From the NCBI RefSeq assembly GCF_004010155.1, contig NZ_RRYH01000013.1, positions 62,001 to 126,000 of the forward strand: 64,000 bases of DNA, given 5' to 3'. Numbering within the stretch: position 1 is the stretch's first letter; each line of letters starts with the position of its first letter. This document shows positions 1 through 64,000 of the stretch, piece by piece. The DNA is from Solirhodobacter olei (lineage in GTDB: Bacteria; Pseudomonadota; Alphaproteobacteria; Rhodobacterales; Rhodobacteraceae). Both the position numbers and the translations under genes were made by a program. The notes beneath the pieces were generated by a model that did not search any database, had not been told where the DNA came from, and saw only the letters and a program-made list of their open reading frames with translations.

Positions 1-668
1 TCGCCCTTCCCCTGTCGTTCTGGGCCGCGCGCTTCACCGGAGCAGGGGCCGTCGCCGCGCCTGTGATTGGGCTGGCCGGCGGCTGGCTGATCCTGATCGG
101 TGTAATCCGGGCCCGCGCCGAGTTCCGGGCGCAGGCCTTCACCGATGCGTTGCCCGACGCGCTCGACACGTTTGCCCGCGGGCTGCGCGCCGGGCGGCCG
201 GTGGTGGATTCGATCCGCCTCGTGGCCGGGGCGGCTGAGGGCCGGGTGCAGCAGGAGTTCGAGCGCTGCTCGCGCGAGATCGGCGTCGGCATGTCGCTTG
301 CCGCGGCGCTCGACGGGATCTCCCGCCGGGTCGGCACCGCGGAAGCGCGGTTTATCGCCATGGCGATCGGCTTGCAGGCGGAGACCGGTGGCAACCTTAT
401 CGAGACCTTCGACAACCTTGCCTCGCTGATCCGGGACCGGCGCAAATTACGGCGCAAGATCAGGGCCCTGGCGGCTGAAACGCGGGTGAGTGGCTGGATC
501 CTGGGCACGCTACCGTTCGTTGTGGGCGGCGTGATCCTGTTTCTCAGCCCGCGCTACCTGCGCCCGCTGGTCACCGATCCGCGCGGCCATGCGATGCTGG
601 GCTTCGCCGCGGCGAGCCTTCTTCTGGGCGTGCTCAGCATGCGGCGGCTGGGAAGGATCGAGATCTAG
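1..668 (+). CDS. tadB: TadB, type II/IV secretion F-domain protein of the Tad pilus (5' partial)
   Basis: Inner-membrane platform protein of the tight-adherence (Flp/Tad) pilus, which with TadC anchors the TadA ATPase. The reading frame is open from base 3, so the gene starts left of the window. The visible 221 residues hold the cytoplasmic T2SSF domain (DALPDALDTFARGLRAGRP, then GNLIETFDNLASLIRDRRK) followed by two C-terminal membrane segments. The stop TAG at 666-668 abuts the ATG of tadC, so the two are one operon. The order tadB-tadC-tadE-tadG matches known tad loci. The family call is strong; the N-terminus cannot be judged. Confidence 0.9.
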   Translation, partial: ALPLSFWAARFTGAGAVAAPVIGLAGGWLILIGVIRARAEFRAQAFTDALPDALDTFARGLRAGRPVVDSIRLVAGAAEGRVQQEFERCSREIGVGMSLAAALDGISRRVGTAEARFIAMAIGLQAETGGNLIETFDNLASLIRDRRKLRRKIRALAAETRVSGWILGTLPFVVGGVILFLSPRYLRPLVTDPRGHAMLGFAAASLLLGVLSMRRLGRIEI

Positions 669-1610
669 ATGTCCCATGTCCTTATCGTCGCGCTCTCCGC
701 CTTCGCGCTGCTGGTCGCCGCGCAGCTGGCGGTGGTTCAATGGGACGGGCAGCGCCGCCGGAGGCAACGGATCGCGCGTGCCTCGGGTGGGCCGGCGGCG
801 GCGCCTGTGGCGGCGGGGCGGAAGCCCGGGCGTGCGCTGATCAGCGCGCTGCGCCGGATCTTGGTTCTGACGGCCGAGCGCGCGGCGATCCTGAGCGGCG
901 CCGAAGCGGAGAAATCGGCGGTGCTGCTGACCTCCGCCGGATTTCGCAGCCGCGATGCGTTGCTGATCTATTCGTTTCTGAAGCTGGTGCTGCCGGTCGG
1001 GCTGGTGGTGCTCGCTACGCCCTGGCTCTGGTTCACCGGCATCGGGCGGGGGACGCCGGCGCTTTCGGCCCTGATCGTAATCTCTGCCGCTATCGCGATC
1101 TCAAAAGCGCCGGACTGGATCCTATCGGCGGTGGCGCGGCGGCGCGCCGATGCGATCCGCCGGTCCTTTCCGGACATGCTCGAGCTGCTGGTGGTCACCA
1201 GCGAATCCGGGCTGAGCCCGCTGGCCGCGATGCGCCGGGTGGCGAGCGAGCTGGACGACGGCGGCTCGGTCCTCGGCGCCGAGCTGCGTCAGCTGGTGGT
1301 GGAGCTGAACATGCTGGCCGAGCGCCGCACCGCTTACGCCAATTTCGAGGAGAGGGTGCCGCTGGCGGAAGTGACGCTTTTCGTGAACACGCTGGAGCAG
1401 GCGGACCGTTTCGGCACGTCCTTCGCCACCGCCATGCGCACACTGATGACGGATATGCGCGCGCATATTCTGCTGCGCGCCGAGGAGCGGGCGGCGCGGC
1501 TGCCGGCGATCCTGACGGTGCCGCTCATCCTCTTCATCATGCCGGTGCTGCTGATCATCCTGATCGGGCCCGCTGCGCTGGCGATCATTGACAATATCGT
1601 CAAGCAGTGA
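669..1610 (+). CDS. tadC: TadC, second T2SSF platform protein of the Tad pilus
   Basis: 313 residues. An N-terminal membrane segment (first 25 residues) is followed by an RRRRQR stretch, a pair of membrane segments around residues 95-160, the conserved cytoplasmic T2SSF domain (PDMLELLVVTSESGLSPLAA, then TLEQADRFGTSFATAMRTL) and a C-terminal hydrophobic pair. This is the usual TadC arrangement, and TadC partners TadB in the pilus assembly platform. The ATG directly follows the tadB stop, which points to coupled expression. The downstream pseudopilin gene starts about 10 bases after the stop. Confidence 0.9.
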   Translation: MSHVLIVALSAFALLVAAQLAVVQWDGQRRRRQRIARASGGPAAAPVAAGRKPGRALISALRRILVLTAERAAILSGAEAEKSAVLLTSAGFRSRDALLIYSFLKLVLPVGLVVLATPWLWFTGIGRGTPALSALIVISAAIAISKAPDWILSAVARRRADAIRRSFPDMLELLVVTSESGLSPLAAMRRVASELDDGGSVLGAELRQLVVELNMLAERRTAYANFEERVPLAEVTLFVNTLEQADRFGTSFATAMRTLMTDMRAHILLRAEERAARLPAILTVPLILFIMPVLLIILIGPAALAIIDNIVKQ

Positions 1611-1620
1611 CGGGGGCGGA

Positions 1621-2046
1621 GTGGACTGGATCGGCCGAAGCGGAAAGGCGATGCGGAGCGAGGCGGGCGCCGCGGCGCTGGAGTTCGTCCTCGTCGCGCC
1701 GCTTCTGCTGGCGCTGATTTTCGGGATCAGCGCCTTCGGCTATGCCTTCGCTCTGCAGAACAGCCTGCGCGAGCTTGCCGCCGGTGCGGCGCGGGCCACC
1801 GTCGCGGGGCTCAACACCACCGAGCGGCAATCGATCCTTCAGACCTACATGGAGCAGGCCTCCACCGAGTATGTCCTTCTGGAGGAGAGCCGGATCTCCT
1901 ACGCGCCGACCTTCACCTCGGGGAGCAACGCGGCGCTTTCGCTCGACGTGGATTACAGCCTGAGCGGCTCGATCGTCGGGATCGCGTCATCCCTCCTCGG
2001 AATCTCGATAAGCCAGCTGAAGGGGAGCGCCTACCTTGTCTATTGA
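1621..2046 (+). CDS. tadE: TadE-like pseudopilin
   Basis: 141 residues if the GTG at 1621 is used; the ATG at 1651 is an equally reasonable start and gives a protein beginning MRSEAGAAALEFVLVAPLLL. That segment is the TadE signature: a short basic or polar leader, the GAAALEF processing-type motif with Glu at +5, then one long hydrophobic helix. The remainder is a small extracytoplasmic domain. TadE and TadF minor pseudopilins are processed by the TadV peptidase and are needed for pilus assembly. It lies between tadC and the tadG-like gene, overlapping the latter by 11 bases. Only the start codon is uncertain. Confidence 0.82.
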   Translation: MDWIGRSGKAMRSEAGAAALEFVLVAPLLLALIFGISAFGYAFALQNSLRELAAGAARATVAGLNTTERQSILQTYMEQASTEYVLLEESRISYAPTFTSGSNAALSLDVDYSLSGSIVGIASSLLGISISQLKGSAYLVY

Positions 2047-3775
2047 CCGCGCGGCCAGGCATGTCCTGCGCTTCGCGCGGGACGAGGCCGGTGTGACGGC
2101 GGTTGTGGTGGGCCTGCTCCTCGTGGTGCTAATCGGATTTGCCGCGTTGGGGGTGGATGTCGCGTCGCTCTACGCCGACCAGCGGGGGCTGCAGGCGAAG
2201 GCCGACCTCGCCGCGGTGTCTGGCGCGGGGCATGTGCCGGATGCCACCGCAGCTGTGGACGCGACTGTGGCCGGGAACGGGCTGCCGTCAAGCGCGCTGA
2301 CGGCACTCGATTACGGCACCTACCAACCGGATCCGTCGATTGCCATCGGCTCCCGCTTCACAGCCAGTGTGCAGAGCGACCCGAAGACCAATGCCGTGGC
2401 GGTGACGCTGCAGCAGAGTTCGCCCCTTTACTTCGCGCGGGTGCTGACCGGACGGTCTTCGATCACGCTCTCCGCCTCGGCCACAGCGACACGGCCGGCC
2501 TGGGCGGCCTTTTCGCTTGGCTCGCGGCTGGCGCAGCTCAATGCCGGGGCGCTCAACGGGCTCTTGACCGCCGCGCTTGGCACCAGCGTCAACCTGAGCC
2601 TGGCGGATTATCAGAGCCTCGCCTCGACCAACGTGAACCTGCTGAGTTTCTCGCAGGCGCTCGGGACGCGGGCGGGGCTGACGCTTGACGATTTCCAGAA
2701 CCTCGAGAGCGGGCAGGTGACCTACAACCAGGTCGTCGGCGCGCTCTTGGACGTGGCGGGGGCGGGGAGCGCATCGGCGCCGCTGACGACACTGGTGAAC
2801 ATGACCGGCGCGGCCACGCTCGGCGCCTCTGACCTGATCGAGCCGGAGGGGGATGCGCTTCTCACCCAGGCGGGGGACGTGCTGCCCCAGGTCAACGTAT
2901 CGGCGCTCGATATCCTTGCGGCGGCGGCGGACGTGGTCACGCGCGACCGGCAGGTGACGCTGTCGCTCGACGGCTCGCTTCCGGGGGTGACGAGCGTCTC
3001 GGCAAACCTTCTGGTGGGCGAGCCGGCGCTGCTGTCAGGCTGGGTGAGCCTGGGATCGCCCGGGGCCACGATCCACACCGCGCAGACCCGGCTTATGGTT
3101 TCCGCGCAACTTTCAGCCTCGCTCCTGTCGCTCGTCGGGGCGACCGTCGCCTCCATCCAGCTACCGATCTACATGGAGCTCGCCTCGGCCACGGCGACGC
3201 TTTCCTCGGTCAATTGTGCCGCAAGCCAGCCGGGGGACACCGCCGCCAGCTTCGCGACCGGCGTTGACGGGGTGGACGGTACGCATGTGGCGGACCTCTA
3301 CATCGGCAGTTTCGACAGTTCGGTATTCACCAATACCGGGGCGCCGCTGACGGTCGATCAGCTCGGTTACGCCGATCTGCTGACGCTCTCGGTCCTCGGG
3401 GTCTCGGTGACGATCCAAGGCAAGTCCTTTGTCGCGGTGGGCGAGTCGACCTCCGACACCACCAGCTTCACCGTGACCGATATGCAGAACGGGACAGTGA
3501 AGACCGTGACCTCCGGTGATCTGCTGTCCTCGTCGATCGACACGCTGCTGGGCGACCTCAGCCTGCGGATCAGCCCGGCCACGCCTGTCGGTGCGCTAGT
3601 GGGCGCCGTCGTCAATCCGCTGCTCTCGAGCCTGCCCACAACGATGGTCGGTTCGCTGGCGGGCACGCTCGACACCGCGATCGATGCGCTTATGCAGGAC
3701 CTCGGCCTTGGGGTTGGGCAGGCGGATCTGAAGCTTTATGCCACGGGCTGCGGCCCGGTCCGGCTGGTCCGCTAG
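2036..3775 (+). CDS. tadG: TadG-like pilus assembly protein
   Basis: 579 residues, TTG start overlapping the end of the TadE-like gene. The N-terminus (RFARDEAGVTAVVVGLLLVV) is a TadE/TadG-type leader and hydrophobic helix, and GVDVASLYADQRGLQAKADL right after it is the conserved TadG-family N-terminal block (the pilus-assembly domain formerly DUF2134). The rest is a long Ser/Thr/Ala-rich extracytoplasmic region with no Cys pairs of note. Presumed role: surface or periplasmic part of the Tad pilus machinery. It ends tail-to-tail with tadD, and the two stop codons overlap by 4 bases, so no terminator separates them. Confidence 0.82.
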   Translation: MSIDRAARHVLRFARDEAGVTAVVVGLLLVVLIGFAALGVDVASLYADQRGLQAKADLAAVSGAGHVPDATAAVDATVAGNGLPSSALTALDYGTYQPDPSIAIGSRFTASVQSDPKTNAVAVTLQQSSPLYFARVLTGRSSITLSASATATRPAWAAFSLGSRLAQLNAGALNGLLTAALGTSVNLSLADYQSLASTNVNLLSFSQALGTRAGLTLDDFQNLESGQVTYNQVVGALLDVAGAGSASAPLTTLVNMTGAATLGASDLIEPEGDALLTQAGDVLPQVNVSALDILAAAADVVTRDRQVTLSLDGSLPGVTSVSANLLVGEPALLSGWVSLGSPGATIHTAQTRLMVSAQLSASLLSLVGATVASIQLPIYMELASATATLSSVNCAASQPGDTAASFATGVDGVDGTHVADLYIGSFDSSVFTNTGAPLTVDQLGYADLLTLSVLGVSVTIQGKSFVAVGESTSDTTSFTVTDMQNGTVKTVTSGDLLSSSIDTLLGDLSLRISPATPVGALVGAVVNPLLSSLPTTMVGSLAGTLDTAIDALMQDLGLGVGQADLKLYATGCGPVRLVR

Positions 3776-4572
3776 CCGAAGACCAGCGCGCCAATTGGCT
3801 TGCCCTCTGCCATCAGCCGCCGCAGCGAGTGGTAGACGGCGATGTTGTGTTTGATCTCTGCTGCGGAAAAATCTGTCTTGAGCGTCGCCCGCGCATCAGT
3901 GTCGCGTCCGGCAAGGCCATAGGCCAGCGCAAGGTTGCCGCGCACGTGCTTGGCCGCGGTCGGGTCGCGGATCAGGTCCTGCAGGATGCGGATGCCGCGC
4001 TCCTGCTGCCCGGTGACGACGAGCGACAGGGCGTAGTCGCTGAGCAGGATGTAATTCGTCGGGTAGATCGCGAGCGCGCGCTTGTAGACCGCCTGCGCCG
4101 CACGGTGCTGCGAGGCGTAATCCAGCGCCACCGCCTTGCCCGTGAAGGCCGAGACGTTGCGCGGTGACTCGTTAAGCGCACGGTTGAAATAGGCAATGGC
4201 GCCCGCGGAGTCATGCTCTGCCAGCCGGATCCGGCCGAGTTGGTTCAAGATGTCGACATTGCCGGGGTCGAGCTTCAGACCGCGCTTGAGTGCATCCTCG
4301 GCCCGCAGTGTCTGGCCGAGCGATCCGTAGCTTTCGCCCGCGCCCAGAAGTGCGGCGACTGAGTTCGGATCGGTGGCGAGGACCTGTTCGAAGAGCTTCG
4401 CGGCCTCGGTGTAATTACCGGCATCCTCGTTGGCGCGGGCGAGCTGCAGCGTGGCGGAGCGTGTGCCGTCCGTCCCGCCGCCTGCGCCCTGAAGCATGGG
4501 CATGGAGCAGGCGCCGAGGGTGAGGGCGAGCGTTGCGGGCAGCGCCGCACGGAAAATCGGAAAACTGGGCAT
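3772..4572 (-). CDS. tadD: TadD, tetratricopeptide-repeat lipoprotein of the Tad pilus
   Basis: 266 residues from the ATG at 4572, which has a good ribosome site (AGAAGGA about 8 bases upstream). An in-frame upstream start at 4638 exists but would bury the signal peptide. The N-terminus is a lipoprotein signal (ATLALTLGAC), giving a lipid-anchored Cys near residue 22. The body consists of TPR repeats (for example YTEAAKLFEQVLATDPNSVA and GAIAYFNRALNESPRN). TadD is the pilotin-like outer-membrane TPR protein of Tad systems. It is oriented against tadBCEG and so has its own promoter, in the 4.6-4.9 kb gap. Confidence 0.88.
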   Translation of the reverse strand: MPSFPIFRAALPATLALTLGACSMPMLQGAGGGTDGTRSATLQLARANEDAGNYTEAAKLFEQVLATDPNSVAALLGAGESYGSLGQTLRAEDALKRGLKLDPGNVDILNQLGRIRLAEHDSAGAIAYFNRALNESPRNVSAFTGKAVALDYASQHRAAQAVYKRALAIYPTNYILLSDYALSLVVTGQQERGIRILQDLIRDPTAAKHVRGNLALAYGLAGRDTDARATLKTDFSAAEIKHNIAVYHSLRRLMAEGKPIGALVFG

Positions 4573-4639
4573 GTGCGGGTCCTTCTGTCCGTCGTGTCCA
4601 GCCAATAGATTCATGCCGCAATTTGCAACATCGCACATG

Positions 4640-4656
4640 AGTTGTGGACCACAACT
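4640..4656. promoter_or_regulatory. 17-bp perfect palindrome upstream of tadD, candidate operator
   Basis: AGTTGTGGACCACAACT is a perfect inverted repeat with 8-base arms around one central base. It sits 67-84 bases upstream of the tadD start codon, in the 369-bp region shared with the divergent gene at 4942. No other gene fits in this gap. The position suggests a binding site for a dimeric regulator of tadD or the divergent gene; which regulator cannot be told from the sequence. Confidence 0.45.
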
Positions 4657-4941
4657 TCGGTAAGTTGTTCTGTGTTCTGTGGCTTTGCTGATTCGGGGCG
4701 GGTACCGGTAGTCCTTTGGGCGCGATGGGCGGCATTAGTCTCAAAGGGTGAGGCGGGACGAAGCAGAAGGGGCCAAAATCAATCCGCAAATCCGGCCTCC
4801 TACCTTGGTACGAGGTCGCGACTTTAGCCCTCCCGTCGGATGGCGCGGTCATCCGCAATCCGGCACAACCCCGGTTAGACGCGACTTCTGAGGTCATTCG
4901 GGCCTGCGGGATGTGTGTTTGGGGTGGGCAGGAGAGACACA

Positions 4942-5523
4942 ATGAATCTTATGGAACGTATGGAATTCAGCGGCGTCGATGGGGCCGGTGAATACGCGAT
5001 CCCTACCCATTTCCGAAAGCGCACGGACGTCCCCGTCTTCCGCTCCCGTCGGTATCCGGCAAACGCGGCTCGACCGGCGGAGTCGCGGCTCTGGTCTGAC
5101 CTACCGGCGATCCCGGACGAGTTGAAGGGCTGCGACCTGCACATTCTCGGGGATGTCGATGGTCAGATCCTCGGCTGCGCAAGTGTCATTCAGGCAATTG
5201 CAGCCAATGTGTCCTTCGATGTCAACGTGCCGCGAGGCCTGTCGCAAATCTCCATCGATGCCACACGCAAGCAATTCGTGACGGTTCAAGTAGATAACCG
5301 CCGCATAATGGGTCAAACCATCGATCTTCTGATGAATTTCCGTCGTCGCAACCCGTTCGTCGTTGTGATTGCAGGCTCGCGGTATTTCGTGGAGGATGAC
5401 ATGACCCAGGAACGCTTCGCGATCTCGGATGCCTCGCTGCGGACGCCGAGCACGCCGGAGGCCATGGTTGCAGTCTTCAAGGCGGCCCAAGAAAACAACA
5501 AGCGGATGCTGCATATCTCCTAA
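4942..5523 (+). CDS. Hypothetical protein, possibly receiver-like fold
   Basis: 193 residues from the ATG at 4942, chosen over an upstream in-frame start because AGGAGA lies at proper spacing. No signal peptide or membrane segment. No family was recognised. The second half alternates hydrophobic strands and helices in a pattern like a degenerate response-regulator receiver: strand DLHILGDVDG, helix CASVIQAIAAN, strand FVTVQVDN, strand PFVVVIAGSRYF, C-terminal helix TPEAMVAVFKAAQEN. The usual phospho-acceptor and Lys pattern is not convincing, so this is inference only. It lies next to the tad locus, but no functional link is shown. Confidence 0.6.
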   Translation: MNLMERMEFSGVDGAGEYAIPTHFRKRTDVPVFRSRRYPANAARPAESRLWSDLPAIPDELKGCDLHILGDVDGQILGCASVIQAIAANVSFDVNVPRGLSQISIDATRKQFVTVQVDNRRIMGQTIDLLMNFRRRNPFVVVIAGSRYFVEDDMTQERFAISDASLRTPSTPEAMVAVFKAAQENNKRMLHIS

Positions 5524-5588
5524 GGGTCTTTCAGGAAACTCCGCCTGGGATTCTCGGGGATTGTCGAGCATCGCTTGAGGCGGAGATT

Positions 5589-5966
5589 ATGCAGCTCAGA
5601 CGTGGAATGAAGGTGCTACGAGCTCTTCTTCTGTCGGCTTGCGTCGCGGGGACATATATCCCCGCGGCGCATGCTGCCAACGGAAATGAGGCGATTGCAC
5701 TGGCGCAGCCGGTCATCGGAGCGTTGAAGAAGCATGGCTATACGATCGTCAGCGTGAATACGACCTGGCTCAACCGGGTACTTATTCGGGCGACGAATGA
5801 ATATGTGCTTCGAGAGATCGTCGTAAGCCCGGCCACAGGCGATATTCTGCGTGACGCTATCGTGCGTCACCCGCAGCCATTGCCGAAGTCCAAGCCTGAC
5901 TCGCGGACCTTCATTCCGCTGCCATCGATTACGCCGTCGAAATCCGGTGACGGCAGAACCAAGTGA
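5589..5966 (+). CDS. Small exported protein of unknown function
   Basis: 125 residues with a clear Sec signal peptide (MKVLRALLLSACVAGTYIPA, cleavage expected after AHA near residue 29). The mature part of about 95 residues (HGYTIVSVNTTWLNRVLIRA, then EIVVSPATGDILRDAIVRHP) resembles the short beta-rich periplasmic proteins of the PepSY type seen in Rhodobacterales, where a turn of the form SPATGDIL is common. The C-terminus is Pro/Lys-rich. The next gene starts inside its 3' end, suggesting a two-gene unit. Family assignment is tentative. Confidence 0.65.
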   Translation: MQLRRGMKVLRALLLSACVAGTYIPAAHAANGNEAIALAQPVIGALKKHGYTIVSVNTTWLNRVLIRATNEYVLREIVVSPATGDILRDAIVRHPQPLPKSKPDSRTFIPLPSITPSKSGDGRTK

Positions 5967-6300
5967 TTTTGTGTTGTGGGGGCGCTCAGGGATTCAGTTA
6001 CTTGGACTTCGATGGCCCTATGTTGTGTTGCTCATCCTAGTCTTGCTGATCCAGGCCGCGGGCGGCCCTTTCTTCGTCTTCAGTCTTGTCGCCGACGTCT
6101 TCCTGATCCGGGTGCCGTTCATCCCCTGGGAATTCTACGAGGTGCTGCAGATTCTGGCGAGCCTCGGGCTTCTCTCCGGCGTGCTGTGCAGCGTCCTTAT
6201 GCTCGCCCTCGTTGCCCGGCGCCCGCGCCGGATCGAGGATCAGATCTCCGCCGTCGCCGGTGAATTCCAGAGGCATGTGGAACGCCAGTTCAAGGCTTGA
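5947..6300 (+). CDS. Small two-helix membrane protein of unknown function
   Basis: About 117 residues from a GTG at 5947, overlapping the exported-protein gene by 20 bases; a GTG/TTG about 25 bases further on is also possible. Two strongly hydrophobic segments (PYVVLLILVLLIQAAGGPFF, and LGLLSGVLCSVLMLALVARR) are joined by a short loop with FIPWEFYEVLQ. A charged C-terminal tail follows (RRIEDQISAVAGEFQRHVER), probably helical and cytoplasmic. No family was recognised. Overlap with the upstream gene suggests the two act together. Confidence 0.55.
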   Translation: MTAEPSDFVLWGRSGIQLLGLRWPYVVLLILVLLIQAAGGPFFVFSLVADVFLIRVPFIPWEFYEVLQILASLGLLSGVLCSVLMLALVARRPRRIEDQISAVAGEFQRHVERQFKA

Positions 6301-6445
6301 GGCCTGACGTGTTGGTCTGGATTCCATATTTTCGACATGTCTCTTGCTTCGGCTAAGCCTAATCAATGCTGACAAAGGAATTTCTTTTTCACTAATCCAG
6401 GATGCGCCAGGCTGTTCTTCGACACGAACCTCGGGGGTGCGTCCA

Positions 6446-6850
6446 ATGATCCGCACAGGCGCAGAATACATGGAGTCCGTCCGCGATCGGCGGGAGGTCT
6501 ACATCAATGGCGAGCGGGTCAAGGACGGTACCAGCCATCCGATGTTCCGTCCGCTGGTCGAGATCCGCGCCACAATCTATGACATGCAACACGATCTCGA
6601 GACTCGCGGAATCATGACTGTCCAGCAGGACGGTGTACCGGTAGCGGTGGGCAACGCTCTTCCCTTCAGCCAGGCAGAGTGGTGGCCCAAACGCCGGGCG
6701 ACGGACATGGTGATGGACCGGATCGGCGGCGGCGTCACGTGCGTGGGCGACGAGACGGTCGGAGAGATGTGGTCGCTGCTCGATGCGACCGAGGCGTTGG
6801 CGGCAATCGACCCGAACTTTGCGCCCAACATCCGCGCTCATGTTGATTTC
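6446..6850 (+). pseudogene. Truncated HpaB-type flavin-dependent monooxygenase (5' fragment)
   Basis: The segment starts at an ATG with MIRTGAEYMESVRDRREVYI and continues GERVKDGTSHPMFRPLVEI and TVGEMWSLLDATEALAAIDP. This matches the N-terminal part of the 4-hydroxyphenylacetate 3-monooxygenase / pyoverdin chromophore (HpaB) family, normally 480-520 residues. Only about 135 residues remain. After FAPNIRAHV the similarity stops and the frame runs into unrelated Arg/Ser-rich sequence ending at 7090. The break is followed by another broken gene and an IS6 end, so this is a decayed remnant, not an active enzyme. Confidence 0.7.
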
Positions 6851-6990
6851 CGCAGTCGTCGCATTTGCGCACCGCCCCATGAGGACGACGGCGGGGCCTT
6901 CGCGCGATGCCGTGAAGGCCCTTTCCTATGTGCCAAAACAGCGAAAGCTTTCCGACCGAAGACATCAATGAAATGGCCGCGGCTCGCGTG

Positions 6991-7460
6991 TCAAGGTGAG
7001 AAGGCCTGGACCAGCGCGTCGAACACTGCGGCGACCCGGGGGACGGCGCGCAGGTTCTCGTGTGTGACCCTCAGATGTCAAACTTGGTGAGAGTGACGTT
7101 GGGCAGAACGCGCTGAAGGGCAGGGTCCCGCTATCCAATCGGGACTTGCACCGGCGCGATACCGACTCCGGCGCGCGCGGCCGCGACCTGGGCGGGGTGA
7201 CTATCGGTTGCGAGCGCGAACCTCTCGCGGGCGAAACTGGGGCCGAGCGGCTCGGCTAGGGCCAGGTCAGCGCGGCCACGGTCGGACCCGATCAGGTCAT
7301 GATCCGCGAGGTCCTCAATCGTGGCCGGGTTGCCGCGCCGGTCCAGGTAGTCCAAAGCGGCGTAGAGGCCGATCGCGACAGGACTGACCTTCTTGGCGAC
7401 CAGCGCGCCCTGCCGCGGCGCGACCATACGTAGGGCCACATCTGCTTCCTGACTCAACAG
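6991..7460 (-). pseudogene. LysR-type regulator, C-terminal fragment with stop and frameshift
   Basis: Reading leftwards from about 7460, the effector-binding half of a LysR regulator is recognisable (LLSQEADVALRMVAPRQGAL, then FALATDSHPAQVAAARAGVG). The frame is broken twice. A TAG at 7131-7133 follows GVGIAPVQVPIG and the text resumes as RDPALQRVLPNVTLTKFDI. After a second stop, the final part HENLRAVPRVAAVFDALVQA continues in a shifted frame to a TGA at 6991. The DNA-binding N-terminus is missing; the sequence runs instead into an IS6-family end. It is dead as a regulator. Confidence 0.75.
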
Positions 7461-7534
7461 GTTGGCGGGCTCGCTGCATAATTGTGTCCGCTCGAGGGGC
7501 GTAGCCAACTTCCGGAATAATTTGCGACGGAACC
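7461..7534 (-). mobile_element. Terminal remnant of an IS6-family insertion sequence
   Basis: On the minus strand this begins GGTTCCGTCGCAAATT, which is the IS6/IS26-type terminal inverted repeat. It continues for about 70 bases nearly identical to the end of the larger IS6 remnant at 34885 (shared: ACGCCCCT, then AGCGGACACAATTAT and GCGAGCCCG). Only this tip is left, and it is fused directly to the LysR fragment. The tip points toward higher coordinates, opposite to the copy at 34.9 kb. Confidence 0.75.
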
Positions 7535-7541
7535 CCCGGAT

Positions 7542-7958
7542 CTACCCCAGATCAGTTTGCGCGAAGTCTTCACCCTTGTAGAGCAGCGGTATCCCCGACG
7601 CCTTCGCTGCGGCGTAGCTCATGCAGTCGCCCATGTTCAGCTTGGCCGGGTGGCCAGCAACCTTCCCGTAGGTTGCTGCGGTCTCAATCGCCATGCGGCC
7701 GATCTTCGCCGTTACCATGATCTCACTACACCCAAGAATCTCCAGCAGCGTATCAAACCGTTCCTCCGCAAGGCGAAGATCCTCCGGCGCGATAGCCCGG
7801 CCTTCGGCCCGGCTTCGCGCAAGAGAGACCACAACCTCGTACCGCGCGATCGGCGTTGTCACTGGCTTGCGCCTGTGCTCCGTCAGGCGCAGCAGCAGAT
7901 CGCCCGCCTCCGCCTCTCCCAGCAGCATCGCCATGAAGGCCGAGCTATCGATAAACAT
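7542..7958 (-). CDS. vapC: VapC-type PIN-domain toxin (ribonuclease)
   Basis: 138 residues. PIN-domain endoribonuclease, toxin of a type II toxin-antitoxin pair; family members cleave tRNA or rRNA. The acidic metal-binding set is complete: Asp4 (FIDSSAF), Glu41 (ARYEVVVSL), Asp111 (LNMGDCMSYAAA) and Asp131 (YKGEDF). The ATG at 7958 overlaps the antitoxin stop (TGATG), so translation is coupled; a TTG one codon earlier is the alternative. The gene ends only a few bases before the IS6 tip at 7534 and appears intact. Confidence 0.9.
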   Translation of the reverse strand: MFIDSSAFMAMLLGEAEAGDLLLRLTEHRRKPVTTPIARYEVVVSLARSRAEGRAIAPEDLRLAEERFDTLLEILGCSEIMVTAKIGRMAIETAATYGKVAGHPAKLNMGDCMSYAAAKASGIPLLYKGEDFAQTDLG

Positions 7959-8197
7959 CAAATGCCCCCCGACAACTCGTCCATGAACGCCTTTTCATCC
8001 GGTAGACGCCTGAAGCCGTCTGCCTTTACCTGCGCCTGTAGGCGGGCGATTTTCTCAGGCAGGCTCTCGCGGGCGGACAGCGCTTCCAACTGCAGCAGCA
8101 GGGCACGGCGCACCGCCTCGGTCTTGTCAACGTGAAGATCCTGGGCAACCCTCGCGGCCAATGCCGCAACGTCTTCGTTCTTGATGTAGAGCGCCAT
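7958..8197 (-). CDS. vapB: VapB-type antitoxin
   Basis: 79 residues. The first half (MALYIKNEDVAALAARVAQD, then VDKTEAVRRALLLQLEAL) is the ribbon-helix-helix-like DNA-binding part of the VapB antitoxins paired with PIN toxins (Rv0623/PSK-like family). The Arg/Leu-rich tail (RLQAQVKADGFRRLPDEKAF) is the expected toxin-embracing segment. It lies directly upstream of vapC with a one-base stop/start overlap. The pair is most likely autoregulated through the symmetric GTATAT half-sites just upstream. Confidence 0.88.
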   Translation of the reverse strand: MALYIKNEDVAALAARVAQDLHVDKTEAVRRALLLQLEALSARESLPEKIARLQAQVKADGFRRLPDEKAFMDELSGGI

Positions 8198-8198
8198 C

Positions 8199-8243
8199 GT
8201 ATATCCTGTCTGGTATATGCGATATATACGTCCTTACATATAC
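8199..8243. promoter_or_regulatory. vapBC operator: four symmetric GTATAT half-sites
   Basis: Immediately upstream of vapB lie GTATAT (8199-8204), GTATAT (8213-8218), ATATAC (8224-8229) and ATATAC (8238-8243). Both pairs share the same dyad axis at 8221, and each inner and outer site is 14 bases apart. The core GTATATGCGATATATAC is a perfect dyad apart from its centre. This is the expected kind of site for a dimer-of-dimers VapBC complex; binding itself is inferred. Confidence 0.65.
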
Positions 8244-8317
8244 TTGGGCAAGAGGCGTATCGTAGCGATGTTACGCAAGTCGGCGTTGGGGCTGAGTAGG
8301 CCCCTTCCCATAGTCGT

Positions 8318-8505
8318 TCAGGCGATGGCTTCGATTTCCGCCGTGCCAAGGGCGGAGAAGGCTTTCATAATGCCGATGAGGATCTGGATTTTGGCGGTCT
8401 GTCGATCGGGGTTTCGTGACATGATCCGCTCGCCGAAAAGCTTCAGGCAATTCATCTGGGCCTCGACCCGACTTCGGACGTGATAGCCTGCCATTCCAGT
8501 TTCCT
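8318..8505 (-). mobile_element. IS5-family transposase, C-terminal remnant
   Basis: The minus strand encodes GYHVRSRVEAQMNCLKLFGE and ALGTAEIEAIA followed by a stop. This matches the last 55-60 residues of IS5-family (IS903-like) transposases, including the catalytic-Glu region RSRVEA. The rest of the element is missing. Upstream it runs straight into a piece of an unrelated plus-strand gene, so it is a deletion remnant. Confidence 0.7.
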
Positions 8506-8508
8506 GAG

Positions 8509-8721
8509 TTGTGGGTCCTCGACCGCGCCAGCGGCGAGGAGGCGCGGGTCCATGTCCCACAGATCAATTCCTACCAGAACGAGGTCTGCGCATTCGCCCG
8601 CCACGTCCGTGGCGTCGAGCCGCACAATCCGGTCGATGTCCAGAGCGCGATCCTCGATCTCAAGGTGATCCGCGCGATCCACGACCGCCTCGAAACCCGC
8701 CAGCCGATACAGGTTTGGTAA
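8509..8721 (+). pseudogene. C-terminal fragment of a Gfo/Idh/MocA-family oxidoreductase
   Basis: Seventy codons read VHVPQINSYQNEVCAFARHV, then NPVDVQSAILDLKVIRAIHD and RLETRQPIQVW before the stop. The pattern (a helix with AFARxVRG, then a C-terminal helix with I-x-A-I-x-x-x-x-E-T-x-x-P-I-x-V) is typical of the end of NAD-dependent sugar or inositol dehydrogenases of the Gfo/Idh/MocA family. The Rossmann domain is absent. It is flanked on both sides by transposase remnants. Confidence 0.6.
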
Positions 8722-8754
8722 GGCAAGAGCGGCGAGAACCCAGCTAACGGGACT

Positions 8755-9000
8755 GCAGCTCGCGAGGGCTCCGGATTCTTCGCCGCGAAGATGAGTTCGA
8801 CCAGGTTCATCCACGATGCGCTGGTAGGCGTGAAGGGCAGCTTGAGGCTCGGGTTCTTCTCGAGCTAAGCCGTCACCTCTGCCGTCCTGTGGGTCGCATA
8901 GTCCTCGAGCACGATGTGAACGTTGCGTGACCTTAAAACAGCTGGGTAGATACGTCGCAGGAAGGCCAGGAACTCCGGCATCCGGAAGAGTCTGCGACTG
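8755..9000 (-). mobile_element. IS630-family transposase remnant with in-frame stop
   Basis: On the minus strand, FLAFLRRIYPAV, NVHIVLEDYATHRTAEV, a TAG, then NPSLKLPFTPTSASWMNLVE follow in one frame. This is the DDE_3 core of IS630-family transposases: the second catalytic Asp in VLxxYATH and the third acidic residue in SASWMNLVE. The internal stop and missing ends show that it is dead. Confidence 0.7.
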
Positions 9001-9137
9001 ACCCCTTGTGCCCTTATTGTATCTGCCGGATATTTGTCTCGCAATCATCCCGTGTACTAGGTGTGCTAGTTGCTGTAGACACGCATAAGTTGTCTTGGCT
9101 GTGCATTTGCTTGGTATGAACGCGAGGATAATGCTTG

Positions 9138-10061
9138 ATGGCGGAACTGTTTATCCACCTTGGTCACGGCAAGACCGGCACCACGTATATCCAAAACGCC
9201 TTGGCATTGAGTGCTGACCGCCTCTTCGACGCAGGCATTGCATATCCACTGCCGCCGGCGCAACGCGCGCGCATCGAGCGCAATCATGCTCGCATCAACT
9301 CCGGCAACGGCGGTGGCCTACTGAGCCGCTATGGCAAGGGAGTGAGTATCAACATCCCGGACGCCGAAAAGGTCTTGTTTTCCAGTGAGAGCCTGTTCCA
9401 TGAGATCGGTGACGAGCGCGGCGCATCGGCCTCGATGGAGCGGCTACGCCGCGACTTCTCTGCGATCCATGCCCTGCTCTTCGTCCGCGATCCGGTAGAC
9501 TTTGCCGTTTCAGCCTATCAGCAGGAGGTGAAGCGGCATGGTTATACTGGCAGCGTCGACGCTTATCTGGAGAGCAACGACTACATCAGCGGCCTCGCGA
9601 CCACACTGGGACAATTGAGCCGCTACCCGGGGCTGCGGCTCACAGTATACAACTACTCTCGCCGAAAACATGAATTGCTGTTCCTCTTTGAGAACTGGCT
9701 TGGCATCGAACCCAGCTTTCTCACCCGTCCGAAGCACCCGGTGGTGAATCGGAGCCTAACCGAAAGAGAACTGCGCGTGCAGCGGGCGATGAACCGCCTA
9801 CTGGGTCAATCCGGGAATCTCTTTGCGGACTGGGTCTGCCAACTCTTTCCGAACCGCGCCGCTGCGCATCTGCGCCCTTGCGCCGCGGTCGAGCGGGCCT
9901 TCTGGGAACGGAACCGTAATGCGCTGGATCGAGTGAACGGGCTATTGCCGCCCGAGGCCCGCTTCGTTCCCATGCTGAGCAGCACTGCCGCCGAGAATGG
10001 GCCAATGCTGGCAGCACGTGACTGTCCGTCGTCAGATGGTTTGGGCTCCAGACTTTGGTAA
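9138..10061 (+). CDS. Sulfotransferase-family protein
   Basis: 307 residues from the ATG at 9138 (a TTG one codon upstream is possible), preceded by GAGGA. The N-terminus MAELFIHLGHGKTGTTYIQN contains the PAPS 5'-phosphosulfate-binding loop (GKTGTT). LLFVRDPVDFAVSAYQQEVK is the 3'-phosphate-binding motif (Arg-Asp-Pro then Ser). Such enzymes transfer sulfate from PAPS to a carbohydrate or similar acceptor; the acceptor is unknown here. The last about 20 residues are atypical and run into remnant sequence, so the original C-terminus may have been replaced. Confidence 0.75.
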   Translation: MAELFIHLGHGKTGTTYIQNALALSADRLFDAGIAYPLPPAQRARIERNHARINSGNGGGLLSRYGKGVSINIPDAEKVLFSSESLFHEIGDERGASASMERLRRDFSAIHALLFVRDPVDFAVSAYQQEVKRHGYTGSVDAYLESNDYISGLATTLGQLSRYPGLRLTVYNYSRRKHELLFLFENWLGIEPSFLTRPKHPVVNRSLTERELRVQRAMNRLLGQSGNLFADWVCQLFPNRAAAHLRPCAAVERAFWERNRNALDRVNGLLPPEARFVPMLSSTAAENGPMLAARDCPSSDGLGSRLW

Positions 10062-10347
10062 CGGGGTTGTCCCGGTCAAGCCATTTCGCACACAAGGCGC
10101 CGGGCGCTGAGGTGCGGCTTTCGCATCAGCTTTGTTTGATCCGTCATTGTACGGCCGCTGCCTTCGTCTGAGATCGCCCCGGGTACATGCTTCGGTCCGT
10201 GGTCACCGCAATGGCTGCCAACATGATGCTGGTTTACACCGGGCCACATCGTTCAGATTGATGCCCGCTTCGGCAGACCATTTTCATAAAGGGCTCGTCT
10301 GCTGGAGGCCCCCCAAGCTGGCGGGCTGCTGCCGGGACTGAACATTT

Positions 10348-10497
10348 AGGCACCCGGCGATGCTGCCGCACGTCCCAGGGCAAGGCAAGCTTGCCGCGCT
10401 CTACAATCTTCCTGGCGAAGCGGATCTGCTTTCCGGTGGGGTGCAGAGGCGGTGGATCGTGCACGTTAGCCTCGAGCACAAGCTCTGAGGCGTCCAT
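10348..10497 (-). pseudogene. Fragment of a small LPWEV/DRR-motif protein
   Basis: From the ATG at 10497 the minus strand gives PTGKQIRFARKIVERGKLAL then PWDVRQHRRVP, after which similarity ends. The same motif (K/R-Q-I-x-F/Y-A-R-x-x-x-x-R-x-x-x-x-L-P-W-x-V-x-x-x-R-R) forms the first repeat of the intact 97-residue protein at 47897-48190 in this window. Here the second half is lost, so this is a truncated relative. Confidence 0.5.
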
Positions 10498-10625
10498 GGT
10501 GAACCCAAGAAAATGACGCCTTGAGAAACCATAGCACGACTCAGACAGAAGTGGTACCGTATGTTGTGACCAGCCTGAGTGAATACGCTATATCTGGAGC
10601 GAAATTGTCAAGACAGGAGGACGCA

Positions 10626-11106
10626 ATGCACGATCAGTTCTGCGAATGGTGTGGAGGGCGACGGGGAGCCGACCTGGGCATGGCCTGCCCCAATTGCGGA
10701 GAATTCCCGGCACCACCACTTCCCTTGGCGGGGCGGTCCACTACGGCCACATTCCACAGCCGGCGGCCACAACTCGTACTTCCCAATGGTACGGACGTCG
10801 CGGCGATCCGACGCGCTACGGCCCAGACCTTTCGCGCAGCCTCGTAAGGCCGAGGGAAAGGACGTCCGGATCGGCGGTGGCGCCAGTGTCGTGACGGGCT
10901 TTCTCAAGGCCGGGCTCATTGACTGTCTCCACGTGGCCATCGCGCCGATCTTTTTGGGCTGCGGCTTCCGTCCCTTGGAGGGCCTGCGAGGGCTGGGAAG
11001 CGGTTATGCGTCGAAGTCAGAGATAGCGGAAAGTGGCACCGTCCATCTTGCTTTTCGCCGATGGCGCCTGGTTCAAAGCAGGCGACACGTGATCGGCGCA
11101 ATTTGA
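10626..11106 (+). pseudogene. Decayed dihydrofolate-reductase-like (RibD C-terminal domain) gene
   Basis: The downstream half reads EGKDVRIGGGASVVTGFLKA, LIDCLHVAIAPIFLGCGFRP and FRPLEGLRGLGSGY, the characteristic C-terminal part of the RibD_C/DHFR-like family. The upstream half begins at an ATG with a strong AGGAGG site and ends in another frame with NGTDVAAIRRATAQTFRAAS then a stop, so at least one frameshift separates the halves. The NADPH-binding N-terminal block is not recognisable. It lies in a stretch of several broken genes. Confidence 0.6.
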
Positions 11107-11183
11107 TCGGCGGCGAATATGCGCCCGCCTAACGGAAGTTCAACGGCGAGGCAGGCCTCGTTGGAGCACTGACGCTCGTGTCT

Positions 11184-11624
11184 TTACTCGCGCGGTGTTA
11201 CGTTTTTCATCCAGGCCTGTAAGAGCAGCCTGACCTGTTCGCTGGTGAACTTGTAGCCTTGCCGATCAGACACGCGCTCTACCGAAACGGGATATTTGGG
11301 CCGCCGCGGGTCAATGCCAGTGATCCGGAAGACGTCGCGCCCGGTGGTGAATTCCCGCCCGAAGTCGTCGGGCGATAGCCCATACGCCTCAGCCAGCGCC
11401 TCGAAGATGAGCTGTTCCGGATCCAATGTGCTCCCATCAGGGGGCGGGATGGATATCCTTACGGCGATTTCAAACCCCCAGCGAAGGTCCATGTCGCTCA
11501 GGCCCTTATCTTCGACGGCCAAGCCATGCTTTGCCGCGACCTCACGGCACGCTTGGAGCATTTCGAGCTGGACGCGCTGACAAAGGCCGGGTGTCAAATT
11601 TCGGGGTGGGCTCTTTTTTGACAT
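11184..11624 (-). CDS. Conserved-looking hypothetical protein
   Basis: 146 residues, soluble, no signal peptide. It begins MSKKSPPRNLTPGLCQRVQL and has a helical first half (QLEMLQACREVAAKHGLAVE), a strand/turn middle (DLRWGFEIAVRISIPPPDGS, then LDPEQLIFEALAEAYGLSPD) and a short C-terminal helix (TSEQVRLLLQAWMKNV). The frame is clean and composition looks genuinely coding, unlike the debris to its left. No family was recognised and its neighbours give no hint. Confidence 0.6.
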   Translation of the reverse strand: MSKKSPPRNLTPGLCQRVQLEMLQACREVAAKHGLAVEDKGLSDMDLRWGFEIAVRISIPPPDGSTLDPEQLIFEALAEAYGLSPDDFGREFTTGRDVFRITGIDPRRPKYPVSVERVSDRQGYKFTSEQVRLLLQAWMKNVTPRE

Positions 11625-12060
11625 GACTTGGTTCGCTCCTGAAGGTGCCTATCTTAAACCCGAACCAACACGCTATGCGCTCGCGCAGGGCTTCGCGGCA
11701 GAACGGCGGTCGAGGGGTAAACGGCTCTGTTTCTCCGGGGGGCCGCCGCCCCGAGCGTGCTTGCATCGCCCTATTCTGGCCGAAAGTTGTCTCGGCGCTC
11801 AGGCAGGTCGATCATTATTGCTACCATTGGAATGGCCACTCCATCGATCGTGTGCGTCGGACCAAGTGCCACCGGGCCATCTTTGATATTACGGCGTGAG
11901 TCGGAACGGCCGGACTGTGTGGGGTTAGGACGGGACCGGCAACTGCGGGTGTCCCTTCCTGGCGGATGTAATCCTGTTCGTGGTCCTATTCTACGTCCGT
12001 TGCACGAACCTCCTTTCGTGATCTCCATCAGAAAACCTGCATTTAGGGTTTCGATCGGGT
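11625..12060. other. Gene-free stretch
   Basis: No convincing coding sequence on either strand. The open frames here are short, Arg/Pro-rich and lack good start sites. It separates the hypothetical gene at 11.2 kb from the LysR gene that starts the DMSP region. No repeats or IS ends were recognised. Confidence 0.5.
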
Positions 12061-12966
12061 TCAACCCGTTGCGTCGAGGGATCCGAGCATCGCTGCCCCG
12101 ACCTGCGCATCAAAGAACCCCGGCCTGGCCACAAGCCAGTATCCGGCCTCCGACGCAACGCTGTGCTCGGACACCCGGACAAGGCTCCCGGCGGTCAGCA
12201 GATCCTGAATGACGGCGGTCCAGCCCAGCGTGACCCCGGCCCCGGTGAGTGCCATGTGGAGGGCAAGGCCATGATCGTTGACAGTTATCCGGGGACCATC
12301 AAGTCCTACCTGTTCGGGCGTGAGACGCAGCCAGTCATCCCAGCTGAGCCAGCGACGTTCTGGATCCTCCTGCTCAATGATGACAGCATCGGCCGGCAAC
12401 CCGCCTTTCCCTGAAGCCCTTATCCCGTCCGCGACCGCTGGCGCGGCAACCGGACACACCTCTTCCTTGAGCAGCAACCGCGCTTCGAGACCCGGCCACC
12501 GCCCGGCGCCAAACAGGATCCAGCAGTCGGCCTTTTCGCGCAGGAGATCGGCGTCCTTGACGAGTGTGATGATCCGCGGGGCCGTCCCGAGTTTTTGCGA
12601 GAGCTGGGCGAGGCGCGGGGTAAGCCAATGAGTTGCGACCCCTGGGTAGGTCGCGATCGTCGTGACCGGTCTGGCCTGTGTCCTGAGACGGCGAGAGACG
12701 GAGCGCAGAGAGTCGAAGGAGCGGGAGACGGCCTCGAACAGAATTTCCCCGGCCGCAGTGGGCGCGAGGCGGCCCTGACGCCGGTCGAAGAGCTTTACGC
12801 CAAGCTCGTCCTCAAGGGTCTTGATCTGGTAACTGATCGCCGGTTGCTGAACGTTCAGAGCGCGTGCCGCGTCGGTGAAGCTGTTGAATTGGCAGACCGC
12901 TTCGAACGCTTGAAGGCCCTTGAGACTGGGGAGATCGTTAGCCATCGAATTTTTCAATCCAGTCAT
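12061..12966 (-). CDS. LysR-family transcriptional regulator, divergent from the dmd genes
   Basis: 301 residues from 12966, or 294 from the ATG at 12945 (MANDLPSLKGLQAFEAVCQF), which looks the more natural LysR start. The N-terminal winged helix-turn-helix is intact (FTDAARALNVQQPAISYQIK, then TLEDELGVKLFDRR, GcvA-like). It is followed by the two-lobed effector domain (TTIATYPGVATHWLTPRLAQ). It is divergent from dmdB across about 150 bp, the classical arrangement for a LysR protein controlling its neighbour. It probably regulates the dmdBAD genes in response to DMSP or a breakdown product (inference). Confidence 0.88.
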   Translation of the reverse strand: MTGLKNSMANDLPSLKGLQAFEAVCQFNSFTDAARALNVQQPAISYQIKTLEDELGVKLFDRRQGRLAPTAAGEILFEAVSRSFDSLRSVSRRLRTQARPVTTIATYPGVATHWLTPRLAQLSQKLGTAPRIITLVKDADLLREKADCWILFGAGRWPGLEARLLLKEEVCPVAAPAVADGIRASGKGGLPADAVIIEQEDPERRWLSWDDWLRLTPEQVGLDGPRITVNDHGLALHMALTGAGVTLGWTAVIQDLLTAGSLVRVSEHSVASEAGYWLVARPGFFDAQVGAAMLGSLDATG

Positions 12967-13118
12967 GTTTCTTTTCAGGATACTAAGACTCGAGGAAACA
13001 AAATAGAGGCGAGAAAATCGGGCCCGTTCAGGCGGCCCGAAGTGCCCCGGACCTCGCTTGTGCCCGGCCCCCGGGCGTCTTGCCGCCTTGGCGGTTTCGG
13101 CTCCTGGGGAGGAGAGTG

Positions 13119-14738
13119 GTGAACGAAGACTTCGAGCGTCTGGGGAGGACCCCCGCGAACTACGTGCCCCTGTCTCCAGTTTCCTTCCTTAACCGGGCGG
13201 AGGCACTTTACGCGGACCGGCCCGCCGTCATCTACGGCGACCTGCGGCGCAGCTGGCTCGCCTTTGGCCAGCGGGCGCGGGGCATCGCCGCCGGCCTTGG
13301 GGCTATAGGGGTCGGTAAGGGCGATACCGTTTCGGTGCTTTGCCCGAATATTCCCGAACTCTTCGAGCTGCATTTTGCGGTTCCGCTCGCCGGCGCGGTC
13401 CTGAATACGATCAACACCCGGCTCGAGCCGGAGACAATCGCCTATATCCTCAATCACGCCGACAGCCGGCTGGTGATCGTGGACCGGGAGCTGATCCCGT
13501 TGCTCCGCGCCGCCTTCGATCGTCTTGGGCGAAACGTGCCGGTGGTGGAGGTCAGCGACCCTGCCGCGCCGTCGGATGAAACGCTCGGCGGGACGGATTT
13601 CGAGGACCTCGCCGCCTCCCGCCCGCTCGAGGCCAGCTCGGGCATGCCGCATGACGAATGGCAGGCCATCGCGCTCAACTACACCTCTGGGACGTCGGGG
13701 CGGCCGAAGGGCGTGGTCTATCATCACCGCGGGGCCTATCTGATGGCGCTTGGCACGGTGGCGGCCTGGCAGATGCCGCATCATCCCGTCTACCTCTCGG
13801 TCGTGCCGATGTTCCATTGCAATGGCTGGGGCCACCCGTGGCTGCTGGCGCTGGTCGGGGGAACCAAGGTCTTCATCCGCCAGCCCGCCCCGCCGAAGAT
13901 CCTTTCGGCGATCCGCGAGCATGGAGTGACCCATTTCGGGGCCGCCCCGATCATCCTGCAGATGCTGGCAGAGACCGAGGGGGCCGTTCCGTTCGACCCG
14001 CCGATCCGTGTGCTGACCGCCGGCGCCCCGCCACCACCTTCGGTGCTGGAGAAGACCCGGCGGATGGGCCTTGACGTGATGCAGGTCTATGGCCTGACCG
14101 AGACCTACGGCCATATCTCGCAATGCCTTTGGCAGGAGGACTGGAACGACCTGCCGCAAGATGAGCAGGCACGGCGGCAGGCCCAGCAGGGGATCGCCTT
14201 TCCGATGGTCGAGGAGGTGGCGGTGCTGGACAGCGGGACCGGCCAGCCGGTGCCGCGCGACGGCCGGACACAGGGCGAGATCGCCGTCCGAGGCAATACT
14301 GTGATGACGGGCTATTACAAGGATGCGGCCGCGACCGAAGCGGCGTTTCGTGACGGCTGGTTCTGGTCGGGCGATGCCGCCGTCGTCCAGCCGGACGGCT
14401 ATATCCAGATCACGGACCGGCTGAAGGATGTCATCATCTCGGGAGGGGAGAATATCTCCTCGGTCGAGGTTGAGGCCGTGCTCTATCGCCATCCGGCGGT
14501 CCAGGCGGCGGCCGTAGTCGCGATGCCCGATCCGAAATGGGGCGAGGTGCCCTGCGCCTTCGTCGAACTGCGCGCGGGCACAGCCCCGGATCCTGCCGAG
14601 ATCATCGCTTTCTCCCGCGACCATCTTGCCGGTTTCAAGGCCCCGAAGCGCGTCGTGTTCGGCGAGCTGCCTAAGACCTCCACAGGAAAGATCCAGAAGT
14701 TCCTTCTTCGTGAAACCGCCAAGACATTGGGTGCCTGA
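13119..14738 (+). CDS. dmdB: Acyl-CoA synthetase, probable 3-methylmercaptopropionyl-CoA ligase (DmdB)
   Basis: 539 residues from the GTG at 13119, preceded by GGGGAGGAGAG. Member of the AMP-forming acyl-CoA synthetase family: AMP-binding loop YTSGTSGRPKGVVYHHRGAY near residues 187-206, QVYGLTETYG, the hinge/GD motif DGWFWSGDAAV and DRLKDVIISGGENIS, and the catalytic Lys in PKTSTGKIQKF at the C-terminus. The opening RTPANYVPLSPVSFLNRAE matches short/medium-chain ligases of the DmdB type. The next two genes are a DMSP demethylase and a methylthioacryloyl-CoA hydratase candidate, so methylmercaptopropionate is the likely substrate. The stop abuts the dmdA ATG. Substrate specificity is inferred from context. 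Confidence 0.75.
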   Translation: MNEDFERLGRTPANYVPLSPVSFLNRAEALYADRPAVIYGDLRRSWLAFGQRARGIAAGLGAIGVGKGDTVSVLCPNIPELFELHFAVPLAGAVLNTINTRLEPETIAYILNHADSRLVIVDRELIPLLRAAFDRLGRNVPVVEVSDPAAPSDETLGGTDFEDLAASRPLEASSGMPHDEWQAIALNYTSGTSGRPKGVVYHHRGAYLMALGTVAAWQMPHHPVYLSVVPMFHCNGWGHPWLLALVGGTKVFIRQPAPPKILSAIREHGVTHFGAAPIILQMLAETEGAVPFDPPIRVLTAGAPPPPSVLEKTRRMGLDVMQVYGLTETYGHISQCLWQEDWNDLPQDEQARRQAQQGIAFPMVEEVAVLDSGTGQPVPRDGRTQGEIAVRGNTVMTGYYKDAAATEAAFRDGWFWSGDAAVVQPDGYIQITDRLKDVIISGGENISSVEVEAVLYRHPAVQAAAVVAMPDPKWGEVPCAFVELRAGTAPDPAEIIAFSRDHLAGFKAPKRVVFGELPKTSTGKIQKFLLRETAKTLGA

Positions 14739-15839
14739 ATGCCGATGATCTCCCCCTCCCGCCGCCTGCGCCGGACACCGTTCTCCGCCGGGGTCGAAGC
14801 CGCCGGGGTCAAGGGTTATACCGTCTACAACCACATGCTGCTGCCGACGGTCTTCCACTCGATCGAGGAGGACTACCGCCACTTGAAGGCGGCGGTGCAG
14901 GTCTGGGATGTCGCCTGCGAGCGCCAGGTGGAGCTGCGCGGGCCGGATGCCGGTCGATTGATGCAGATGCTGACCCCGCGCGACCTTCGGGGGATGCTGC
15001 CAGGCCAGTGCTATTACATGCCGACGGTGGATGAGACCGGCGGCATGCTGAACGACCCGGTGGCAGTGAAGCTGGCCGAGGACCGCTACTGGGTCTCTAT
15101 CGCCGACAGCGATCTGCTCTTCTGGGTCAAGGGCCTGGCCTATGCCTGGCACCTCGACGTGATTGTCGACGAACCTGATGTCTCGCCGCTCGCTCTTCAG
15201 GGGCCGAAGGCGGACGATCTGGCGGCGCGGGTCTTCGGCGATGCCGTCCGGGATCTGCGCTTCTTCCGCTACGGGTTCTTCGATTTCGACGGGTCTCAGA
15301 TGCTGGTGGCGCGCTCCGGCTATTCCAAGCAGGGCGGCTTTGAGATCTACGTGGAAGGGGCGGAGCGCGGCATGCCGCTCTGGAACGCGCTGATGGAGGC
15401 GGGCCGCGATCTCGATGTCCGCGCGGGCTGTCCGAACCTGATCGAGCGGATCGAGGGCGGGTTGCTGAGCTACGGCAACGACATGACGCGGGACAACACG
15501 CCGCACGAATGCGGGCTCGGTCGGTTCTGCTCGACCCAGACGGCGATCGGTTGCGTCGGCCGGGACGCGCTTCTGCGGGTCGCGAAGGACGGGCCGACCC
15601 GGCAGATCCGCCCCATCTGCATCGACGGCGATCTGCCGCCCTGCCTCGAGGCCTGGCCGGTGACGGATGGCGCGAAGCGGGTCGGACAAGTCACTTCCGC
15701 GGCGAGCAGCCCCGATTTCGGGATCAACGTCGCAATCGGCATGCTTCGGATGACCCATTGGGAAGCCGGGACGGCCCTCACGGTGCACACCTCGGATGGG
15801 CCCCGAAACGCGGTCGTGCAGGAAGAGTTCTGGCTTTGA
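14739..15839 (+). CDS. dmdA: DMSP demethylase (DmdA), T-protein family
   Basis: 366 residues. Tetrahydrofolate-dependent methyltransferase of the glycine-cleavage T-protein fold that transfers a methyl from dimethylsulfoniopropionate to THF, giving methylmercaptopropionate. Diagnostic stretches are VEAAGVKGYTVYNHMLLPTV, VQVWDVACERQVELRGPDA, LTPRDLRGMLPGQCYY and SYGNDMTRDNTPHECGLGRF, all as in roseobacter DmdA. The length also fits (about 365-369). The start ATG follows the dmdB stop directly. Other aminomethyltransferase-like proteins share the fold, but the gene neighbourhood (CoA ligase and crotonase) supports DmdA. Confidence 0.85.
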   Translation: MPMISPSRRLRRTPFSAGVEAAGVKGYTVYNHMLLPTVFHSIEEDYRHLKAAVQVWDVACERQVELRGPDAGRLMQMLTPRDLRGMLPGQCYYMPTVDETGGMLNDPVAVKLAEDRYWVSIADSDLLFWVKGLAYAWHLDVIVDEPDVSPLALQGPKADDLAARVFGDAVRDLRFFRYGFFDFDGSQMLVARSGYSKQGGFEIYVEGAERGMPLWNALMEAGRDLDVRAGCPNLIERIEGGLLSYGNDMTRDNTPHECGLGRFCSTQTAIGCVGRDALLRVAKDGPTRQIRPICIDGDLPPCLEAWPVTDGAKRVGQVTSAASSPDFGINVAIGMLRMTHWEAGTALTVHTSDGPRNAVVQEEFWL

Positions 15840-15911
15840 GCAGATGACCGGACCGGCCTCCGGCCCGCGCCGGGCCCGGTCGGTGCAGTCGAAAAGAAGG
15901 AAGACGATAGA

Positions 15912-16718
15912 ATGCCTGCCGACATCGCCCGTCTCGACCTCGCCAACATCGCGCTGGAGCTGCAGCAGGACGGCGTCCTCGTCGCCACGCTGAACCGCCC
16001 GGCCAAGCGCAATGCGCTCGACGCGGCGACGGTGGAGGAGATGGTGCGCCTCTTCGACACCGCGCCCCGCGCCGGGGTCCGCGCCATCGTCCTCGCCGCC
16101 GCGGGGGATCATTTCTGCGCCGGGCTGGATCTCGTGGAACATCACCGCGAGGACCGCAGCCCCGCCGATTTCATGCATATCTGCCTGCGCTGGCACGAGG
16201 CGTTCAACAAGATGGAATACGGCGGCGTCCCCGTCATCGCCGCGCTGAAGGGCGCCGTGGTCGGCGGCGGGCTGGAGCTTGCCTCCGCCGCCCATATCCG
16301 CATCGCCGACGCCACGACCTATTTCGCCCTGCCCGAGGGCCAGCGCGGCCTCTTCACCGGCGGTGGTGCGACGATCCGGGTCGCCGATCTCGTCGGCAAG
16401 GCGCGGATGATCGACATGATGCTCACCGGACGCGTCTACCAGGGCCAGGAGGCGATCGACATCGGGCTGGCGCAATACCTCACCGAGGGCTCGAGTTTCG
16501 ACAAGGCGATGGAGCTGGCCCACCGCGCCGCCGCGAACCTGCCGCTCACCAATTTCGCCATCTGCTCGGCGATCAGCCACATGCAGAACATGTCCGCGCT
16601 CGATGCCGCCTATGCCGAGGCCGTCGTCGCCGGCGTCGTCAACACCCAGCCCGCCGCGCGCGAACGGCTCGAGGCCTTCGCCAACAAGACCGCCGCAAGG
16701 GTGCGACCGCAGGGCTGA
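15912..16718 (+). CDS. dmdD: Crotonase-family hydratase, probable methylthioacryloyl-CoA hydratase (DmdD)
   Basis: 268 residues, ATG at 15912 with AGAAGGAAGA upstream. Enoyl-CoA hydratase/isomerase fold with oxyanion-hole segments ([10 protein letters not shown] and [20 protein letters not shown]). The two catalytic glutamates are present at Glu122 (GGGLELA) and Glu142 (FALPEGQ), one position from the Glu121/Glu141 pair of characterised DmdD. DmdD hydrates methylthioacryloyl-CoA, releasing methanethiol and acetaldehyde. The 72-base gap from dmdA suggests the same transcript. The intermediate dehydrogenase gene dmdC is not in the window. Confidence 0.8.
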
Positions 16719-16975
16719 GGGCGCGCCGCTAAACGCTCGGTGCTGCATTGGTCTCGCCCAGAGCGCATCGCCTCGGGTACGTCGAAATCCCCTGGAATCA
16801 GCGTCATCAGGTCGCCCAAGTCATGAACGTTCAGATAGACAACTATGTCGGCGCCGAGATGTTCGAGATGCCCCGTTGAACCTTCTGTCCGATGTGTAGC
16901 AGCCTGCCTTGCCCCGTCGACGTAGGGCTGGCCCGTGTAGCACGTATCCCGAGAGGATCGAGCTGATCGGTTGTC

Positions 16976-17212
16976 TTAGAGGACGGCCGTCAGACTATCG
17001 AGTTCGGCGTCGAGATCGCTGAAGAGAAACTCGGCGTTGATGTGATCGTGGACGGAACCATCTGCGAAACGAACCTGGAAATGCCAGTCCGGCTGGCCGC
17101 CAGCGTCGCTCTCCACATCAAGGCCTAGAATCCGGAAGGGTTGGCCGTTGTAACGCTGAAGGGGCCCGCCGTCGATGAAGAAGCGGTCCCGGAGTTTGCA
17201 GAACTGGGTCAT
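16976..17212 (-). CDS. Small hypothetical protein
   Basis: 78 residues from the ATG at 17212, which has AAGGA at good spacing; a longer in-frame start at 17263 is less likely. The product is acidic, soluble and rich in aromatic residues (FCKLRDRFFIDGGPLQRYNG, then QPDWHFQVRFADGSVHDHIN). It looks like a small beta-barrel-type domain, but no family was recognised. It is followed on the same strand, after the stop, by the non-coding 16.72-16.97 kb interval. Confidence 0.5.
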   Translation of the reverse strand: MTQFCKLRDRFFIDGGPLQRYNGQPFRILGLDVESDAGGQPDWHFQVRFADGSVHDHINAEFLFSDLDAELDSLTAVL

Positions 17213-17347
17213 GGCTTGGTCCTTCAAGGGGGTGTGAGAGGCGCATCTGTGCGTCTCGTGCATCGCGTGGTTGTTTGGAGGGTGGTCTCAAACATCGGAA
17301 ACCTGGACGCTAACATCAACCAGTAGCCGGGCCGGGTGGCCGGGCAT

Positions 17348-19459
17348 TCACTCGTATCTGAGCGCCTCGATTGGATCGAGGCGGGCGGCCTTCTGGGCTG
17401 GGTAGTAGCCGAAGAAAACTCCGATCGTGGCAGAAAACGCGAAACCGCCGGCTACCGCCAGGGGGGAGACTGGGGCCGGCCAACCGGCGAAGTGGGAGAG
17501 CGTCAGAGAGGCGACGATGCCCATTACGACACCGGCCCCACCGCCGATCACCGATAGCAGCACGGCTTCGGCGAGGAACTGCAAGAGCACCTGTACCCGG
17601 CGCGCGCCGATCGCCATGCGCAGCCCGATCTCGCGTGTGCGGGCAGTGACCGAGACTAGTAGGATGTTCATGATGCCGATGCCCCCCACCACGAGCGAGA
17701 TCGAGGCAACCGCGGCGAGTAGCAGCGCCAGCACCTCGCTTGAGCCCTGCGCCGCGGCGGCGATCTGGCTGAGGTTGCGGATCGAGAAGTCGGCCGGCTG
17801 ACCTGGCAGGATGTGATGCCGTGTCGCCAGCGTCGCCTTCGCCTGGTCCAAGGCGGCCTGTACCTGGCCGGGGCCGGTCGCCTGCACGTATATCTGGTTC
17901 ACGTAGCCGAGCAGCCGCGAGGGCAGTCCATAGGGGTTGGGCGTAGTTGGGTATATCCAGCCGATCGGTACCTGTGCCGAGTTCGGTGTGGCGGCGCCGA
18001 GCACGCGGCGCTGCGCGGTGGAATAGGGGATCATTACGACGTCATCCTGGTCTTGACCGAAGCCGGTCTGCCCCTTTGCGTCCAGAAGGCCTATAACCTC
18101 CATCGTTGTACCCTTCACCTGGATATGGGCGCCCACCGGGTTCTCAGTCGGCGGGAAGAGTTGGGCATAGACGGTTTGGCCGATCAGAGCCGCCGTCGCG
18201 GCGTCGGCCATGTCCGCCTGGGTGAAGCCGCGGCCCTCCGCAACGGTCCAGTTGGTGGCTGCCGGGTAGTCGAGGCTCACCCCCTGGATCTGGGTTTGCC
18301 AGTTCTGGTCGGCGTAGATCACTTGGCCGGACTGCCGGATCAGGTAGCTGACCGAGGCGACGGCGGGGTCCTCGGCGCGGATGGCATCGGCATCGGCGGC
18401 AGTGAGGGTGGAAGCGCTGCCAAACCCCGCTCTGGCTCCGCCCGATGTGGTGGTGCCGGGCTGCACGACGAGAAGGTTCGTGCCGAGGCTCGCAATCCGC
18501 TTGGCCACGGCCTCAGAGGCACCCTGTCCAACGGCAACCATCGTAATGAGCGCGGCCACCCCGATGAAGATGCCGAGCATTGTCAGGAAGGACCGCGCGC
18601 TGTTGCGCAAGATCGACTGCATAGCAACAGTGAAGATCATGGCGGCAAAGGCCCAAGGGCTTTGGATAGCGGCGGCCTCTGACGCGAAACCGCCCGGAAG
18701 AGGCGCCCCGCGCGCCAACTTCGTGTTTGATTCCCGGGATGTGTCGGAAATCACCATACCATCCCGCATCGTGATGGTGCGGTCGGCGAAGGTGGCTATG
18801 TCTGGCTCGTGCGTCACCACGACCACGGTCACCCCGTTCTCGCGATTTAACCGCGCTAGCGTTTCCATGATTTCGGTGGAGTTCTTCGTGTCGAGATTGC
18901 CCGTCGGCTCGTCGGCGAGTAGCAGCCCCGGTTGGTTAATGAGCGCACGCGCGATAGCGACGCGCTGCTGCTGGCCGCCCGATAGCTGGCCCGGCGAATT
19001 CGCCTCGCGCTCCGCAAGCCCGACAAGATTTAACGCTGCTCGTGCGCTTGCCTGCCGGCCGGCGCGACCTGCGGCTGTGCTGCCGCCGTATATTAGCGGC
19101 AATGCCACGTTCTCCAACGCCGAGGTTCGCGGCAGCAGGTTGAAGCTCTGGAACACGAAGCCCAGGCGACGGCGGCGGATCTCGGCCAGCGCCCCTTCCG
19201 ACAGCCGAGATACATCGAGTCCCTCGAAGCGGTAGCGGCCGGAGGTCGGACGGTCGAGGCAGCCCAGGATCGCCATCAGTGTCGATTTGCCGGACCCGGA
19301 CGCCCCCATGATGGCGACGAATTCGCCCTGCCGGATCGTCAGCGTCACGCCGCGTAGGGCGTGCACCTCGGTATCGCCCATTCGGTAGGTGCGGGTGAGA
19401 TCCTCCACCTCGATAGCGGCCGGCGCGTCAATCACGGAATAGGAGGCGGGCGCGGTCAT
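17348..19459 (-). CDS. macB: MacB-type ABC transporter (fused ATPase and permease)
   Basis: 703 residues from the ATG at 19459. The N-terminal half is the nucleotide-binding domain: Walker A GASGSGKST, Q-loop FVFQSFNLLPR, signature [15 protein letters not shown], Walker B LLLADEPTGNLD. One membrane segment follows (about residue 280), then a large periplasmic domain and three C-terminal membrane segments (VASISLVVGGIGIMNILLVS; FSATIGVFFGYYPAQKAARL at the end). This is the MacB arrangement, a mechanotransmission transporter that works with an adaptor and TolC to move macrolides, lipopeptides or toxins out of the periplasm. It lies 10 bases downstream of macA. The substrate is unknown. Confidence 0.88.
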   Translation of the reverse strand: MTAPASYSVIDAPAAIEVEDLTRTYRMGDTEVHALRGVTLTIRQGEFVAIMGASGSGKSTLMAILGCLDRPTSGRYRFEGLDVSRLSEGALAEIRRRRLGFVFQSFNLLPRTSALENVALPLIYGGSTAAGRAGRQASARAALNLVGLAEREANSPGQLSGGQQQRVAIARALINQPGLLLADEPTGNLDTKNSTEIMETLARLNRENGVTVVVVTHEPDIATFADRTITMRDGMVISDTSRESNTKLARGAPLPGGFASEAAAIQSPWAFAAMIFTVAMQSILRNSARSFLTMLGIFIGVAALITMVAVGQGASEAVAKRIASLGTNLLVVQPGTTTSGGARAGFGSASTLTAADADAIRAEDPAVASVSYLIRQSGQVIYADQNWQTQIQGVSLDYPAATNWTVAEGRGFTQADMADAATAALIGQTVYAQLFPPTENPVGAHIQVKGTTMEVIGLLDAKGQTGFGQDQDDVVMIPYSTAQRRVLGAATPNSAQVPIGWIYPTTPNPYGLPSRLLGYVNQIYVQATGPGQVQAALDQAKATLATRHHILPGQPADFSIRNLSQIAAAAQGSSEVLALLLAAVASISLVVGGIGIMNILLVSVTARTREIGLRMAIGARRVQVLLQFLAEAVLLSVIGGGAGVVMGIVASLTLSHFAGWPAPVSPLAVAGGFAFSATIGVFFGYYPAQKAARLDPIEALRYE

Positions 19460-19469
19460 GGCACTGTCC

Positions 19470-20729
19470 CTAGGCTCGGAACCCGAAACCTCCGGCGGGG
19501 CTGCTGGTCCGGCTGCCACTTCGGCGAGCCGCGCCGGAGCCCTCGCCGAGGATCACCTTGTCGCCGGCCGCCAGCTGACCGCCCGTGATTTCAGCCCAGA
19601 TGCCGTCGTCGAGCCCGATGCGAACGGAAACCGGAACGGGCTTATCGTCCCGCAGTACCCAGATGCGGCCTTGCCCGGCGTTGGTGCCACCCGTGCCAGC
19701 GCTTGCCCTCGCGGCGGCTGAGGGTTGGTAGCGCAGCGCCTTCGAAGGCACCCGCAGCACGTCAGTCCGCGAGTCCACTACGATATGCGCTGCGGCGGTC
19801 ATGCCCGGCTTCAGCGCAAGGTCGGCGTTGGCGACCGCCACGGTGACGTCATAGGTGATGACGTTCTGCACCGATTGCGGCGACTGGCGGACTTGGGTGA
19901 CCTTTCCGGTGAATGTCCGCCCCGGATAGGCGTTCACAGTAAATGTCGCAGCCTCGCCCGGCTTGACCTGCCCGATATCGCTTTCGGAAACGTTCACGTC
20001 GACCTGCATCCGCCTGAGGTCTTGGGCGATCAGGAACAGTGTCGGCGTCTGAAGGCTCGCCGCCACCGTCTGCCCGGCGGTGACGTTGCGTAGAATCACC
20101 GTGCCGGCGACCGGAGATTTGATCTGGGTATAGTCGAGGTCGATGTTGGCCGCGTCGAGTGCCGCCTGACGTTGTTCGATGGTCGCCTGGTCCACCTGGA
20201 TCTGTGCCTGCGCCTGATCATAGGTGCTCTTTGCGAGGTCCGCGGCATCCCGCGAAACCGTGTTGGACTTCACCATCTGAACGTTCCGGTCATAGCTCGC
20301 CTTGGCGTATTCGAGCCCGGCCTGATCCTTGGCGAGCTGCGCCCTTGCAAGATCGAGATTGGCATGGGCCTGCGCCACAGCCGAGCGGTAGGCGCGGTCG
20401 TCGATCCGAGCGCAGACCTGCCCCTGCGTGACGCTGTCGTTGAAGTCGCAGAGCACCTGCTCGATGACGCCGGAAACATAGGAGCCTACGGTGACAGTCA
20501 GAACAGGGTTCACCGTGCCGGTGGCCGAGATTGTGCGCGCCACTGCCCCCCGGTCTGCAGGTTGGGTCAGATAGGTTGTCGCGGTCGTCGGGCGGGTCTG
20601 CCACCAGAAAGCGGCGCCCGCCACCACCGCGATCAGCAATAGTCCGAAAACCCAGCGCCCCAGGCGCCGCGCCTTCCGCGATACGCTTGAAACGGCCACT
20701 TCCGCTTCCTTCCCGGTCACGCGGTCCAA
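19470..20729 (-). CDS. macA: MacA-type periplasmic adaptor (membrane fusion protein)
   Basis: 419 residues. A single N-terminal membrane anchor (WVFGLLLIAVVAGAAFWW) is followed by a biotinyl-lipoyl-like half-motif (GTVNPVLTVTVGSYVSGVIE), a long alpha-hairpin (AHANLDLARAQLAKDQAGLE to TIEQRQAALDAANIDLDYTQ), the second lipoyl half (IKSPVAGTVILRNVTAGQTV) and beta-barrel/membrane-proximal domains ending in a Gly/Ser-rich tail. This domain order is that of MacA. It bridges MacB and an outer-membrane TolC-like channel, which is not encoded nearby. First gene of a macA-macB operon. Confidence 0.87.
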   Translation of the reverse strand: MDRVTGKEAEVAVSSVSRKARRLGRWVFGLLLIAVVAGAAFWWQTRPTTATTYLTQPADRGAVARTISATGTVNPVLTVTVGSYVSGVIEQVLCDFNDSVTQGQVCARIDDRAYRSAVAQAHANLDLARAQLAKDQAGLEYAKASYDRNVQMVKSNTVSRDAADLAKSTYDQAQAQIQVDQATIEQRQAALDAANIDLDYTQIKSPVAGTVILRNVTAGQTVAASLQTPTLFLIAQDLRRMQVDVNVSESDIGQVKPGEAATFTVNAYPGRTFTGKVTQVRQSPQSVQNVITYDVTVAVANADLALKPGMTAAAHIVVDSRTDVLRVPSKALRYQPSAAARASAGTGGTNAGQGRIWVLRDDKPVPVSVRIGLDDGIWAEITGGQLAAGDKVILGEGSGAARRSGSRTSSPAGGFGFRA

Positions 20730-21388
20730 CGCTTTGCACTCCCTGACATCTCATCCCAGCTAACGCCGCCAGAGGGAAATTCCGTCGGGTCGATCAGGCG
20801 GATTGCGATGTGCTTCATAGGCAGATGATTGGATGTCACGCTGTCCAACGGCGGCTCCCAAAACCCGTTGCCAAGACGAAGGACGGGGCAACGAGATCTC
20901 GCGATCAAGCAGGCAAAATTCGCGAAGGACCCCCTGCATCTTTTCCAGAGGAATGCGGCGCACGACCGGATGCGGTTGTGTGGCTCAATCAACATGCACA
21001 TGAGAATTGATCCAGGCTTCCAAGAGAGAGCGGAGCCAAACCAGACGGCCGCCAGGATGTTCCAGCACCTGGCGCGGCATGACGAGAGGTGCCTTTGGCA
21101 GGGCTCCCTTCTCCTCTGCATGAGCAGACTCTGGGTTCTTCGGTTGTGAAATGTCCTCGGCCAATCGACTCACATCCGCTGCTGGAGCCAGAGCGGTCTT
21201 AGGCGTCCTAGCCTAGGCTGCATTGAGCTCCGTCAATTTGTCTGCCGTTGCAATCGATCAAAGATTCCCGAAGTGAGGTCGAGACGTAGAATAGTGGTGC
21301 CGCTCAGGAACCCTCGTCCACCGCGTCAGGGTAGTCCCAATTCTGTCGTGTGATGGTCCACACCATCGCCTGGCCAGACCCGGCCGTC
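20730..21388. other. Gene-free stretch upstream of macA
   Basis: About 660 bp without a supportable gene. Short minus-strand frames exist (for example near 20.8-21.17 kb) but are interrupted by a stop, lack ribosome sites and match nothing recognised; they may be a decayed gene. The promoter of macAB should lie in its left end. No IS ends or long repeats were seen. Confidence 0.45.
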
Positions 21389-22660
21389 TCACTTTCCGTC
21401 CATCGCACAGGTGGGAAGCCCGTGCGTGTAGAAATCCGGCGCCAGGTGCCGGGCCTCGGTGACGATCAAGTTCTGATTGCTGTCCCAGACCATCTCGCGC
21501 TCCCAGACTAGGCGCCCCTGCGCATCGACCTCGAATACCCGGCCGTGCTCGGGCTCGGTGATGAGGATGTTGCCGTTGGTCAGCACCTGATGCTTGCCGC
21601 GCTGCCAGCTGTAGAACGGGATCTGCTTGCTGCCCTGGAACAGCACCGTGGTCCCGTGGGTCTTCGGGTCGACCTTCACGATCCGGGACACGCCGGAGGA
21701 GGGGTGGTTGTCGTAGACCGTGATCGTCCCGTCTGCCTCGAACTCCGGATCGTGCTGCTTGTACCAAGGCCCGTTCTGCCACCACTTCACATGTCCCGTC
21801 ACCGGGTCGATGACGGCGACGAGGTCCGGCTCGCGTAGGCTGATGAGGAGGTCTCCAACCTTGAATTCGGGGAAGGCGGCTGCCATGGCTGGAACGAGCG
21901 GCTTTACGCTGTTGGGGTGGAACGGATCGACCAGATACTGGACCTTGCCGCTTTCGGAATAGACGTGCGACAGGATCGAAAAGATGCCGAGTTGGTCGCC
22001 GCCCTGCGGGATGATCTGCTTCAGCAGGCCCAATTCTCGTATCTTCTTGCCCGTCGCCGCGTCGAGCCACGTGATCTTGTAGTTGCGCCAGCTGACGAGG
22101 TGGCCCTGGCCATCGGAGACGACGCTGTGGCTGTAGGCGCCCTTGCTGATCCACATTGCCCGCCCGCAGGCGTCGAGCCGCGCCATCACCCGGCCCTCGT
22201 CGAAGGCGACGGCGATGGAGCCGTCGGAAAACAGCTCCATCCCGTGGATCATGACGTTGAGCCCGCCAGGCCCGGTGGGGTCGAGCGCGCGGTAGTTCAC
22301 CGGCCACACGTGTAGCACCTTGCCAGCCATGTCGTAGAGTGTGACCGAGAAGGCGGAGCGTTTTTGCTCGGCGCTTAGCCCGGCGATGGCGACGTATCCT
22401 GGCTCGATCTCGTCCGGCCGAAGGATCCGAAACCCGGTGTCACCCTTCGGCCGGCCGGGATTGCGGGCCGGAACGAGGTGCCGCGTCGGCTTCAGCCCGA
22501 GGTCGTTCTGCCAGTACCGGCTCACGTCCTGCACCGTGGTCATCGCCAGAGAAATCTGGGGGTTCGGAAACCAGTTGGAGCGCCCCGCCTCCGTCCCGTA
22601 CAGCACCGCAAGCACGATGGCGGAAAGCACGAAGACCGCACGGGCGCGCGCGTCCCTCAT
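21389..22660 (-). CDS. Arylsulfotransferase (ASST)-family membrane-anchored protein
   Basis: 423 residues. A single N-terminal hydrophobic anchor (AVFVLSAIVLAVLYG) places the bulk in the periplasm. The body is a beta-propeller-like ASST domain: repeated strands with Asp/Gly turns, GLNVMIHGMELFSDGSIAVA, SYSHSVV-type segments, NGPWYKQHDPEFEADGTITV and LTNGNILITEPEHGRVFEVD. ASST proteins transfer sulfate from phenolic sulfates without PAPS, but many relatives are uncharacterised. Its ATG overlaps the stop of the upstream sulfotransferase (ATGA), so the two are translationally coupled. Whether it is catalytic is not provable here. Confidence 0.72.
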   Translation of the reverse strand: MRDARARAVFVLSAIVLAVLYGTEAGRSNWFPNPQISLAMTTVQDVSRYWQNDLGLKPTRHLVPARNPGRPKGDTGFRILRPDEIEPGYVAIAGLSAEQKRSAFSVTLYDMAGKVLHVWPVNYRALDPTGPGGLNVMIHGMELFSDGSIAVAFDEGRVMARLDACGRAMWISKGAYSHSVVSDGQGHLVSWRNYKITWLDAATGKKIRELGLLKQIIPQGGDQLGIFSILSHVYSESGKVQYLVDPFHPNSVKPLVPAMAAAFPEFKVGDLLISLREPDLVAVIDPVTGHVKWWQNGPWYKQHDPEFEADGTITVYDNHPSSGVSRIVKVDPKTHGTTVLFQGSKQIPFYSWQRGKHQVLTNGNILITEPEHGRVFEVDAQGRLVWEREMVWDSNQNLIVTEARHLAPDFYTHGLPTCAMDGK

Positions 22661-23769
22661 GCCGCCGCCTCCTTTCTTCCCGTGCCGGTGGGGCGGGCCG
22701 GGCCGAGGCAGCGGGCCAGAAGTGCGGCGTGGGTTTCCGCGATGCGGGCGGCGAGGGCAGGGGGCACATCGGGCCGTTCGACCGGCGGCTGGGTGTGAAA
22801 CCTCGGCGCAGTGGCGACCAGCGCCCCGGGCGAGGCCACATCCAGCGCCGCCGCGAGGGCCGCCAGATGCGGTTCGGGATCGGCGGACATCGCGTCGTGA
22901 TCGACGAAAATGGCCTGCCGTCCGGCCTCTGTCAGCACGTATTCATAGGCGTCGGCCCAGTACCGCAGCCAGTACTCCGGTTCCGTCGCGCCGCTTGGAT
23001 CGCGCCAGGCGCCGTTGAAGGCGATCGGGCGATGCGCCTCGCCGAATTCGAAATGGCCGATGTCCTCCATGTAGCGGCGGGTGAACGGCTCCCTCGCGTG
23101 GAGGTCGAGAAACCGCAGGTGCTGACGCAGGAGCGACGCGGCCTGGCGCCAGGGATCGCGGATCGGGATCACGATCCGCGCGTCGGGGAAGTGCCGCGCG
23201 AGCAGGCCGAGCCGCGCGATGTCGGCATTGTTCTTGGAGAGGTACCGGCGCCCGCCGCCTGCGGCGACGACCTTGCAGATATAGGCCCGGAAGAACTCGA
23301 CGAACTCGGGGTCCACCTCGTCCGCGGCCCAGGTCTGGATGTGATCCGCCGCATAGTGGCTGCGCCAGAAGGCCATCCAGACGACTTCCTCGAACGCCTC
23401 CGCGCTGTCGAAGCTGACCATCAAGCCGTCGCCATGCGCCCGCTCGGTCAATCGACTCTCGCGCCTGAGGCCTGCGGTGATGCTGCCCCAGAGCAATGGC
23501 AGCATGGTGAACGGCATCTGGCGATAGGTGGCGGAAGAGAACTCGGGAAGGGTCGAGAGCACTTCGAGAAGAATAGTGGTTCCGGCCCGGGGTAAGGACG
23601 TGATGAAGACCGGGCGGCGTGTCGCGTTGGGGTCGATCCGGGCGCGGTAGAGACGGTCCTCGATATCCGACAACGCGAGTTGTGTGCCCGGATAGGCGAA
23701 GGCCACGCGATGAAGCAGGCGGTCGAACGCCCCGTAGGGTACCTCCGCGCGTGATTGGGGAGCACTCAT
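22657..23769 (-). CDS. Sulfotransferase
   Basis: 370 residues from the ATG at 23769. PAPS-binding 5' loop PVFITSLPRAGTTILLEVLS at about residues 50-70; 3'-phosphate motif ARIVIPIRDPWRQAASLLRQ. Length and motifs fit the Sulfotransfer_3 type of bacterial carbohydrate or lipid sulfotransferases. The start overlaps the stop of the small membrane protein upstream (ATGA), and its stop overlaps the start of the ASST-like gene. Genes with such tight coupling usually act in one process, here probably sulfation of a surface molecule (inference). Confidence 0.82.
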   Translation of the reverse strand: MSAPQSRAEVPYGAFDRLLHRVAFAYPGTQLALSDIEDRLYRARIDPNATRRPVFITSLPRAGTTILLEVLSTLPEFSSATYRQMPFTMLPLLWGSITAGLRRESRLTERAHGDGLMVSFDSAEAFEEVVWMAFWRSHYAADHIQTWAADEVDPEFVEFFRAYICKVVAAGGGRRYLSKNNADIARLGLLARHFPDARIVIPIRDPWRQAASLLRQHLRFLDLHAREPFTRRYMEDIGHFEFGEAHRPIAFNGAWRDPSGATEPEYWLRYWADAYEYVLTEAGRQAIFVDHDAMSADPEPHLAALAAALDVASPGALVATAPRFHTQPPVERPDVPPALAARIAETHAALLARCLGPARPTGTGRKEAAA

Positions 23770-24143
23770 GTCAACCACGTAAGCGCAAGCCAGGCAATTA
23801 CCGACCCTGCGCTGGACCCCAGAAGGAACGGCCAGCTCAGCGCGGTCTTCGCAACATCCTCGGGACTGAACAGCCCGGCCGCAATTCCGGCCCAGATGAT
23901 GGCGGCTGGCACAGCCAAGGCGAGCACCCCGGACAGCGAGATGCGGAAGAAGTCCGCGAAGAGCCGAAGCGAGGCGCGGCGGAGGAACTGCTCCTTCTCG
24001 TCGTCGGAGAGCGTCCTGTCCGCCATCGCCCCGATCGCGCTCCACGCCGTCGCAAGCGCCTCCGCTCCGGCATCGGGAGCCTGCGAGTACCGGATTGCGA
24101 CGACGAAGGCCGCAACCCCAAGCAAGAGCGCGGCGGCAGTCAT
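23766..24143 (-). CDS. Small membrane protein coupled to the sulfotransferase
   Basis: 125 residues from the ATG at 24143. Three hydrophobic stretches: MTAAALLLGVAAFVVAIRYS at the N-terminus, then after a charged helix (LSDDEKEQFLRRASLRLFAD) SGVLALAVPAAIIWAGIAAG and WPFLLGSSAGSVIAWLALTW. No family was recognised. Its start overlaps the preceding gene's stop by one base (TGATG), and its stop overlaps the sulfotransferase ATG. It may be an accessory or scaffold subunit of the sulfation pathway. Confidence 0.65.
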   Translation of the reverse strand: MTAAALLLGVAAFVVAIRYSQAPDAGAEALATAWSAIGAMADRTLSDDEKEQFLRRASLRLFADFFRISLSGVLALAVPAAIIWAGIAAGLFSPEDVAKTALSWPFLLGSSAGSVIAWLALTWLT

Positions 24144-24433
24144 CACTTTCGCCCGGCGATCTCGCCGTCTCGGTGCCGAGGATGGCGCCCGAAGCTCCGC
24201 AGCAGCCGCTTGATCGGGTACCAGACGAAGCCGACAACGGCGAGCGCCACCGCCGCAAACAGCGACAAAATGGTCCCGATGGCGGTTAGCCCGGCTCCGG
24301 GCCCGACATAGGCGGCGGCGGGCGTAGCGCAGAGCGCAAGAGCTGTTGCAGCGAGAAGCGAGAAGCCGAGGCTTCGGCGCCCGACGCAGGTTGGAGCGGA
24401 TGGCTTCGCGTACCACCGGCCTTCCACATCCAC
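24143..24433 (-). CDS. Small exported membrane protein (AYVGPGAG type)
   Basis: About 96 residues from a GTG at 24433; the true start is unclear. An in-frame ATG at 24577 has a perfect AGGAGG site but would add an unlikely Arg/Ser-rich leader with poor codon use, which may be a decayed or overlapping gene. The recognisable part is a signal peptide (LGFSLLAATALALCATPAAA) followed by YVGPGAGLTAIGTILSLFAA, a second hydrophobic helix and a basic tail. Short YVGPGAG membrane proteins are common beside sulfotransferase or alkaline-phosphatase-superfamily genes in proteobacteria. It is first in the coupled four-gene unit. Confidence 0.55.
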   Translation of the reverse strand: MDVEGRWYAKPSAPTCVGRRSLGFSLLAATALALCATPAAAYVGPGAGLTAIGTILSLFAAVALAVVGFVWYPIKRLLRSFGRHPRHRDGEIAGRK

Positions 24434-24577
24434 TCGCGCAGTCGGGCCTTGCGGCGGTGCTTCAGCGCCTCTCGAGCCCGAACGGCGAGATATGCGGCGA
24501 TTCCGGCTGCGCCAGCAGTTCCGCGTGCGAGCGCCATCGATCAGATTTTGGAGAAGTTGCGCCTCTGAAGTCTCCAT

Positions 24578-25182
24578 TGCGCCCTCCTGACCGAATTTGG
24601 GAAGAGCGTCGAACTTCCGGGCCGGCCCGCCATTGACGGCGCGCAAAATTTACTTCGCAGCGGCGGTCAATTCCCCGAGATGAACGGTTAGGGTCACCGA
24701 CCGCCCAACAGATCGAGTAGCGCTACATAGCAATGGCTGGCGATTTGAGGGCTTCATCGCGAACCATGAGCTTGGCGCGCCGCCTCAAGCTGTGGATCGA
24801 TGCGGATAGCAGCATTGGGAACCTCCATTCCGAGCGGATGACGCAACCAATCCTTGTGCGATCGCTTGAACAGACGGTTCGATGCCGTTCGTTGCCCTGT
24901 ACGTGCGATACGGCCCGGACTGGAGAGAGGGCGCGCGCCCGAGCCTTGTTCAGGAGACCATCTCAGGTGTCGCGTCCAGGCAAGCTCAACAGCAGATGAG
25001 GGGCTCGTCGCAGCCCTCGGCCGCGCGCTGTCGCAGCAACTGCAATGCGCCCTCATGTCAGTCGTAACATCGGCTCTATCCGTTTGCCGGAAGCAGACAC
25101 GCAAACAGCCCGTTGCAGGGGGCAACTGGACCATTCTGGGTCGGAAGGGCTAAGGCCTGGTGTTGGTGCCGCGCCCGATGTG
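24578..25182. other. Gene-free stretch
   Basis: About 600 bp with no supportable gene. All open frames are Arg/Ser/Pro-rich and lack start signals. It separates the sulfotransferase unit from the acetylpolyamine-amidohydrolase-like gene, whose 3' end lies on its right. A string GCGCCCTCATG near 25.05 kb recurs in another empty gap of this window (see findings). Confidence 0.45.
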
Positions 25183-26214
25183 CTACGCCTCTTCGAAGCC
25201 GGTCAGCACGCCAACTGCATTTACGCCAATTTCCGCCACCGCGTAGCCGCCTTCCATGACGAAGAGTGAGGGCAGGCCCAGCGCGGCGATCCGGGCGCCA
25301 ATCCTGGGGTAGTGCTCGCTTTTCAGCTTGAATTGGCTGATCGGGTCCTTCTCGAAAGTGTCGACGCCGAGCGAGACGACCACTACGTCGGGCCGGTAGG
25401 CGGCGAGCTTCTGGCAGGCATCCTCGAGCGACGCGCTCCAGGCCTCCCAGCCGGTGCCAAAGGGCATCGGGTAGTTGTGGTTGAAGCCCTCGCCCTCGCC
25501 GGCGCCACGCTCTTCGGCATGGCCGAGGAAATACGGGAACTCGACCATCGGATCGGCATGGAGATTGAACACGGCGACATCGCTGCGCTCGTAGAAGATC
25601 TCCTGGGTGCCGTTGCCATGATGGTAATCGACATCGAGCACGGCGACCCGCGCGGCGCCCTTGTCGCGAAACCACTGGCAGGCCACGGCGGCGTTATTGA
25701 TGTAGCAATAGCCGCCCATGAAGGAGGTGCCGGCATGGTGGCCCGGCGGGCGGCAGAGGGCGAAGGCGGCGCGCGCGCCGTCCTGGACCAGAGCGGCGGC
25801 GGTCAGCGCCGTGTCGTAGGAGGATTTCACCGCTTCCCAAGTCCCAGCCACGAAGCTCGCGCCGGCGTCGAAGGCGTAGAATCCGAGCAGAGCGTCGATC
25901 CCCTCTGGGCGCTTGTCGCCGCGCAGCCCGCGGGTCGGAAAGGCGAAGGGCAGCGTCGGCATGGTCCGGCCCGAGGCTTCCCACATTGGCCAGACCTGAG
26001 GCAGGAAGTCGATGAAGTCGGCGCGGTGGACACGACAGGCATGGCTCAGGTCATGGCTTTCGGGCTCGTCCACCGGGCCGAGGCCGACCTCGTCGATCCG
26101 AGCGCGGATGAACTGGGCGCGCTCGGGCTTCTCGAACCCAGACACTAGTTTGCCCGAGATCAGTTCGAGATGACCGGCATGGCCGGCATGTTTGGGAGAG
26201 AAGATCGTGCGCAT
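25183..26214 (-). CDS. Acetylpolyamine amidohydrolase-like protein (histone deacetylase family)
   Basis: 343 residues, the length of bacterial acetylpolyamine amidohydrolases. Active-site elements are complete: His159-His160 in CRPPGHHAG, the zinc ligands Asp196 and His198 in LDVDYHHGNG, Asp285 in SLGVDTFEKDP, and the transition-state Tyr324 in MEGGYAV. These are each one position from those of characterised APAH. The reaction is Zn-dependent deacetylation of small amides such as N-acetylputrescine. It is divergent from an amidohydrolase and a PotABCD-type polyamine transporter, which supports a role in using acetylated polyamines. Confidence 0.85.
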   Translation of the reverse strand: MRTIFSPKHAGHAGHLELISGKLVSGFEKPERAQFIRARIDEVGLGPVDEPESHDLSHACRVHRADFIDFLPQVWPMWEASGRTMPTLPFAFPTRGLRGDKRPEGIDALLGFYAFDAGASFVAGTWEAVKSSYDTALTAAALVQDGARAAFALCRPPGHHAGTSFMGGYCYINNAAVACQWFRDKGAARVAVLDVDYHHGNGTQEIFYERSDVAVFNLHADPMVEFPYFLGHAEERGAGEGEGFNHNYPMPFGTGWEAWSASLEDACQKLAAYRPDVVVVSLGVDTFEKDPISQFKLKSEHYPRIGARIAALGLPSLFVMEGGYAVAEIGVNAVGVLTGFEEA

Positions 26215-26336
26215 CGAGGCCCTCGCCGGTTGCAGTTCGGACGGAGACTAGGAGCAAGTGCAAGCGCGCTACAAGAGCGTTGCTGAGGGGCGGGCTCCAT
26301 GGTTCACTCGGCCGGTTGCCTGAGATGGAGTCCGGC

Positions 26337-28007
26337 ATGCCCCCCGCCGCCGAAATGATCGTCACCAATGGCCGCGTGCTGACGATGGACCCGGACCTGC
26401 CGCGTGCCGAAGCCGTCGCGATTGCGGGAGGCACGATCGTTGCGGTCGGCCCGGCCGAAGACGTCGCCGCGCTGAAGGGGCCGACGACCGAGATCGTCGA
26501 TGCCGAGGGCGGCTCGGTGCTGCCGGGGTTCATCGAAAGCCACCTGCACCTCTTCGTCGGCGCGGCGGAGCTCGCTCATCTGCAGCTTGCCGGCGTATCG
26601 GGCTTCGACCGCCTGAGCGCGGCGATCCGCGGCTTTGCCGAGCAGCACCCGGACAAGCCTGTGCTGATGGCCCAGGGGGCCGACTATACCATTCTTTCGG
26701 CTGACGAGCCGGTGACGCGCCACCATCTCGACCGGATCCTGCCCGACCGGCCCTTCGCGATGGCGGCGTTCGACCATCACACGATGTGGGCCAACACCAA
26801 GGCGCTGGAGATGGCTGGCATCCTGCACGGCCGCAAGCTCGGCCCGGCCAACGAGATCGTCATGGGGCCAGATGGGCTTGCCAGCGGCGAGTTGCGCGAA
26901 AGCGAGGCGATGGGGCCGGTCGATGCGCTGGCGGGGGAGTCGCGGATTCGTCTTGGCCTCGCGACCGGGGGCGAGCCCGATCCGGCCCCGACCGCCGCTG
27001 AACGCGCCGCCGATCGGGCGATCATGGCGCGCGGGCTCGACTACGCCGCCCAGCACGGGATCACCTCGTTACACAACATGGACGGCAATCTCTACCAGCT
27101 CGAACTGCTCGATGAACTGAGTGAGGATGGCCGCCTGCCGGTCCGCGCCCGGGTGCCGTTCCACTTCAAGAACTTCATGCGGCTGGAGGCGCTGGAGAAG
27201 GCGAGCTACATGGCCGAGCACTACCGCTCGGAGTTTCTGTCATCGGGCTTCGTCAAGCTGTTCATGGACGGGGTGCTGGAATCCTGGACCGCCGTGATGA
27301 TTGCACCCTATGGCGATCGTCCCGACTGGAGTGGCGAGCCGCTGTTCGAGGCGGCACGCTTCGCCGAGATCGCCACCGAGGCGGACCGCCGCGGCCTGCA
27401 GATCGCTGTCCATGCTATTGGCGACTGGGCGGTGCGGACGGTACTTGACGGCTATGAGGCTGCCCGCCGTGCTAACGGCCCGCGCGACAGCCGCCACCGG
27501 ATCGAACATATCGAGGTGACGACCGAGGCAGATATCCCGCGCTTCGCCAAGCTCGGGGTGCTCGCCTCGATGCAGCCGCCGCATCCGCCGGGCCAGATGG
27601 GCCTGCCGATCGAGCCGACGATCTCGCGCATCGGGCGAGACCGCTGGCCGCTCGCCTATGCCTGGCGTCGGCTGCGCGATGCGGGCGCGCGGATGCCGTT
27701 CGCCTCTGATTGGCCGGTTTCCGACATCGACCCGATGCGCGGGATCCAGGCGGCGGTGACGCGCAAGCCTTGGGCCGAGGGACTGCCGGACCAGAGCGTG
27801 ACCCTGGAAGAATCGATTGCCGGCTATACTGTCGAGGGAGCCTATGCCGAATTTGCCGAGCGCCGAAAAGGCAAGCTGAAAGCCGGTTTCATGGGCGATC
27901 TGGTGGTCATCTCCGGCGATGTCGAGGCGGTGCCGCCAGAGGCACTGGCGGGGCTTCGGCCGGTGGTCACGATTTGCGGAGGCCGGGTCAGCTACCGCCG
28001 ACCCTAG
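26337..28007 (+). CDS. Metal-dependent amidohydrolase (YtcJ-like)
   Basis: 556 residues from the ATG at 26337 (GGAG at 6 bases); upstream ATG 26325 is possible. Amidohydrolase-superfamily TIM barrel of the Amidohydro_3/YtcJ type: VLPGFIESHLHLFVG (first metal-binding HxH), VKLFMDGVLESWTA (the Lys position), LQIAVHAIGDWAV, SRHRIEHIEV and FASDWPVSDIDPMRG (catalytic Asp). A small beta-sandwich at both ends is completed by the final strand GDLVVISGDVEAV. Relatives hydrolyse N-substituted amides or formamides; the substrate is unknown. First gene of the rightward polyamine-type cluster. Confidence 0.82.
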   Translation: MPPAAEMIVTNGRVLTMDPDLPRAEAVAIAGGTIVAVGPAEDVAALKGPTTEIVDAEGGSVLPGFIESHLHLFVGAAELAHLQLAGVSGFDRLSAAIRGFAEQHPDKPVLMAQGADYTILSADEPVTRHHLDRILPDRPFAMAAFDHHTMWANTKALEMAGILHGRKLGPANEIVMGPDGLASGELRESEAMGPVDALAGESRIRLGLATGGEPDPAPTAAERAADRAIMARGLDYAAQHGITSLHNMDGNLYQLELLDELSEDGRLPVRARVPFHFKNFMRLEALEKASYMAEHYRSEFLSSGFVKLFMDGVLESWTAVMIAPYGDRPDWSGEPLFEAARFAEIATEADRRGLQIAVHAIGDWAVRTVLDGYEAARRANGPRDSRHRIEHIEVTTEADIPRFAKLGVLASMQPPHPPGQMGLPIEPTISRIGRDRWPLAYAWRRLRDAGARMPFASDWPVSDIDPMRGIQAAVTRKPWAEGLPDQSVTLEESIAGYTVEGAYAEFAERRKGKLKAGFMGDLVVISGDVEAVPPEALAGLRPVVTICGGRVSYRRP

Positions 28008-28089
28008 ACCGTCACCGGCCGCCGCCGGAGCAGTGACGTGACAATTGACAGGTCAGTCGGACTGTGTACGGATTTCACGGGGGTGTGAG

Positions 28090-29235
28090 ATGGACAGCGC
28101 AATCGTGAGCCGTGAGATGACGGAGGCCTTGGGGGTCACGGCCGAGGTGGGCGGCAAGTCCGTGATCTCGATCCGCGACGTAAGCAAGATCTTCGGGGCC
28201 GGGGAAACCGCCGTGACGGCGCTCGACCATGTCGCGATCGACATCGGTCAGAACGAGTTCTTCACCCTACTCGGCCCTTCGGGCTGCGGCAAGACGACAC
28301 TGCTGCGCCTGATCGCCGGCTTCGATTATCCCACCTCAGGCGAACTCCGGCTGTTTGGCGAGGACATCGCCCGCCTGCCGCCGTACAAGCGGCCGATCAA
28401 CACCGTGTTCCAGAACTACGCGCTGTTTCCGCACATGACCGTCGGGCAGAACGTCGGCTTCGGGCTCGAAATGCTGGGCCGGCCGAAAGCCGAGGTCGCC
28501 GCGCGCGTCGACGAGATGCTCCGGCTGGTGCGGATGGAGAGCCTGAAGAACCGTCGGACCTCGGAGATCTCTGGCGGCCAGCAGCAACGGGTGGCCCTGG
28601 CGCGCGCGCTCGCCCCCCAGCCGAAGGTCCTGCTGCTCGACGAACCGCTCTCGGCACTCGACTACAAGCTGCGCAAGGAAATGCAGATCGAGCTGAAGCG
28701 GCTGCAGCACGAGACCGGCATCACCTTCATCTTCGTCACCCATGACCAGGAAGAGGCACTAACGATGTCCGACCGGATCGCGGTGATGTCCGGCGGGCGG
28801 GTGCTGCAGATCGGCACGGCGCACGAGATCTACGATAAGCCGACCGAGCGCTTCGTGGCGAATTTCATTGGCGAGACGAACTTTCTCGAAGGCGAGGTGG
28901 CTGGTGAGGTGAATGGGGCGCTCGAGGTTAGGCTCACCTCCGGCGCCACGCTCTCGGCGGGAAAACCGGAAGGCCTCACGCCTGAGGGCCGGGTGACCAT
29001 CGTCATCCGGCCCGAACATGCCCAGGTGGTGGCCGATGGCACGGCGTCGAGCTTCGCGGGAAAGATCTCGAACGTCGTCTATTTCGGCACTGACACGCAT
29101 TACTACGTCACCCTCGACAGCGGTGATGAGTTCATGGTCCGCCAGCAGAATAGCCGCCGGGCCCTGGAGTTTGCGATTGGCACACGGGTGGGCATCCGGG
29201 TCGATGAAGAAGCTGCGCGGGTGTTGAGGGACTGA
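28090..29235 (+). CDS. potA: PotA-type ABC transporter ATPase (spermidine/putrescine class)
   Basis: 381 residues from the ATG at 28090, with GGGGGTGTGAG directly upstream. Walker [19 protein letters not shown]-loop [16 protein letters not shown], signature [16 protein letters not shown], Walker [13 protein letters not shown]-loop [11 protein letters not shown]-terminal TOBE domain follows ([23 protein letters not shown]). The [13 protein letters not shown] segment and TOBE domain are typical of the PotA/CysA/MalK group. The TGATG overlap with the next permease gene shows coupling. Energises import of a polyamine-like cation; the specific ligand is not proven. Confidence 0.88.
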
Positions 29236-30164
29236 TGGTGGATCTTCCGGTTCAGGCGGGATCGTTGGAAGCCGAGGCACGGAAGGACGCCGCCCGCCGC
29301 AACCGCCTGCTAAGCTCTCCGGCGATCCTGATCATCGCGCTGTTCGGGATCGTGCCGCTGCTGATCATCCTCGTCTATTCGTTCCTGGAGGCGGGGCCTT
29401 ACGGCGGCGTGGTCTGGCATTTCTCGACCGACGCCTATGTGAACTTCCTGTTCCAGCAGGACATTTTCTCGGGCGCGCTGACCTTCGCGCCGGCGTTCCT
29501 GCTTATCTACCTGCGCTCGGTCCTGTTTGCGTTGGCGACGACGGTCGTCTGCCTGATCCTCGGCTTCCCGACGGCCTATTTCATGGCGACGCGGCCGCAG
29601 CATCAGCGCAACTGGTGGGTGCTGCTGATCACCATCCCGTTCTGGTCCAACCTCCTCGTCCGCACCCTCGCGGTGATGTTCATCATCCGCGACGAGGGAC
29701 TGATCAACGACATCCTGATGCGACTGCATCTGATTAGCCGGCCGATCACCATGCTCTATACCAATTTCGCGATTGAGCTGGGGCTGCTTTACGCCTTCCT
29801 GCCGTTCATGGTGCTGCCGCTGTACGCCAGTCTCGAGAAGCTGGACTTCCGGCTGGTGGAGGCGGCCTACGATCTCTACGCGACACGGTGGCGCGTGTTG
29901 TGGCGGGTGGTCATCCCGGCGTCGCTTCCGGGAATCGTCGCGGGCTGCCTGCTGGTCTTCATTCCGGCGCTTGGGGCCTATGTCACGCCGCTGATCCTCG
30001 GTGGCGGCAAGCACATGATGATCGGTAACCTGATCGCCCAGCAGTTCGGTTCCGGCAGGAACTGGCCGCTCGGCTCGTCGCAGGCGCTGATTCTGATGGC
30101 GGCGGTGCTGATCGCGCTTTTCGCCTATGTCCGCAACACGACCGGGAAGCCCACCAATGGCTAG
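29235..30164 (+). CDS. potB: PotB-type ABC permease
   Basis: 309 residues, ATG overlapping the potA stop by one base. Six membrane segments are expected: the first is SPAILIIALFGIVPLLIILV, the last SQALILMAAVLIALFAYVR. The cytoplasmic EAA loop is present (EAAYDLYATRWRVLWRVVIP, with the conserved Gly position replaced as in several Pot permeases). VMFIIRDEGLINDILMRL between helices is typical of PotB/PotH. It forms the channel heterodimer with PotC. The stop overlaps the potC start. Confidence 0.87.
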   Translation: MVDLPVQAGSLEAEARKDAARRNRLLSSPAILIIALFGIVPLLIILVYSFLEAGPYGGVVWHFSTDAYVNFLFQQDIFSGALTFAPAFLLIYLRSVLFALATTVVCLILGFPTAYFMATRPQHQRNWWVLLITIPFWSNLLVRTLAVMFIIRDEGLINDILMRLHLISRPITMLYTNFAIELGLLYAFLPFMVLPLYASLEKLDFRLVEAAYDLYATRWRVLWRVVIPASLPGIVAGCLLVFIPALGAYVTPLILGGGKHMMIGNLIAQQFGSGRNWPLGSSQALILMAAVLIALFAYVRNTTGKPTNG

Positions 30165-30969
30165 GACGCGCCCGCCCGTCGACACCAAGCAGCAGCCCGG
30201 GTTCGCCACGATGGCGGCGATCTGCCTGGTGCTGCTCTACGGCCCGATTCTGGTGCTCATGGTGTTCTCGCTGAATAGCGGCAAGATCGTGATGCACTGG
30301 GAGGGGGTCAGCCTGCACTGGTACGCCGTCGCCTTCCAGGATGCCGATTTCCACAGCGCGGCGAAGAACACCATGATCATCGCCGTCACCGCGACGGTCG
30401 TCTCCACCGCAGCGGCGACGCTCGCCGCGATCGGGATGACCCGGGTACGCCCCTGGAAGGGGCTGACCGCCGCCTTCATGGTGATCAACCTGCCGCTGAT
30501 GGTGCCCGAGATCGTGACCGCAGTGGCCACGCTCTCCTTCTTCGCGCTAATCGCGGGGGCCTTCGGGATCAACCTCGGCATCGGCAACCTGATCATCGCC
30601 CATACCGTGTTTTGCATCCCCTTCGCCTATATGCCGATCCGCGCGCGCCTCGAGGACATGGACCTGACGCTCGACCATGCTGCGGCGGATCTCTATGCGC
30701 CGCCGTGGAAGACGTTCCGGCGGATCACCCTGCCGCTTCTGGTGCCCGGGATCATGTCAGGCGCGGCACTCGCCTTCATCGTCTCGTTCGACGATTTCAC
30801 CATCACCCAGCTGGTTGCCGGCCCTGGCCAAACGACGCTTCCGCTCTTCATTTGGAACCAGATACGGCGACCGATGACGCCGGAAGTCAATGCTATCTCG
30901 ACCATCCTGCTTTCGGTGTCGATCCTTCTCGTCGCGGTCTCGTTCCTGATCACGCGGCGCCGGAGATAA
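30157..30969 (+). CDS. potC: PotC-type ABC permease
   Basis: 270 residues from the ATG at 30157, which overlaps the potB stop by 8 bases and has GGGAAG upstream. Membrane segments begin with ATMAAICLVLLYGPILVLMV; the EAA-like loop is DHAAADLYAPPWKTFRRITL. The motif FIVSFDDFTITQLVAGPGQT is the hallmark of PotC/PotI permeases. It pairs with PotB to form the translocation pore of the polyamine-type importer. potD follows 45 bases later with its own strong ribosome site. Confidence 0.88.
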   Translation: MARTRPPVDTKQQPGFATMAAICLVLLYGPILVLMVFSLNSGKIVMHWEGVSLHWYAVAFQDADFHSAAKNTMIIAVTATVVSTAAATLAAIGMTRVRPWKGLTAAFMVINLPLMVPEIVTAVATLSFFALIAGAFGINLGIGNLIIAHTVFCIPFAYMPIRARLEDMDLTLDHAAADLYAPPWKTFRRITLPLLVPGIMSGAALAFIVSFDDFTITQLVAGPGQTTLPLFIWNQIRRPMTPEVNAISTILLSVSILLVAVSFLITRRRR

Positions 30970-31014
30970 GACTGTTCAATAACGATAACAGAAGTCCAAC
31001 AGAGGAGAGATAGA

Positions 31015-32043
31015 ATGAAACGGAGAGTAATACTGGGACTCTCGGCTGCGGCGCTGCTCGCCGCTGCGCCGGCCTTCGCCGATGGTGTGCTGCACATCTA
31101 CAACTGGGGCGATTACACCAACCCCAAGCTGATCCAGAAGTTCGAGAAGCAGTACAATGTCAAGGTCACGCTGGACAGCTATGATTCCAACGAGACCATG
31201 CTGTCGAAGGTGCGCGCCGGTGACAGCGGCTACGACGTCGTCGTGCCGTCGGACTACACGGTGAAGATCATGATCCAGGACGGGCTCCTCGCCAAGACCG
31301 AGCCTGACCAGATGTCGAACTTCAAGAACGTCAAGCCCGAGTTCGTCAACATCTACTGGGACCCGGGCCGCCACTACACGGTTCCCTGGCAGTTCGGCAC
31401 CACCGCCTTCGCGGTGAACACCGACAAATACAAGGGCGACATCAACACCTACAAGATCTTGTTTGATCCGCCGCCCGAGCTGCGCGGCCAGATCAACATG
31501 CTCGACGATATGAACTCGATCATGCACGCGGCCGAGCGCTACCTCGGCCTACCGCGTTGCGGGGCCGACCGGGCGAACCTCAAGAAGGTCAACGACCTTC
31601 TGGAAAAGGCCAAGCCCTACTGGAAGACCTTCAGCTACGACACGATCACCAAGATGACCTCGGGCGACGTGATAGTGACCCAGACCTGGAACGGCGCGGC
31701 CTTCCGCATGCGTAAGAAGATCCCTGCGGTCAAATATGCCTATCCAAAGGAGGGGATCGAGGGCTGGATGGACAATGTCGCGGTGCTGAAGGGCGCCAAG
31801 AACATGGAGAACGCCAAGCTGTTCCAGAACTTCCTGATGGAGCCGGAGAACGCTGCGCTGATCTCCGAATTTGCGGGTTACGCCAACGGCATCAAGGGCA
31901 GCCTAAAATATCTTCCGCCCGACTTCGCCGACGCGCCTGAAATCACCCCGCCCGCGGGCTCGCCGACGCCGGAATTCGTTCAGCCCTGCCCGCCGGACGT
32001 CGTGAAGATCTACAACCAGATCTGGACCAACCTGCGCAAGTAG
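31015..32043 (+). CDS. potD: PotD/PotF-type periplasmic substrate-binding protein
   Basis: 342 residues, ATG preceded by AGAGGAGAG. Sec signal peptide MKRRVILGLSAAALLAAAPA with cleavage after AFA. The mature start DGVLHIYNWGDYTNPKLIQK and the block GDSGYDVVVPSDYTVKIMIQ are diagnostic of spermidine/putrescine-binding proteins. The acidic and aromatic residues expected to hold polyamine amino groups are in NWGDY, SYDSNETM and the WMDN segment. It is the most abundant component of such systems, in keeping with the strong site. A clear hairpin terminator follows the stop. Confidence 0.88.
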   Translation: MKRRVILGLSAAALLAAAPAFADGVLHIYNWGDYTNPKLIQKFEKQYNVKVTLDSYDSNETMLSKVRAGDSGYDVVVPSDYTVKIMIQDGLLAKTEPDQMSNFKNVKPEFVNIYWDPGRHYTVPWQFGTTAFAVNTDKYKGDINTYKILFDPPPELRGQINMLDDMNSIMHAAERYLGLPRCGADRANLKKVNDLLEKAKPYWKTFSYDTITKMTSGDVIVTQTWNGAAFRMRKKIPAVKYAYPKEGIEGWMDNVAVLKGAKNMENAKLFQNFLMEPENAALISEFAGYANGIKGSLKYLPPDFADAPEITPPAGSPTPEFVQPCPPDVVKIYNQIWTNLRK

Positions 32044-32057
32044 ACCGTGCAAACGCG

Positions 32058-32086
32058 CCGGAGGGGGATGCCCCTCCGGACTTTTC
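32058..32086 (+). terminator. Rho-independent terminator after potD
   Basis: A 9-bp perfect stem, CCGGAGGGG (32058-32066) and CCCCTCCGG (32071-32079), closes a GATG loop and is followed by ACTTTTCC. It begins 15 bases after the potD stop. The next gene starts only about 18 bases after the stem, so readthrough or an internal promoter must supply it. Confidence 0.75.
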
Positions 32087-32096
32087 CGGACGCCCG

Positions 32097-33299
32097 ATGT
32101 CACCACCGTCCTATCGCAACTCGGATCCCCCGCCCGCGATCATGCAGGGGTCTCCGCCCGGTCTGATCGTGCCCCGCGCCGACTGGGACCGGCCACCCTG
32201 GAACCGCTGGGCTTTCCAGCACATCCGTGAGCTTTTGCCCACGGTTGAGGTCTGGCGCGGAGGTGGCCCGGTGCGAGAGCTACCGCGTGCCGAACGCGAT
32301 CTGGACGATCTCGAGGTGACGCTGACCGGCGGCGAGACGGGCAGCCTCGCCGAGCTTCTGGACGAGACTTACACAGACGGCTTCATCGTGTTGAAGGACG
32401 GTGCCATCTTGTTCGAGCGCTACTTCAACCACATGACGCCGCGTTCGCTCCATTTGTCACAGTCGGTTGCCAAGACCGTAGTCGGAACGACAGCGGGTAT
32501 TCTCGTTGGTAAGGGGATACTCGATCCTGAAGCGCCGGTGACGCGCTATCTGCCCGAGCTGGAAGCGACCGGCTGGCGTGGGGCGAAACTCCGGCATGTG
32601 CTCGACATGACCTCGGGGACGCGCTTTGGCGAAGCCTATACCGACCCCTATTCGGACATCGGCCAGGTCGACGTCGCCTCCGGCTGGAAACCGGTGCCCG
32701 GCGGGGCGGACCCGGATTTCATCTGGCCGGCCCATGTCTGGGACCTGATCCTCGGGCTGACGGAAACCACCCGCCCACATGGCATGCGCTTCGAATACCG
32801 CTCGATCGAGACCGATGTGCTGGCCTTCTGCATGGAGCGGGCGACCGGCCGCCGGCTTGCGCGGATCGTTTCCGAGGAGCTGTGGCAGAAGATGGGGGCG
32901 GAAGAGAGTGCCTGTTTCACCGTCGATCCGGCGGGCTACGCCCTCGCAGACGGGGGCTTCAACGCAACCCTGCGCGACTATGCCCGCCTCGGCCAGCTGT
33001 GGCTCGACGGCGGCGTCGTTCCGGTGGACTGGATCGCCGACAGCCGCAAGCGCAACGATGCGCTCTATCCGCCCGAGGCCGAAGACAGCCTGCCGGGCGG
33101 TGCCTACCGCAACATGATCTGGAACGGCGGCGACGGAAGCGTGCTGATGGCGCGCGGTGTGTTTGGACAGCTGATCTACATCGACTTTGCCCATGACCTC
33201 GTCGCGGCGAAGCTGTCGACTTGGCCGGACTTTCTCAGCCCGTCGCTGGAAGCGGCGACGCGCGGTGCCGTGCGGGCGATCGCGCGGGCGCTAAGCTAG
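32097..33299 (+). CDS. SxxK serine hydrolase (class C beta-lactamase / 6-aminohexanoate hydrolase type)
   Basis: 400 residues. The catalytic Ser-x-x-Lys is SVAK (Ser123-Lys126) and the second motif Tyr-x-Ser lies in FEYRSIETDVL. DMTSGTRFGEAYTDPYSD is also typical of the 6-aminohexanoate-oligomer hydrolase/esterase branch rather than true beta-lactamases. No signal peptide, so probably cytoplasmic. It lies between the Pot-type transporter and an amidase, suggesting hydrolysis of an imported amide- or ester-containing amine (inference). The start ATG follows the terminator closely. Confidence 0.8.
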   Translation: MSPPSYRNSDPPPAIMQGSPPGLIVPRADWDRPPWNRWAFQHIRELLPTVEVWRGGGPVRELPRAERDLDDLEVTLTGGETGSLAELLDETYTDGFIVLKDGAILFERYFNHMTPRSLHLSQSVAKTVVGTTAGILVGKGILDPEAPVTRYLPELEATGWRGAKLRHVLDMTSGTRFGEAYTDPYSDIGQVDVASGWKPVPGGADPDFIWPAHVWDLILGLTETTRPHGMRFEYRSIETDVLAFCMERATGRRLARIVSEELWQKMGAEESACFTVDPAGYALADGGFNATLRDYARLGQLWLDGGVVPVDWIADSRKRNDALYPPEAEDSLPGGAYRNMIWNGGDGSVLMARGVFGQLIYIDFAHDLVAAKLSTWPDFLSPSLEAATRGAVRAIARALS

Positions 33300-33447
33300 G
33301 GGCGGGCCTCCTCGCTCCGGCGAGAGGCGGCGTCTGGCAGGCAGAGTAGCGCCGTCCTCCGCCCGACCCAGGGCTGGGGTCTTCCGACAGCACCTATAGA
33401 CACCACAGCCCCGCCGCATAGTGTGGCTGCAATCAAGGGAGGCGCCG

Positions 33448-34881
33448 ATGATCGAAGGCTATGCAGAGATGGACGCGACGGCACTGGCTGCGCTGGTCGC
33501 CCGCGGCGAGGTGACGCCTGACGAACTGCTGGACTCGGCGCTTGAGGCGACCGAGGCGCTGAACCCCAAGCTGAATGCGGTCGTGCTGATCCAGGAGAGC
33601 GTGGCCCGCGCCGCGATCTGCGCGGGTCTGCCGCGCGGCCCGCTGCACGGGGTTCCTTTCCTGATCAAGGACCTCGGCTGCGAGGCAGTCGACTTTCCCT
33701 CGCACAACGGCTCCCGCCTGTTCATGAATACGCGCTACTCTCGTGATAGCGCGATCTTCGAGCGCATCAGGGGCACGGGCTGCGTTCCCTTTGCGCGGAC
33801 GACCTCGCCAGAGGGCGGCATCGGCCCGGCGACCGAGGCGGCCGTCTACGGCGGCCCGACCCGCAACCCGTGGGATCTCGACCGTACCTCCGGCGGCTCC
33901 TCCGGCGGCTCTGGCGCTGCGGTGGCGGCCGGCATCGTCCCGGCAGCCCACGGATCGGACGGGGGCGGATCGGTGCGCATCCCGGCATCCTCCTGCGGTC
34001 TCTTCGGCTTCAAGCCGACCCGTGCGCGGCTTCCCGACGGTCCGTTTGCCGGTGAAGGCTGGGCCGGCATGGCGATCGACGGTTTTCTCACCCGTTCGGT
34101 TCGCGACACGGCCCTCCTGCTCGACGCCTGCGAGGGGGCCGACCCTGGCGCACCGTACTGGGCGCCGCCCCTCGGGCGCGGCTATGCCGCCTCGATCTCC
34201 CGCCCCCCGCGCCGTCTTCGCGTCGCGCTATGCGAGACGACGCTGACCGGCGCCCCGGTCCACGCCGATTGCCGGGCAGCTGCCCACGAGGCGGCGAAGC
34301 TGCTTTCCAGCCTCGGCCACCATGTCGAGCACGCGCGTCCGGAAGTCGACACCGAGCCGATGATGCGCGCCTGGACCGACATCGTTGCCTGTGGCACGGC
34401 GCTTTCGATTGGAAAGGCCCTCAAGGGCCGCCCGCTCGGCCCGGATGAGATCGAGCCGGTTTCGCGCAGCGCCATTGCCCATGCCGCCACCATCCGCGGC
34501 ACCCGCTACCTGGAGGCCGTCGGCATCGTCCATGCCTACGGCCGCCAGATGGCCGGCTTCTTCGAGGACTGGGACATCCTGCTGACCCCGACGCTTGCAG
34601 AGCCCCCTGCGAAGATCGGCCGCTTCGGCCACAGCCGCGACGATTACGTCGCGTTCCGCACCGGTCCCGACGGCGTCTTCGCCTATTCCCCCTATACCGC
34701 GGCATTCAACGCCACCGGCCAGCCTGCCGCCTCCGTACCGCTCCACATGAATGCGCAGGGCCTGCCCATCGGCATTCACCTTGCCGCGCGGTTCGGTGCC
34801 GACGAGGAGCTAATCAGTCTGTGTGCCGAGTTGGAGCTCGCGGCGCCCTGGGCCCAACGTCGCCCGCCCCTCCACGCTTGA
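33448..34881 (+). CDS. Amidase-signature family amidase
   Basis: 477 residues from the ATG at 33448, with GGGAGG upstream. The amidase-signature triad is complete and correctly spaced: Lys74 ([10 protein letters not shown]), cis-Ser151 ([15 protein letters not shown]) and nucleophile Ser175 ([13 protein letters not shown]), 24 residues apart as in known enzymes. These hydrolyse carboxamides to acid and ammonia. Last gene of the polyamine-type cluster; its stop lies 3 bases before the IS6 inverted repeat at 34885, so the element sits exactly at the gene's 3' end without damaging it. Confidence 0.87.
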
Positions 34882-34884
34882 TCC

Positions 34885-35310
34885 GGTTCCGTCGCAAATT
34901 CTTCCGGCTTCTGATTACGCCCCTGCAGCGGACACAATTATCCTGCGAGCCCGGCGAAGACCTGAAAGGGCATGTCTCCATTGGCGGGTATCTGCCCCGT
35001 GCGGATCATATGCGCGGTCTGGATCCCGGCGATGGCAGCGGCGGCCGAGTGGAAGGCCTTGAAGCCCATCATCGGGCGGGTGATCCGCTTGATGAGGCGT
35101 TGGTCCGGTTCGAGAATGTTATCCGTGAGAAATTTGACCTGCCGGACTTCGGTTGTGCGCGCGACGGCGGTGAATTTCAGGATCACGTACACCGCTTGAA
35201 AGGCGGCCAGGTTGGCAGCGCTCTTGTCGATGACGACCCGGTCAGGCGTGCCGTTATGCAGATCGCCCGCTTGAAGAACCGCCGTGCGGCGGCCAGATTG
35301 GGGCGCTCCA
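34885..35310 (-). mobile_element. Truncated IS6-family insertion sequence (transposase C-terminal remnant)
   Basis: The left tip is GGTTCCGTCGCAAATT, an IS6/IS26-type inverted repeat. On the minus strand a transposase tail ends at 34938: GTPDRVVIDKSAANLAAFQA, VRQVKFLTDNILEPDQRLIK, TRPMMGFKAFHSAAAAIAGI. These include the last catalytic Glu region and the K/R following it. Just upstream the frame shifts (AAARRFFKRAI is in another frame), and beyond about 35310 the similarity is lost, so the N-terminal half and the other end are missing. Confidence 0.8.
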
Positions 35311-35542
35311 AGAGCGCGGGGGTGTCGTGGTCGGGCCGATCGAAAGCCGGTGTAACCAGGCGCCCCGAAGGATGCCGCGCAACCAAAGACAAACGTACGA
35401 GGGGAGAAAGGCGCCCGGCCGCCGACCGTTGTATATGATGCGGTGGGACAGTTGGGAACGGGCCACAAATGGTGATTGGTCGTGTGGCGGTGAATGACAG
35501 CAGTGTCCTTAACGTTCCCCCAAAAGCCGACAGTCAGCAAGT

Positions 35543-35563
35543 GCGCCGGGCGTTGCCCGGCGC
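35543..35563 (-). terminator. Hairpin downstream of the DUF4387 gene
   Basis: Perfect 9-bp arms GCGCCGGGC and GCCCGGCGC around a 3-base loop, 11 bases past the stop of the leftward AtuA-family/DUF4387 unit. There is no clear U-run on the minus strand, so termination is likely but not certain. The rest of 35311-35573 holds nothing recognisable. Confidence 0.45.
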
Positions 35564-35573
35564 GACCGAGGCC

Positions 35574-35900
35574 TCAGTTGTCCAATTCGATCTCAACGTC
35601 CAGCAGAGGAGCATATTGCTGCGCTCCGAAGATATCGCCGTCCCCGGCGCTGCCGCTTGGGCGGTCGCGCAGGATCGTGAACTTGATCGCATAGGCGGGG
35701 TCGTATTCGACAAAGTCGGTGATCCGGTTCGGATTGATCTTCAGCAGTTGGCTGACACTCTGGCGGGTCAGCGCCCGGGAGCGCTTGACCTGTTCATAGG
35801 CCGCGGCCTCGCGGAAGATGACGTCGAAGGTGATCTTGTCCGTTCCGGCGTTCTTGCTTCGGATCGTCTTGGCGAGGTCGCTCAGCTTCATTGTGGTCAT
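35574..35900 (-). CDS. DUF4387-domain protein
   Basis: 108 residues. It has the usual opening KLSDLAKTIRSKNAGTDKIT, then FDVIFREAAAYEQVKRSRAL and PAYAIKFTILRDRPSGSAGD, which mark DUF4387. This small domain is either fused to, or encoded beside, AtuA-family (DUF1446) proteins. Here it follows the AtuA-family gene by 13 bases, presumably as its partner subunit. Biochemical function is unknown; by analogy it may take part in hydration or lyase steps on branched acids. Start ATG has GGACACGCC upstream. Confidence 0.85.
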   Translation of the reverse strand: MTTMKLSDLAKTIRSKNAGTDKITFDVIFREAAAYEQVKRSRALTRQSVSQLLKINPNRITDFVEYDPAYAIKFTILRDRPSGSAGDGDIFGAQQYAPLLDVEIELDN

Positions 35901-35913
35901 GGCGTGTCCTGTC

Positions 35914-37293
35914 TCAAGCGTCCGAGGTGGCGGCTTCGCCGATGGTCGCGGTTTGCGTCGGGAAAAGAGAGAGCGGGTTGTCGATCCGCATCGTGTGGTT
36001 GAGCGTCCAGCGATGGGCCGGGCTGGCCGGCAGCACCTCGTCCAGAACGAAGGACACGCCGCCCGCGGTTCCCTTCACATCGGGAAGGCGGGCGTAGAAC
36101 AGCTGCCGGGTGCCGGTCATGGTGACTTCCTCTGCCATTTCGCGCGTGGGGGCGAGGCCCTGCACCACGACCAGCAGCTCGTGCCCCGGCTGGTCGCGGA
36201 GCGGTTCCAGGGGGCCCATGATACCGTCTCGGCCGAAGACGTTGTAGTGCAGCTCCCAGCCCTCGGGCCCGAACCGCTCGACGACCTGAGCACGGCTCCA
36301 GGCGATGACCTCGTCCACGTTGGCGATGGTGTAGGGATCGCGGATGCCGGCCATGCCCACGAAGCGCTCGCCGACCTTGCCGGAGCCTTCCAGCTTCACC
36401 CGCAGCTCAGTCGCCGGAACGAAGCGCATGCCGGTAACGCGGGTCGTCTTTTCCGAGACCTGTTGATAGTGGCAGTCGGTCATGTCCAGCAGCCCGCCCG
36501 CTACGTATTCGTGGTAGGGGTTGGAGCGTTCGTACATCGCGTGACCGGCGACCGAGGCGACGGTGCAACGCTGGCCGGGATGCATCGCGGTGACTTCCAC
36601 CCAGTCGTTTGTGATCTCGCCCAGAACGGTTTCTTTGGCGCCATAGGGTTCGGCGCAGAAGGACGCGCATTCCAGAACCTTGCCGAGGTAGTAGGCCTGC
36701 GCCTCGGGGAAGCCGTGGAAAAGCGCGGGGGCAGCGAAGATTGCGCTGTCGGAACTGCGGCCGCCGATAATGACATCGCAATCCTGTGCGAGGAGCTCCA
36801 CGAAGGGGTGGACGCCTGCCATGGCGACGACGCGCGTCGTCGCGTCGAGTTCGTCCTCGGTCAGGTCCGGGCGGGCGTCGAGGCCGGCAACGGCATGGCC
36901 GGAGCTGATCTGGGCGCGGACGAGCTCACGGTCGACTTCCGAGTAGAACCAGCCGATGCGGAATGGCGGCAGGTCGTGACGCCGTGCGATCTTGCGGATC
37001 ATCTCGACATACATGTCCACGCGCGAATTGGTGCCGGTGTCGCCAGCCGATCCGATCAGCATCGGCACGCCCAGTTCCCGCGCGGCAAGCAGCATGTGTT
37101 CCAGGTCGTGTTCCTGCCAGGCCGCGGGGCTTGCGCAGGTATCCGTCCCGAGCGGCACGGGCCCGATGTCGTCGCTGCCGGAATCGGCGGCGATGTAATC
37201 GGGCTTAGCCGCCACGCCGAGCCGGAAGCTTTCAACCTTCAGGGGGGCAAATCCCAGGTGGCCGTTCGGGCAGATGATCTTGAGCGACTTCAT
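35914..37293 (-). CDS. AtuA-family (DUF1446) protein
   Basis: 459 residues from the ATG at 37293 (GGAGAG upstream), which gives MKSLKIICPNGHLGFAPLKV; an upstream in-frame start is unlikely. Conserved blocks are DYIAADSGSDDIGPVPLGTD, GSAGDTGTNSRVDMYVEMI, DVIIGGRSSDSAIFAAPALF and TRVTGMRFVPATELRVKLEG. The family is named after AtuA of the acyclic terpene utilisation cluster, whose exact reaction is unsettled. It is transcribed from a near-perfect sigma-54 promoter 34-49 bases upstream and is followed by DUF4387. The neighbouring activator and transporter suggest catabolism of an imported compound. Confidence 0.86.
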   Translation of the reverse strand: MKSLKIICPNGHLGFAPLKVESFRLGVAAKPDYIAADSGSDDIGPVPLGTDTCASPAAWQEHDLEHMLLAARELGVPMLIGSAGDTGTNSRVDMYVEMIRKIARRHDLPPFRIGWFYSEVDRELVRAQISSGHAVAGLDARPDLTEDELDATTRVVAMAGVHPFVELLAQDCDVIIGGRSSDSAIFAAPALFHGFPEAQAYYLGKVLECASFCAEPYGAKETVLGEITNDWVEVTAMHPGQRCTVASVAGHAMYERSNPYHEYVAGGLLDMTDCHYQQVSEKTTRVTGMRFVPATELRVKLEGSGKVGERFVGMAGIRDPYTIANVDEVIAWSRAQVVERFGPEGWELHYNVFGRDGIMGPLEPLRDQPGHELLVVVQGLAPTREMAEEVTMTGTRQLFYARLPDVKGTAGGVSFVLDEVLPASPAHRWTLNHTMRIDNPLSLFPTQTATIGEAATSDA

Positions 37294-37326
37294 GGGGCTC
37301 TCCAGCAATTCCGTCATCAACATACA

Positions 37327-37342
37327 TGCAAGTTACGTGCCA
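37327..37342 (-). promoter_or_regulatory. Sigma-54 (-24/-12) promoter of the AtuA-family gene
   Basis: On the minus strand: TGGCACGTAACTTGCA. This matches the RpoN consensus TGGCACG-N4-TTGCW at every fixed position with exact spacing. It lies 34-49 bases before the AtuA-family ATG in the 152-bp gap downstream of the sigma-54 activator gene, placing the transcription start about 20-25 bases before the coding region. Confidence 0.85.
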
Positions 37343-37445
37343 GTTCGGATCGGAAACATAACATGCTGTGATAAAATGATAATATATGAACGGCGGGTGG
37401 GGTGGCCCGTCGCCTGCGCGGATTGCGCGCGTCATGAAGGGATTT

Positions 37446-38453
37446 TCACGCGTCCAGAATGCCGAGCTTCAACATCTGGTGGCGCAGGGCGTGGCGGCTG
37501 ATCTTCAGCGCTGTTGCCGCCTTCTGCAGATTGTTCTCCGCGTCCTTCAGCGCCCGGACGATCAGCTCCCTCTGAAAGGCCGCCGTCGCATCGTGAAAGC
37601 CTCCCTCGGGCGGCAGGGCGGCCGAATAGGCATGGCCGCCGGTCGAAGAGGATGGCCCGCCCGCGCGAACGGTGCGCAGGATGCGGTCGGGCAGATGTGT
37701 GGGAAGTACCACGTCGTCATCTTCCAGGATGAATATCCGCTCCAGCAGGTTCTCAAGCTCCCTGACGTTCCCGGGCCATGGGTACTGCAGGAAGATCTGC
37801 GCAACCTCGTCGCTCAGTCCGCTGATCCGGCGGTCATATTGGCGGTTGAACTTGTCGATGAAGTGCCGTGCGAGAATGAGCACGTCGTCCCCCCGGTCGC
37901 GTAGCGGCGCGATATTCAAGGCGACGACCTGGAGCCGGTAGTAGAGGTCTTCGCGAAAATGTCCGGCATTCACCTCGGACAGAAGGACCTTGTTGGTCGC
38001 CGCAATGTAGCGCACATCGACGGTGGTCGCGCGCACGCCGCCAACGCGGCGGAATTGATGCGTGTCTAGCAGCGTCAGCAACTTCGCCTGTAGCGTCAGC
38101 TCCATCTCGCGGATCTCGTCGAGGAATACGCTGCCCCCGTCGGCCGCCTCGATCAGGCCGATCTTGCGTTCGATCGCCCCGGTGAAGGCGCCCTTCTCAT
38201 GGCCGAAGAGCTCGGACTCCATCAGGCCCGCCGGGATGGCGGCACAGTTGATCTCGGCGAATTCGCGTTTCGCGCGGGATGACCCGCGATGCAGCATCCG
38301 CGCCACCAGGCCCTTTCCGGTGCCGGTCTCGCCATAGATCAGGACTGTCCGCACTGGGCTCTTCGCCACCCGCTCGATCAGGCTGCGCAGGGTGCGGATG
38401 CTCTCGTGCTGACCGATCAGGCCGTCGTTGTATTGCGCCATTTCCCTGTCCAT
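37446..38453 (-). CDS. Sigma-54-dependent activator without N-terminal sensory domain
   Basis: 335 residues from the ATG at 38453. The protein starts almost directly with the AAA+ domain: Walker A YGETGTGKGLVARMLH (residues 40-55), the sigma-54-contacting loop GAFTGA (88-93), Walker B GGSVFLDEI, then the R-finger region REDLYYRLQVV and PWPGNVRELENLLERIF. A Fis-type helix-turn-helix is at the end (LQKAATALKISRHALRHQML). There is no receiver, GAF, PAS or V4R domain; the upstream in-frame extension is just antisense of the preceding gene. It is last in the transporter operon and lies between the two sigma-54 promoters it probably activates. Confidence 0.9.
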   Translation of the reverse strand: MDREMAQYNDGLIGQHESIRTLRSLIERVAKSPVRTVLIYGETGTGKGLVARMLHRGSSRAKREFAEINCAAIPAGLMESELFGHEKGAFTGAIERKIGLIEAADGGSVFLDEIREMELTLQAKLLTLLDTHQFRRVGGVRATTVDVRYIAATNKVLLSEVNAGHFREDLYYRLQVVALNIAPLRDRGDDVLILARHFIDKFNRQYDRRISGLSDEVAQIFLQYPWPGNVRELENLLERIFILEDDDVVLPTHLPDRILRTVRAGGPSSSTGGHAYSAALPPEGGFHDATAAFQRELIVRALKDAENNLQKAATALKISRHALRHQMLKLGILDA

Positions 38454-38467
38454 GCGGCCCCCGCGGT

Positions 38468-39559
38468 CTAGAGGCGCATGAGGTGCCAAGGGCCGGTGCA
38501 GGGGTTGTCGAGGCAAGCATACATGAGCCGCGACGCGCAGCAATAAACGACGCTGGAGATCGTGCGCGTGCCGCCCGCATCCGGGTGCTGGCAGAGTGGC
38601 CCCGCCTGCGAAGCATCCCCGCGATGCGTGGCCATGAGCCGAGCTGCCCTCTGTGCCGACCACTCGGCACCGGGCACGGTTCGATCAAGAAACGCACGTC
38701 GGTCATGCGACGTATCCTCGATCGTGCTTACGGGATCGGTCAGGGTTTCCAGTGCAAGCATCGTCGAAGTGAAATGGTTCGTTCGACACACCCGCGGCGC
38801 CATCTCGACGGCGACCGCGGTGGTGCCCAACTCGATCGCTGCAACGTCGCCCTGCGCATCCGCCATCACCAGACTGCCGCCGCCAACGTGAGGTTGCGCG
38901 CGGATGAATCGGACTGCATCCGCGACCGACGCGAACTGCGACAGCAGCCGGGTCATTAGGAAATAGCGTAGCCAGCCGGGGCGATGCCGGTGGGTACCGA
39001 TCTGCGTGTCCACTATGGCGAGGCCTGCGCCATTCATCCCGCTGGAATATGCGCCGGGGCTGCCAAGGCTGCCCAAGCAGAACATCGGGCCTTGTGCCAG
39101 ATCCGGCCCCTCGTGCCGAAAGACACGTTGAATGCCAGAATGGGCGCCAGAGAAATCGCGGTTCTTGACGACGATCGGACCGTCCTTGCCGCCATCGACC
39201 GCCCAAGCGCTGCATCCGTCCGAAAGACCGTCCGGCACCGCGGATAGATCATGCAGGATCCCCAGGTGCAGGGCGGCGAACAGGCGATCAACGGGTATAC
39301 CGAAGCCCTCGGCGACGCCAGAGAGCTCCTCCAGTTCCGGCATGCAGCTACTGCGGGCGAAGGCCATCTGTGCATCGAGGAACTGACCAGCCCGGGTGGT
39401 CAGCAGTCCTTTGGTCTCGGCCTCCGTCAGCCGGTCGGCGGTGACCCGACGCACCGCATCGCAGGCTGCACGCCCGGCGGCGGCCTGAGCCAGCCCCCGT
39501 TGGAAGGGCGTCCCTTCGAGCGCGAAGGGTTCGGCATCCGCAGGAGGCCACGTGCTCAT
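38468..39559 (-). CDS. C45-family autoproteolytic acyltransferase/amidohydrolase
   Basis: 363 residues from the ATG at 39559, which overlaps the ABC-ATPase stop (ATGA). It resembles the peptidase C45 family (acyl-CoA:6-aminopenicillanate acyltransferase-like Ntn hydrolases): GLSDGCSAWAVDGG supplies the Gly115-Cys116 autocleavage site with Cys as N-terminal nucleophile. PIVVKNRDFSGAHSG and SLGSPGAYSSGMNGAGLAI are typical Ntn-fold strands. Such enzymes cut or form amide bonds in peptides and acyl amides. It is co-transcribed with a peptide-type ABC importer, suggesting it processes the imported substrate. Confidence 0.8.
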   Translation of the reverse strand: MSTWPPADAEPFALEGTPFQRGLAQAAAGRAACDAVRRVTADRLTEAETKGLLTTRAGQFLDAQMAFARSSCMPELEELSGVAEGFGIPVDRLFAALHLGILHDLSAVPDGLSDGCSAWAVDGGKDGPIVVKNRDFSGAHSGIQRVFRHEGPDLAQGPMFCLGSLGSPGAYSSGMNGAGLAIVDTQIGTHRHRPGWLRYFLMTRLLSQFASVADAVRFIRAQPHVGGGSLVMADAQGDVAAIELGTTAVAVEMAPRVCRTNHFTSTMLALETLTDPVSTIEDTSHDRRAFLDRTVPGAEWSAQRAARLMATHRGDASQAGPLCQHPDAGGTRTISSVVYCCASRLMYACLDNPCTGPWHLMRL

Positions 39560-40572
39560 GCAGTCACCTCTTCCTGCAGGTTGAGGTCTTCGCCCAGTCG
39601 GTGGCAGGATGCATGGTGGCCGATGCCGAGCGTCTGCGACGTCGGAGACTGACTGCGGCAGAGGTCGGTCGCCAGCGGGCAGCGCGTGTGAAACTTGCAC
39701 CCGCTGGGTGGATCGAGCGGCGAGGGAAGATCGCCCATCAGCCTGACACGGTGCCGCCCGCCCTGTGCCTCGACCTTGGGCACTGCGGACATCAGCGTTT
39801 GCGTGTAAGGGTGTCGCGGCCGTTCGAGGATTGCCTGGACCGGGCCGATCTCTACCACCTCTCCCAGATACATCACGGCGACGCGGTCACTGAGGTAGCC
39901 GATCACCGAAATGTCGTGCGAGATGAAGAGGTAGGTCAGCCCCATGTCACGTTTGAGGTCGGACAGGAGCTCGATGATCTGGGCCTGGATCGACACATCG
40001 AGCGCCGAGACAGGTTCGTCGCAGACGATGAACTCCGGACGGCTGACAAGGGCGCGGGCGATGCCGATCCGCTGGCGCTGACCGCCCGAGAACTGGTGTG
40101 GATACCTGTCCAGATGCGCGGTCTTGAGGCCGACCTTCTCGATGATCGCAGCGACCATGTCCCGCGTCTCGGCCTTACCCCTGGCGAGGCCGTGAAGCCG
40201 CAGAGGCAGACCCACGATATCGGCGACCGTGCGCCGGGGATTGAGAGAGGCATATGGGTCCTGGAAGATGATCTGCATCCGCCGCCGCATCGCCTTCATC
40301 TCGTGCGGTGGGAGGGACGATACGTCGATGCCGTCGAAACGAATGCCGCCTCGCGTGGGCTCGTGCAGCCGCAGAATTGTCCGGCCTAGCGTCGATTTTC
40401 CACAGCCGCTTTCTCCGATCAGGCCGAGGATCTCGCCCCGCTCGACGGACAGGCTGACATCGCTGACGGCCTTCACCTCCAGCGTCGGCCGGCCCATCAG
40501 ACGGCCGACGATGCTGGGTGTGCCGCGGTAGACTTTCGTCAGGCCCGTGACGGACAGCAGCGGTTCAGCCAT
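39556..40572 (-). CDS. Oligo/dipeptide-type ABC transporter ATPase (DppF/OppF-like)
   Basis: 338 residues from the ATG at 40572, overlapping the previous ATPase stop by 8 bases. Walker A GLIGESGCGKSTLGRTILRL, Q-loop IIFQDPYASLNPRRTVADIV, signature FSGGQRQRIGIARAL, Walker B FIVCDEPVSALDVSIQAQII. The C-terminal oligopeptide-transporter extension has the Cys-rich GCKFHTRCPLATDLC block, which can bind an Fe-S cluster in this family. The KVYRGT plus long insert near the N-terminus is typical of the F subunit. Partners with the D-type ATPase next to it. Confidence 0.9.
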   Translation of the reverse strand: MAEPLLSVTGLTKVYRGTPSIVGRLMGRPTLEVKAVSDVSLSVERGEILGLIGESGCGKSTLGRTILRLHEPTRGGIRFDGIDVSSLPPHEMKAMRRRMQIIFQDPYASLNPRRTVADIVGLPLRLHGLARGKAETRDMVAAIIEKVGLKTAHLDRYPHQFSGGQRQRIGIARALVSRPEFIVCDEPVSALDVSIQAQIIELLSDLKRDMGLTYLFISHDISVIGYLSDRVAVMYLGEVVEIGPVQAILERPRHPYTQTLMSAVPKVEAQGGRHRVRLMGDLPSPLDPPSGCKFHTRCPLATDLCRSQSPTSQTLGIGHHASCHRLGEDLNLQEEVTA

Positions 40573-41581
40573 GAGCCTCTCCCCCATCGTGAAGGCGAAT
40601 GCATCGGGCCTTGCGGCCGGGGCCTGAGCTTTGCATGTGAATGCGGGCAAGGCAGCCCAGACCGGCCTCGGGGCAGCGGGAATGAAAGCGGCATTGCTCC
40701 GGCAGGTTGATCAGTTCGGGCACCTGTCCCGTGATCGGGTGGATCTTCTCGCCCCGCAGGGCGGGACGTGGAATCGATGCCAAAAGGCCCTTCGTGTAGG
40801 GGTGGCGCGGATCACCGATGACGGCCTGCGTCGGTCCCTCTTCGACGACCTCGCCGGCATACATCACCATCACCCGGTCGCAATGCTCGGCCACCACGGC
40901 AAGGTCATGGGTGATCAAGACGACGCTCATCCCCAGCTTTGCACGGATATCGGCAATCAGTTCCAGAACCTGCGCCTGGATTGTCACGTCCAGCGCGGTG
41001 GTGGGTTCGTCCGCAATCAGGAGTTTCGGGCGCGAGGAGAGTGCGATAGCGATCATCATGCGTTGCCGCATTCCGCCCGAGAATTCGTGCGGGTATTGGC
41101 GCAGTCTTTCGGTGGGGGAGGGGATGCCGACGAGGCGCAGCATCTCGACCGCGCGGTCGGTGATCGCCCGGCGGCGTGCCGGACCGCGACGGGGCAGGCC
41201 CTCGTCATGCGCTTCCAGCACCTCGGAGATCTGTTCGCCGACGGTAAGCGCGGGGTTCAGCGCGGTCAGCGCGTCCTGCATCGTCATCGCGATGTCCCGG
41301 CCACGGATCGCCCGCATCTGCCGGGGCGATAGCGTGCGCAGGTCCTGCCCGTCGAAGCGGACGGTTCCCGCCTCGATCTGCCCTGGTGGCCGGATCAGTC
41401 CCATGACCGAGGCGAAGGTGACGCTCTTGCCGGAGCCGGACTCCCCCACGACCCCGAGGCATTCGCCCCGCCGGACGATGACGTCGACGCCATCGACGGC
41501 GCGCACAGCGCCCGCTCGGGTATGAAAGGCGGTGCGCAGCCCCGCGACTTCAAGAAGGTATCCGGGAAGGGGCGCGGTCAT
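40565..41581 (-). CDS. Oligo/dipeptide-type ABC transporter ATPase (DppD/OppD-like)
   Basis: 338 residues, ATG at 41581 overlapping the permease stop (ATGA). Walker A GVVGESGSGKSVTFASVMGL (the SVT variant typical of D subunits), Q-loop TMQDALTALNPALTVGEQIS, signature FSGGMRQRMMIAIAL, Walker B LLIADEPTTALDVTIQAQVL. It ends with the oligopeptide C-terminal Cys block (QCRFHSRCPEAGLGC). Forms the heterodimeric ATPase with the DppF-like protein. Part of a seven-gene leftward operon driven by the sigma-54 promoter at 45.1 kb. Confidence 0.9.
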   Translation of the reverse strand: MTAPLPGYLLEVAGLRTAFHTRAGAVRAVDGVDVIVRRGECLGVVGESGSGKSVTFASVMGLIRPPGQIEAGTVRFDGQDLRTLSPRQMRAIRGRDIAMTMQDALTALNPALTVGEQISEVLEAHDEGLPRRGPARRRAITDRAVEMLRLVGIPSPTERLRQYPHEFSGGMRQRMMIAIALSSRPKLLIADEPTTALDVTIQAQVLELIADIRAKLGMSVVLITHDLAVVAEHCDRVMVMYAGEVVEEGPTQAVIGDPRHPYTKGLLASIPRPALRGEKIHPITGQVPELINLPEQCRFHSRCPEAGLGCLARIHMQSSGPGRKARCIRLHDGGEAHG

Positions 41582-42471
41582 TCGTGGAACCTCGGGTCGA
41601 AGGCATCGCGCAGGCCCTGGCTCGCCACGTTCAGCGCCAGCACAAGCAGCAGGATGGCCAGGCCGGGGAAGGTGCTCACCCACCACGCCTGCATGATGAA
41701 GGCGCGCCCGTCCGCCACCATCGCGCCCCAGGACGCGGTCGGTGGCTGCACCCCGAGACCAAGAAAGCTGAGACTGGCCTCAAGGATGATCACGTTCGCC
41801 ATGCGGATGGTCGACACGACAATAACGGGTGACAGGATGTTGGGCAGGATTTCCCGTAGCATGATGTGACGGTTCGAGGCACCGAGTGCCCGCGCGGCCT
41901 CGACATATTCCTGTTCGCGCGTGGCAAGTGTCTCTGCCCGGACAACGCGGCAGGGGATGACCCATTCCTTGTAGACCAACGCCAGGATGATGTTGCCCAA
42001 CCCGGCGCCCATCATCGCCATCAGGCCGATCGCGAAGATCAGGTAGGGAAAGCCCAGCAGGATATCTACAGTGCGCGAGATGATCGTGTCGACCCAGCCG
42101 CCCAGATAGCCCGCGGCAAGGCCGGCAAGGATGCCAATGCTGGTCGCGATGAAGACCACCGTTGCCCCCACGAGCATTGACACGCGCGAGCCATAGATGA
42201 TGCGCGACAGGATATCGCGGCCAAGGGCGTCGCAACCCAGCACGTGGGCCCAGTCGCCGCCCGCTTGCCAGGCCGGCGGTTGCAGGCGGCGGAAGAGGTC
42301 CGTCGCGTTCGGATCCTGCGGCGCGATGAGCGGCGCGAAGAGCGCCAGCGCGACGAAGATCAGAACGAGGATCGCGCTGCCAGCGGCAAGGCGGTTCTCT
42401 GCGAAGACGGCGAGGTTGCGCAGCAGCAGCGATTGGGACGGGGTGGGACGGGTCACTGCGGCATCGCTCAT
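41578..42471 (-). CDS. Oligo/dipeptide-type ABC permease (DppC-like)
   Basis: 297 residues. Cytoplasmic N-terminus then AAGSAILVLIFVALALFAPL as first membrane helix; HVLGCDALGRDILSRIIYGS is the hallmark segment of the C permeases. The EAA loop is YVEAARALGASNRHIMLREI. Six membrane segments are expected. Its ATG overlaps the stop of the DppB-like gene (ATGA) and its stop overlaps the DppD-like ATG. Confidence 0.9.
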   Translation of the reverse strand: MSDAAVTRPTPSQSLLLRNLAVFAENRLAAGSAILVLIFVALALFAPLIAPQDPNATDLFRRLQPPAWQAGGDWAHVLGCDALGRDILSRIIYGSRVSMLVGATVVFIATSIGILAGLAAGYLGGWVDTIISRTVDILLGFPYLIFAIGLMAMMGAGLGNIILALVYKEWVIPCRVVRAETLATREQEYVEAARALGASNRHIMLREILPNILSPVIVVSTIRMANVIILEASLSFLGLGVQPPTASWGAMVADGRAFIMQAWWVSTFPGLAILLLVLALNVASQGLRDAFDPRFHE

Positions 42472-43475
42472 AGTTTCACCCGCGGGTTCAGGAAGGTGTA
42501 GAGGATGTCGGCGACGAAGTTCAGAAGCACGTAGGTGACCGCATAAAGCAGCACCGCCGCCTGGACGAGCGGGTAGTCCCGAACGAAGATGCTGTCGACC
42601 ACCAGCCGCCCCAGCCCGGGCCAGCCGAAGACCGTCTCGACGATCATGTTGCCGCCAAGCAGGGAACCGGTCTCGATCGCGGCGACCGAGACGGTCGGGA
42701 TCAGCGCGTTCTTCAGGGCATGGCGGATCAGGATGCGGGTCCGTGACAGACCCTTTGCTTCGGCAAAGGTGATGTAGTCCTGCCGCAGCACTTCCAGCAT
42801 CGAGGTGCGCGTGACGCGCATCAAGACGGCCGTCATCGGCAGGCCAAGCGTGATGGCGGGCAGCAGGATATGCTTCAGGGCATCAAGGAAGGCCGCGGGA
42901 TCGCCGCGCAACAGCGTATCGATCAAAAGGAAACCGGTGATGGGTTTGATGCTGGTCGCGAACCCCATCCGGCCAGAAACGGGCAGGATGTGCAACTGCA
43001 CGGCGAAGAGCATCAGCAGCAGGATGCCGAACCAGAAGCCGGGTAGCGAGACCCCCAGAAGCGATCCGACCGTCGCCAATTTGTCTAGCACAGAGTTCTT
43101 CTTGACGGCGGCCAGAACGCCAAGCGGAATAGCCGTCATGAGGGCGATTAGAAGCGCTACCACGCTGAGTTCGATAGTGGCCGGCAGGCGTTCGGCGATC
43201 ACCTGCGCGACGGGCCGCTTGTAGTAAAAGCTTTCACCGAAATTGCCTGTCGCGGCATGGCCGATGAACAGGGCCAGGCGTTCGTAGGCGGGACGATCCA
43301 GCCCCAGATCGTGACGCAGTTGGGCTTCCTGTGCCGCGGACACGTTCTGGTCGCCGATCATGATCTGAACGGGGTCGCCGGGGGTCATTGCCATCATCAG
43401 AAAGACGATGACGCTGACCCCCAGAAGCACCGGCACGAGCTGCACCAGACGTTCCACGAGTTTGGTGAGGGACAT
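42468..43475 (-). CDS. Oligo/dipeptide-type ABC permease (DppB-like)
   Basis: 335 residues. First helix LVPVLLGVSVIVFLMMAMTP leads into GDPVQIM, the conserved start of B permeases. RHDLGLDRPAYERLALFIGH and FGESFYYKRPVAQVIAERLP follow; the EAA-type loop is FAEAKGLSRTRILIRHALKN, and VETVFGWPGLGRLVVDSIFV near the end is diagnostic. Six membrane segments. It lies 24 bases downstream of the substrate-binding protein gene. Confidence 0.9.
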   Translation of the reverse strand: MSLTKLVERLVQLVPVLLGVSVIVFLMMAMTPGDPVQIMIGDQNVSAAQEAQLRHDLGLDRPAYERLALFIGHAATGNFGESFYYKRPVAQVIAERLPATIELSVVALLIALMTAIPLGVLAAVKKNSVLDKLATVGSLLGVSLPGFWFGILLLMLFAVQLHILPVSGRMGFATSIKPITGFLLIDTLLRGDPAAFLDALKHILLPAITLGLPMTAVLMRVTRTSMLEVLRQDYITFAEAKGLSRTRILIRHALKNALIPTVSVAAIETGSLLGGNMIVETVFGWPGLGRLVVDSIFVRDYPLVQAAVLLYAVTYVLLNFVADILYTFLNPRVKL

Positions 43476-43499
43476 GCCGGTGTCTCCGATATAGCGGGC

Positions 43500-45014
43500 T
43501 TACTTCAGGCAGGCCTTGACGAGGTTCAGCCGGCCGTCGGGGCTTGGCTGCCAGCCGCTCAGACGCTTCGAAACGCCATAGATGTCCTGAGGCACCCAAA
43601 GGTAGATGTAGGCGACATCCTTGGCAGCGATCGCCTCGGCCTGTTCATACATCGCAGCGCGCTTGGCACGATCGACCTCCACGGCTGCGCCGTCCAGTAG
43701 CTTGTCCACCTTGGGGTTTGAATAGCCCGAGGAATTGCCGCGGCCATCGGTGTGATGCGTCGGCATGAAGATCCCCTGCGGGTCAAGCGAACCGTTGCCC
43801 CACGACGTGAAGTACATGTCGCCCGTCTTCGGCTTGCCCATGGTGCGCCACTTCGAGCCCAGCATAGCGCTTTCGCCGACCTGAACCTTGGTCGTGATGC
43901 CGCCCTTCGCCATAAGCGAGGCAACGGCTTCCGCCGTGTCCTTGTCGGGGCCGGTTACATCCATCGTGACCTTGATGCCGTTGGGATAGCCCGCTTCCTT
44001 CAGCAGTTTGCGCGACAGCGCGGGATCGTAGGCCAAGCCTTTCAGCGCCTTGTTCTTGCCGAAGGCGTCCGGGCTGAGAATGCCGTTGATCGCCACTGCA
44101 TGGCCGCCCAGGATCTTGTTGATGACCAGCGGCTTGTCGATGGCATGGGCGATCGCCTCGCGCACCCGGATGTCGGTGAACGGCTTTTCCGTCAGGTTCA
44201 TCGCTATGAAATAGCTGCGGGTACCGTTGACGAAGACTGCCTTGGCATTGCCGCTCGCGTTCACCTGCGACACGGCATAAGGGGGCAGGTGGTCGATGAT
44301 CTGCGCGTCCCCGGCCAGAAGCGCCGCAACGCGCGAGGAGGATTCCGGAATCGTCTTGAAGATCACGCGATCGACGCAGGCCTTGCCGCCCCAGTAGTCG
44401 TCAAAACGCTTCATCACGACCGAGTCACCTTTGTTCCACTGAACAAGCTGGAACGGACCAGTGCCGTCTTCCTGCGTGGCCATGCCGGCCGTGCCGACCT
44501 TGCCGACGAACGCCTTCGAGACGACCTCCTGGAAGGGTAGCATGGCTGGAAGCAGCGACCAGGGCGCGGACAGGGTAACGCGCAGGGTATCCCCGTTCAC
44601 CACGTCCACGGACTTGATCGGTCCAAGCAGGCTTTGGCGCGGGCTGGTCTGGCCGTCGCCAAGTCCGCCCTTTTCCCAGATCCGATCGAGCGTGAATTTC
44701 ACGTCTTCGGCGGTCATCGTGCTGCCGTCGTGGAACTTGACGCCTTTACGGATCTTGAACTCGTAGACCGTGGGCGAGATCTGCTTGTAGGACTCGGCCA
44801 GCTGCGGCACGACGTGCATCGCAGGATCGCGGGTCAGGATGCCGTCGTACATCTCGCGGATGATTGTTTCCGTGTTCGTGTCGCGGTGGTTGGCCGGGTC
44901 AAGCGTGGCGGCATCCGCGCTGAAGCCGATCACCAGGTCCTTCGCGGCAACGGTCTGGCTTGTCGCGCCAAAGGCGATCAGCGCGGCCAGACCGGCGCTG
45001 GTGAGCTTTCTCAT
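43500..45014 (-). CDS. Periplasmic substrate-binding protein, family 5 (peptide-type)
   Basis: 504 residues with a Sec signal peptide (RKLTSAGLAALIAFGATS, cleavage after VAA). Family 5 solute-binding marks: DLVIGFSADAATLDPANHRD, IIREMYDGILTRDPAMHVVP, KIRKGVKFHDGSTMTAEDVK and GTGPFQLVQWNKGDSVVMKR. Family members bind peptides, opines, glutathione, or other amides; this ligand is not deducible. First gene of the transporter operon, with a sigma-54 promoter 84-99 bases before its ATG. The strong expression expected for a binding protein fits that promoter position. Confidence 0.9.
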   Translation of the reverse strand: MRKLTSAGLAALIAFGATSQTVAAKDLVIGFSADAATLDPANHRDTNTETIIREMYDGILTRDPAMHVVPQLAESYKQISPTVYEFKIRKGVKFHDGSTMTAEDVKFTLDRIWEKGGLGDGQTSPRQSLLGPIKSVDVVNGDTLRVTLSAPWSLLPAMLPFQEVVSKAFVGKVGTAGMATQEDGTGPFQLVQWNKGDSVVMKRFDDYWGGKACVDRVIFKTIPESSSRVAALLAGDAQIIDHLPPYAVSQVNASGNAKAVFVNGTRSYFIAMNLTEKPFTDIRVREAIAHAIDKPLVINKILGGHAVAINGILSPDAFGKNKALKGLAYDPALSRKLLKEAGYPNGIKVTMDVTGPDKDTAEAVASLMAKGGITTKVQVGESAMLGSKWRTMGKPKTGDMYFTSWGNGSLDPQGIFMPTHHTDGRGNSSGYSNPKVDKLLDGAAVEVDRAKRAAMYEQAEAIAAKDVAYIYLWVPQDIYGVSKRLSGWQPSPDGRLNLVKACLK

Positions 45015-45097
45015 GGGTCAGTCTCCCGTGTTTGGACTTGTAGGCGTTTTCGCTCTTGAACGTCGGCTCTGATATGAGACGCCGTCAGCTGGATACA

Positions 45098-45113
45098 TGC
45101 AAATTTGGTGCCA
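45098..45113 (-). promoter_or_regulatory. Sigma-54 (-24/-12) promoter of the transporter operon
   Basis: On the minus strand: TGGCACCAAATTTGCA, matching the RpoN consensus TGGCAC-N5-TTGCA with exact spacing. It lies in the 230-bp gap between rpoN and the substrate-binding-protein gene, giving an expected leader of about 70 bases. The sequence directly upstream on that strand is AT-rich (poly-T run near 45.14 kb), which could be an IHF-type or bend region. Confidence 0.85.
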
Positions 45114-45244
45114 ACATTTCAAACCACAGGCGGCGGCTAAAAAAACCAATCATCTCAGGGCGGCTGCAGGGATGTCGGCGGAGTCTCGCCGGTCGCTTTC
45201 GACCTCTTGCGTGAGTATCACGCCAGATGAACGAAACGCACGCG

Positions 45245-46585
45245 TCAGGCCCGGGGTCTCCGCCGCGCCGCTGCGGCGCGCGCGACCGAAGAGGGCAGCC
45301 CCAACTCGTCACGGTATTTGGCGACGGTTCTCCGCTCGACCCGGATGCCGTTGGCCTGGAGCGCCGCGCAAAGCGCGGCGTCGCTGAGCGGGCGGGTCTT
45401 GTCCTCGGCCCCGATCATCTCCCCGATACGGCGTTTGAGCGCCCCGATCGACCACGCGCTGTTTCCATCCTCCGCAGGAAGGCCGCGCGCGAAGCACCGG
45501 CGTAACTCCAGAAGACCGCGCGGAGTGTCGATGGTCATACCCCGAACGATGCGGCTTACGGTGGAGGCGTGCATACCGATGGCTTCTGCCACGTTCTGCA
45601 ACGACAGGGGGGCCGGAGGTGCCTGCGGATCGGAGAGGAACGCGGATTGCCGCCGCACCACTTCGGAAGCGACGCGAAGGGCCGTCGCATTGCGCTGGTC
45701 CACGGCCCGCTTCAAGTCTCGCGCGAAGGTCAGGGCCTCGGCCTCGGTGGGGGTGCGTGTTTCCTTGTCAGTGGCCCGGTCGTCCCGCACAACGATCGTG
45801 GGCAGGGTGGTGCCGTTCAACTCGACCCGCCAGCCGTCGCGCGTGCGTTCCGTCAGGAGATCTGGGGGGCGTATCGGCGCTTCTCCGGTTTCGAGGAAAC
45901 GCGCGCCCGGCTTGGGGTCGAAGCTGCGCACGATTGCGAGGTGGTCTTGAACGGCCTCAAGGGAGATGCCGCACACCTCGGCCAGTCGGTCCGGACCGTC
46001 CTCGGCAAGGACCGCGAGATTGTCGAGGATCTGCGCAAGGTCATCGCTCAGTACGCCTTTGTCGCGGGCCTGCAGGCGCAGACACTCCGTTAGCGACCGC
46101 GCGAAGAGGCCCGACGGCTCGAACAGCTGTAGGCGATCTAGAACCCGCTCGGCGGCCTCGACGCTGCATCCGCGGGCCTCGGCTATCTCCTCGGCGGTTT
46201 CGCCAAGCCAACCATAGGGTTCGAGAGCTTCCAGAAAACCAAAGGCGATGTGCCGGTCCCCGGGATCGGCGAGCGACAGGGAGATCTGCTGCGCGACATG
46301 CTCCACGAGGCTTGCCGCGGGACGCCCCAGAAGGTCGATGCCATCGCTGCCTGTCCCGTTCCAGACCTTGCGCCCGATCGCCCGGCCCCCCGGATCGACG
46401 GGCCGGCGAGGGGGCGTCACAGGTGGCGGGGTCAGTTCCAGGAAGACATTGGCCTCGGTCGTCTTGGCCAGAAAGGTGTGGAGTTCGGCGTTGTTGTATT
46501 TCAACAGGCCGATTGCCTGACGAAGCGAAGTCGTCATCGACAGCGTCCGTCGTTGCGAGATGCCCAGTGAGGGCGTCATAGCCAT
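45245..46585 (-). CDS. rpoN: RNA polymerase sigma-54 factor (RpoN)
   Basis: 446 residues, ATG preceded by AGGAGGGGG. Region I, which contacts activators, is present (GISQRRTLSMTTSLRQAIGL then LKYNNAEL). The acidic region II is short, as in other Rhodobacterales RpoN. The core-binding and -12-binding parts include LSLQNVAEAIGMHASTVSRI, and the RpoN box that reads the -24 element is ERRTVAKYRDELGLPSS near the C-terminus. It lies immediately upstream of an operon with its own sigma-54 promoter and activator. Rhodobacterales often carry several specialised rpoN copies; none of the usual rpoN neighbours (lptB, hpf, ptsN) is here, which suggests a dedicated copy. Confidence 0.92.
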   Translation of the reverse strand: MAMTPSLGISQRRTLSMTTSLRQAIGLLKYNNAELHTFLAKTTEANVFLELTPPPVTPPRRPVDPGGRAIGRKVWNGTGSDGIDLLGRPAASLVEHVAQQISLSLADPGDRHIAFGFLEALEPYGWLGETAEEIAEARGCSVEAAERVLDRLQLFEPSGLFARSLTECLRLQARDKGVLSDDLAQILDNLAVLAEDGPDRLAEVCGISLEAVQDHLAIVRSFDPKPGARFLETGEAPIRPPDLLTERTRDGWRVELNGTTLPTIVVRDDRATDKETRTPTEAEALTFARDLKRAVDQRNATALRVASEVVRRQSAFLSDPQAPPAPLSLQNVAEAIGMHASTVSRIVRGMTIDTPRGLLELRRCFARGLPAEDGNSAWSIGALKRRIGEMIGAEDKTRPLSDAALCAALQANGIRVERRTVAKYRDELGLPSSVARAAAARRRPRA

Positions 46586-46844
46586 GTGGTGCCCCCTCCT
46601 GTCAGCGCCGGCACAGGGTAGCTGTCAGATGGGCGGGTTGGAAGCCACAGAGGGGCGCGACCCCAGCGGTTCCCTTCGCCGGTTCTACGCCGCCCGATAA
46701 TCCTTGCTAACCCCCTAGGCAACCATCACGAAAGTCAGCTTCAGACCGGGCCACCACGGTATTCGCCACCGCGAATAACGACCGCTTCGCCGGGCTTCTT
46801 ACCGGAACCTGCCTGTCACCGCCCTCTGATCATCAGAACCAGGG

Positions 46845-46884
46845 GGCATGATGATTAGAAGTCAATGGCATGACAATTAGAAGT
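46845..46884. repeat. Two 18-bp direct repeats, 22-bp period
   Basis: GGCATGATGATTAGAAGT (46845-46862) and GGCATGACAATTAGAAGT (46867-46884) differ at 2 of 18 positions. They lie in the otherwise empty 441-bp gap between rpoN and the H-NS-like gene. Similar short terminal repeats occur at the ends of IS21-family elements, but no istA or istB is present, so they may be a scar or a regulator-binding array. Confidence 0.55.
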
Positions 46885-46947
46885 GTCTCTACGGTTGATC
46901 AGAACCTGGAAGGCCGGTCTTTCCCCAGCGTCTTGGCCCGATGCATT

Positions 46948-46974
46948 GGCCGTGCCGCGAGATGCGGCACGGCC
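46948..46974 (-). terminator. GC-rich hairpin downstream of the H-NS-like gene
   Basis: Perfect 11-bp arms GGCCGTGCCGC and GCGGCACGGCC around a GAGAT loop, about 53 bases past the stop of the leftward H-NS-like gene. No U-run on either side, so it is a probable rather than certain terminator. Nothing else codes in 46586-47026. Confidence 0.5.
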
Positions 46975-47026
46975 CTCGGGCGCGCGCCCGGTTAGAGGGG
47001 CACGCGCCGCATCGCTCCACGCTCTG

Positions 47027-47344
47027 TCACATTTCGAGTTCTTTGATATCTTTCCCGGCGGCGATGTGCGCTTCGATCCATTTGGGTTTCCGGCCGCGAC
47101 CGGTCCAGGTCAGGTCGGGATTTTCGGGATGCCGGTATTTCGGAGCGCCAGCGCCGCGCTTCCTGCCTGTGGTCACACCGGCAAGATCGGCGAGGGAGAA
47201 GCCGAGCTCTTTCGCCTGCGCTTCAAGCGCGGCGACGGCTTCAGCTTTCTTGCGGCTTTCGAAGTTATCGATCGCCTTGGCAACGTCTTTTTGAAGTTGC
47301 TTCAGTTCGGGCAGATCGAGGGTATTGAGGTCGAGTTTGGACAT
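47027..47344 (-). CDS. H-NS/HvrA-family nucleoid protein
   Basis: 105 residues from the ATG at 47344 with GGAGACTCCT upstream. The N-terminal helix (LDLPELKQLQKDVAKAIDNF, ESRKKAEAVAALEAQAKEL) is the oligomerisation part. The C-terminal YRHPENPDLTWTGRGRKPKW is the H-NS DNA-binding motif, in the form found in HvrA of Rhodobacter. Members bind AT-rich DNA and modulate or silence genes, including acquired ones. Its position beside acquired and regulatory genes is suggestive. Single-gene unit, hairpin downstream. Confidence 0.88.
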   Translation of the reverse strand: MSKLDLNTLDLPELKQLQKDVAKAIDNFESRKKAEAVAALEAQAKELGFSLADLAGVTTGRKRGAGAPKYRHPENPDLTWTGRGRKPKWIEAHIAAGKDIKELEM

Positions 47345-47896
47345 AGGAGTCTCCAGGCTGAATTTCGCTGTCCTATCTGTGAACGTCTGACTCTGCAATC
47401 GGATTGAGGTGCGACTGCGATGAATCGCCGATCGGTGGAAAACTGCAGGCGGCGATATTGGAATTGGATCGAGGCGGGCAGCGGGCAATAGGCCTTCAGA
47501 AGACTTCGCATCTGCCGCCAACTCTGCCGAGCGCCCGGTCGCGCGCCGTACAATGCCTCATCAAGGCCAAAGGTCTGGTATTTGAAGTATTTCGCCCGGA
47601 TCGCCCGCAATCTCTGGGCCTGATGACAGCTGAGGATAAGTCTGGGAGGTCGTGCCTTGGCCCTTCCTGTGCGAAGGGCACCGCGGCTCGAGCGCGGACG
47701 CGTTGCACCATCACGGGCAGGAACGATGTGAAATCCGCGCACCTTTCAAATGAGCGTCAGCCGATTGATTGGCCTGATCCGAAGTTCAACGGTACCGACG
47801 GCGCAATTAGAAGGGTGCTATCCACTCGGTTGGTCGTGATTATTCCCGCGGCGATCCAGCCCGCCGCGGCCTGAAATCGGCCCCTCGACGCTTTGG
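47345..47896. other. Gene-free stretch
   Basis: About 550 bp. The minus strand near 47.48-47.74 kb has an open frame (IRAKYFKYQTFGLDEALYGA) with unremarkable start signals and no recognised family; it may be a decayed gene. The right part upstream of the H-NS-like gene must hold that gene's promoter. No IS ends were recognised. Confidence 0.4.
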
Positions 47897-48190
47897 CTAC
47901 TTATTCCCGTCGATCCATTTCGACATGAGCCCTCGATCGCGGAAGCATTCGTCCGGGACGGTGCGCCGTTTGATCCGGGCGAGGCGTTCGGCAAAGGCCA
48001 CTTGCTTTGAACTTGGCAGGTGGTTGATTGGCGCAGGCGGCAGTTTGACCTGATCCTCGATCCAGGCACTGAGGCTGCGGCGATCCTGCTGAACCTCCCA
48101 GGGGAGGTTAGTCCGGTTGCGCAGCGCAAGCGACCGCGCGTAGGCGATCTGCCGGGCGGTGACGGGCAGGGGAAAGGGCCTCTCATCCAT
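47897..48190 (-). CDS. Small protein of two tandem 40-residue motifs
   Basis: 97 residues from the ATG at 48190, with a strong GGAGGAGGATCACC site. It contains two copies of one motif: TARQIAYARSLALRNRTNLP + WEVQQDRRSLSAWIEDQ (about residues 11-47) and SSKQVAFAERLARIKRRTVP + DECFRDRGLMSKWIDGNK (about 60-97). Shared positions are K/R-Q-x-x-F/Y-A-x-x-L-A, then P, D-R, S-x-W-I. Similar repeats occur as C-terminal tails of plasmid or conjugation-associated DNA enzymes, so nucleic-acid binding is a reasonable guess. A broken one-copy relative lies at 10.4 kb. Confidence 0.7.
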   Translation of the reverse strand: MDERPFPLPVTARQIAYARSLALRNRTNLPWEVQQDRRSLSAWIEDQVKLPPAPINHLPSSKQVAFAERLARIKRRTVPDECFRDRGLMSKWIDGNK

Positions 48191-48745
48191 GGTGATCCTC
48201 CTCCGCTGCTCTGCCAGAGGTATAGAACATAACAAGAACAATATCAAGAAACACCCTCCAAAGCGGCGCTGGAAGCGGGCGTGGTAAGAGGGCAGGGGGG
48301 TGAACGCTCGGCCACCGGGACCGGACAAGTGGCGACCTCGGCAGCTTCTCAATAGGGGAGACTCCGCCCGTTGCACCAAGTTGCGCGCGACAGGCGGGGC
48401 GAAAAGCCCCTCAACCTTGCGGAACGGCCCTCCACGGTCGACGGTCATTGGTTCGAGGCGCCTAACAGGCTGTCCGGGATTGCCAAGTTGTTCCTGGGGT
48501 GGCGTTGTCGTAGGTGACGAGGATGTAGATGCCTGACACCCTGCCGCTATCGTCTCTCCGCTCTCTCCTGGCGACACGCCCGATCCGATGCCTTCGATCT
48601 ACGGGGCGCCGATACCCTCGAAATGAGCACCAGACGAACGCCTCTCAGGCCCATGCCGATTTCGGCCAAACAGCTTGGCAATCCCCGTTTGGGCGGGCTG
48701 GGCGGAGGTTGGTGAGTGGCCCCCGCCCAGTTCGTGTCTAAGCAA
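48191..48745. other. Gene-free stretch
   Basis: About 555 bp with only Arg/Pro-rich open frames and no good start sites. The segment directly upstream of the tandem-motif gene is comparatively AT-rich (AGAACATAACAAGAACAATA near 48.23 kb) and probably holds its promoter. No repeats or RNA genes recognised. Confidence 0.4.
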
Positions 48746-49183
48746 TCAGAGGTGAGCAGCTACGTAGTTGGCCACGGAATTTGCAAGGTCGCGCGGCGCG
48801 GCCATTCCGCCACTCGCCTGTACGTTAACGTCGTAGGCCTGCGTGACCGAGGGGATCGTGTCACCGCTCCCGGCCGCGGTAAACGCCGGTTCCTCCAGAA
48901 GGACCCTAGCGGTCAATTCCGAGGGGCCGGCAGCGGCGACACGAAGTCCCGTGATCCGAACCTCCAAGATGTTGCCGTGTGGCGACTGCAAGCCGGCCAG
49001 CTTCGCGCCGAGCGCATCATTCAACGCGCCCGATACCGCGCCCCATTCACTCGTATTGGGGGCGGGGCCACCCAGCTCATTGACGACGTTGATTTGCTGG
49101 ATCGTCGATGTATCAGCGAAGGCAGGTGCGCCGACCAGCACCGTAGCGGACATGACCGCGACGGCAGTTCGAATGCTTGTCAT
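48746..49183 (-). CDS. Exported protein of unknown function
   Basis: 145 residues with a Sec signal peptide (TSIRTAVAVMSATVLVGAPA, cleavage after AFA). The mature protein reads like a small periplasmic or lipoprotein-type beta/alpha domain: QQINVVNELGGPAPNTSEWG, ALNDALGAKLAGLQSPHGNI, LEVRITGLRVAAAGPSELTA, then a C-terminal helix (PRDLANSVANYVAAHL). No family recognised. Clean codon use. It stands alone between two gene-free gaps. Confidence 0.65.
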   Translation of the reverse strand: MTSIRTAVAVMSATVLVGAPAFADTSTIQQINVVNELGGPAPNTSEWGAVSGALNDALGAKLAGLQSPHGNILEVRITGLRVAAAGPSELTARVLLEEPAFTAAGSGDTIPSVTQAYDVNVQASGGMAAPRDLANSVANYVAAHL

Positions 49184-49554
49184 GATCGTTCTCCACTCAT
49201 CGGGCGGCCGGACCTCCAGCCACCGCGGCGTAGATCGGAAGACCTCCGCACACGATCAAGGCACAGGGGAAAAACACTCCGCGCGAGTCCGTGATCTGGC
49301 GTGAACTGCCCGATTCGGCAGCCCTCGGGCGGTGGCGTTCAGGTCGACGGAGCGACAATTAAGCGCCCCGATCCCGGTCGTCCGAGTGCTGTAGCGCAGT
49401 GCCCGGAAGCTGTCGTTTGCAAAGGTCGTCAGGAACGGCCAAAAGGGCGGGGACTGCCGTTCTCCGGTTCGATACCAAGGCCTGCAGTGTCGACGTTTTG
49501 GGCCCCCCGGTTTAAGGCGGCCTGACCGGAACACGCAGTGTTGCTGCCATGTCT
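49184..49554. other. Gene-free stretch
   Basis: About 370 bp between the exported-protein gene and the LysR gene. No supportable frame; open frames are antisense-like and lack starts. The promoter of the exported protein should be at its left end. Confidence 0.4.
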
Positions 49555-50526
49555 TTACGGTTCGACGCCTGGCGAAGACTGAATCAAGGCATCCGGATGC
49601 AGCTTCCCTTCCGCCTCGGCATGGAGACGGCGATAGGTCTCGATCACGATGGACCGGATCCAGCTCCCGCCGGCATCGTTGGCAAGCCGCGCGCTCCAGA
49701 AGAAGCGGACCAGGACCGGGCCGAGATCGACCGGTGGCCTCATCGCGCGAAGACCGAACGCATCCATGTCCCAGGCCAGCAATATGGCTGGGAAGGTTGC
49801 CAGGAAGTCCGACTTCGCCAGAAGCGATGCGACGCCCGCTGAATCCCCGATCATTGCGCTCACGCGTCGTGCACCGGCATCGCCCCGAGGGGCGACTGGG
49901 AACGGATTCTGCGTGGACCGGGTGACGTTGACCATCAGGTGCGGGTAGCGACGCCATGCCTCTATCCCCCAGGCATCACAAGCCGGGTGATCCCGCCGGG
50001 CGAAGGTCACCCAGGAGAACGGATCCATCACCTGCTCCTCCAGGCCCTCTGGAAGGCGCGGCTCGCCGCCAAGGTGCGCAAGGTCGATAAGCCCTTCGCT
50101 CAGGGCGGTGTAGACATCGTGATGCGCGGGAAGCCATTCGATCTTCACGTTAGGTGCTTCCGCCTCAACCCGGGTCGAGACCTCCGCGATGACCTTCGTG
50201 AGCGTCGGCATGGCGATCCGGAAGACGCGGTCGCTCGTCGCCGGGTCGAACAGGGTCCTCGGCGCGATCACCCGGCGTATGCTCCGAAGGATTGGGCGCA
50301 CGTCCTCTATGATCATTTCGGCAAACGGGCTCGGCTGCATGGTCCCGCGGACGCGGACGAGCAGCGGATCCCCGAGCTGGTCTCTCAGTCGGGCAAGCGA
50401 ATGGCTCACGGCCGACTGTGTGCGCCCGATTTTTTCGGCGGTCGCGGTGACGCTCCGCGTCTCCATGAGCACCTCGAAGACGACGAGGAGATTGAGATCG
50501 ACATTATGTAGATCAATCTCATTCAT
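49555..50526 (-). CDS. LysR-family regulator (NodD/SyrM-like group)
   Basis: 323 residues. The N-terminus IDLHNVDLNLLVVFEVLMET, RSVTATAEKIGRTQSAVSHS and LARLRDQLGDPLLVR is the LysR winged helix of the NodD/SyrM/PcpR type, and the effector domain follows. It is divergent from the small sulfotransferase-fold gene at 50640 across 113 bp. The natural inference is that it controls that gene and the SnoaL-like gene behind it. The inducer is unknown. Confidence 0.87.
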   Translation of the reverse strand: MNEIDLHNVDLNLLVVFEVLMETRSVTATAEKIGRTQSAVSHSLARLRDQLGDPLLVRVRGTMQPSPFAEMIIEDVRPILRSIRRVIAPRTLFDPATSDRVFRIAMPTLTKVIAEVSTRVEAEAPNVKIEWLPAHHDVYTALSEGLIDLAHLGGEPRLPEGLEEQVMDPFSWVTFARRDHPACDAWGIEAWRRYPHLMVNVTRSTQNPFPVAPRGDAGARRVSAMIGDSAGVASLLAKSDFLATFPAILLAWDMDAFGLRAMRPPVDLGPVLVRFFWSARLANDAGGSWIRSIVIETYRRLHAEAEGKLHPDALIQSSPGVEP

Positions 50527-50639
50527 GAGTTATGAAAACGTTTCGTTCGACTTAGGCAGGCATGTAGCGCCATCATCATCCCATAAAAGGCCATTTAGGC
50601 AATCTCGATAGATCCCATTCATAGAGGAGAACCGGGGCT

Positions 50640-51275
50640 ATGGCACTTGAAATCATCGGCGCCGGGTTCGGACGGACCGGTACATTTTCGTTGAAGGCGG
50701 CGCTCGAGCGTCTGGGTTTCGGGCCTTGCCACCACATGTCGGAGGTGATCGGCGATCCCGTGCAGATAAGACTCTGGAACGAGGCTGCGGAGGGCCACCC
50801 GGACTACGCTCGCATATTCGCCGGCTTCCGCTCGGCGGTTGACTTTCCGGTATCGGCCTATTGGCAGGACATCCTGGCGGTGACCCCCAGTGCGAAGGTC
50901 ATTCTGTCCGACCGCGATCCGGAGGATTGGTATGGAAGCTTCTCGCAGACCATCCTGCCGCTCATCCTCGACAGAACTTCGTGGCCGGACGACCGCCGCG
51001 CCTGGTTCGAGATGATCGATCGCGTGATTGTCGGAAAGGCGCTTGGTGGGCGGAGTGACCGCGAGGGCATCCTCGCTGCCTACCGCGGGAACGCGGCAGC
51101 GGCGCACGAGCTTGTCGCCGAGGGGCGCGCCCTGGTGTTCCGCGCGCGGGACGGCTGGGGGCCGCTCTGCCGGTTCCTGGGCGTCGAGATGCCGGACGAA
51201 CCCTATCCAAAGACCAATCCCCGTGCCGAGTTCTTCGCTTCAGTGAAGTCCGGCGTCGAAGAAGCCTCCAGCTGA
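50640..51275 (+). CDS. Sulfotransferase-fold protein (Sulfotransfer_4 type)
   Basis: 211 residues. The phosphate-binding loop is IIGAGFGRTGTFSLKAALER at the very N-terminus; then GFGPCHHMSEV, the 3'-phosphate region KVILSDRDPEDWYGSFSQTI, and near the end GWGPLCRFLGVEMPDEPYPK. This is the signature of the short, mostly uncharacterised sulfotransferase relatives found widely in bacteria. Whether it uses PAPS is not known. ATG with GGAG upstream. Followed at 84 bases by a SnoaL-like gene; divergent LysR regulator. Confidence 0.8.
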   Translation: MALEIIGAGFGRTGTFSLKAALERLGFGPCHHMSEVIGDPVQIRLWNEAAEGHPDYARIFAGFRSAVDFPVSAYWQDILAVTPSAKVILSDRDPEDWYGSFSQTILPLILDRTSWPDDRRAWFEMIDRVIVGKALGGRSDREGILAAYRGNAAAAHELVAEGRALVFRARDGWGPLCRFLGVEMPDEPYPKTNPRAEFFASVKSGVEEASS

Positions 51276-51359
51276 ACGCATCCCGCGAAGTCAAACAACG
51301 AGCGAATCCCGGTGCGGGCCGGGAACGGCTTTGCTCAATTTGAGGAAGGGAGACACATC

Positions 51360-51791
51360 ATGTCCGCAAAGAACGAAGTTCTTGCCGCATCGGCGAAATT
51401 TTATGAAGCGCTCAACCGTATGGCCGCTGGCGATGCAGCGCCGATGGCCGATGTCTGGGCCCGAAGCGGCGAGGTGTCCGCACAGCATCCGATCGGTGGC
51501 CGTGACGAGGGGTACGAAACGGTCGTCGACAGCTTCGCGAAGGTCGCATCGATTGCGGGTGGGGGCGAGATCAGGCTCCTCCATCAGAAGGTCGATGTCG
51601 GATCCGACATGGCGGTCGAGGCCGGCGTCGAAACCGGAACGCTCATCATCGCAGGCCACAAGGCGAGCATTCATCACCGCGTGACCAACGTCTACCGGCG
51701 CGTAGACGGAGACTGGAAGCTGGCACACCACCACACGGACCTGTCCGAGGCGATGCTGGGTATCCTGAAGCTTCTGAGCGAGGCCGCCTGA
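51360..51791 (+). CDS. SnoaL-like / NTF2-fold protein
   Basis: 143 residues from the ATG at 51360 (GAGG upstream). Family marks: LAASAKFYEALNRMAAGDAA, MADVWARSGEVSAQHPIGG and RVTNVYRRVDGDWKLAHHHT, the last being the closing strand pair of DUF4440/SnoaL_3-type NTF2-fold proteins. Such small cone-shaped proteins can be enzymes (isomerases, cyclases) or stress-related ligand binders. Co-oriented with the preceding sulfotransferase-fold gene and likely co-regulated by the divergent LysR protein. Confidence 0.8.
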   Translation: MSAKNEVLAASAKFYEALNRMAAGDAAPMADVWARSGEVSAQHPIGGRDEGYETVVDSFAKVASIAGGGEIRLLHQKVDVGSDMAVEAGVETGTLIIAGHKASIHHRVTNVYRRVDGDWKLAHHHTDLSEAMLGILKLLSEAA

Positions 51792-52135
51792 CGGTCTTCC
51801 ATCGCGTGGACTGCGGGAGGCTTGCGCCGTCCGCTTTCCACTTTTGGCGACGCGCATAAGCTGGCAGGGAAGGGCCGAGCGGGGCTCACCTAAGCAGTAG
51901 TACGTCCTCGGCGCCACTACGGCAGCTTCGGACAAGACCGACGCGCAAGTACCCCCTCGACGGTCTGCTTCGTGCCCTCAAGCATCCCATCTGTTCAGGG
52001 CCCGCGCTGGGTTCCCCGAGAGCGGTCGTTCGCGGAGCGTAGGGCCGATGCCCATTGAGCGGGCCAAAGCAGGCCTGATGTGTGGCAGGGTCCCAGGTTC
52101 GTATCTCCTGGGTCTTCATCAAAGCGGCTCTAAAT
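51792..52135. other. Gene-free stretch
   Basis: About 340 bp between convergent genes. No supportable frame on either strand and no obvious terminator hairpin. The composition is mixed and looks like decayed sequence. Confidence 0.4.
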
Positions 52136-53014
52136 TTAGTGATAGGAGCGCCCATTCCAGCTGAAGACGTAATGTGCGCCGTCAAAGCGTAGATCGTGCA
52201 TCCCGCCGTGCGTCGCTGGCAGGATATGGATCGTGGAGTCGAAGTTGGGCAGATCGATTGCCTTTGTAGAATACCCCGAAGCCGTCGCCATCAAGACATC
52301 GCCCGAGCAGCCGGAAGAGCCGCACCAGAGGCTATCTGCCAGGTGGATGAGGAGATCCGGCCGTCCGTCGTCATTGAGATCGGCCTCGCCTACCGTGTAG
52401 CCGAGTGCATGATGCTCGACCTTCTGCGCATCGGCAAAGTCGCCTTCAAGCGCGCGGTGGACTGCGGCGTCCTGCTCGGATGTAGGCTTGTCAGCGGGAA
52501 GGACATCGCGCCGTCCGGGGACCACGGCGTCGGACGGCGCGGGGGGCGGTGTGGCCGGCTTCGATACGGCGGAATGCGCCTGCTTAGCAGCAGCATAGGC
52601 CCTGCCATTGTATTGCAGGATCAGACTTGCGCCTCTGTAGGTATATTTCAGGTCGTACCAGCCGTTCGTCCGGTGCGCGACAGGTTGCGCCGTCCCTGGC
52701 GCCTCGAACACGGGCAGCCAGATTCCCGCCGGCGTCCGCCGCAGCACGCTGATCCAGTGCCCCCCGGGATAGCAGGGCCCGGCATCCACGAATGCAACCT
52801 CTGGAGCCCCGTCACCATTGAGGTCGGCGAAGGTCAAGCCGGGATTGGCCCGCTTGCCGCATCGGTTGGTGATCTGCGTGCCTTCGAGGGGAAAGCCTGC
52901 CGTCAGAAACAGGTTCCTTGCCTCCGTCTTCGACAGCGTCGGCATCGCGTCGGCCCTCGCGTGGGGCGCAAGTGACGCAAGGAAAAGGACAATGGTCAGG
53001 AGAGTCTGGCGCAT
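52136..53014 (-). CDS. Exported FG-GAP/VCBS-like repeat protein
   Basis: 292 residues from the ATG at 53014; signal peptide RQTLLTIVLFLASLAPHARA with cleavage before DAMP. Two calcium-loop-type repeats are visible: FADLNGDGAPEVAFVDAGPC and EADLNDDGRPDLLIHLADSL, each with the D-x-N-x-D-G-x-x-D/E pattern of FG-GAP/VCBS propeller repeats. A Pro/Ala-rich linker with many Pro residues lies between the two halves (PATPPPAPSDAVVPGRRD). Paired Cys in LWCGSSGCSGD. Probably a periplasmic Ca-binding structural or binding protein; function unknown. Confidence 0.72.
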   Translation of the reverse strand: MRQTLLTIVLFLASLAPHARADAMPTLSKTEARNLFLTAGFPLEGTQITNRCGKRANPGLTFADLNGDGAPEVAFVDAGPCYPGGHWISVLRRTPAGIWLPVFEAPGTAQPVAHRTNGWYDLKYTYRGASLILQYNGRAYAAAKQAHSAVSKPATPPPAPSDAVVPGRRDVLPADKPTSEQDAAVHRALEGDFADAQKVEHHALGYTVGEADLNDDGRPDLLIHLADSLWCGSSGCSGDVLMATASGYSTKAIDLPNFDSTIHILPATHGGMHDLRFDGAHYVFSWNGRSYH

Positions 53015-53482
53015 CGCGCGGCTCCCAGACAATGACACCGCGCCATTATGTGGGCGTAGGCGGCCGATGCAAAGAAAAACCCAATAATCCACGAGACAGA
53101 GCAGAAGGCGCGAGAGCCTTGCAGGCGGCAGTTTGCCGAGACATCCCCGCCGCTCGCGGCGCTCGTTCCAAAACCGCTGCGCCTTCGAGGGGCTTGGAAG
53201 GGCACGGAAGGGCTCTTCGCCGCGCCGTGGCTAGACGGCCGCAAAGCGCCCTCATGCCGACTGTTCCTGGTTTTGCATGAGTTACCTGGAACACTGCCGC
53301 ATCCGGAGAAGTAGGCTCGTCGCGGCCGTTCGCCTTTCCATCCCTGAACGACGGCAAGGCGACTCCATGTCGGCCGTTAGGCATCTCGCGCGAGAACCCT
53401 GAAACTTGCCGTTGGCTGTCGCCTAGTTGGCGGTTCCGGACCCGGACTCCCATCGAGTTTTCCCGCGCTGCCGGGAATGACC
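53015..53482. other. Gene-free stretch
   Basis: About 470 bp with no supportable gene. Contains GCGCCCTCATG near 53.25 kb, a string also seen in the empty gap at 25.05 kb. The promoter of the exported FG-GAP-like gene should be at its left edge. Confidence 0.4.
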
Positions 53483-54331
53483 TCAGAGGGTAACCACCAT
53501 GAAGGCGCCAACGCCGGCAGCCATGCAGTAGATGGCGATTGGCGTCAGCGTCCGCGTCTCGAAGTATTTCAGGAGGAATCTGACCGAGAAATACGCCGTC
53601 GCCGCGGCAGCGATACCACCGACGGCAGCAGGTCCGAGGCCGGCACCCCCGTGGTGAAACAGGACGGGGATCTTCAGGGCCGCCGCAGCGGATATGATCG
53701 GTGTAGCCAGCAGAAACGAATAGCGCACCGAGTTCTCGTGCGAGAGACCGGCTGCCAGTCCGCCCGTCATGGTCAGGCCAGTACGTGAAAAGCCCGGGAT
53801 CAGGGCGAAGCACTGCGCGAGGCCTACTATGAGTGCCTCGGTCCAACTCAGCGCCGCTATCTTGCTATCGTCGTGCGGGCCTTCCGCGACCCGCCGGTCG
53901 CGCAGCACCTCGACCCCATAAAGGACGACCCCATTCAGCAAAAGCACGATGGCAATCAGCGATGTGTCGGCGAAGAGGTGCTCGATCTTGTGTTGAAGCG
54001 CAAGACCGATGAGCCCCGCCGGAACCGTGCTGACCACGAGGAGCCAGCCGAGCCGACCATAGGTGTCACCGGGCGCGATCCGGCGCGCCGCAAGGGTGCG
54101 GAAAATACCGCCAATGATTGCAACCCAGTCGCGCCAGAAGAACCCGAGCAGGACCAGTGCCGTTGCAAAGTGGGTGAGCACGACAAAGGCAAGGAAGGCG
54201 TCCGTGGATCGGTCAAGGTGCCAGCCGAGCATCGCGGGCAGTAGGGCCGTGTGACCGAGACTCGATACCGGAAAGAGTTCAGAGAAGCCTTGTAGAAGAC
54301 CCAGCGTCAGAGCTTGGACATAGGTGACCAT
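53483..54331 (-). CDS. uppP: Undecaprenyl-diphosphatase (UppP/BacA)
   Basis: 282 residues, highly hydrophobic, about eight membrane segments. Conserved active-site motifs of the BacA family: QGFSELFPVSSLGHTALLPA at the N-terminus and FALIPGFSRTGLTMTGGLAA (PGxSR) in the second half. The enzyme dephosphorylates undecaprenyl pyrophosphate to recycle the cell-wall lipid carrier and can confer bacitracin tolerance. It stands alone. A second, canonical copy elsewhere in the genome is possible; the GFSELFPVSS (rather than GxxEFLPISS) sequence suggests a divergent paralogue. Confidence 0.9.
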   Translation of the reverse strand: MVTYVQALTLGLLQGFSELFPVSSLGHTALLPAMLGWHLDRSTDAFLAFVVLTHFATALVLLGFFWRDWVAIIGGIFRTLAARRIAPGDTYGRLGWLLVVSTVPAGLIGLALQHKIEHLFADTSLIAIVLLLNGVVLYGVEVLRDRRVAEGPHDDSKIAALSWTEALIVGLAQCFALIPGFSRTGLTMTGGLAAGLSHENSVRYSFLLATPIISAAAALKIPVLFHHGGAGLGPAAVGGIAAAATAYFSVRFLLKYFETRTLTPIAIYCMAAGVGAFMVVTL

Positions 54332-54736
54332 CGGGGTCGCTATCCTCGTCTAAGGTGGTCGTTAGAGCCTCATTTTTGCGGCTTGCCGAGTTCACCGCGC
54401 CCGGTGCCTCTCCGAGCAAAGCAGATCGCTAGCGCCACGACGGCGAGATGGATCGGTACATGTTGGCAATTTGTCCTGCAACCGCCCCCCGCTCAATTGA
54501 CCCATGGGAACGATCATTTGGTCGCGACTTGCATGCCCTCTTCGCGCCGCGTCCGAGCGTCGGCAACGCGCCCTCACATCGGCCCTTCGAGATCGAGCCA
54601 GGGCATCCTGAAAGCCGGCCGGCTGCTTTCTCGGATCCGCGTTACGTCGCACGTGGATCACGTTGCGCCTACTTCGGCCAGGAACGTGCGGAGACCGACA
54701 TTCGCTACGCTCAATAGCAACGCCTTCCGAGGCCGT
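54332..54736. other. Gene-free stretch
   Basis: About 400 bp upstream of uppP and downstream of the reductase gene. No supportable frame. Contains GCGCCCTCACATCGG near 54.57 kb, similar to strings at 25.05 and 53.25 kb. uppP's promoter should be at the left end. Confidence 0.4.
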
Positions 54737-56083
54737 TCACCGCAGCTCGAACAGCTCCTGGTGGAACCGATCTTCAGTCGGCCAGCTCTGGGCGGCGAAA
54801 TCTGCACGCAAGGCAGTACCGAACCTGCTCGGACCGCAGAACCATAGGCTCGCTTCCCGCCAGTTTCGCACTGCGTCCCGGATGCGCTGCCCGGTCAACT
54901 GGCCATCGCGGGCGTCGATCAGGAGATGCAGCCGGACCTTAGCCGCACGGGCATCTTCGGCGATGCGCGCGAGGGCAGCCTCATCCACTTCCCGTGTTGT
55001 ATGGAACAGGTCGATCTCGGGCCGAATACCATCGGGGCTGGCCGTGGCCATTTCCTTCAGTCGTGCGAGAAACGGAGTGATCCCGATGCCGGCCCCGACC
55101 CAGATCTGGTGTGGCAGGCCATCATCGAAGGTAAAGCAACCATAGGGCCCCTCCACAGTCACCTGCTGGCCCAGTTTGAGGCGGTCGACGAGGCCGGTCG
55201 TGTGGTCGCCCAGCTCCTTGGAAACAAAAGTGACCTTCGGGTCTGCCGGGGACCATGCCGAAGCGATCGTATAGGGATGCGCTCCCTCGATCGGGTTCGA
55301 GGTTACGAAGGCGAATTGTCCAGCTTGATGTCCTCTCCAGCCCTTACCAAGGCGGACTACTGTCTCAAGCGAGCGAACCCCTGGATAGTGCCGCATCTCG
55401 GCAATCTCGCCGGCAACGCGGCGTTCTGCGCCGATCCGCCCGACCAGAGAGACAATCGCCGCGTAGCTGCCAGCGAGCATGAGGAGTCCGAGCGCCACGC
55501 CAAGCGGCGTCATCCACATTCCGTAGTCCATTAGAATGACAGAGTGGAAGACCAATATCAGGTACATAACCGGCACGAGCCGGTGGCTGTATCGGAAGAC
55601 CTGATAGGGGATCAGCTTGATCAGTGCGATCAGCAACAGGATCACGATCCCATAGAACGCCCATTCGCCCAATCCCTGGGCTGTCCCGCGAAAGCTGAGG
55701 AGGAATTGCTGGACCGGGTCGGTGATCTCCGGCCGCGGGCCTCGCGTCGGGCGCGCGAGCAACCCGAGCCCGACGGCCCATTTCGGGGCTTCGGACCAGA
55801 GCCAATGGAAGACCGCGAGCCCGAGCACCCCGATGCCGAGCCATTTGTGCAGCCGGTACATCTTGTCGAGACCGTCCACCCGCGCCTCCAGCCAGCGCGG
55901 GCGGAGGGAGAGGAACATTGCCACACTCATCGCGGAAATTGCGAGCACCCCGCTGAACTGCATCATGGGATTTCGCAAAGCGAAAACGGATTCGGCCGAG
56001 AAGATGTCGGGGTTCAGTACGAGCCACAGCAGGCCGACGACTGCCCAGAAGCCCCAAAAGAGGCGAAGGTTCGCGCTTTTCAT
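54737..56083 (-). CDS. Ferric-reductase-like transmembrane flavoprotein
   Basis: 448 residues from the ATG at 56083; the longer in-frame start lacks support. The N-terminal half has six hydrophobic helices with heme-ligand His candidates (MYRLHKWLGIGVLGLAVFHW; RYSHRLVPVMYLILVFHSVI), as in ferric reductase/NOX-type cytochromes. The C-terminal half is an FNR-like module: FAD motif HPYTIAS, the phosphate loop VEGPYGCFTFD, NAD-binding VGAGIGITPFLARLKEM and the final ASLWFCGPSRFGTALRADF. It moves electrons from NAD(P)H via FAD and heme across the membrane. Physiological acceptor unknown. Upstream DNA contains repeated TTGCCAAAACATTCTG / TTGCTAAAACATTCGG, likely regulatory. Confidence 0.85.
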   Translation of the reverse strand: MKSANLRLFWGFWAVVGLLWLVLNPDIFSAESVFALRNPMMQFSGVLAISAMSVAMFLSLRPRWLEARVDGLDKMYRLHKWLGIGVLGLAVFHWLWSEAPKWAVGLGLLARPTRGPRPEITDPVQQFLLSFRGTAQGLGEWAFYGIVILLLIALIKLIPYQVFRYSHRLVPVMYLILVFHSVILMDYGMWMTPLGVALGLLMLAGSYAAIVSLVGRIGAERRVAGEIAEMRHYPGVRSLETVVRLGKGWRGHQAGQFAFVTSNPIEGAHPYTIASAWSPADPKVTFVSKELGDHTTGLVDRLKLGQQVTVEGPYGCFTFDDGLPHQIWVGAGIGITPFLARLKEMATASPDGIRPEIDLFHTTREVDEAALARIAEDARAAKVRLHLLIDARDGQLTGQRIRDAVRNWREASLWFCGPSRFGTALRADFAAQSWPTEDRFHQELFELR

Positions 56084-56103
56084 CGTTCGCCCTTTCCCGA
56101 CGA

Positions 56104-56153
56104 CACCACTATCCCTTGCCAAAACATTCTGCCATCCTTTGCTAAAACATTCG
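56104..56153. repeat. Imperfect direct repeat upstream of the ferric-reductase-like gene
   Basis: CCTTGCCAAAACATTCTGCC (56113-56132) and CTTTGCTAAAACATTCGGCA (56136-56155) are nearly identical copies 23 bases apart, 30-70 bases upstream of the reductase start. Spacing of about two helical turns and position suggest paired regulator-binding sites. Confidence 0.5.
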
Positions 56154-56343
56154 GCAGCTCTCGTATCGCGCATCCTCCCCTAGAAATACGAACCGAGCCC
56201 TCGTTTCCGTCGCTAATGACTTGGTGTTGATTTCCATCGAGAAGTGACGCCCGGGTCAGATCTCTTTAGAAATCAACAGGATGAGGCTCGCCTCGTTGAC
56301 TTCGGCTCAGGAACAGAGAGTGCTGAAGACTGCACGCTGTCGG

Positions 56344-56680
56344 TCAGATCGGACGCACCCTTCTCAGTTGCACGTCAACTTGCCCCAAATGCCTGGAAAG
56401 CCAACGATCCATGCGGCCAAGAAGCGCCGCGGAGCGCTCAGGATCGAAGCCATGCCGATAGAAACGCTCGCTTTTCGCCTCGATCATTTTTCGGAATGCT
56501 TTGTGTTCCAGGCAGTTCTGTGTCGCGGCGGCGCACCGGTCAGCCTGCATGCAACTCTCTTCGATCTGAAAATGCACGATCCCGTAGATGGTAAGAAAGC
56601 CAAGAAAGGCTTCGTAGGGCCGGGATGCCAAGCCATTTTTGAGCGTATCGCGAAAGCAATCGACTGCTTCCTGGGCCGAC
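56344..56680 (-). pseudogene. Hemerythrin-like gene, 5' end removed by an IS5 remnant
   Basis: On the minus strand the frame ends at 56344 and reads YEAFLGFLTIYGIVHFQIEE, AATQNCLEHKAFRKMIEAKS and LLGRMDRWLSRHLGQVDVQL. This matches the back half of bacteriohemerythrin: HFxxEE, a (H)xxxH-type helix and the final HxxxxD iron-ligand motif. The first His of the usual HxxxH is not present (QNCLEH). The N-terminal ligand helix is missing, because at about 56.68 kb the sequence becomes an inserted transposase tail. It is therefore a remnant and not a functional di-iron protein. Confidence 0.6.
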
Positions 56681-56926
56681 AAGGGTTATGTCAGCGGCGA
56701 GCGCGAGGCCGAGTTCACCGCCTCCGGTGGCGCTTGGGGCGTGATGCGGAAGGCGCCCATGGGTGGAAAGCTGCATCCCTTCGACGAGCGCATCAACCGG
56801 GTCATCAAGCGGCAGTTCGGCCACACCAATACCCGCTACCGGGGGCTCGCCAAGAACCGCGCCCAACTCTTTACGCTATTTGCGCTCGGCAACCTGTTCC
56901 TCGTCCGCCGAAATCTGCAAGCATGA
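56675..56926 (+). mobile_element. IS5-family transposase tail with internal deletion
   Basis: Plus strand: WADKGYVSGEREAEFTASGG, APMGGKLHPFDERINRVIKR and TRYRGLAKNRAQLFTLFALG, then NLFLVRRNLQA and a stop. This is the C-terminal third of an IS5-family transposase. Between ERINRV and IKRQFG about a dozen residues (the usual VEHPFR segment carrying the last catalytic Glu) are missing in frame, so even this tail is inactive. It belongs to a different IS5 subgroup from the remnant at 8.3 kb. Its left edge truncates the hemerythrin-like gene. Confidence 0.8.
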
Positions 56927-57099
56927 GGTCGGTTCTGTCCAGACACCAGCTCCTCGCCCACACCGGGGGCCCAACGCCCCCGAATAGGCAATTCGCCTCC
57001 CGTCGTCGGCCATTTCCAACACTCACGCCGCAATCCTGGCCAAGCCAACGGTGTTGATCAGACGTTTCCAGGAATCTTAGTGTACGGCTTTTGAGCTTC

Positions 57100-57915
57100 C
57101 TATTGCCCGCTGACATAACTCGGCCGATCGTAAGTAAGATCGAATCCGAGTCGGTGCATGTTGCGAAGTGAGGGAGAGGTTATATTGTCCGGCGGTCGGA
57201 TGGCTTCAGTCACCAACCAACGACAGCCGAGGTCTGCTGCTGCATGCATACGGTGTAGCATGAGTGCACGATGAATGCCTTTCCGCCTATGGCTCGACAA
57301 CACCGAGTCAAACCCCATCCAGGCTACGGCACCCCACACGAAGAACGCGCCGGTACCGACTGGCTCATCTGCGTCATAGGCCAAATAAGTGTGCCAGCCT
57401 TGTGTGCCGGGAAGAGTTCCAAGAAAATCGGTAAGGACTGCCGGAAACCCAAAACCGCGAACAGTTGTCACCCCGAAGAGGTGAGCACTATCGACGCCGA
57501 CTTCACGGATAGCAACGCTTAGGTCAAGATCGGGCAGGTCCTCAGCTTGCCTCATCATTTTCGCTAGAACAAAGCCACACTTGAGGCCGTTTCCGGTCAG
57601 ATGGTCCTCAAGCCCTTTGGGTAGGGCCTCGCTGCAAAGGGAAATGCTACAGCGCGTCCCTGCTAAACGATATCGCTGAATCTGGTCGGAAAGCCAATCC
57701 AGATCTGCCCGGCTGTCAATTCCCAGGCCAATAATTCGGTTCATGAACCACCAGGGATACTTGGCGGCGCGTAACACAAGGCAGCCACCATTTCTTTCTG
57801 AAGACAGCTCCAAGGACTCGTGTACATCCGGTCGGGCAGCGTCCCAAACGCTGGCCCAAGCAGCGATTTCCGACTGCTCGCCAATTTGGATCAGAGCGTC
57901 GTTCTTTTTCTCCAC
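57100..57915 (-). CDS. GNAT-family N-acetyltransferase
   Basis: About 271 residues from a GTG at 57915 (GGGAG 8 bases upstream); GTG 57924 is an alternative. The N-terminal third (SEIAAWASVWDAARPDVHES) and the C-terminal GNAT core are seen: TYLAYDADEPVGTGAFFVWG, MGFDSVLSSHRRKGIHRALM (the acetyl-CoA pyrophosphate loop R/Q-x-x-G-x-G/A appears as HRRKGIHRA), and NMHRLGFDLTYDRPSYV at the end. The substrate is unknown. Base composition is clearly lower in GC than flanking genes, consistent with recent acquisition. Confidence 0.75.
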   Translation of the reverse strand: MEKKNDALIQIGEQSEIAAWASVWDAARPDVHESLELSSERNGGCLVLRAAKYPWWFMNRIIGLGIDSRADLDWLSDQIQRYRLAGTRCSISLCSEALPKGLEDHLTGNGLKCGFVLAKMMRQAEDLPDLDLSVAIREVGVDSAHLFGVTTVRGFGFPAVLTDFLGTLPGTQGWHTYLAYDADEPVGTGAFFVWGAVAWMGFDSVLSSHRRKGIHRALMLHRMHAAADLGCRWLVTEAIRPPDNITSPSLRNMHRLGFDLTYDRPSYVSGQ

Positions 57916-57944
57916 GGAATTCACTCCCGGCCTATCCTGACCCG

Positions 57945-58367
57945 CTAACCCTTGAGCAACTCTTCGTTGGAGGTAGGGACATTTACCCCGGAAAACTGCG
58001 GGATGACGTTGAAACCTGTCATCGTCGTCACTGGAACCGCGGCCGAGGTATGAATGACGCCGCTTGCCCCGACGGCCGAGACTGTCATCGTCGATGTCCA
58101 ATTCAGAAGCTGGCTCTCTATGAAGTTTTCCGTGTCCGTCGCCGTCCGAAAATACACCGGCGCATACATGCGGTTGACGACTTGAATGACCCGCAGCGCC
58201 TGAGCCTCTCCGCCAAAGGCCATGGCGGTCTCGGTGACAAGCCAGACAACGGCCGTGAATATGGGCAGCCACATGATCGCTACGTACCTAGCGGATCCAC
58301 TCTCCCCCACAATAGAAAGGGATAGGAACCCTCGGCGCGATCGAGCTTTGTGTCTCACACCAGGCAT
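57945..58367 (-). CDS. Orphan TadE-like pseudopilin
   Basis: 140 residues from the ATG at 58367. The leader and helix (GESGSARYVAIMWLPIFTAV, then VWLVTETAMAFGGEAQALRV) followed by IQVVNRMYAPVYFRTATDTE and ASGVIHTSAAVPVTTM match Rhodobacterales TadE-family proteins. In intact relatives the first stretch reads ESGS-x-x-x-E-F-x-x-WLPIF; here the Glu at +5 and the following Phe are replaced (ARYVAI), so prepilin-type processing may be lost. Composition is lower in GC. It lies far from the tad genes at the left end, so it is a stray or decaying paralogue. Confidence 0.55.
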   Translation of the reverse strand: MPGVRHKARSRRGFLSLSIVGESGSARYVAIMWLPIFTAVVWLVTETAMAFGGEAQALRVIQVVNRMYAPVYFRTATDTENFIESQLLNWTSTMTVSAVGASGVIHTSAAVPVTTMTGFNVIPQFSGVNVPTSNEELLKG

Positions 58368-58503
58368 ACTCCAAAAAAAATCGTCAGTGGCACCCACGCC
58401 CCTGTCGAGGCGCCAGCCGGCAACGCGAATTCTCTGTCGATTGCATTCGACGCCGCTCCTTAATGACAGCACAATGTTGTTTAACCGTCGCAAAACAACG
58501 CAT

Positions 58504-58707
58504 TCATTTTCGGTTCACAAAGCGCGTGGTTCCAACAACACCCCAAGCGGCCAAACTCGCTACACCAGCGAAACGGCCGGCGGCTCTGCAGCAATTCAGC
58601 AGTTCTTTTGAAGCGTTGCTGTGCAGATAGGTGGCAACCTCTGGGGTGAGCAACGCTGGGATTAGAATGCTTGTCCACCATGCCGCCGAGCATGCTATGC
58701 GGTTCAC
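58504..58707 (-). CDS. Possible small membrane protein
   Basis: 67 residues from a GTG at 58707. Two weakly hydrophobic stretches (IACSAAWWTSILIPALLTPE; AGVASLAAWGVVGTTRFVNR) separated by HSNASKELLNCCR. No clear ribosome site and no recognised family. It is included because the composition and hydrophobic pattern are plausible and it lies upstream of, and on the same strand as, the TadE-like gene. Confidence 0.3.
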   Translation of the reverse strand: MNRIACSAAWWTSILIPALLTPEVATYLHSNASKELLNCCRAAGRFAGVASLAAWGVVGTTRFVNRK

Positions 58708-58743
58708 GGAGGCGTAAATGAACGGGAAGTCTGTGAAACTGGC

Positions 58744-59031
58744 TTGAGAATTGGTTTTATTTATACGGAAGACGTCGTTGGCTTCATGCTGGAGGCCTTC
58801 CTTGCTCGGTTAAACTTTCATCGGCAGCACTTTTCTATTGAAGCGTTTTCGTGGAACAAAGGGGCAGACTTGACACCGAGCTAACTCACCGCCGCCATCG
58901 ACGACGATCGGGAGACCACCGCACCGACTTTCCGTGCCGACGACGAAGGTTCGATCTGGCGTTGGCTATCGTGGGGCGATCGTCTGCACAACGAATATGA
59001 GATCGAGCAATTTGCGCAAGTAGTTTTCTAG
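58744..59031 (+). pseudogene. Unknown gene interrupted by an in-frame stop
   Basis: From a TTG at 58744 the plus strand reads RIGFIYTEDVVGFMLEAFLA, RLNFHRQHFSIEAFSWNKGA, DLTPS, a TAA at 58882, then in the same frame LTAAIDDDRETTAPTFRADD and WRWLSWGDRLHNEYEIEQFA before TAG. Both halves look like one continuous soluble protein, so a single nonsense change is the simplest explanation. No family recognised. GC is low. Confidence 0.5.
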
Positions 59032-59169
59032 GCGCAGCACTGTCCTCACACCCGATCTAATGACACAGGAAAGCCGCCAGAGCTGCACTCTTGCGTCGCA
59101 TTTCTGGATCACCACTGCCCTCGCGGGCAGCACGCCGCCGCATCAGAGCTAGATCCGGGACTTTAAAGG

Positions 59170-59394
59170 ATGTCGCAGGACAACATAATCGGCATCGGAC
59201 GGCGCGCCCGGACAAATGTTCGGCGCGGGTCTTTTCTTCCGCCACTTGCTTCCCCGGAAATCTCCGAAACCGGGGGCATACGGCGAGCAGGTCAGGAGAC
59301 AAACGCGCGAAAGGCTCTGATCGAAACGATCGTATTCGGCGCTGCTCTCATTGTCAGCTCGGCGCTCGGGCTCCTGTTGGGGAACTTGCTATAG
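59170..59394 (+). CDS. Possible small single-helix membrane protein
   Basis: 74 residues. A polar, Arg-rich N-terminal half (NIIGIGRRARTNVRRGSFLP) is followed by one C-terminal membrane helix (LIETIVFGAALIVSSALGLL). Such tail-anchored small proteins exist, but the AAAGG before the ATG is too close for a good ribosome site and no relative was recognised. Confidence 0.35.
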   Translation: MSQDNIIGIGRRARTNVRRGSFLPPLASPEISETGGIRRAGQETNARKALIETIVFGAALIVSSALGLLLGNLL

Positions 59395-59622
59395 GCGTGA
59401 CCTCAATAACTCGCAGAGCTGCCGGAGCGCCGGCGTTCATCCCGGGTTAACCGTTCCCGTGTTGGAATTTCCCTTTCGGACTGGCGGCGCTTTCACGCTC
59501 TACCCGGCCGCAGCCGGGCGGGTGCCTCTGCCCGATTCTGCGCACTCGACGGTCATTGAACCGACATTGCCGCGAGGACGTATTCCGTCACGAAAGCACG
59601 GGATCTAAGCGCCAGGGAAGCG

Positions 59623-59865
59623 ATGACTCAGGACAAACTCACAGACATCTACGACAAATGCATGGACGCGCCCGTGCCCGGGGTTCCAAAGGACATGCCT
59701 TGGAACGCGGCCAGCTTTGAGAGCAGTGACTGTCTCTGGAATATCGAGACTGACGCAATGTGGGTGCGAACGGGCGTATCTGGCGTTTGGGTCGAAATAC
59801 CCCAAATCGAAGCCGACGAGGCCGAGAGACGCCCGACGCGAAGCAAACGAAACCGCGGCCGCTGA
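59623..59865 (+). CDS. Small hypothetical protein
   Basis: 80 residues, ATG at 59623 with AGGGAAG upstream. Soluble and acidic with many Trp/Cys/Met (LTDIYDKCMDAPVPGVPKDM, SDCLWNIETDAMWVRTGVSG, VWVEIPQIEADEAERRPTRS) and a basic tail (KRNRGR). It looks like a genuine small protein by composition, but no family was recognised. Confidence 0.45.
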   Translation: MTQDKLTDIYDKCMDAPVPGVPKDMPWNAASFESSDCLWNIETDAMWVRTGVSGVWVEIPQIEADEAERRPTRSKRNRGR

Positions 59866-60072
59866 TTGGCAGCAGGGGCGGCCCCCCAGACTTGTTGCGC
59901 CGGCTTCGCGCGGACCATCAAGAATGCAAGATCGGCCTGTTCGCGCGCCTGGAACATGGGCCGGCTCCCCATATGTTGCGGAATCGATACACGATCTCCG
60001 CGTTTTAACTGCGGCACTGTTGTTCGGCGCTCCCAGACAATCGTGAGGCCTGCGCGTGCGGTCTCGGCCGTT

Positions 60073-60273
60073 TCATCCCCACTCGACAAGGTCGGTGCGC
60101 GTGCGTGTCTCGTCGGAACCTTCGCCGATGTAGGAGAAAAGCATCTCCGATCCGACGCGGAGCGCAGCGTACCAGTAAGCCTTGTTGCAGCGCTGCTTGA
60201 GCGTCGGCTCATCCTCAACGCCGAACATTGCGTCTTCCTTCAAGAGCCGCACCAGATCGGTATATGCGCTCAT
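60073..60273 (-). CDS. Small hypothetical protein
   Basis: 66 residues from the ATG at 60273; a longer in-frame start at 60420 is less likely. Soluble: SAYTDLVRLLKEDAMFGVED, PTLKQRCNKAYWYAALRVGS and EMLFSYIGEGSDETRTRTDL. The helical, charged pattern is credible. No family recognised. It lies in the lower-GC accessory patch. Confidence 0.45.
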   Translation of the reverse strand: MSAYTDLVRLLKEDAMFGVEDEPTLKQRCNKAYWYAALRVGSEMLFSYIGEGSDETRTRTDLVEWG

Positions 60274-60675
60274 AGCAATTCTGCTGAGTGGGGTAATGCC
60301 TATCGCTTTAAGATTTTGCTTGGCATACGTATACCTATCAAAACCTAAGATTGCTGGGCACGGTCGGAGAAGAGTCTTCTGCGGCATAGAAGCGGCAAAT
60401 TTACCTTGAAGCTGGGCCACATTTCAACGGCCGCCCCACTCGGAGTTTGCCCAAGCCGCGTCCTCTCTGAAGGACAGCAACGCGCGCGCCAAGCGGCCGT
60501 TCAGAGGCCAGGTCGGGATCCTTGCGGGCGGCTCGGCAGCTTTTCGGCGCTCGCGTAGGTTCTGCAGTGGGCACCGAGTGAGGCTTTGTATGGCCAAATC
60601 GGGGACCAGTCCAAGCCCTGCATCGGGGTGGCGCACGCCCATTGCCTGGAGATCGCGCACGGACCAATATGGCTT

Positions 60676-61545
60676 ATGACCATAGAGCGCCTCAGGTCGC
60701 TGCCGTTGTGGCAGGGGAGAATTCAGGTCGAGCCCCTCGCCGGCGGGCTCTCCAACGTCAGCTGGAAGGTGACCGACCGGGCCGGCGTGCATGTTGTCCG
60801 GTTCGGGACCGACTATCCGTTTCACCACATCGACCGCCAGCGCGAGGTGATCGCTGCGCGGGCGGCACATGAGGGCGGCTTCGGGCCCGAGGTCGAATAC
60901 GCGGCGCCCGGCGTCATGGTGTCCGCCTTCCTTGAGGCCCGCACCTGGTCGGCAGCCGATGTCGTCGGGAACCCGGAGCGGATCGGCAGGCTGTTGCGTG
61001 CGTTTCACCGCGACATGCCGCCGCGCATCGCCGGCCCCGGCTACATGTTCTGGGTCTTCCACGTAATCCGCGACTATGCCCGAATGCTCGCCGCCACCGC
61101 CCGGGCAGGGGAGCTGCCGCGCTACCTAGCGCTCGGGGCGGAGCTGGAGGCGGCGCAGATCCCGCTGCCCGTCGTCTTCGGCCATCACGACCTGCTGCCT
61201 GCCAACATCCTCGACGACGGTGAGAGCTTGTGGCTGATCGACTACGAATACGCGGGCCTCGGCACCGCGATGTTCGACCTTGCTGGCGCCTCCTCAAACG
61301 CCGGGATGACCGCGGAGCAGTCGTTGCGTTTACTCTCCACCTATCTCGGGCATGAGCCCGGGCGGGCGTTCCTCAGGGCGTTCTCGGCCATGCAATGTGC
61401 GTCGCTTCTGCGCGAGGCGATGTGGGCCATGGTCTCCGAGCTCCACCTTGCCACGCCGGGGGTCGACTTCGCCGCCTATGCGCAGGAGAACCTCGACCGG
61501 CTGGCCGAGGCGCTCGACATCTACCGCAGTGGAGCCTTCAGATGA
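60676..61545 (+). CDS. Choline/ethanolamine kinase-like phosphotransferase
   Basis: 289 residues from the ATG at 60676. APH/choline-kinase fold: IQVEPLAGGLSNVSWKVTDR (nucleotide loop), VVRFGTDYPFHHIDRQREVI, the catalytic loop VFGHHDLLPANILDDG (Brenner motif HxDxxxxN) and the metal-binding LIDYEYAGLGTAMFDLA (DFG equivalent). The Y-E-Y-A-G sequence is typical of choline kinases. Its stop overlaps the ATG of the next gene (ATGA), so they are coupled. Together they suggest metabolism of a choline- or glycine-betaine-derived amine; phosphorylation target unproven. Confidence 0.82.
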   Translation: MTIERLRSLPLWQGRIQVEPLAGGLSNVSWKVTDRAGVHVVRFGTDYPFHHIDRQREVIAARAAHEGGFGPEVEYAAPGVMVSAFLEARTWSAADVVGNPERIGRLLRAFHRDMPPRIAGPGYMFWVFHVIRDYARMLAATARAGELPRYLALGAELEAAQIPLPVVFGHHDLLPANILDDGESLWLIDYEYAGLGTAMFDLAGASSNAGMTAEQSLRLLSTYLGHEPGRAFLRAFSAMQCASLLREAMWAMVSELHLATPGVDFAAYAQENLDRLAEALDIYRSGAFR

Positions 61546-63983
61546 GCCTTCCGGACCGTGCCCAGATCGTCGTCATCGGCGGCGGCATCATCGGCTGCTC
61601 GACCGCCTATCACCTGGCGCGCGACCACAAGGCCGACGTGCTGCTACTGGAGCAGAATCGGCTGACCTCGGGCACGACCTGGCACGCCGCCGGGCTGGTC
61701 GGCCAGCTCCGTTCCTCTGCCTCGATCACCCGGGTGCTGAAATATTCGGTGGAACTCTACAAGGGCCTCGCCGCCGAGACGGGGCTTGAGACTGGCTGGC
61801 GGATGACCGGCTGCCTGCGGCTCGCCACCACCCCCGACCGCTGGACCGAATACCGCCGCCTCGCGACCACCGCGCGGAGCTTTGGGATGGAGATGGAGCT
61901 GATCTCGCCCGCCGAGGTGAAGCGGATGTGGCCGCTGATGGACACCTCCGACCTGATCGGCGCCTCCTGGCTGCCGACCGACGGGCAAGCCAGTCCGGCC
62001 GACATCGCCCAGTCGCTGGCCAAGGGCGCACGGATGCACGGGGCGCAGCTGGTGGAGGGGGTGCGGGTGACCGGCTTCCGGATGCAGGGCAACCGCATCA
62101 CCCATGTCGAGACGGCCGAAGGCCCCGTCGAATGCGAGACGGTCGTGAACTGCGCCGGCCAATGGGCGCGGCAGGTTGGGATAATGGCCGGCATCACCGT
62201 GCCGCTGCAGCCGGTGAAGCACCAGTACATCGTCACCGAGGCGATCCCCGGCCTCTCGCGCGACGCTGCGACGCTGCGGGACCCTGATCGGCGGACCTAT
62301 TTCAAGGAGGAGACGGGTGGCCTCGTGATGGGGGGCTATGAGCCCGACCCGAAACCCTGGACCACCGGCGACGTGCCGGCGGACTGGGAGTTCCGGCTGT
62401 TCGACGACGACTGGGATCATTTCGCCCAGCACATGGAGCAGGCCATCGCCCGCGTCCCGGCGCTTGCCGAAGCCGGGGTGAGGCAGATGATAAACGGCTC
62501 GGAAAGCTTCACGCCGGACGGGAATTTCATCCTCGGCGCCGCGCCGGAATGCGCCAACATGTATGTCGGCGCCGGCTTCAACGCCTTCGGCATCGCCTCG
62601 GCCGGCGGCGCCGGCTGGGTGCTGGCCGACTGGGCGGTGAACGGCGAGGCGCCACTCGATCTCTGGACAGTCGACATCCGCCGCTTCTCCGCCCTGCACC
62701 GCGACCGCGACTGGGTGCGCGACCGCACGCTGGAGGCCTATGGCAAGCACTACACGGTGGCCTTTCCGCATGAGGAATACGCCTCCGGCCGGCCGCGGCT
62801 CGTCTCGCCACTCTACGACCGGCTGAAGGCCCGGGGTGCCGTCTTCGGCTCCAAGCTCGGCTGGGAGCGGCCGAACTGGTTCGCGCCGGCAGGGGTCGAG
62901 GCGGCCGATGTCTACTCCATGGGCCGCCAGAACTGGTTCGAGACGGTGGGAGAGGAGCACCGACACGTCCGCGAGGCGGTCGGGTTGCTCGACCAGTCGT
63001 CTTTCGCCAAGTTCGAGGTCACCGGCCGGGATTCCGAGGCGGCGCTCGACTGGGTCTGCGCAAATGACGTGACCAAGCCGCCGGGGCGCTGGACCTATAC
63101 CCAGCTCCTCAACCGCCGGGGCGGGATCGAGGCCGATATGACCGTTGCTCGCCTCGGCCCCGACCGGTTCTACATCGTCACCGGCACCGGCTTCCGAACC
63201 CATGACGGCGGCTGGATCGCCGACCACCTGCCCGAGGGGCGCGACGTGGCGATCCGCGATGTCACCGAGGAGCTGGCGGTGCTGACGCTGATGGGGCCGC
63301 GCTCGCGCGAGGTGCTGGCGAAGGTGACCGATGGCGACGTGACCAATGCGGGTTTCCCCTTCGGCCATCTCCGCCTCCTCCGGATCGCGGGCGCCGAGGT
63401 CCGCGCGCTCCGGATCACCTATGCTGGGGAGCTCGGCTGGGAGCTGCACATGGCCACCGGCGATGCGGCAGCGGTGTTCGACGCGCTGATGGCGGCCGGC
63501 GCAGCGGAGGGCATCCGGCCCGTCGGCTACCGCGCGCTCGAAAGCCTGCGGCTGGAAAAGGGCTACCGCGCCTGGTCGTCTGACATCACGCCGAACGACA
63601 CGCCTTTCGAGGCGGGCCTCGGTTGGGCCGTCAAGCTGCGCGGCACCGCCGCGTTCCTTGGCCGCGAGGCGCTGGAGAGGGCGCGGGACAAGCCGCTGGC
63701 GAAGCGCTTCGCCGGCTTCCTGCTCGACGATCCCGAAGCGGTGCTCGTCGGCCGCGAGACCATCCTGCGAAACGGCCAGCCGGTCGGCTATCTCACCTCC
63801 GGCGGCTTCGGCTACACGCTTGGCTGCCCCGTCGGCTACGGCTATGTCCGCAACCCCGAGGGCGCCACGCCGCAATACCTCAAGAAGGGGACCTATGAAC
63901 TTGTGGTCGGGGGCGACAGGTTGCCGGCTCGCCTTGAACTCGACCCTCCATACGATCCGTCGAACCGCCGCGTGAAAGGGTGA
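61542..63983 (+). CDS. Dimethylglycine/sarcosine dehydrogenase-type FAD oxidoreductase with T-protein domain
   Basis: 813 residues. N-terminal FAD-binding DAO domain: IVVIGGGIIGCSTAYHLARD, the covalent-FAD-type segment TSGTTWHAAGLVGQLRSSAS, and MYVGAGFNAFGIASAGGAGW. A linker domain (GRPRLVSPLYDRLKARGAVF, GWERPNWFAPAG) leads to the GCV_T domain (GLLDQSSFAKFEVTGRDSEA; ITYAGELGWELHMATGDAAA) and a C-terminal GCV_T_C barrel (GRETILRNGQPVGYLTSGGF). This is the layout of dimethylglycine and sarcosine dehydrogenases, which oxidise N-methyl groups and pass the one-carbon unit to tetrahydrofolate. Translation is coupled to the upstream kinase. Exact substrate uncertain. Confidence 0.88.
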   Translation: MSLPDRAQIVVIGGGIIGCSTAYHLARDHKADVLLLEQNRLTSGTTWHAAGLVGQLRSSASITRVLKYSVELYKGLAAETGLETGWRMTGCLRLATTPDRWTEYRRLATTARSFGMEMELISPAEVKRMWPLMDTSDLIGASWLPTDGQASPADIAQSLAKGARMHGAQLVEGVRVTGFRMQGNRITHVETAEGPVECETVVNCAGQWARQVGIMAGITVPLQPVKHQYIVTEAIPGLSRDAATLRDPDRRTYFKEETGGLVMGGYEPDPKPWTTGDVPADWEFRLFDDDWDHFAQHMEQAIARVPALAEAGVRQMINGSESFTPDGNFILGAAPECANMYVGAGFNAFGIASAGGAGWVLADWAVNGEAPLDLWTVDIRRFSALHRDRDWVRDRTLEAYGKHYTVAFPHEEYASGRPRLVSPLYDRLKARGAVFGSKLGWERPNWFAPAGVEAADVYSMGRQNWFETVGEEHRHVREAVGLLDQSSFAKFEVTGRDSEAALDWVCANDVTKPPGRWTYTQLLNRRGGIEADMTVARLGPDRFYIVTGTGFRTHDGGWIADHLPEGRDVAIRDVTEELAVLTLMGPRSREVLAKVTDGDVTNAGFPFGHLRLLRIAGAEVRALRITYAGELGWELHMATGDAAAVFDALMAAGAAEGIRPVGYRALESLRLEKGYRAWSSDITPNDTPFEAGLGWAVKLRGTAAFLGREALERARDKPLAKRFAGFLLDDPEAVLVGRETILRNGQPVGYLTSGGFGYTLGCPVGYGYVRNPEGATPQYLKKGTYELVVGGDRLPARLELDPPYDPSNRRVKG

Positions 63984-64000
63984 AGAGAGCTACGGCACGG

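Follow-up and report, generated by a model that had tools for sequence, protein, structure and literature searches.

A predicted sigma-54 circuit, with its own rpoN and activator, bound to one uptake-and-degradation module in Solirhodobacter olei

The stretch of Solirhodobacter olei DNA analysed here (the window, 64,000 nucleotides) contains a block of ten genes that are open and intact by its open reading frames and profile searches. All ten lie on the minus strand, as do the regulatory sites described below, and the single direction given in an earlier note on this sequence is confirmed. The block begins with rpoN, encoding a sigma-54 of 446 aa (45245..46585), here called the module copy. 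PF00309, PF04963, PF04552 and TIGR02395 all match above cut-off (Pfam scores of 36, 129.5 and 159 bits), the RpoN box reads ERRTVAKYR, and the three sigma-54 domains AID, CBD and DBD are all present; it is a sigma-54 family member and intact, as the earlier note had it. An importer follows, with a substrate-binding protein (SBP) of the SBP_bac_5 type (43500..45014; PF00496), a DppB-like permease (42468..43475; PF00528, PF19300), a DppC/OppC-like permease (41578..42471; PF00528, PF12911), and a DppD-like and a DppF-like ATPase (40565..41581 and 39556..40587; each PF00005 and PF08352). We infer the start of both ATPases, an ATG in the former. This is the gene set of Opp/Dpp-type importers with SBP_bac_5, and the solved SBPs nearest by sequence are 5u4o (an unnamed protein), YliB and AgaA. 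No terminator was found between rpoN and the SBP gene, and therefore read-through is possible.

Downstream of the importer is a C45 family autoproteolytic hydrolase (38468..39559; PF03417), predicted as such from the family model (NF040521, 132.5 bits against a cut-off of 85) and from a cysteine, Cys116, that is invariant in 20 aligned sequences and that we take to be the N-nucleophile. Next come the sigma-54 activator (37446..38453) and, in a second unit, an AtuA family protein (35914..37293; PF07287) and a DUF4387 protein (35574..35900; PF14330). The AtuA gene was correctly identified before, but its start at 37323 is corrected to 37293 because the longer reading overlaps a promoter. These last two proteins are neighbouring homologues of the citramalate lyase subunits A and B, CmlA and CmlB (PDB 9erq and 9evf; E 1.8e-71 and 6.8e-24, respectively). 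Both subunits thus have a homologue in the module, and this part of the earlier metabolic guess can be refined accordingly. We take the two names from the PDB entries; a limited literature search found no paper on CmlAB.

Exactly two zero-mismatch copies of TGGCACN5TTGC are present in the window, at 37328-37342 and 45099-45113, bearing out the two matching promoters reported earlier. Promoter 1, TGGCACCAAATTTGCA (45098..45113), lies before the SBP gene, and promoter 2, TGGCACGTAACTTGCA (37327..37342), before atuA. At up to two mismatches there are 67 matches in the window vs a mean of 66 in shuffles, and because that count equals chance, weight rests on the exact sites only. The genome scan that the earlier note had suggested gave 12 exact sites vs 2 for the reversed pattern. 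By ORF reading, eight of these are inside genes, one is between convergent genes and three are before a gene; of the three, two are at the module and one is ahead of an xrpA-like gene. Both promoters are conserved. Among scored loci with a local rpoN (from both sets described below, the second drawn from the best 80 of 116), a site with at most two mismatches precedes SBP in 36/36 and atuA in 34/35. The figures are 25/31 and 34/41 for loci with an activator and no local rpoN seen, and 2/9 and 0/7 for loci without an adjacent activator. The atuA site is missing from L254, L257, L258 and L279, four loci whose activator loop is intact; at a further locus, L278, the SBP site is present but the 3.4 kb that follow C45 showed no activator. 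Exactness, position and conservation support the sites, and we set chance aside as their explanation.

A further feature, missed in the earlier note, is a palindrome, TGCGTG-N5-CACGCA, which emerged as a comparative motif about 86–109 bp upstream of both promoters and which we treat as a predicted enhancer. Enhancer 1, GGCGTGATACTCACGCA (45208..45224), is 111 bp upstream of promoter 1. Enhancer 2, CGCGCGCAATCCGCGCA (37415..37431), is 89 bp upstream of promoter 2 and is weak, its three mismatches being reached in 13 of 100 shuffles. Allowing three mismatches, the motif is found at SBP in 36/36 and at atuA in 35/35 loci with a local rpoN, and in 26/29 and 31/35 activator loci without one; allowing two, these become 27/36 and 23/35, and 20/29 and 23/35. 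The mean best mismatch is 1.8–2.3 vs 4.4–4.5 in shuffles. The composite enhancer–promoter pattern has exactly two matches in the genome of the window, both at the module. Across the family, 60 of 394 genomes have a match; judged by position, 12 of them have it at the module, and in the other 48 every match lies elsewhere. The composite can therefore inform on a single genome but does not serve as a family-wide detector.

The genome of the window has two rpoN genes, and the idea that the module copy is its only one was rejected. The other, L002, is of the housekeeping type and holds the lptB-rpoN-hpf-ptsN context, which the module copy does not. In an RpoN tree the two are separated by a 100/100 split, with the module copy outside the housekeeping clade. 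Flagellar-type copies (L283, L287–L289) and fix/nif-type copies (L284, L293, L296), their contexts named by eye, fall outside the 50-row RpoN group with the module copies. By clade and gene context, the module rpoN is neither the RpoN1 (nif) nor the RpoN2 (flagellar) type of Cereibacter (Rhodobacter) sphaeroides. A sole rpoN serving nitrogen or flagellar genes, the case that the earlier note set against a dedicated circuit, does not apply here. RpoN4 of C. sphaeroides was rejected as an orthologue; its likely copy (L286) adjoins a di-iron monooxygenase operon, not the module. The housekeeping-type rpoN of the window's genome probably serves the known AprX/xrpA circuit. In the free tree the module copies do not form one clade (three changes), and a single origin is not rejected (AU p 0.524). 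Among the loci examined, the 400 bp preceding rpoN showed no sigma-54 site with fewer than two mismatches, and for that reason sigma-54 autoregulation of rpoN was dropped; two-mismatch sites are present in L093, and the window has one at -373.

The rpoN-linked module occurs in at least 37 genomes, 17 in a first set (the window's included) and 20 in a second set drawn from the best 80 of 116 loci, counted after removal of 13 second-set loci that duplicated first-set genomes. The full set of ten, in an unvarying order and on a single contig, is found in at least 34 of the 37 (the window, 15 genomes of the first set and 18 of 20 in the second, one of which, L248, has its rpoN cut by a contig end). 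The partial modules are spread on two contigs with a gap inside (G129), end with the contig after AtuA (L221) or lack AtuA/DUF4387 behind the activator (L233). AtuA at the expected place is 52–97% identical to its relatives. A genome with four rpoN genes (G051) is not among the C45 matches.

We consider it quite likely that these genes form a sigma-54 circuit that is complete in itself and tied to one module for uptake and degradation. The proposal draws on the observed anatomy, conservation, promoter and enhancer motifs, rpoN counts and correlated loss, and would extend from these to binding, feedback, exclusivity, a single capture, the substrate and the reactions. The rpoN gene would be transcribed from a promoter of its own, probably not sigma-54 dependent, and its product would bring RNA polymerase to the two -24/-12 promoters. 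The activator would bind the palindromes some 90–110 bp upstream and open both promoters with ATP, and, its gene being at the end of operon 1, activation would feed back on itself. The compound imported by operon 1 would be small and resemble a peptide, an amide or an opine. The C45 enzyme would self-cleave before Cys116 and then hydrolyse an amide bond, and operon 2 may cleave the released acid by analogy with citramalate lyase. The earlier note's private sigma factor stands in that a second rpoN outside the housekeeping clade is linked to the module in at least 37 genomes; its exclusivity is putative.

The activator was recognised before by its Walker A motif, GAFTGA loop and Fis-type HTH, and domain matches and translation agree (AAA+ with GETGTGK and GAFTGA). 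Its start is revised to 38453, which gives a protein of about 335 aa that lacks an N-terminal domain. HTH_8 barely exceeds its cut-off (22.4 vs 22), and the best NCBIfam matches, NorR, NifA and others, are all below theirs. The architecture is that of group 4 (type Ic) enhancer-binding proteins such as PspF and HrpR/HrpS, which share the AAA+ domain with GAFTGA, the Fis-type HTH and the missing N-terminal regulatory domain. Lack of a sensor is common: at 39 of 79 loci, no more than ten residues of open frame precede the point aligned to the start of the window's activator. Group 4 activators (PspF, HrpR/S) are controlled by protein binding in trans, according to PMC7175178. It is a real possibility, if somewhat short of even, that a module protein (C45, a lyase subunit or an importer ATPase) regulates the activator in trans, as PspA does PspF, in place of simple autoactivation. 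Against this, the module has no dedicated small inhibitor gene, and, unlike PspF and HrpR/HrpS, no PspA- or HrpV-like partner was seen at the module; neither a sensor domain nor a trans-acting regulator was found for the activator, whose gene is part of an operon predicted to be its target.

The dedicated circuit must also be weighed against modules without a local rpoN, which are found in Rhizobiales, Burkholderiales and others, mostly with promoters of this type. Wherever such a genome was checked, its one rpoN lay away from the module. These modules must therefore use the host's rpoN, and the activator is not intrinsically tied to the module RpoN. The extra rpoN might then be linked but interchangeable, with either RpoN driving both promoters and the linkage reflecting joint transfer; the module promoters differ little from the general consensus, and the other RpoN could in principle read both. 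We regard this as unlikely. The C. sphaeroides copies studied each use their own activator and gene set (RpoN1-NifA, RpoN2-FleQ and RpoN3-AprX), according to PMC11999139, which also says that the -11 position matters in the choice between RpoN1 and RpoN2. Here the base after TTGC is A in 71/71 promoters with a local rpoN vs 33/64 without, a difference confounded with ancestry. It was rejected as proof of specificity, with only one supported independent pair in an ancestry test that dropped 10 of 78 activator segments for a stop in the aligned stretch and in which 14 of the remaining 68 were unscorable for local rpoN, the contig end being too near.

About two thirds of the genomes in the family have no rpoN. 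Under the dedicated circuit, there was probably a single capture of rpoN, by a module that is older and widespread and relies on host sigma-54 elsewhere; this would allow the module to function in such a family. The module rpoN is the sole PF04552 match in 15 of the 37 genomes, 9/17 in the first set and 6/20 in the second (best 80 of 116); in Maritimibacter fusiformis HY14 and Maritimibacter sp. HL-12 it is the only rpoN found, and Thioclava marina carries two rpoN genes. That it is a general sigma-54 beside an importer by chance, with further targets elsewhere, is quite improbable, for although it is the only copy found in those 15 genomes and two of the nine first-set ones (G315, G074) hold a second, intact-looking GSFTGA/GAFTGA activator, so that it may serve other genes there, six of the nine (G353, G152, G129, G012, G114, G279) show, among PF00158 matches at E <= 1e-10, no further activator whose loop has Thr at position 4; Pro or Ala there is assigned to the inactive class (PMC3162934). 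With close to an even chance, in at least six and perhaps most of the 15 the cell's whole sigma-54 system (one sigma, one working activator, two promoters) would sit in one catabolic module. Sigma-54 would then persist in this family, which has largely lost it, through modules of this kind and not through nitrogen, motility or envelope functions, with selection acting on the sigma as an operon part and not as a global regulator.

In the usual view, sigma-54 is an alternative sigma factor that acts globally and works with several activators; in this module it seems to have shrunk to a component of one operon. RpoN–activator pairs are already known, and the module is an operon-bound variant. As in C. 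sphaeroides, where rpoN2 is located within its target flagellar locus (PMC7277832), Rhodobacterales here carry several rpoN copies. Unlike there, what is targeted is a module for transport and degradation, the sigma, activator and both promoters share one 11-kb block, the activator is sensorless, and the module rpoN is the only one found in 15 of the at least 37 genomes. The module is a minimal system, provided by nature, in which to study the choice of promoters and activators among RpoN copies and the control of an activator that has no sensor and lies within its own operon; the little-studied AtuA/DUF4387 pair gains a testable context. Loss of sigma-54 dependence can be seen as well. The activator loop reads GAFTGA in 76 of 79 loci, GSFTGA in one and GSFAGA in two. 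The two GSFAGA loci (L105 and L269) are in genomes without a PF04552 match, and both their promoters are gone. In this one related pair, loss of the sigma gene coincides with loss of both promoters and of the contact residue of the activator. This correlated loss, possibly one event, supports sigma-54 dependence of the module.

The module occupies 35574–46585 of the window, entirely on the minus strand, and consists of rpoN, a substrate-binding protein (SBP), two permeases, two ATPases, a C45 hydrolase, a sigma-54 activator, AtuA and DUF4387. The earlier note described two near-perfect −24/−12 sites. Both are exact TGGCACN5TTGC, one before the SBP gene (operon 1) and one before atuA (operon 2), and the sequence at both continues as TTGCATGTAT. 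Since the second site overlaps the longer reading of AtuA, the start of that protein should be 37293. The activator starts at 38453, 14 bases past the C45 stop codon, and contains an AAA+ domain (Walker A GETGTGK, sigma-54 contact loop GAFTGA), a Fis-type HTH and nothing else. Judged by this architecture, it is a group 4 activator, the group of PspF and HrpR/S in PMC7175178. Being encoded in operon 1, the activator is expected to drive its own expression; a search between rpoN and SBP gave no terminator, so read-through from rpoN into operon 1 could supply the first activator. The same strand also encodes, upstream of rpoN at 47027–47521, a small protein that is H-NS-like by eye. Convergent with the module, the plus strand at 29235–34881 encodes, also by eye, two permeases, a polyamine-type binding protein and two proteins resembling a serine hydrolase and an amidase.

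A C45 search of the 394 genomes of the family set gave 18 genomes at E <1e-50 besides the window's own; the compared set comprised 20 stretches from 19 genomes, including one same-genus genome found via its rpoN. The order rpoN-SBP-permB-permC-atpD-atpF-C45-activator-AtuA-DUF4387 is present on one contig in the window and in 15 of those genomes. The module is split across two contigs in G129, with a gap inside, the locus is without rpoN in G040 and G014, and the contig ends there in G183. The G040 locus (L107) has two tandem C45 copies, two AtuA/DUF4387 pairs with a −24/−12 site before the first, and the activator at the far end; that genome's rpoN is elsewhere. A wider scan across taxa took the best 80 of 116 loci, 67 once duplicates were removed. 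In this sample, a local rpoN lies upstream on the same strand in 20 of 67 loci, and 18 of those 20 have all ten genes in order, the rpoN of L248 being cut by a contig end; L221 is cut after AtuA, and L233 is without AtuA/DUF4387. The 20 are labeled Rhodobacterales-type or Alphaproteobacteria only, bar one Hoeflea record, which may be mis-binned. Modules without such a local rpoN, among the same best 80 of 116, come from Rhizobiales, Burkholderiales, Rhodospirillales and others. Two loci, L213 (Paenochrobactrum; rpoN 1123–2520) and L259 (rpoN 9792–11390), have a nearby rpoN on the opposite strand that groups with the housekeeping type in the RpoN tree, and one rpoN was counted in all in the Paenochrobactrum genome.

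The promoters were scored at 87 loci: 36 with a local rpoN, 42 with an activator and no detected local rpoN (contig ends truncate many of these; in L096, from G129, rpoN is on another contig) and 9 without an adjacent activator. At ≤2 mismatches, sites precede SBP in 36/36 and atuA in 34/35 of the first class, at median positions of −92 and −52 relative to the start codon. The corresponding counts are 25/31 and 34/41 in the second class and 2/9 and 0/7 in the third, where the sites before SBP belong to L278 and to L268, a locus whose contig stops shortly after C45. The base following TTGC is A in 71/71 local-rpoN promoters (including those at 37327 and 45098 of the window) and T, G or C in 23/29 SBP promoters without a local rpoN, a difference that could reflect RpoN specificity at −11. 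Upstream of both promoters is a palindrome, (T/C)GCGTG-N5-CRCGC(A/G), its top dyad occurring in 17/36 SBP regions versus ≤5 in letter shuffles. At ≤3 mismatches, it is found in 36/36 SBP and 35/35 atuA regions with local rpoN and in 26/29 and 31/35 of the others; at ≤2 mismatches, these become 27/36 and 23/35, and 20/29 and 23/35. It sits a median of 109 bp ahead of the SBP site and 86–108 bp ahead of the atuA site. Since it is also found in modules without rpoN, the palindrome is predicted to be the site of the activator. A composite enhancer–promoter pattern has exactly two matches in the window's genome, ending at 45099 and 37328, and one when read backwards. In another family-set genome (G386), a near-identical element in three places (C4:93511, C5:3305235, C6:70549) matches the same pattern.

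Dependence on sigma-54 can be viewed through its natural loss. The contact loop is GAFTGA in 76 of 79 module activators, GSFTGA in one and GSFAGA in two, namely L105 (G183) and L269 (a Boseongicola record). In these two loci, no recognizable −24/−12 site was found at either promoter, and their genomes, G183 being rated 100% complete, have no match to the RpoN DNA-binding domain profile PF04552. Only 3 of 70 genomes counted are rpoN-free, these two and G014, whose module is without an activator. Sigma-54 dependence predicts that the sigma gene, both promoters and the contact residue would be lost together, as they are here. L105 and L269 share a long branch of the activator tree as sister tips, so a single event may account for the losses in both. 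A further four loci, all with an intact loop, are missing only the atuA site.

PF04552 is above cut-off in 130 of the 394 family genomes. The module copy is its sole match in 9 of 17 module genomes of the family set, rated 94–100% complete, and in 6 of 20 genomes of the wider scan (L214, L220, L221, L228, L240, L245), the ratings covering the family set only. Six of these nine genomes (G353, G152, G129, G012, G114, G279) gave no second activator with Thr at the fourth loop position in a search with the activator AAA+ profile PF00158 (E ≤1e-10); G315 (GSFTGA) and G074 (GAFTGA) have one, and G168 has an ambiguous one. GAFPGA and GAMPGA proteins were scored as non-functional, following the classes in PMC3162934.

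The rpoN count suggested by the earlier note came to two in the window's genome. The other copy is in the housekeeping setting, lptB-rpoN-hpf-ptsN as the genes are named from their sequences. Of seven PF00158 proteins inspected, the window's activator and L003 (GSFTGA), which has a REC-type N-terminus, alone have Thr at the fourth loop position; L005 has GAFPGA, and the remaining four have no such loop. In its make-up, L003 is like AprX of C. sphaeroides. Genome-wide there are 12 exact sites, eight within genes and one (L019) between convergent genes. Another (L020) lies before an Xre gene, behind which comes a HisN-like gene; this is the arrangement given for xrpA in PMC11999139. L003 and L020 are probably the known AprX/xrpA circuit. 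From these two likenesses, the genome probably has two sigma-54 circuits: that of the module, and one in which housekeeping RpoN works with AprX on xrpA.

Open-access literature searches (multiple-copy or dedicated rpoN, DUF1446, citramalate lyase with CmlA/AtuA) found no description of the module, no paper on DUF4387 and none on rpoN together with the C45/AtuA family; PMC4682846 places a DUF1446 gene, function given as unknown, beside methylaspartate ammonia-lyase. AtuA and DUF4387 match the CmlA and CmlB chains of citramalate lyase (PDB 9erq/9evf; E 1.8e-71 and 6.8e-24). The C45 profile matches 3gvz and the acyltransferase 2x1d/2x1c, and Cys116 is invariant in 20 sequences. The SBP is nearest to 5u4o, YliB and AgaA. 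Plausibly, the imported compound would be a 2-hydroxy acid conjugate of amide or opine-like type, which the C45 enzyme would hydrolyze before cleavage by the AtuA/DUF4387 lyase.

The RpoN tree (84 rows) splits housekeeping copies from the rest at 100/100, and the 36 module copies fall in a 50-row group (98/98) alongside 14 copies in other settings. The free tree needs three changes for the module copies, and a tree constrained to group them does marginally better (AU p 0.524). Local rpoN likewise needs three changes on the activator tree, where Stappia and Saccharospirillum modules, with one rpoN elsewhere in the genome, nest near rpoN-bearing ones. This pattern would fit a single capture of rpoN, then losses. 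In L285, L290, L294 and L295, an rpoN of another type immediately precedes a hydantoinase-A-like gene (Pfam-checked in L285), which suggests that operon-bound rpoN genes occur more widely in the window's family. G051 (L286:404-10487) and G125 (L292:2417-10566) each have a divergent rpoN close to an operon for a di-iron monooxygenase (PF02332); the one in G051, a four-rpoN genome, may be of the unassigned RpoN4 type. In G046 (L298:10492-15502), the neighbors of rpoN include a sigma-54 activator of GAF type and large genes that are hydantoinase-like by eye.
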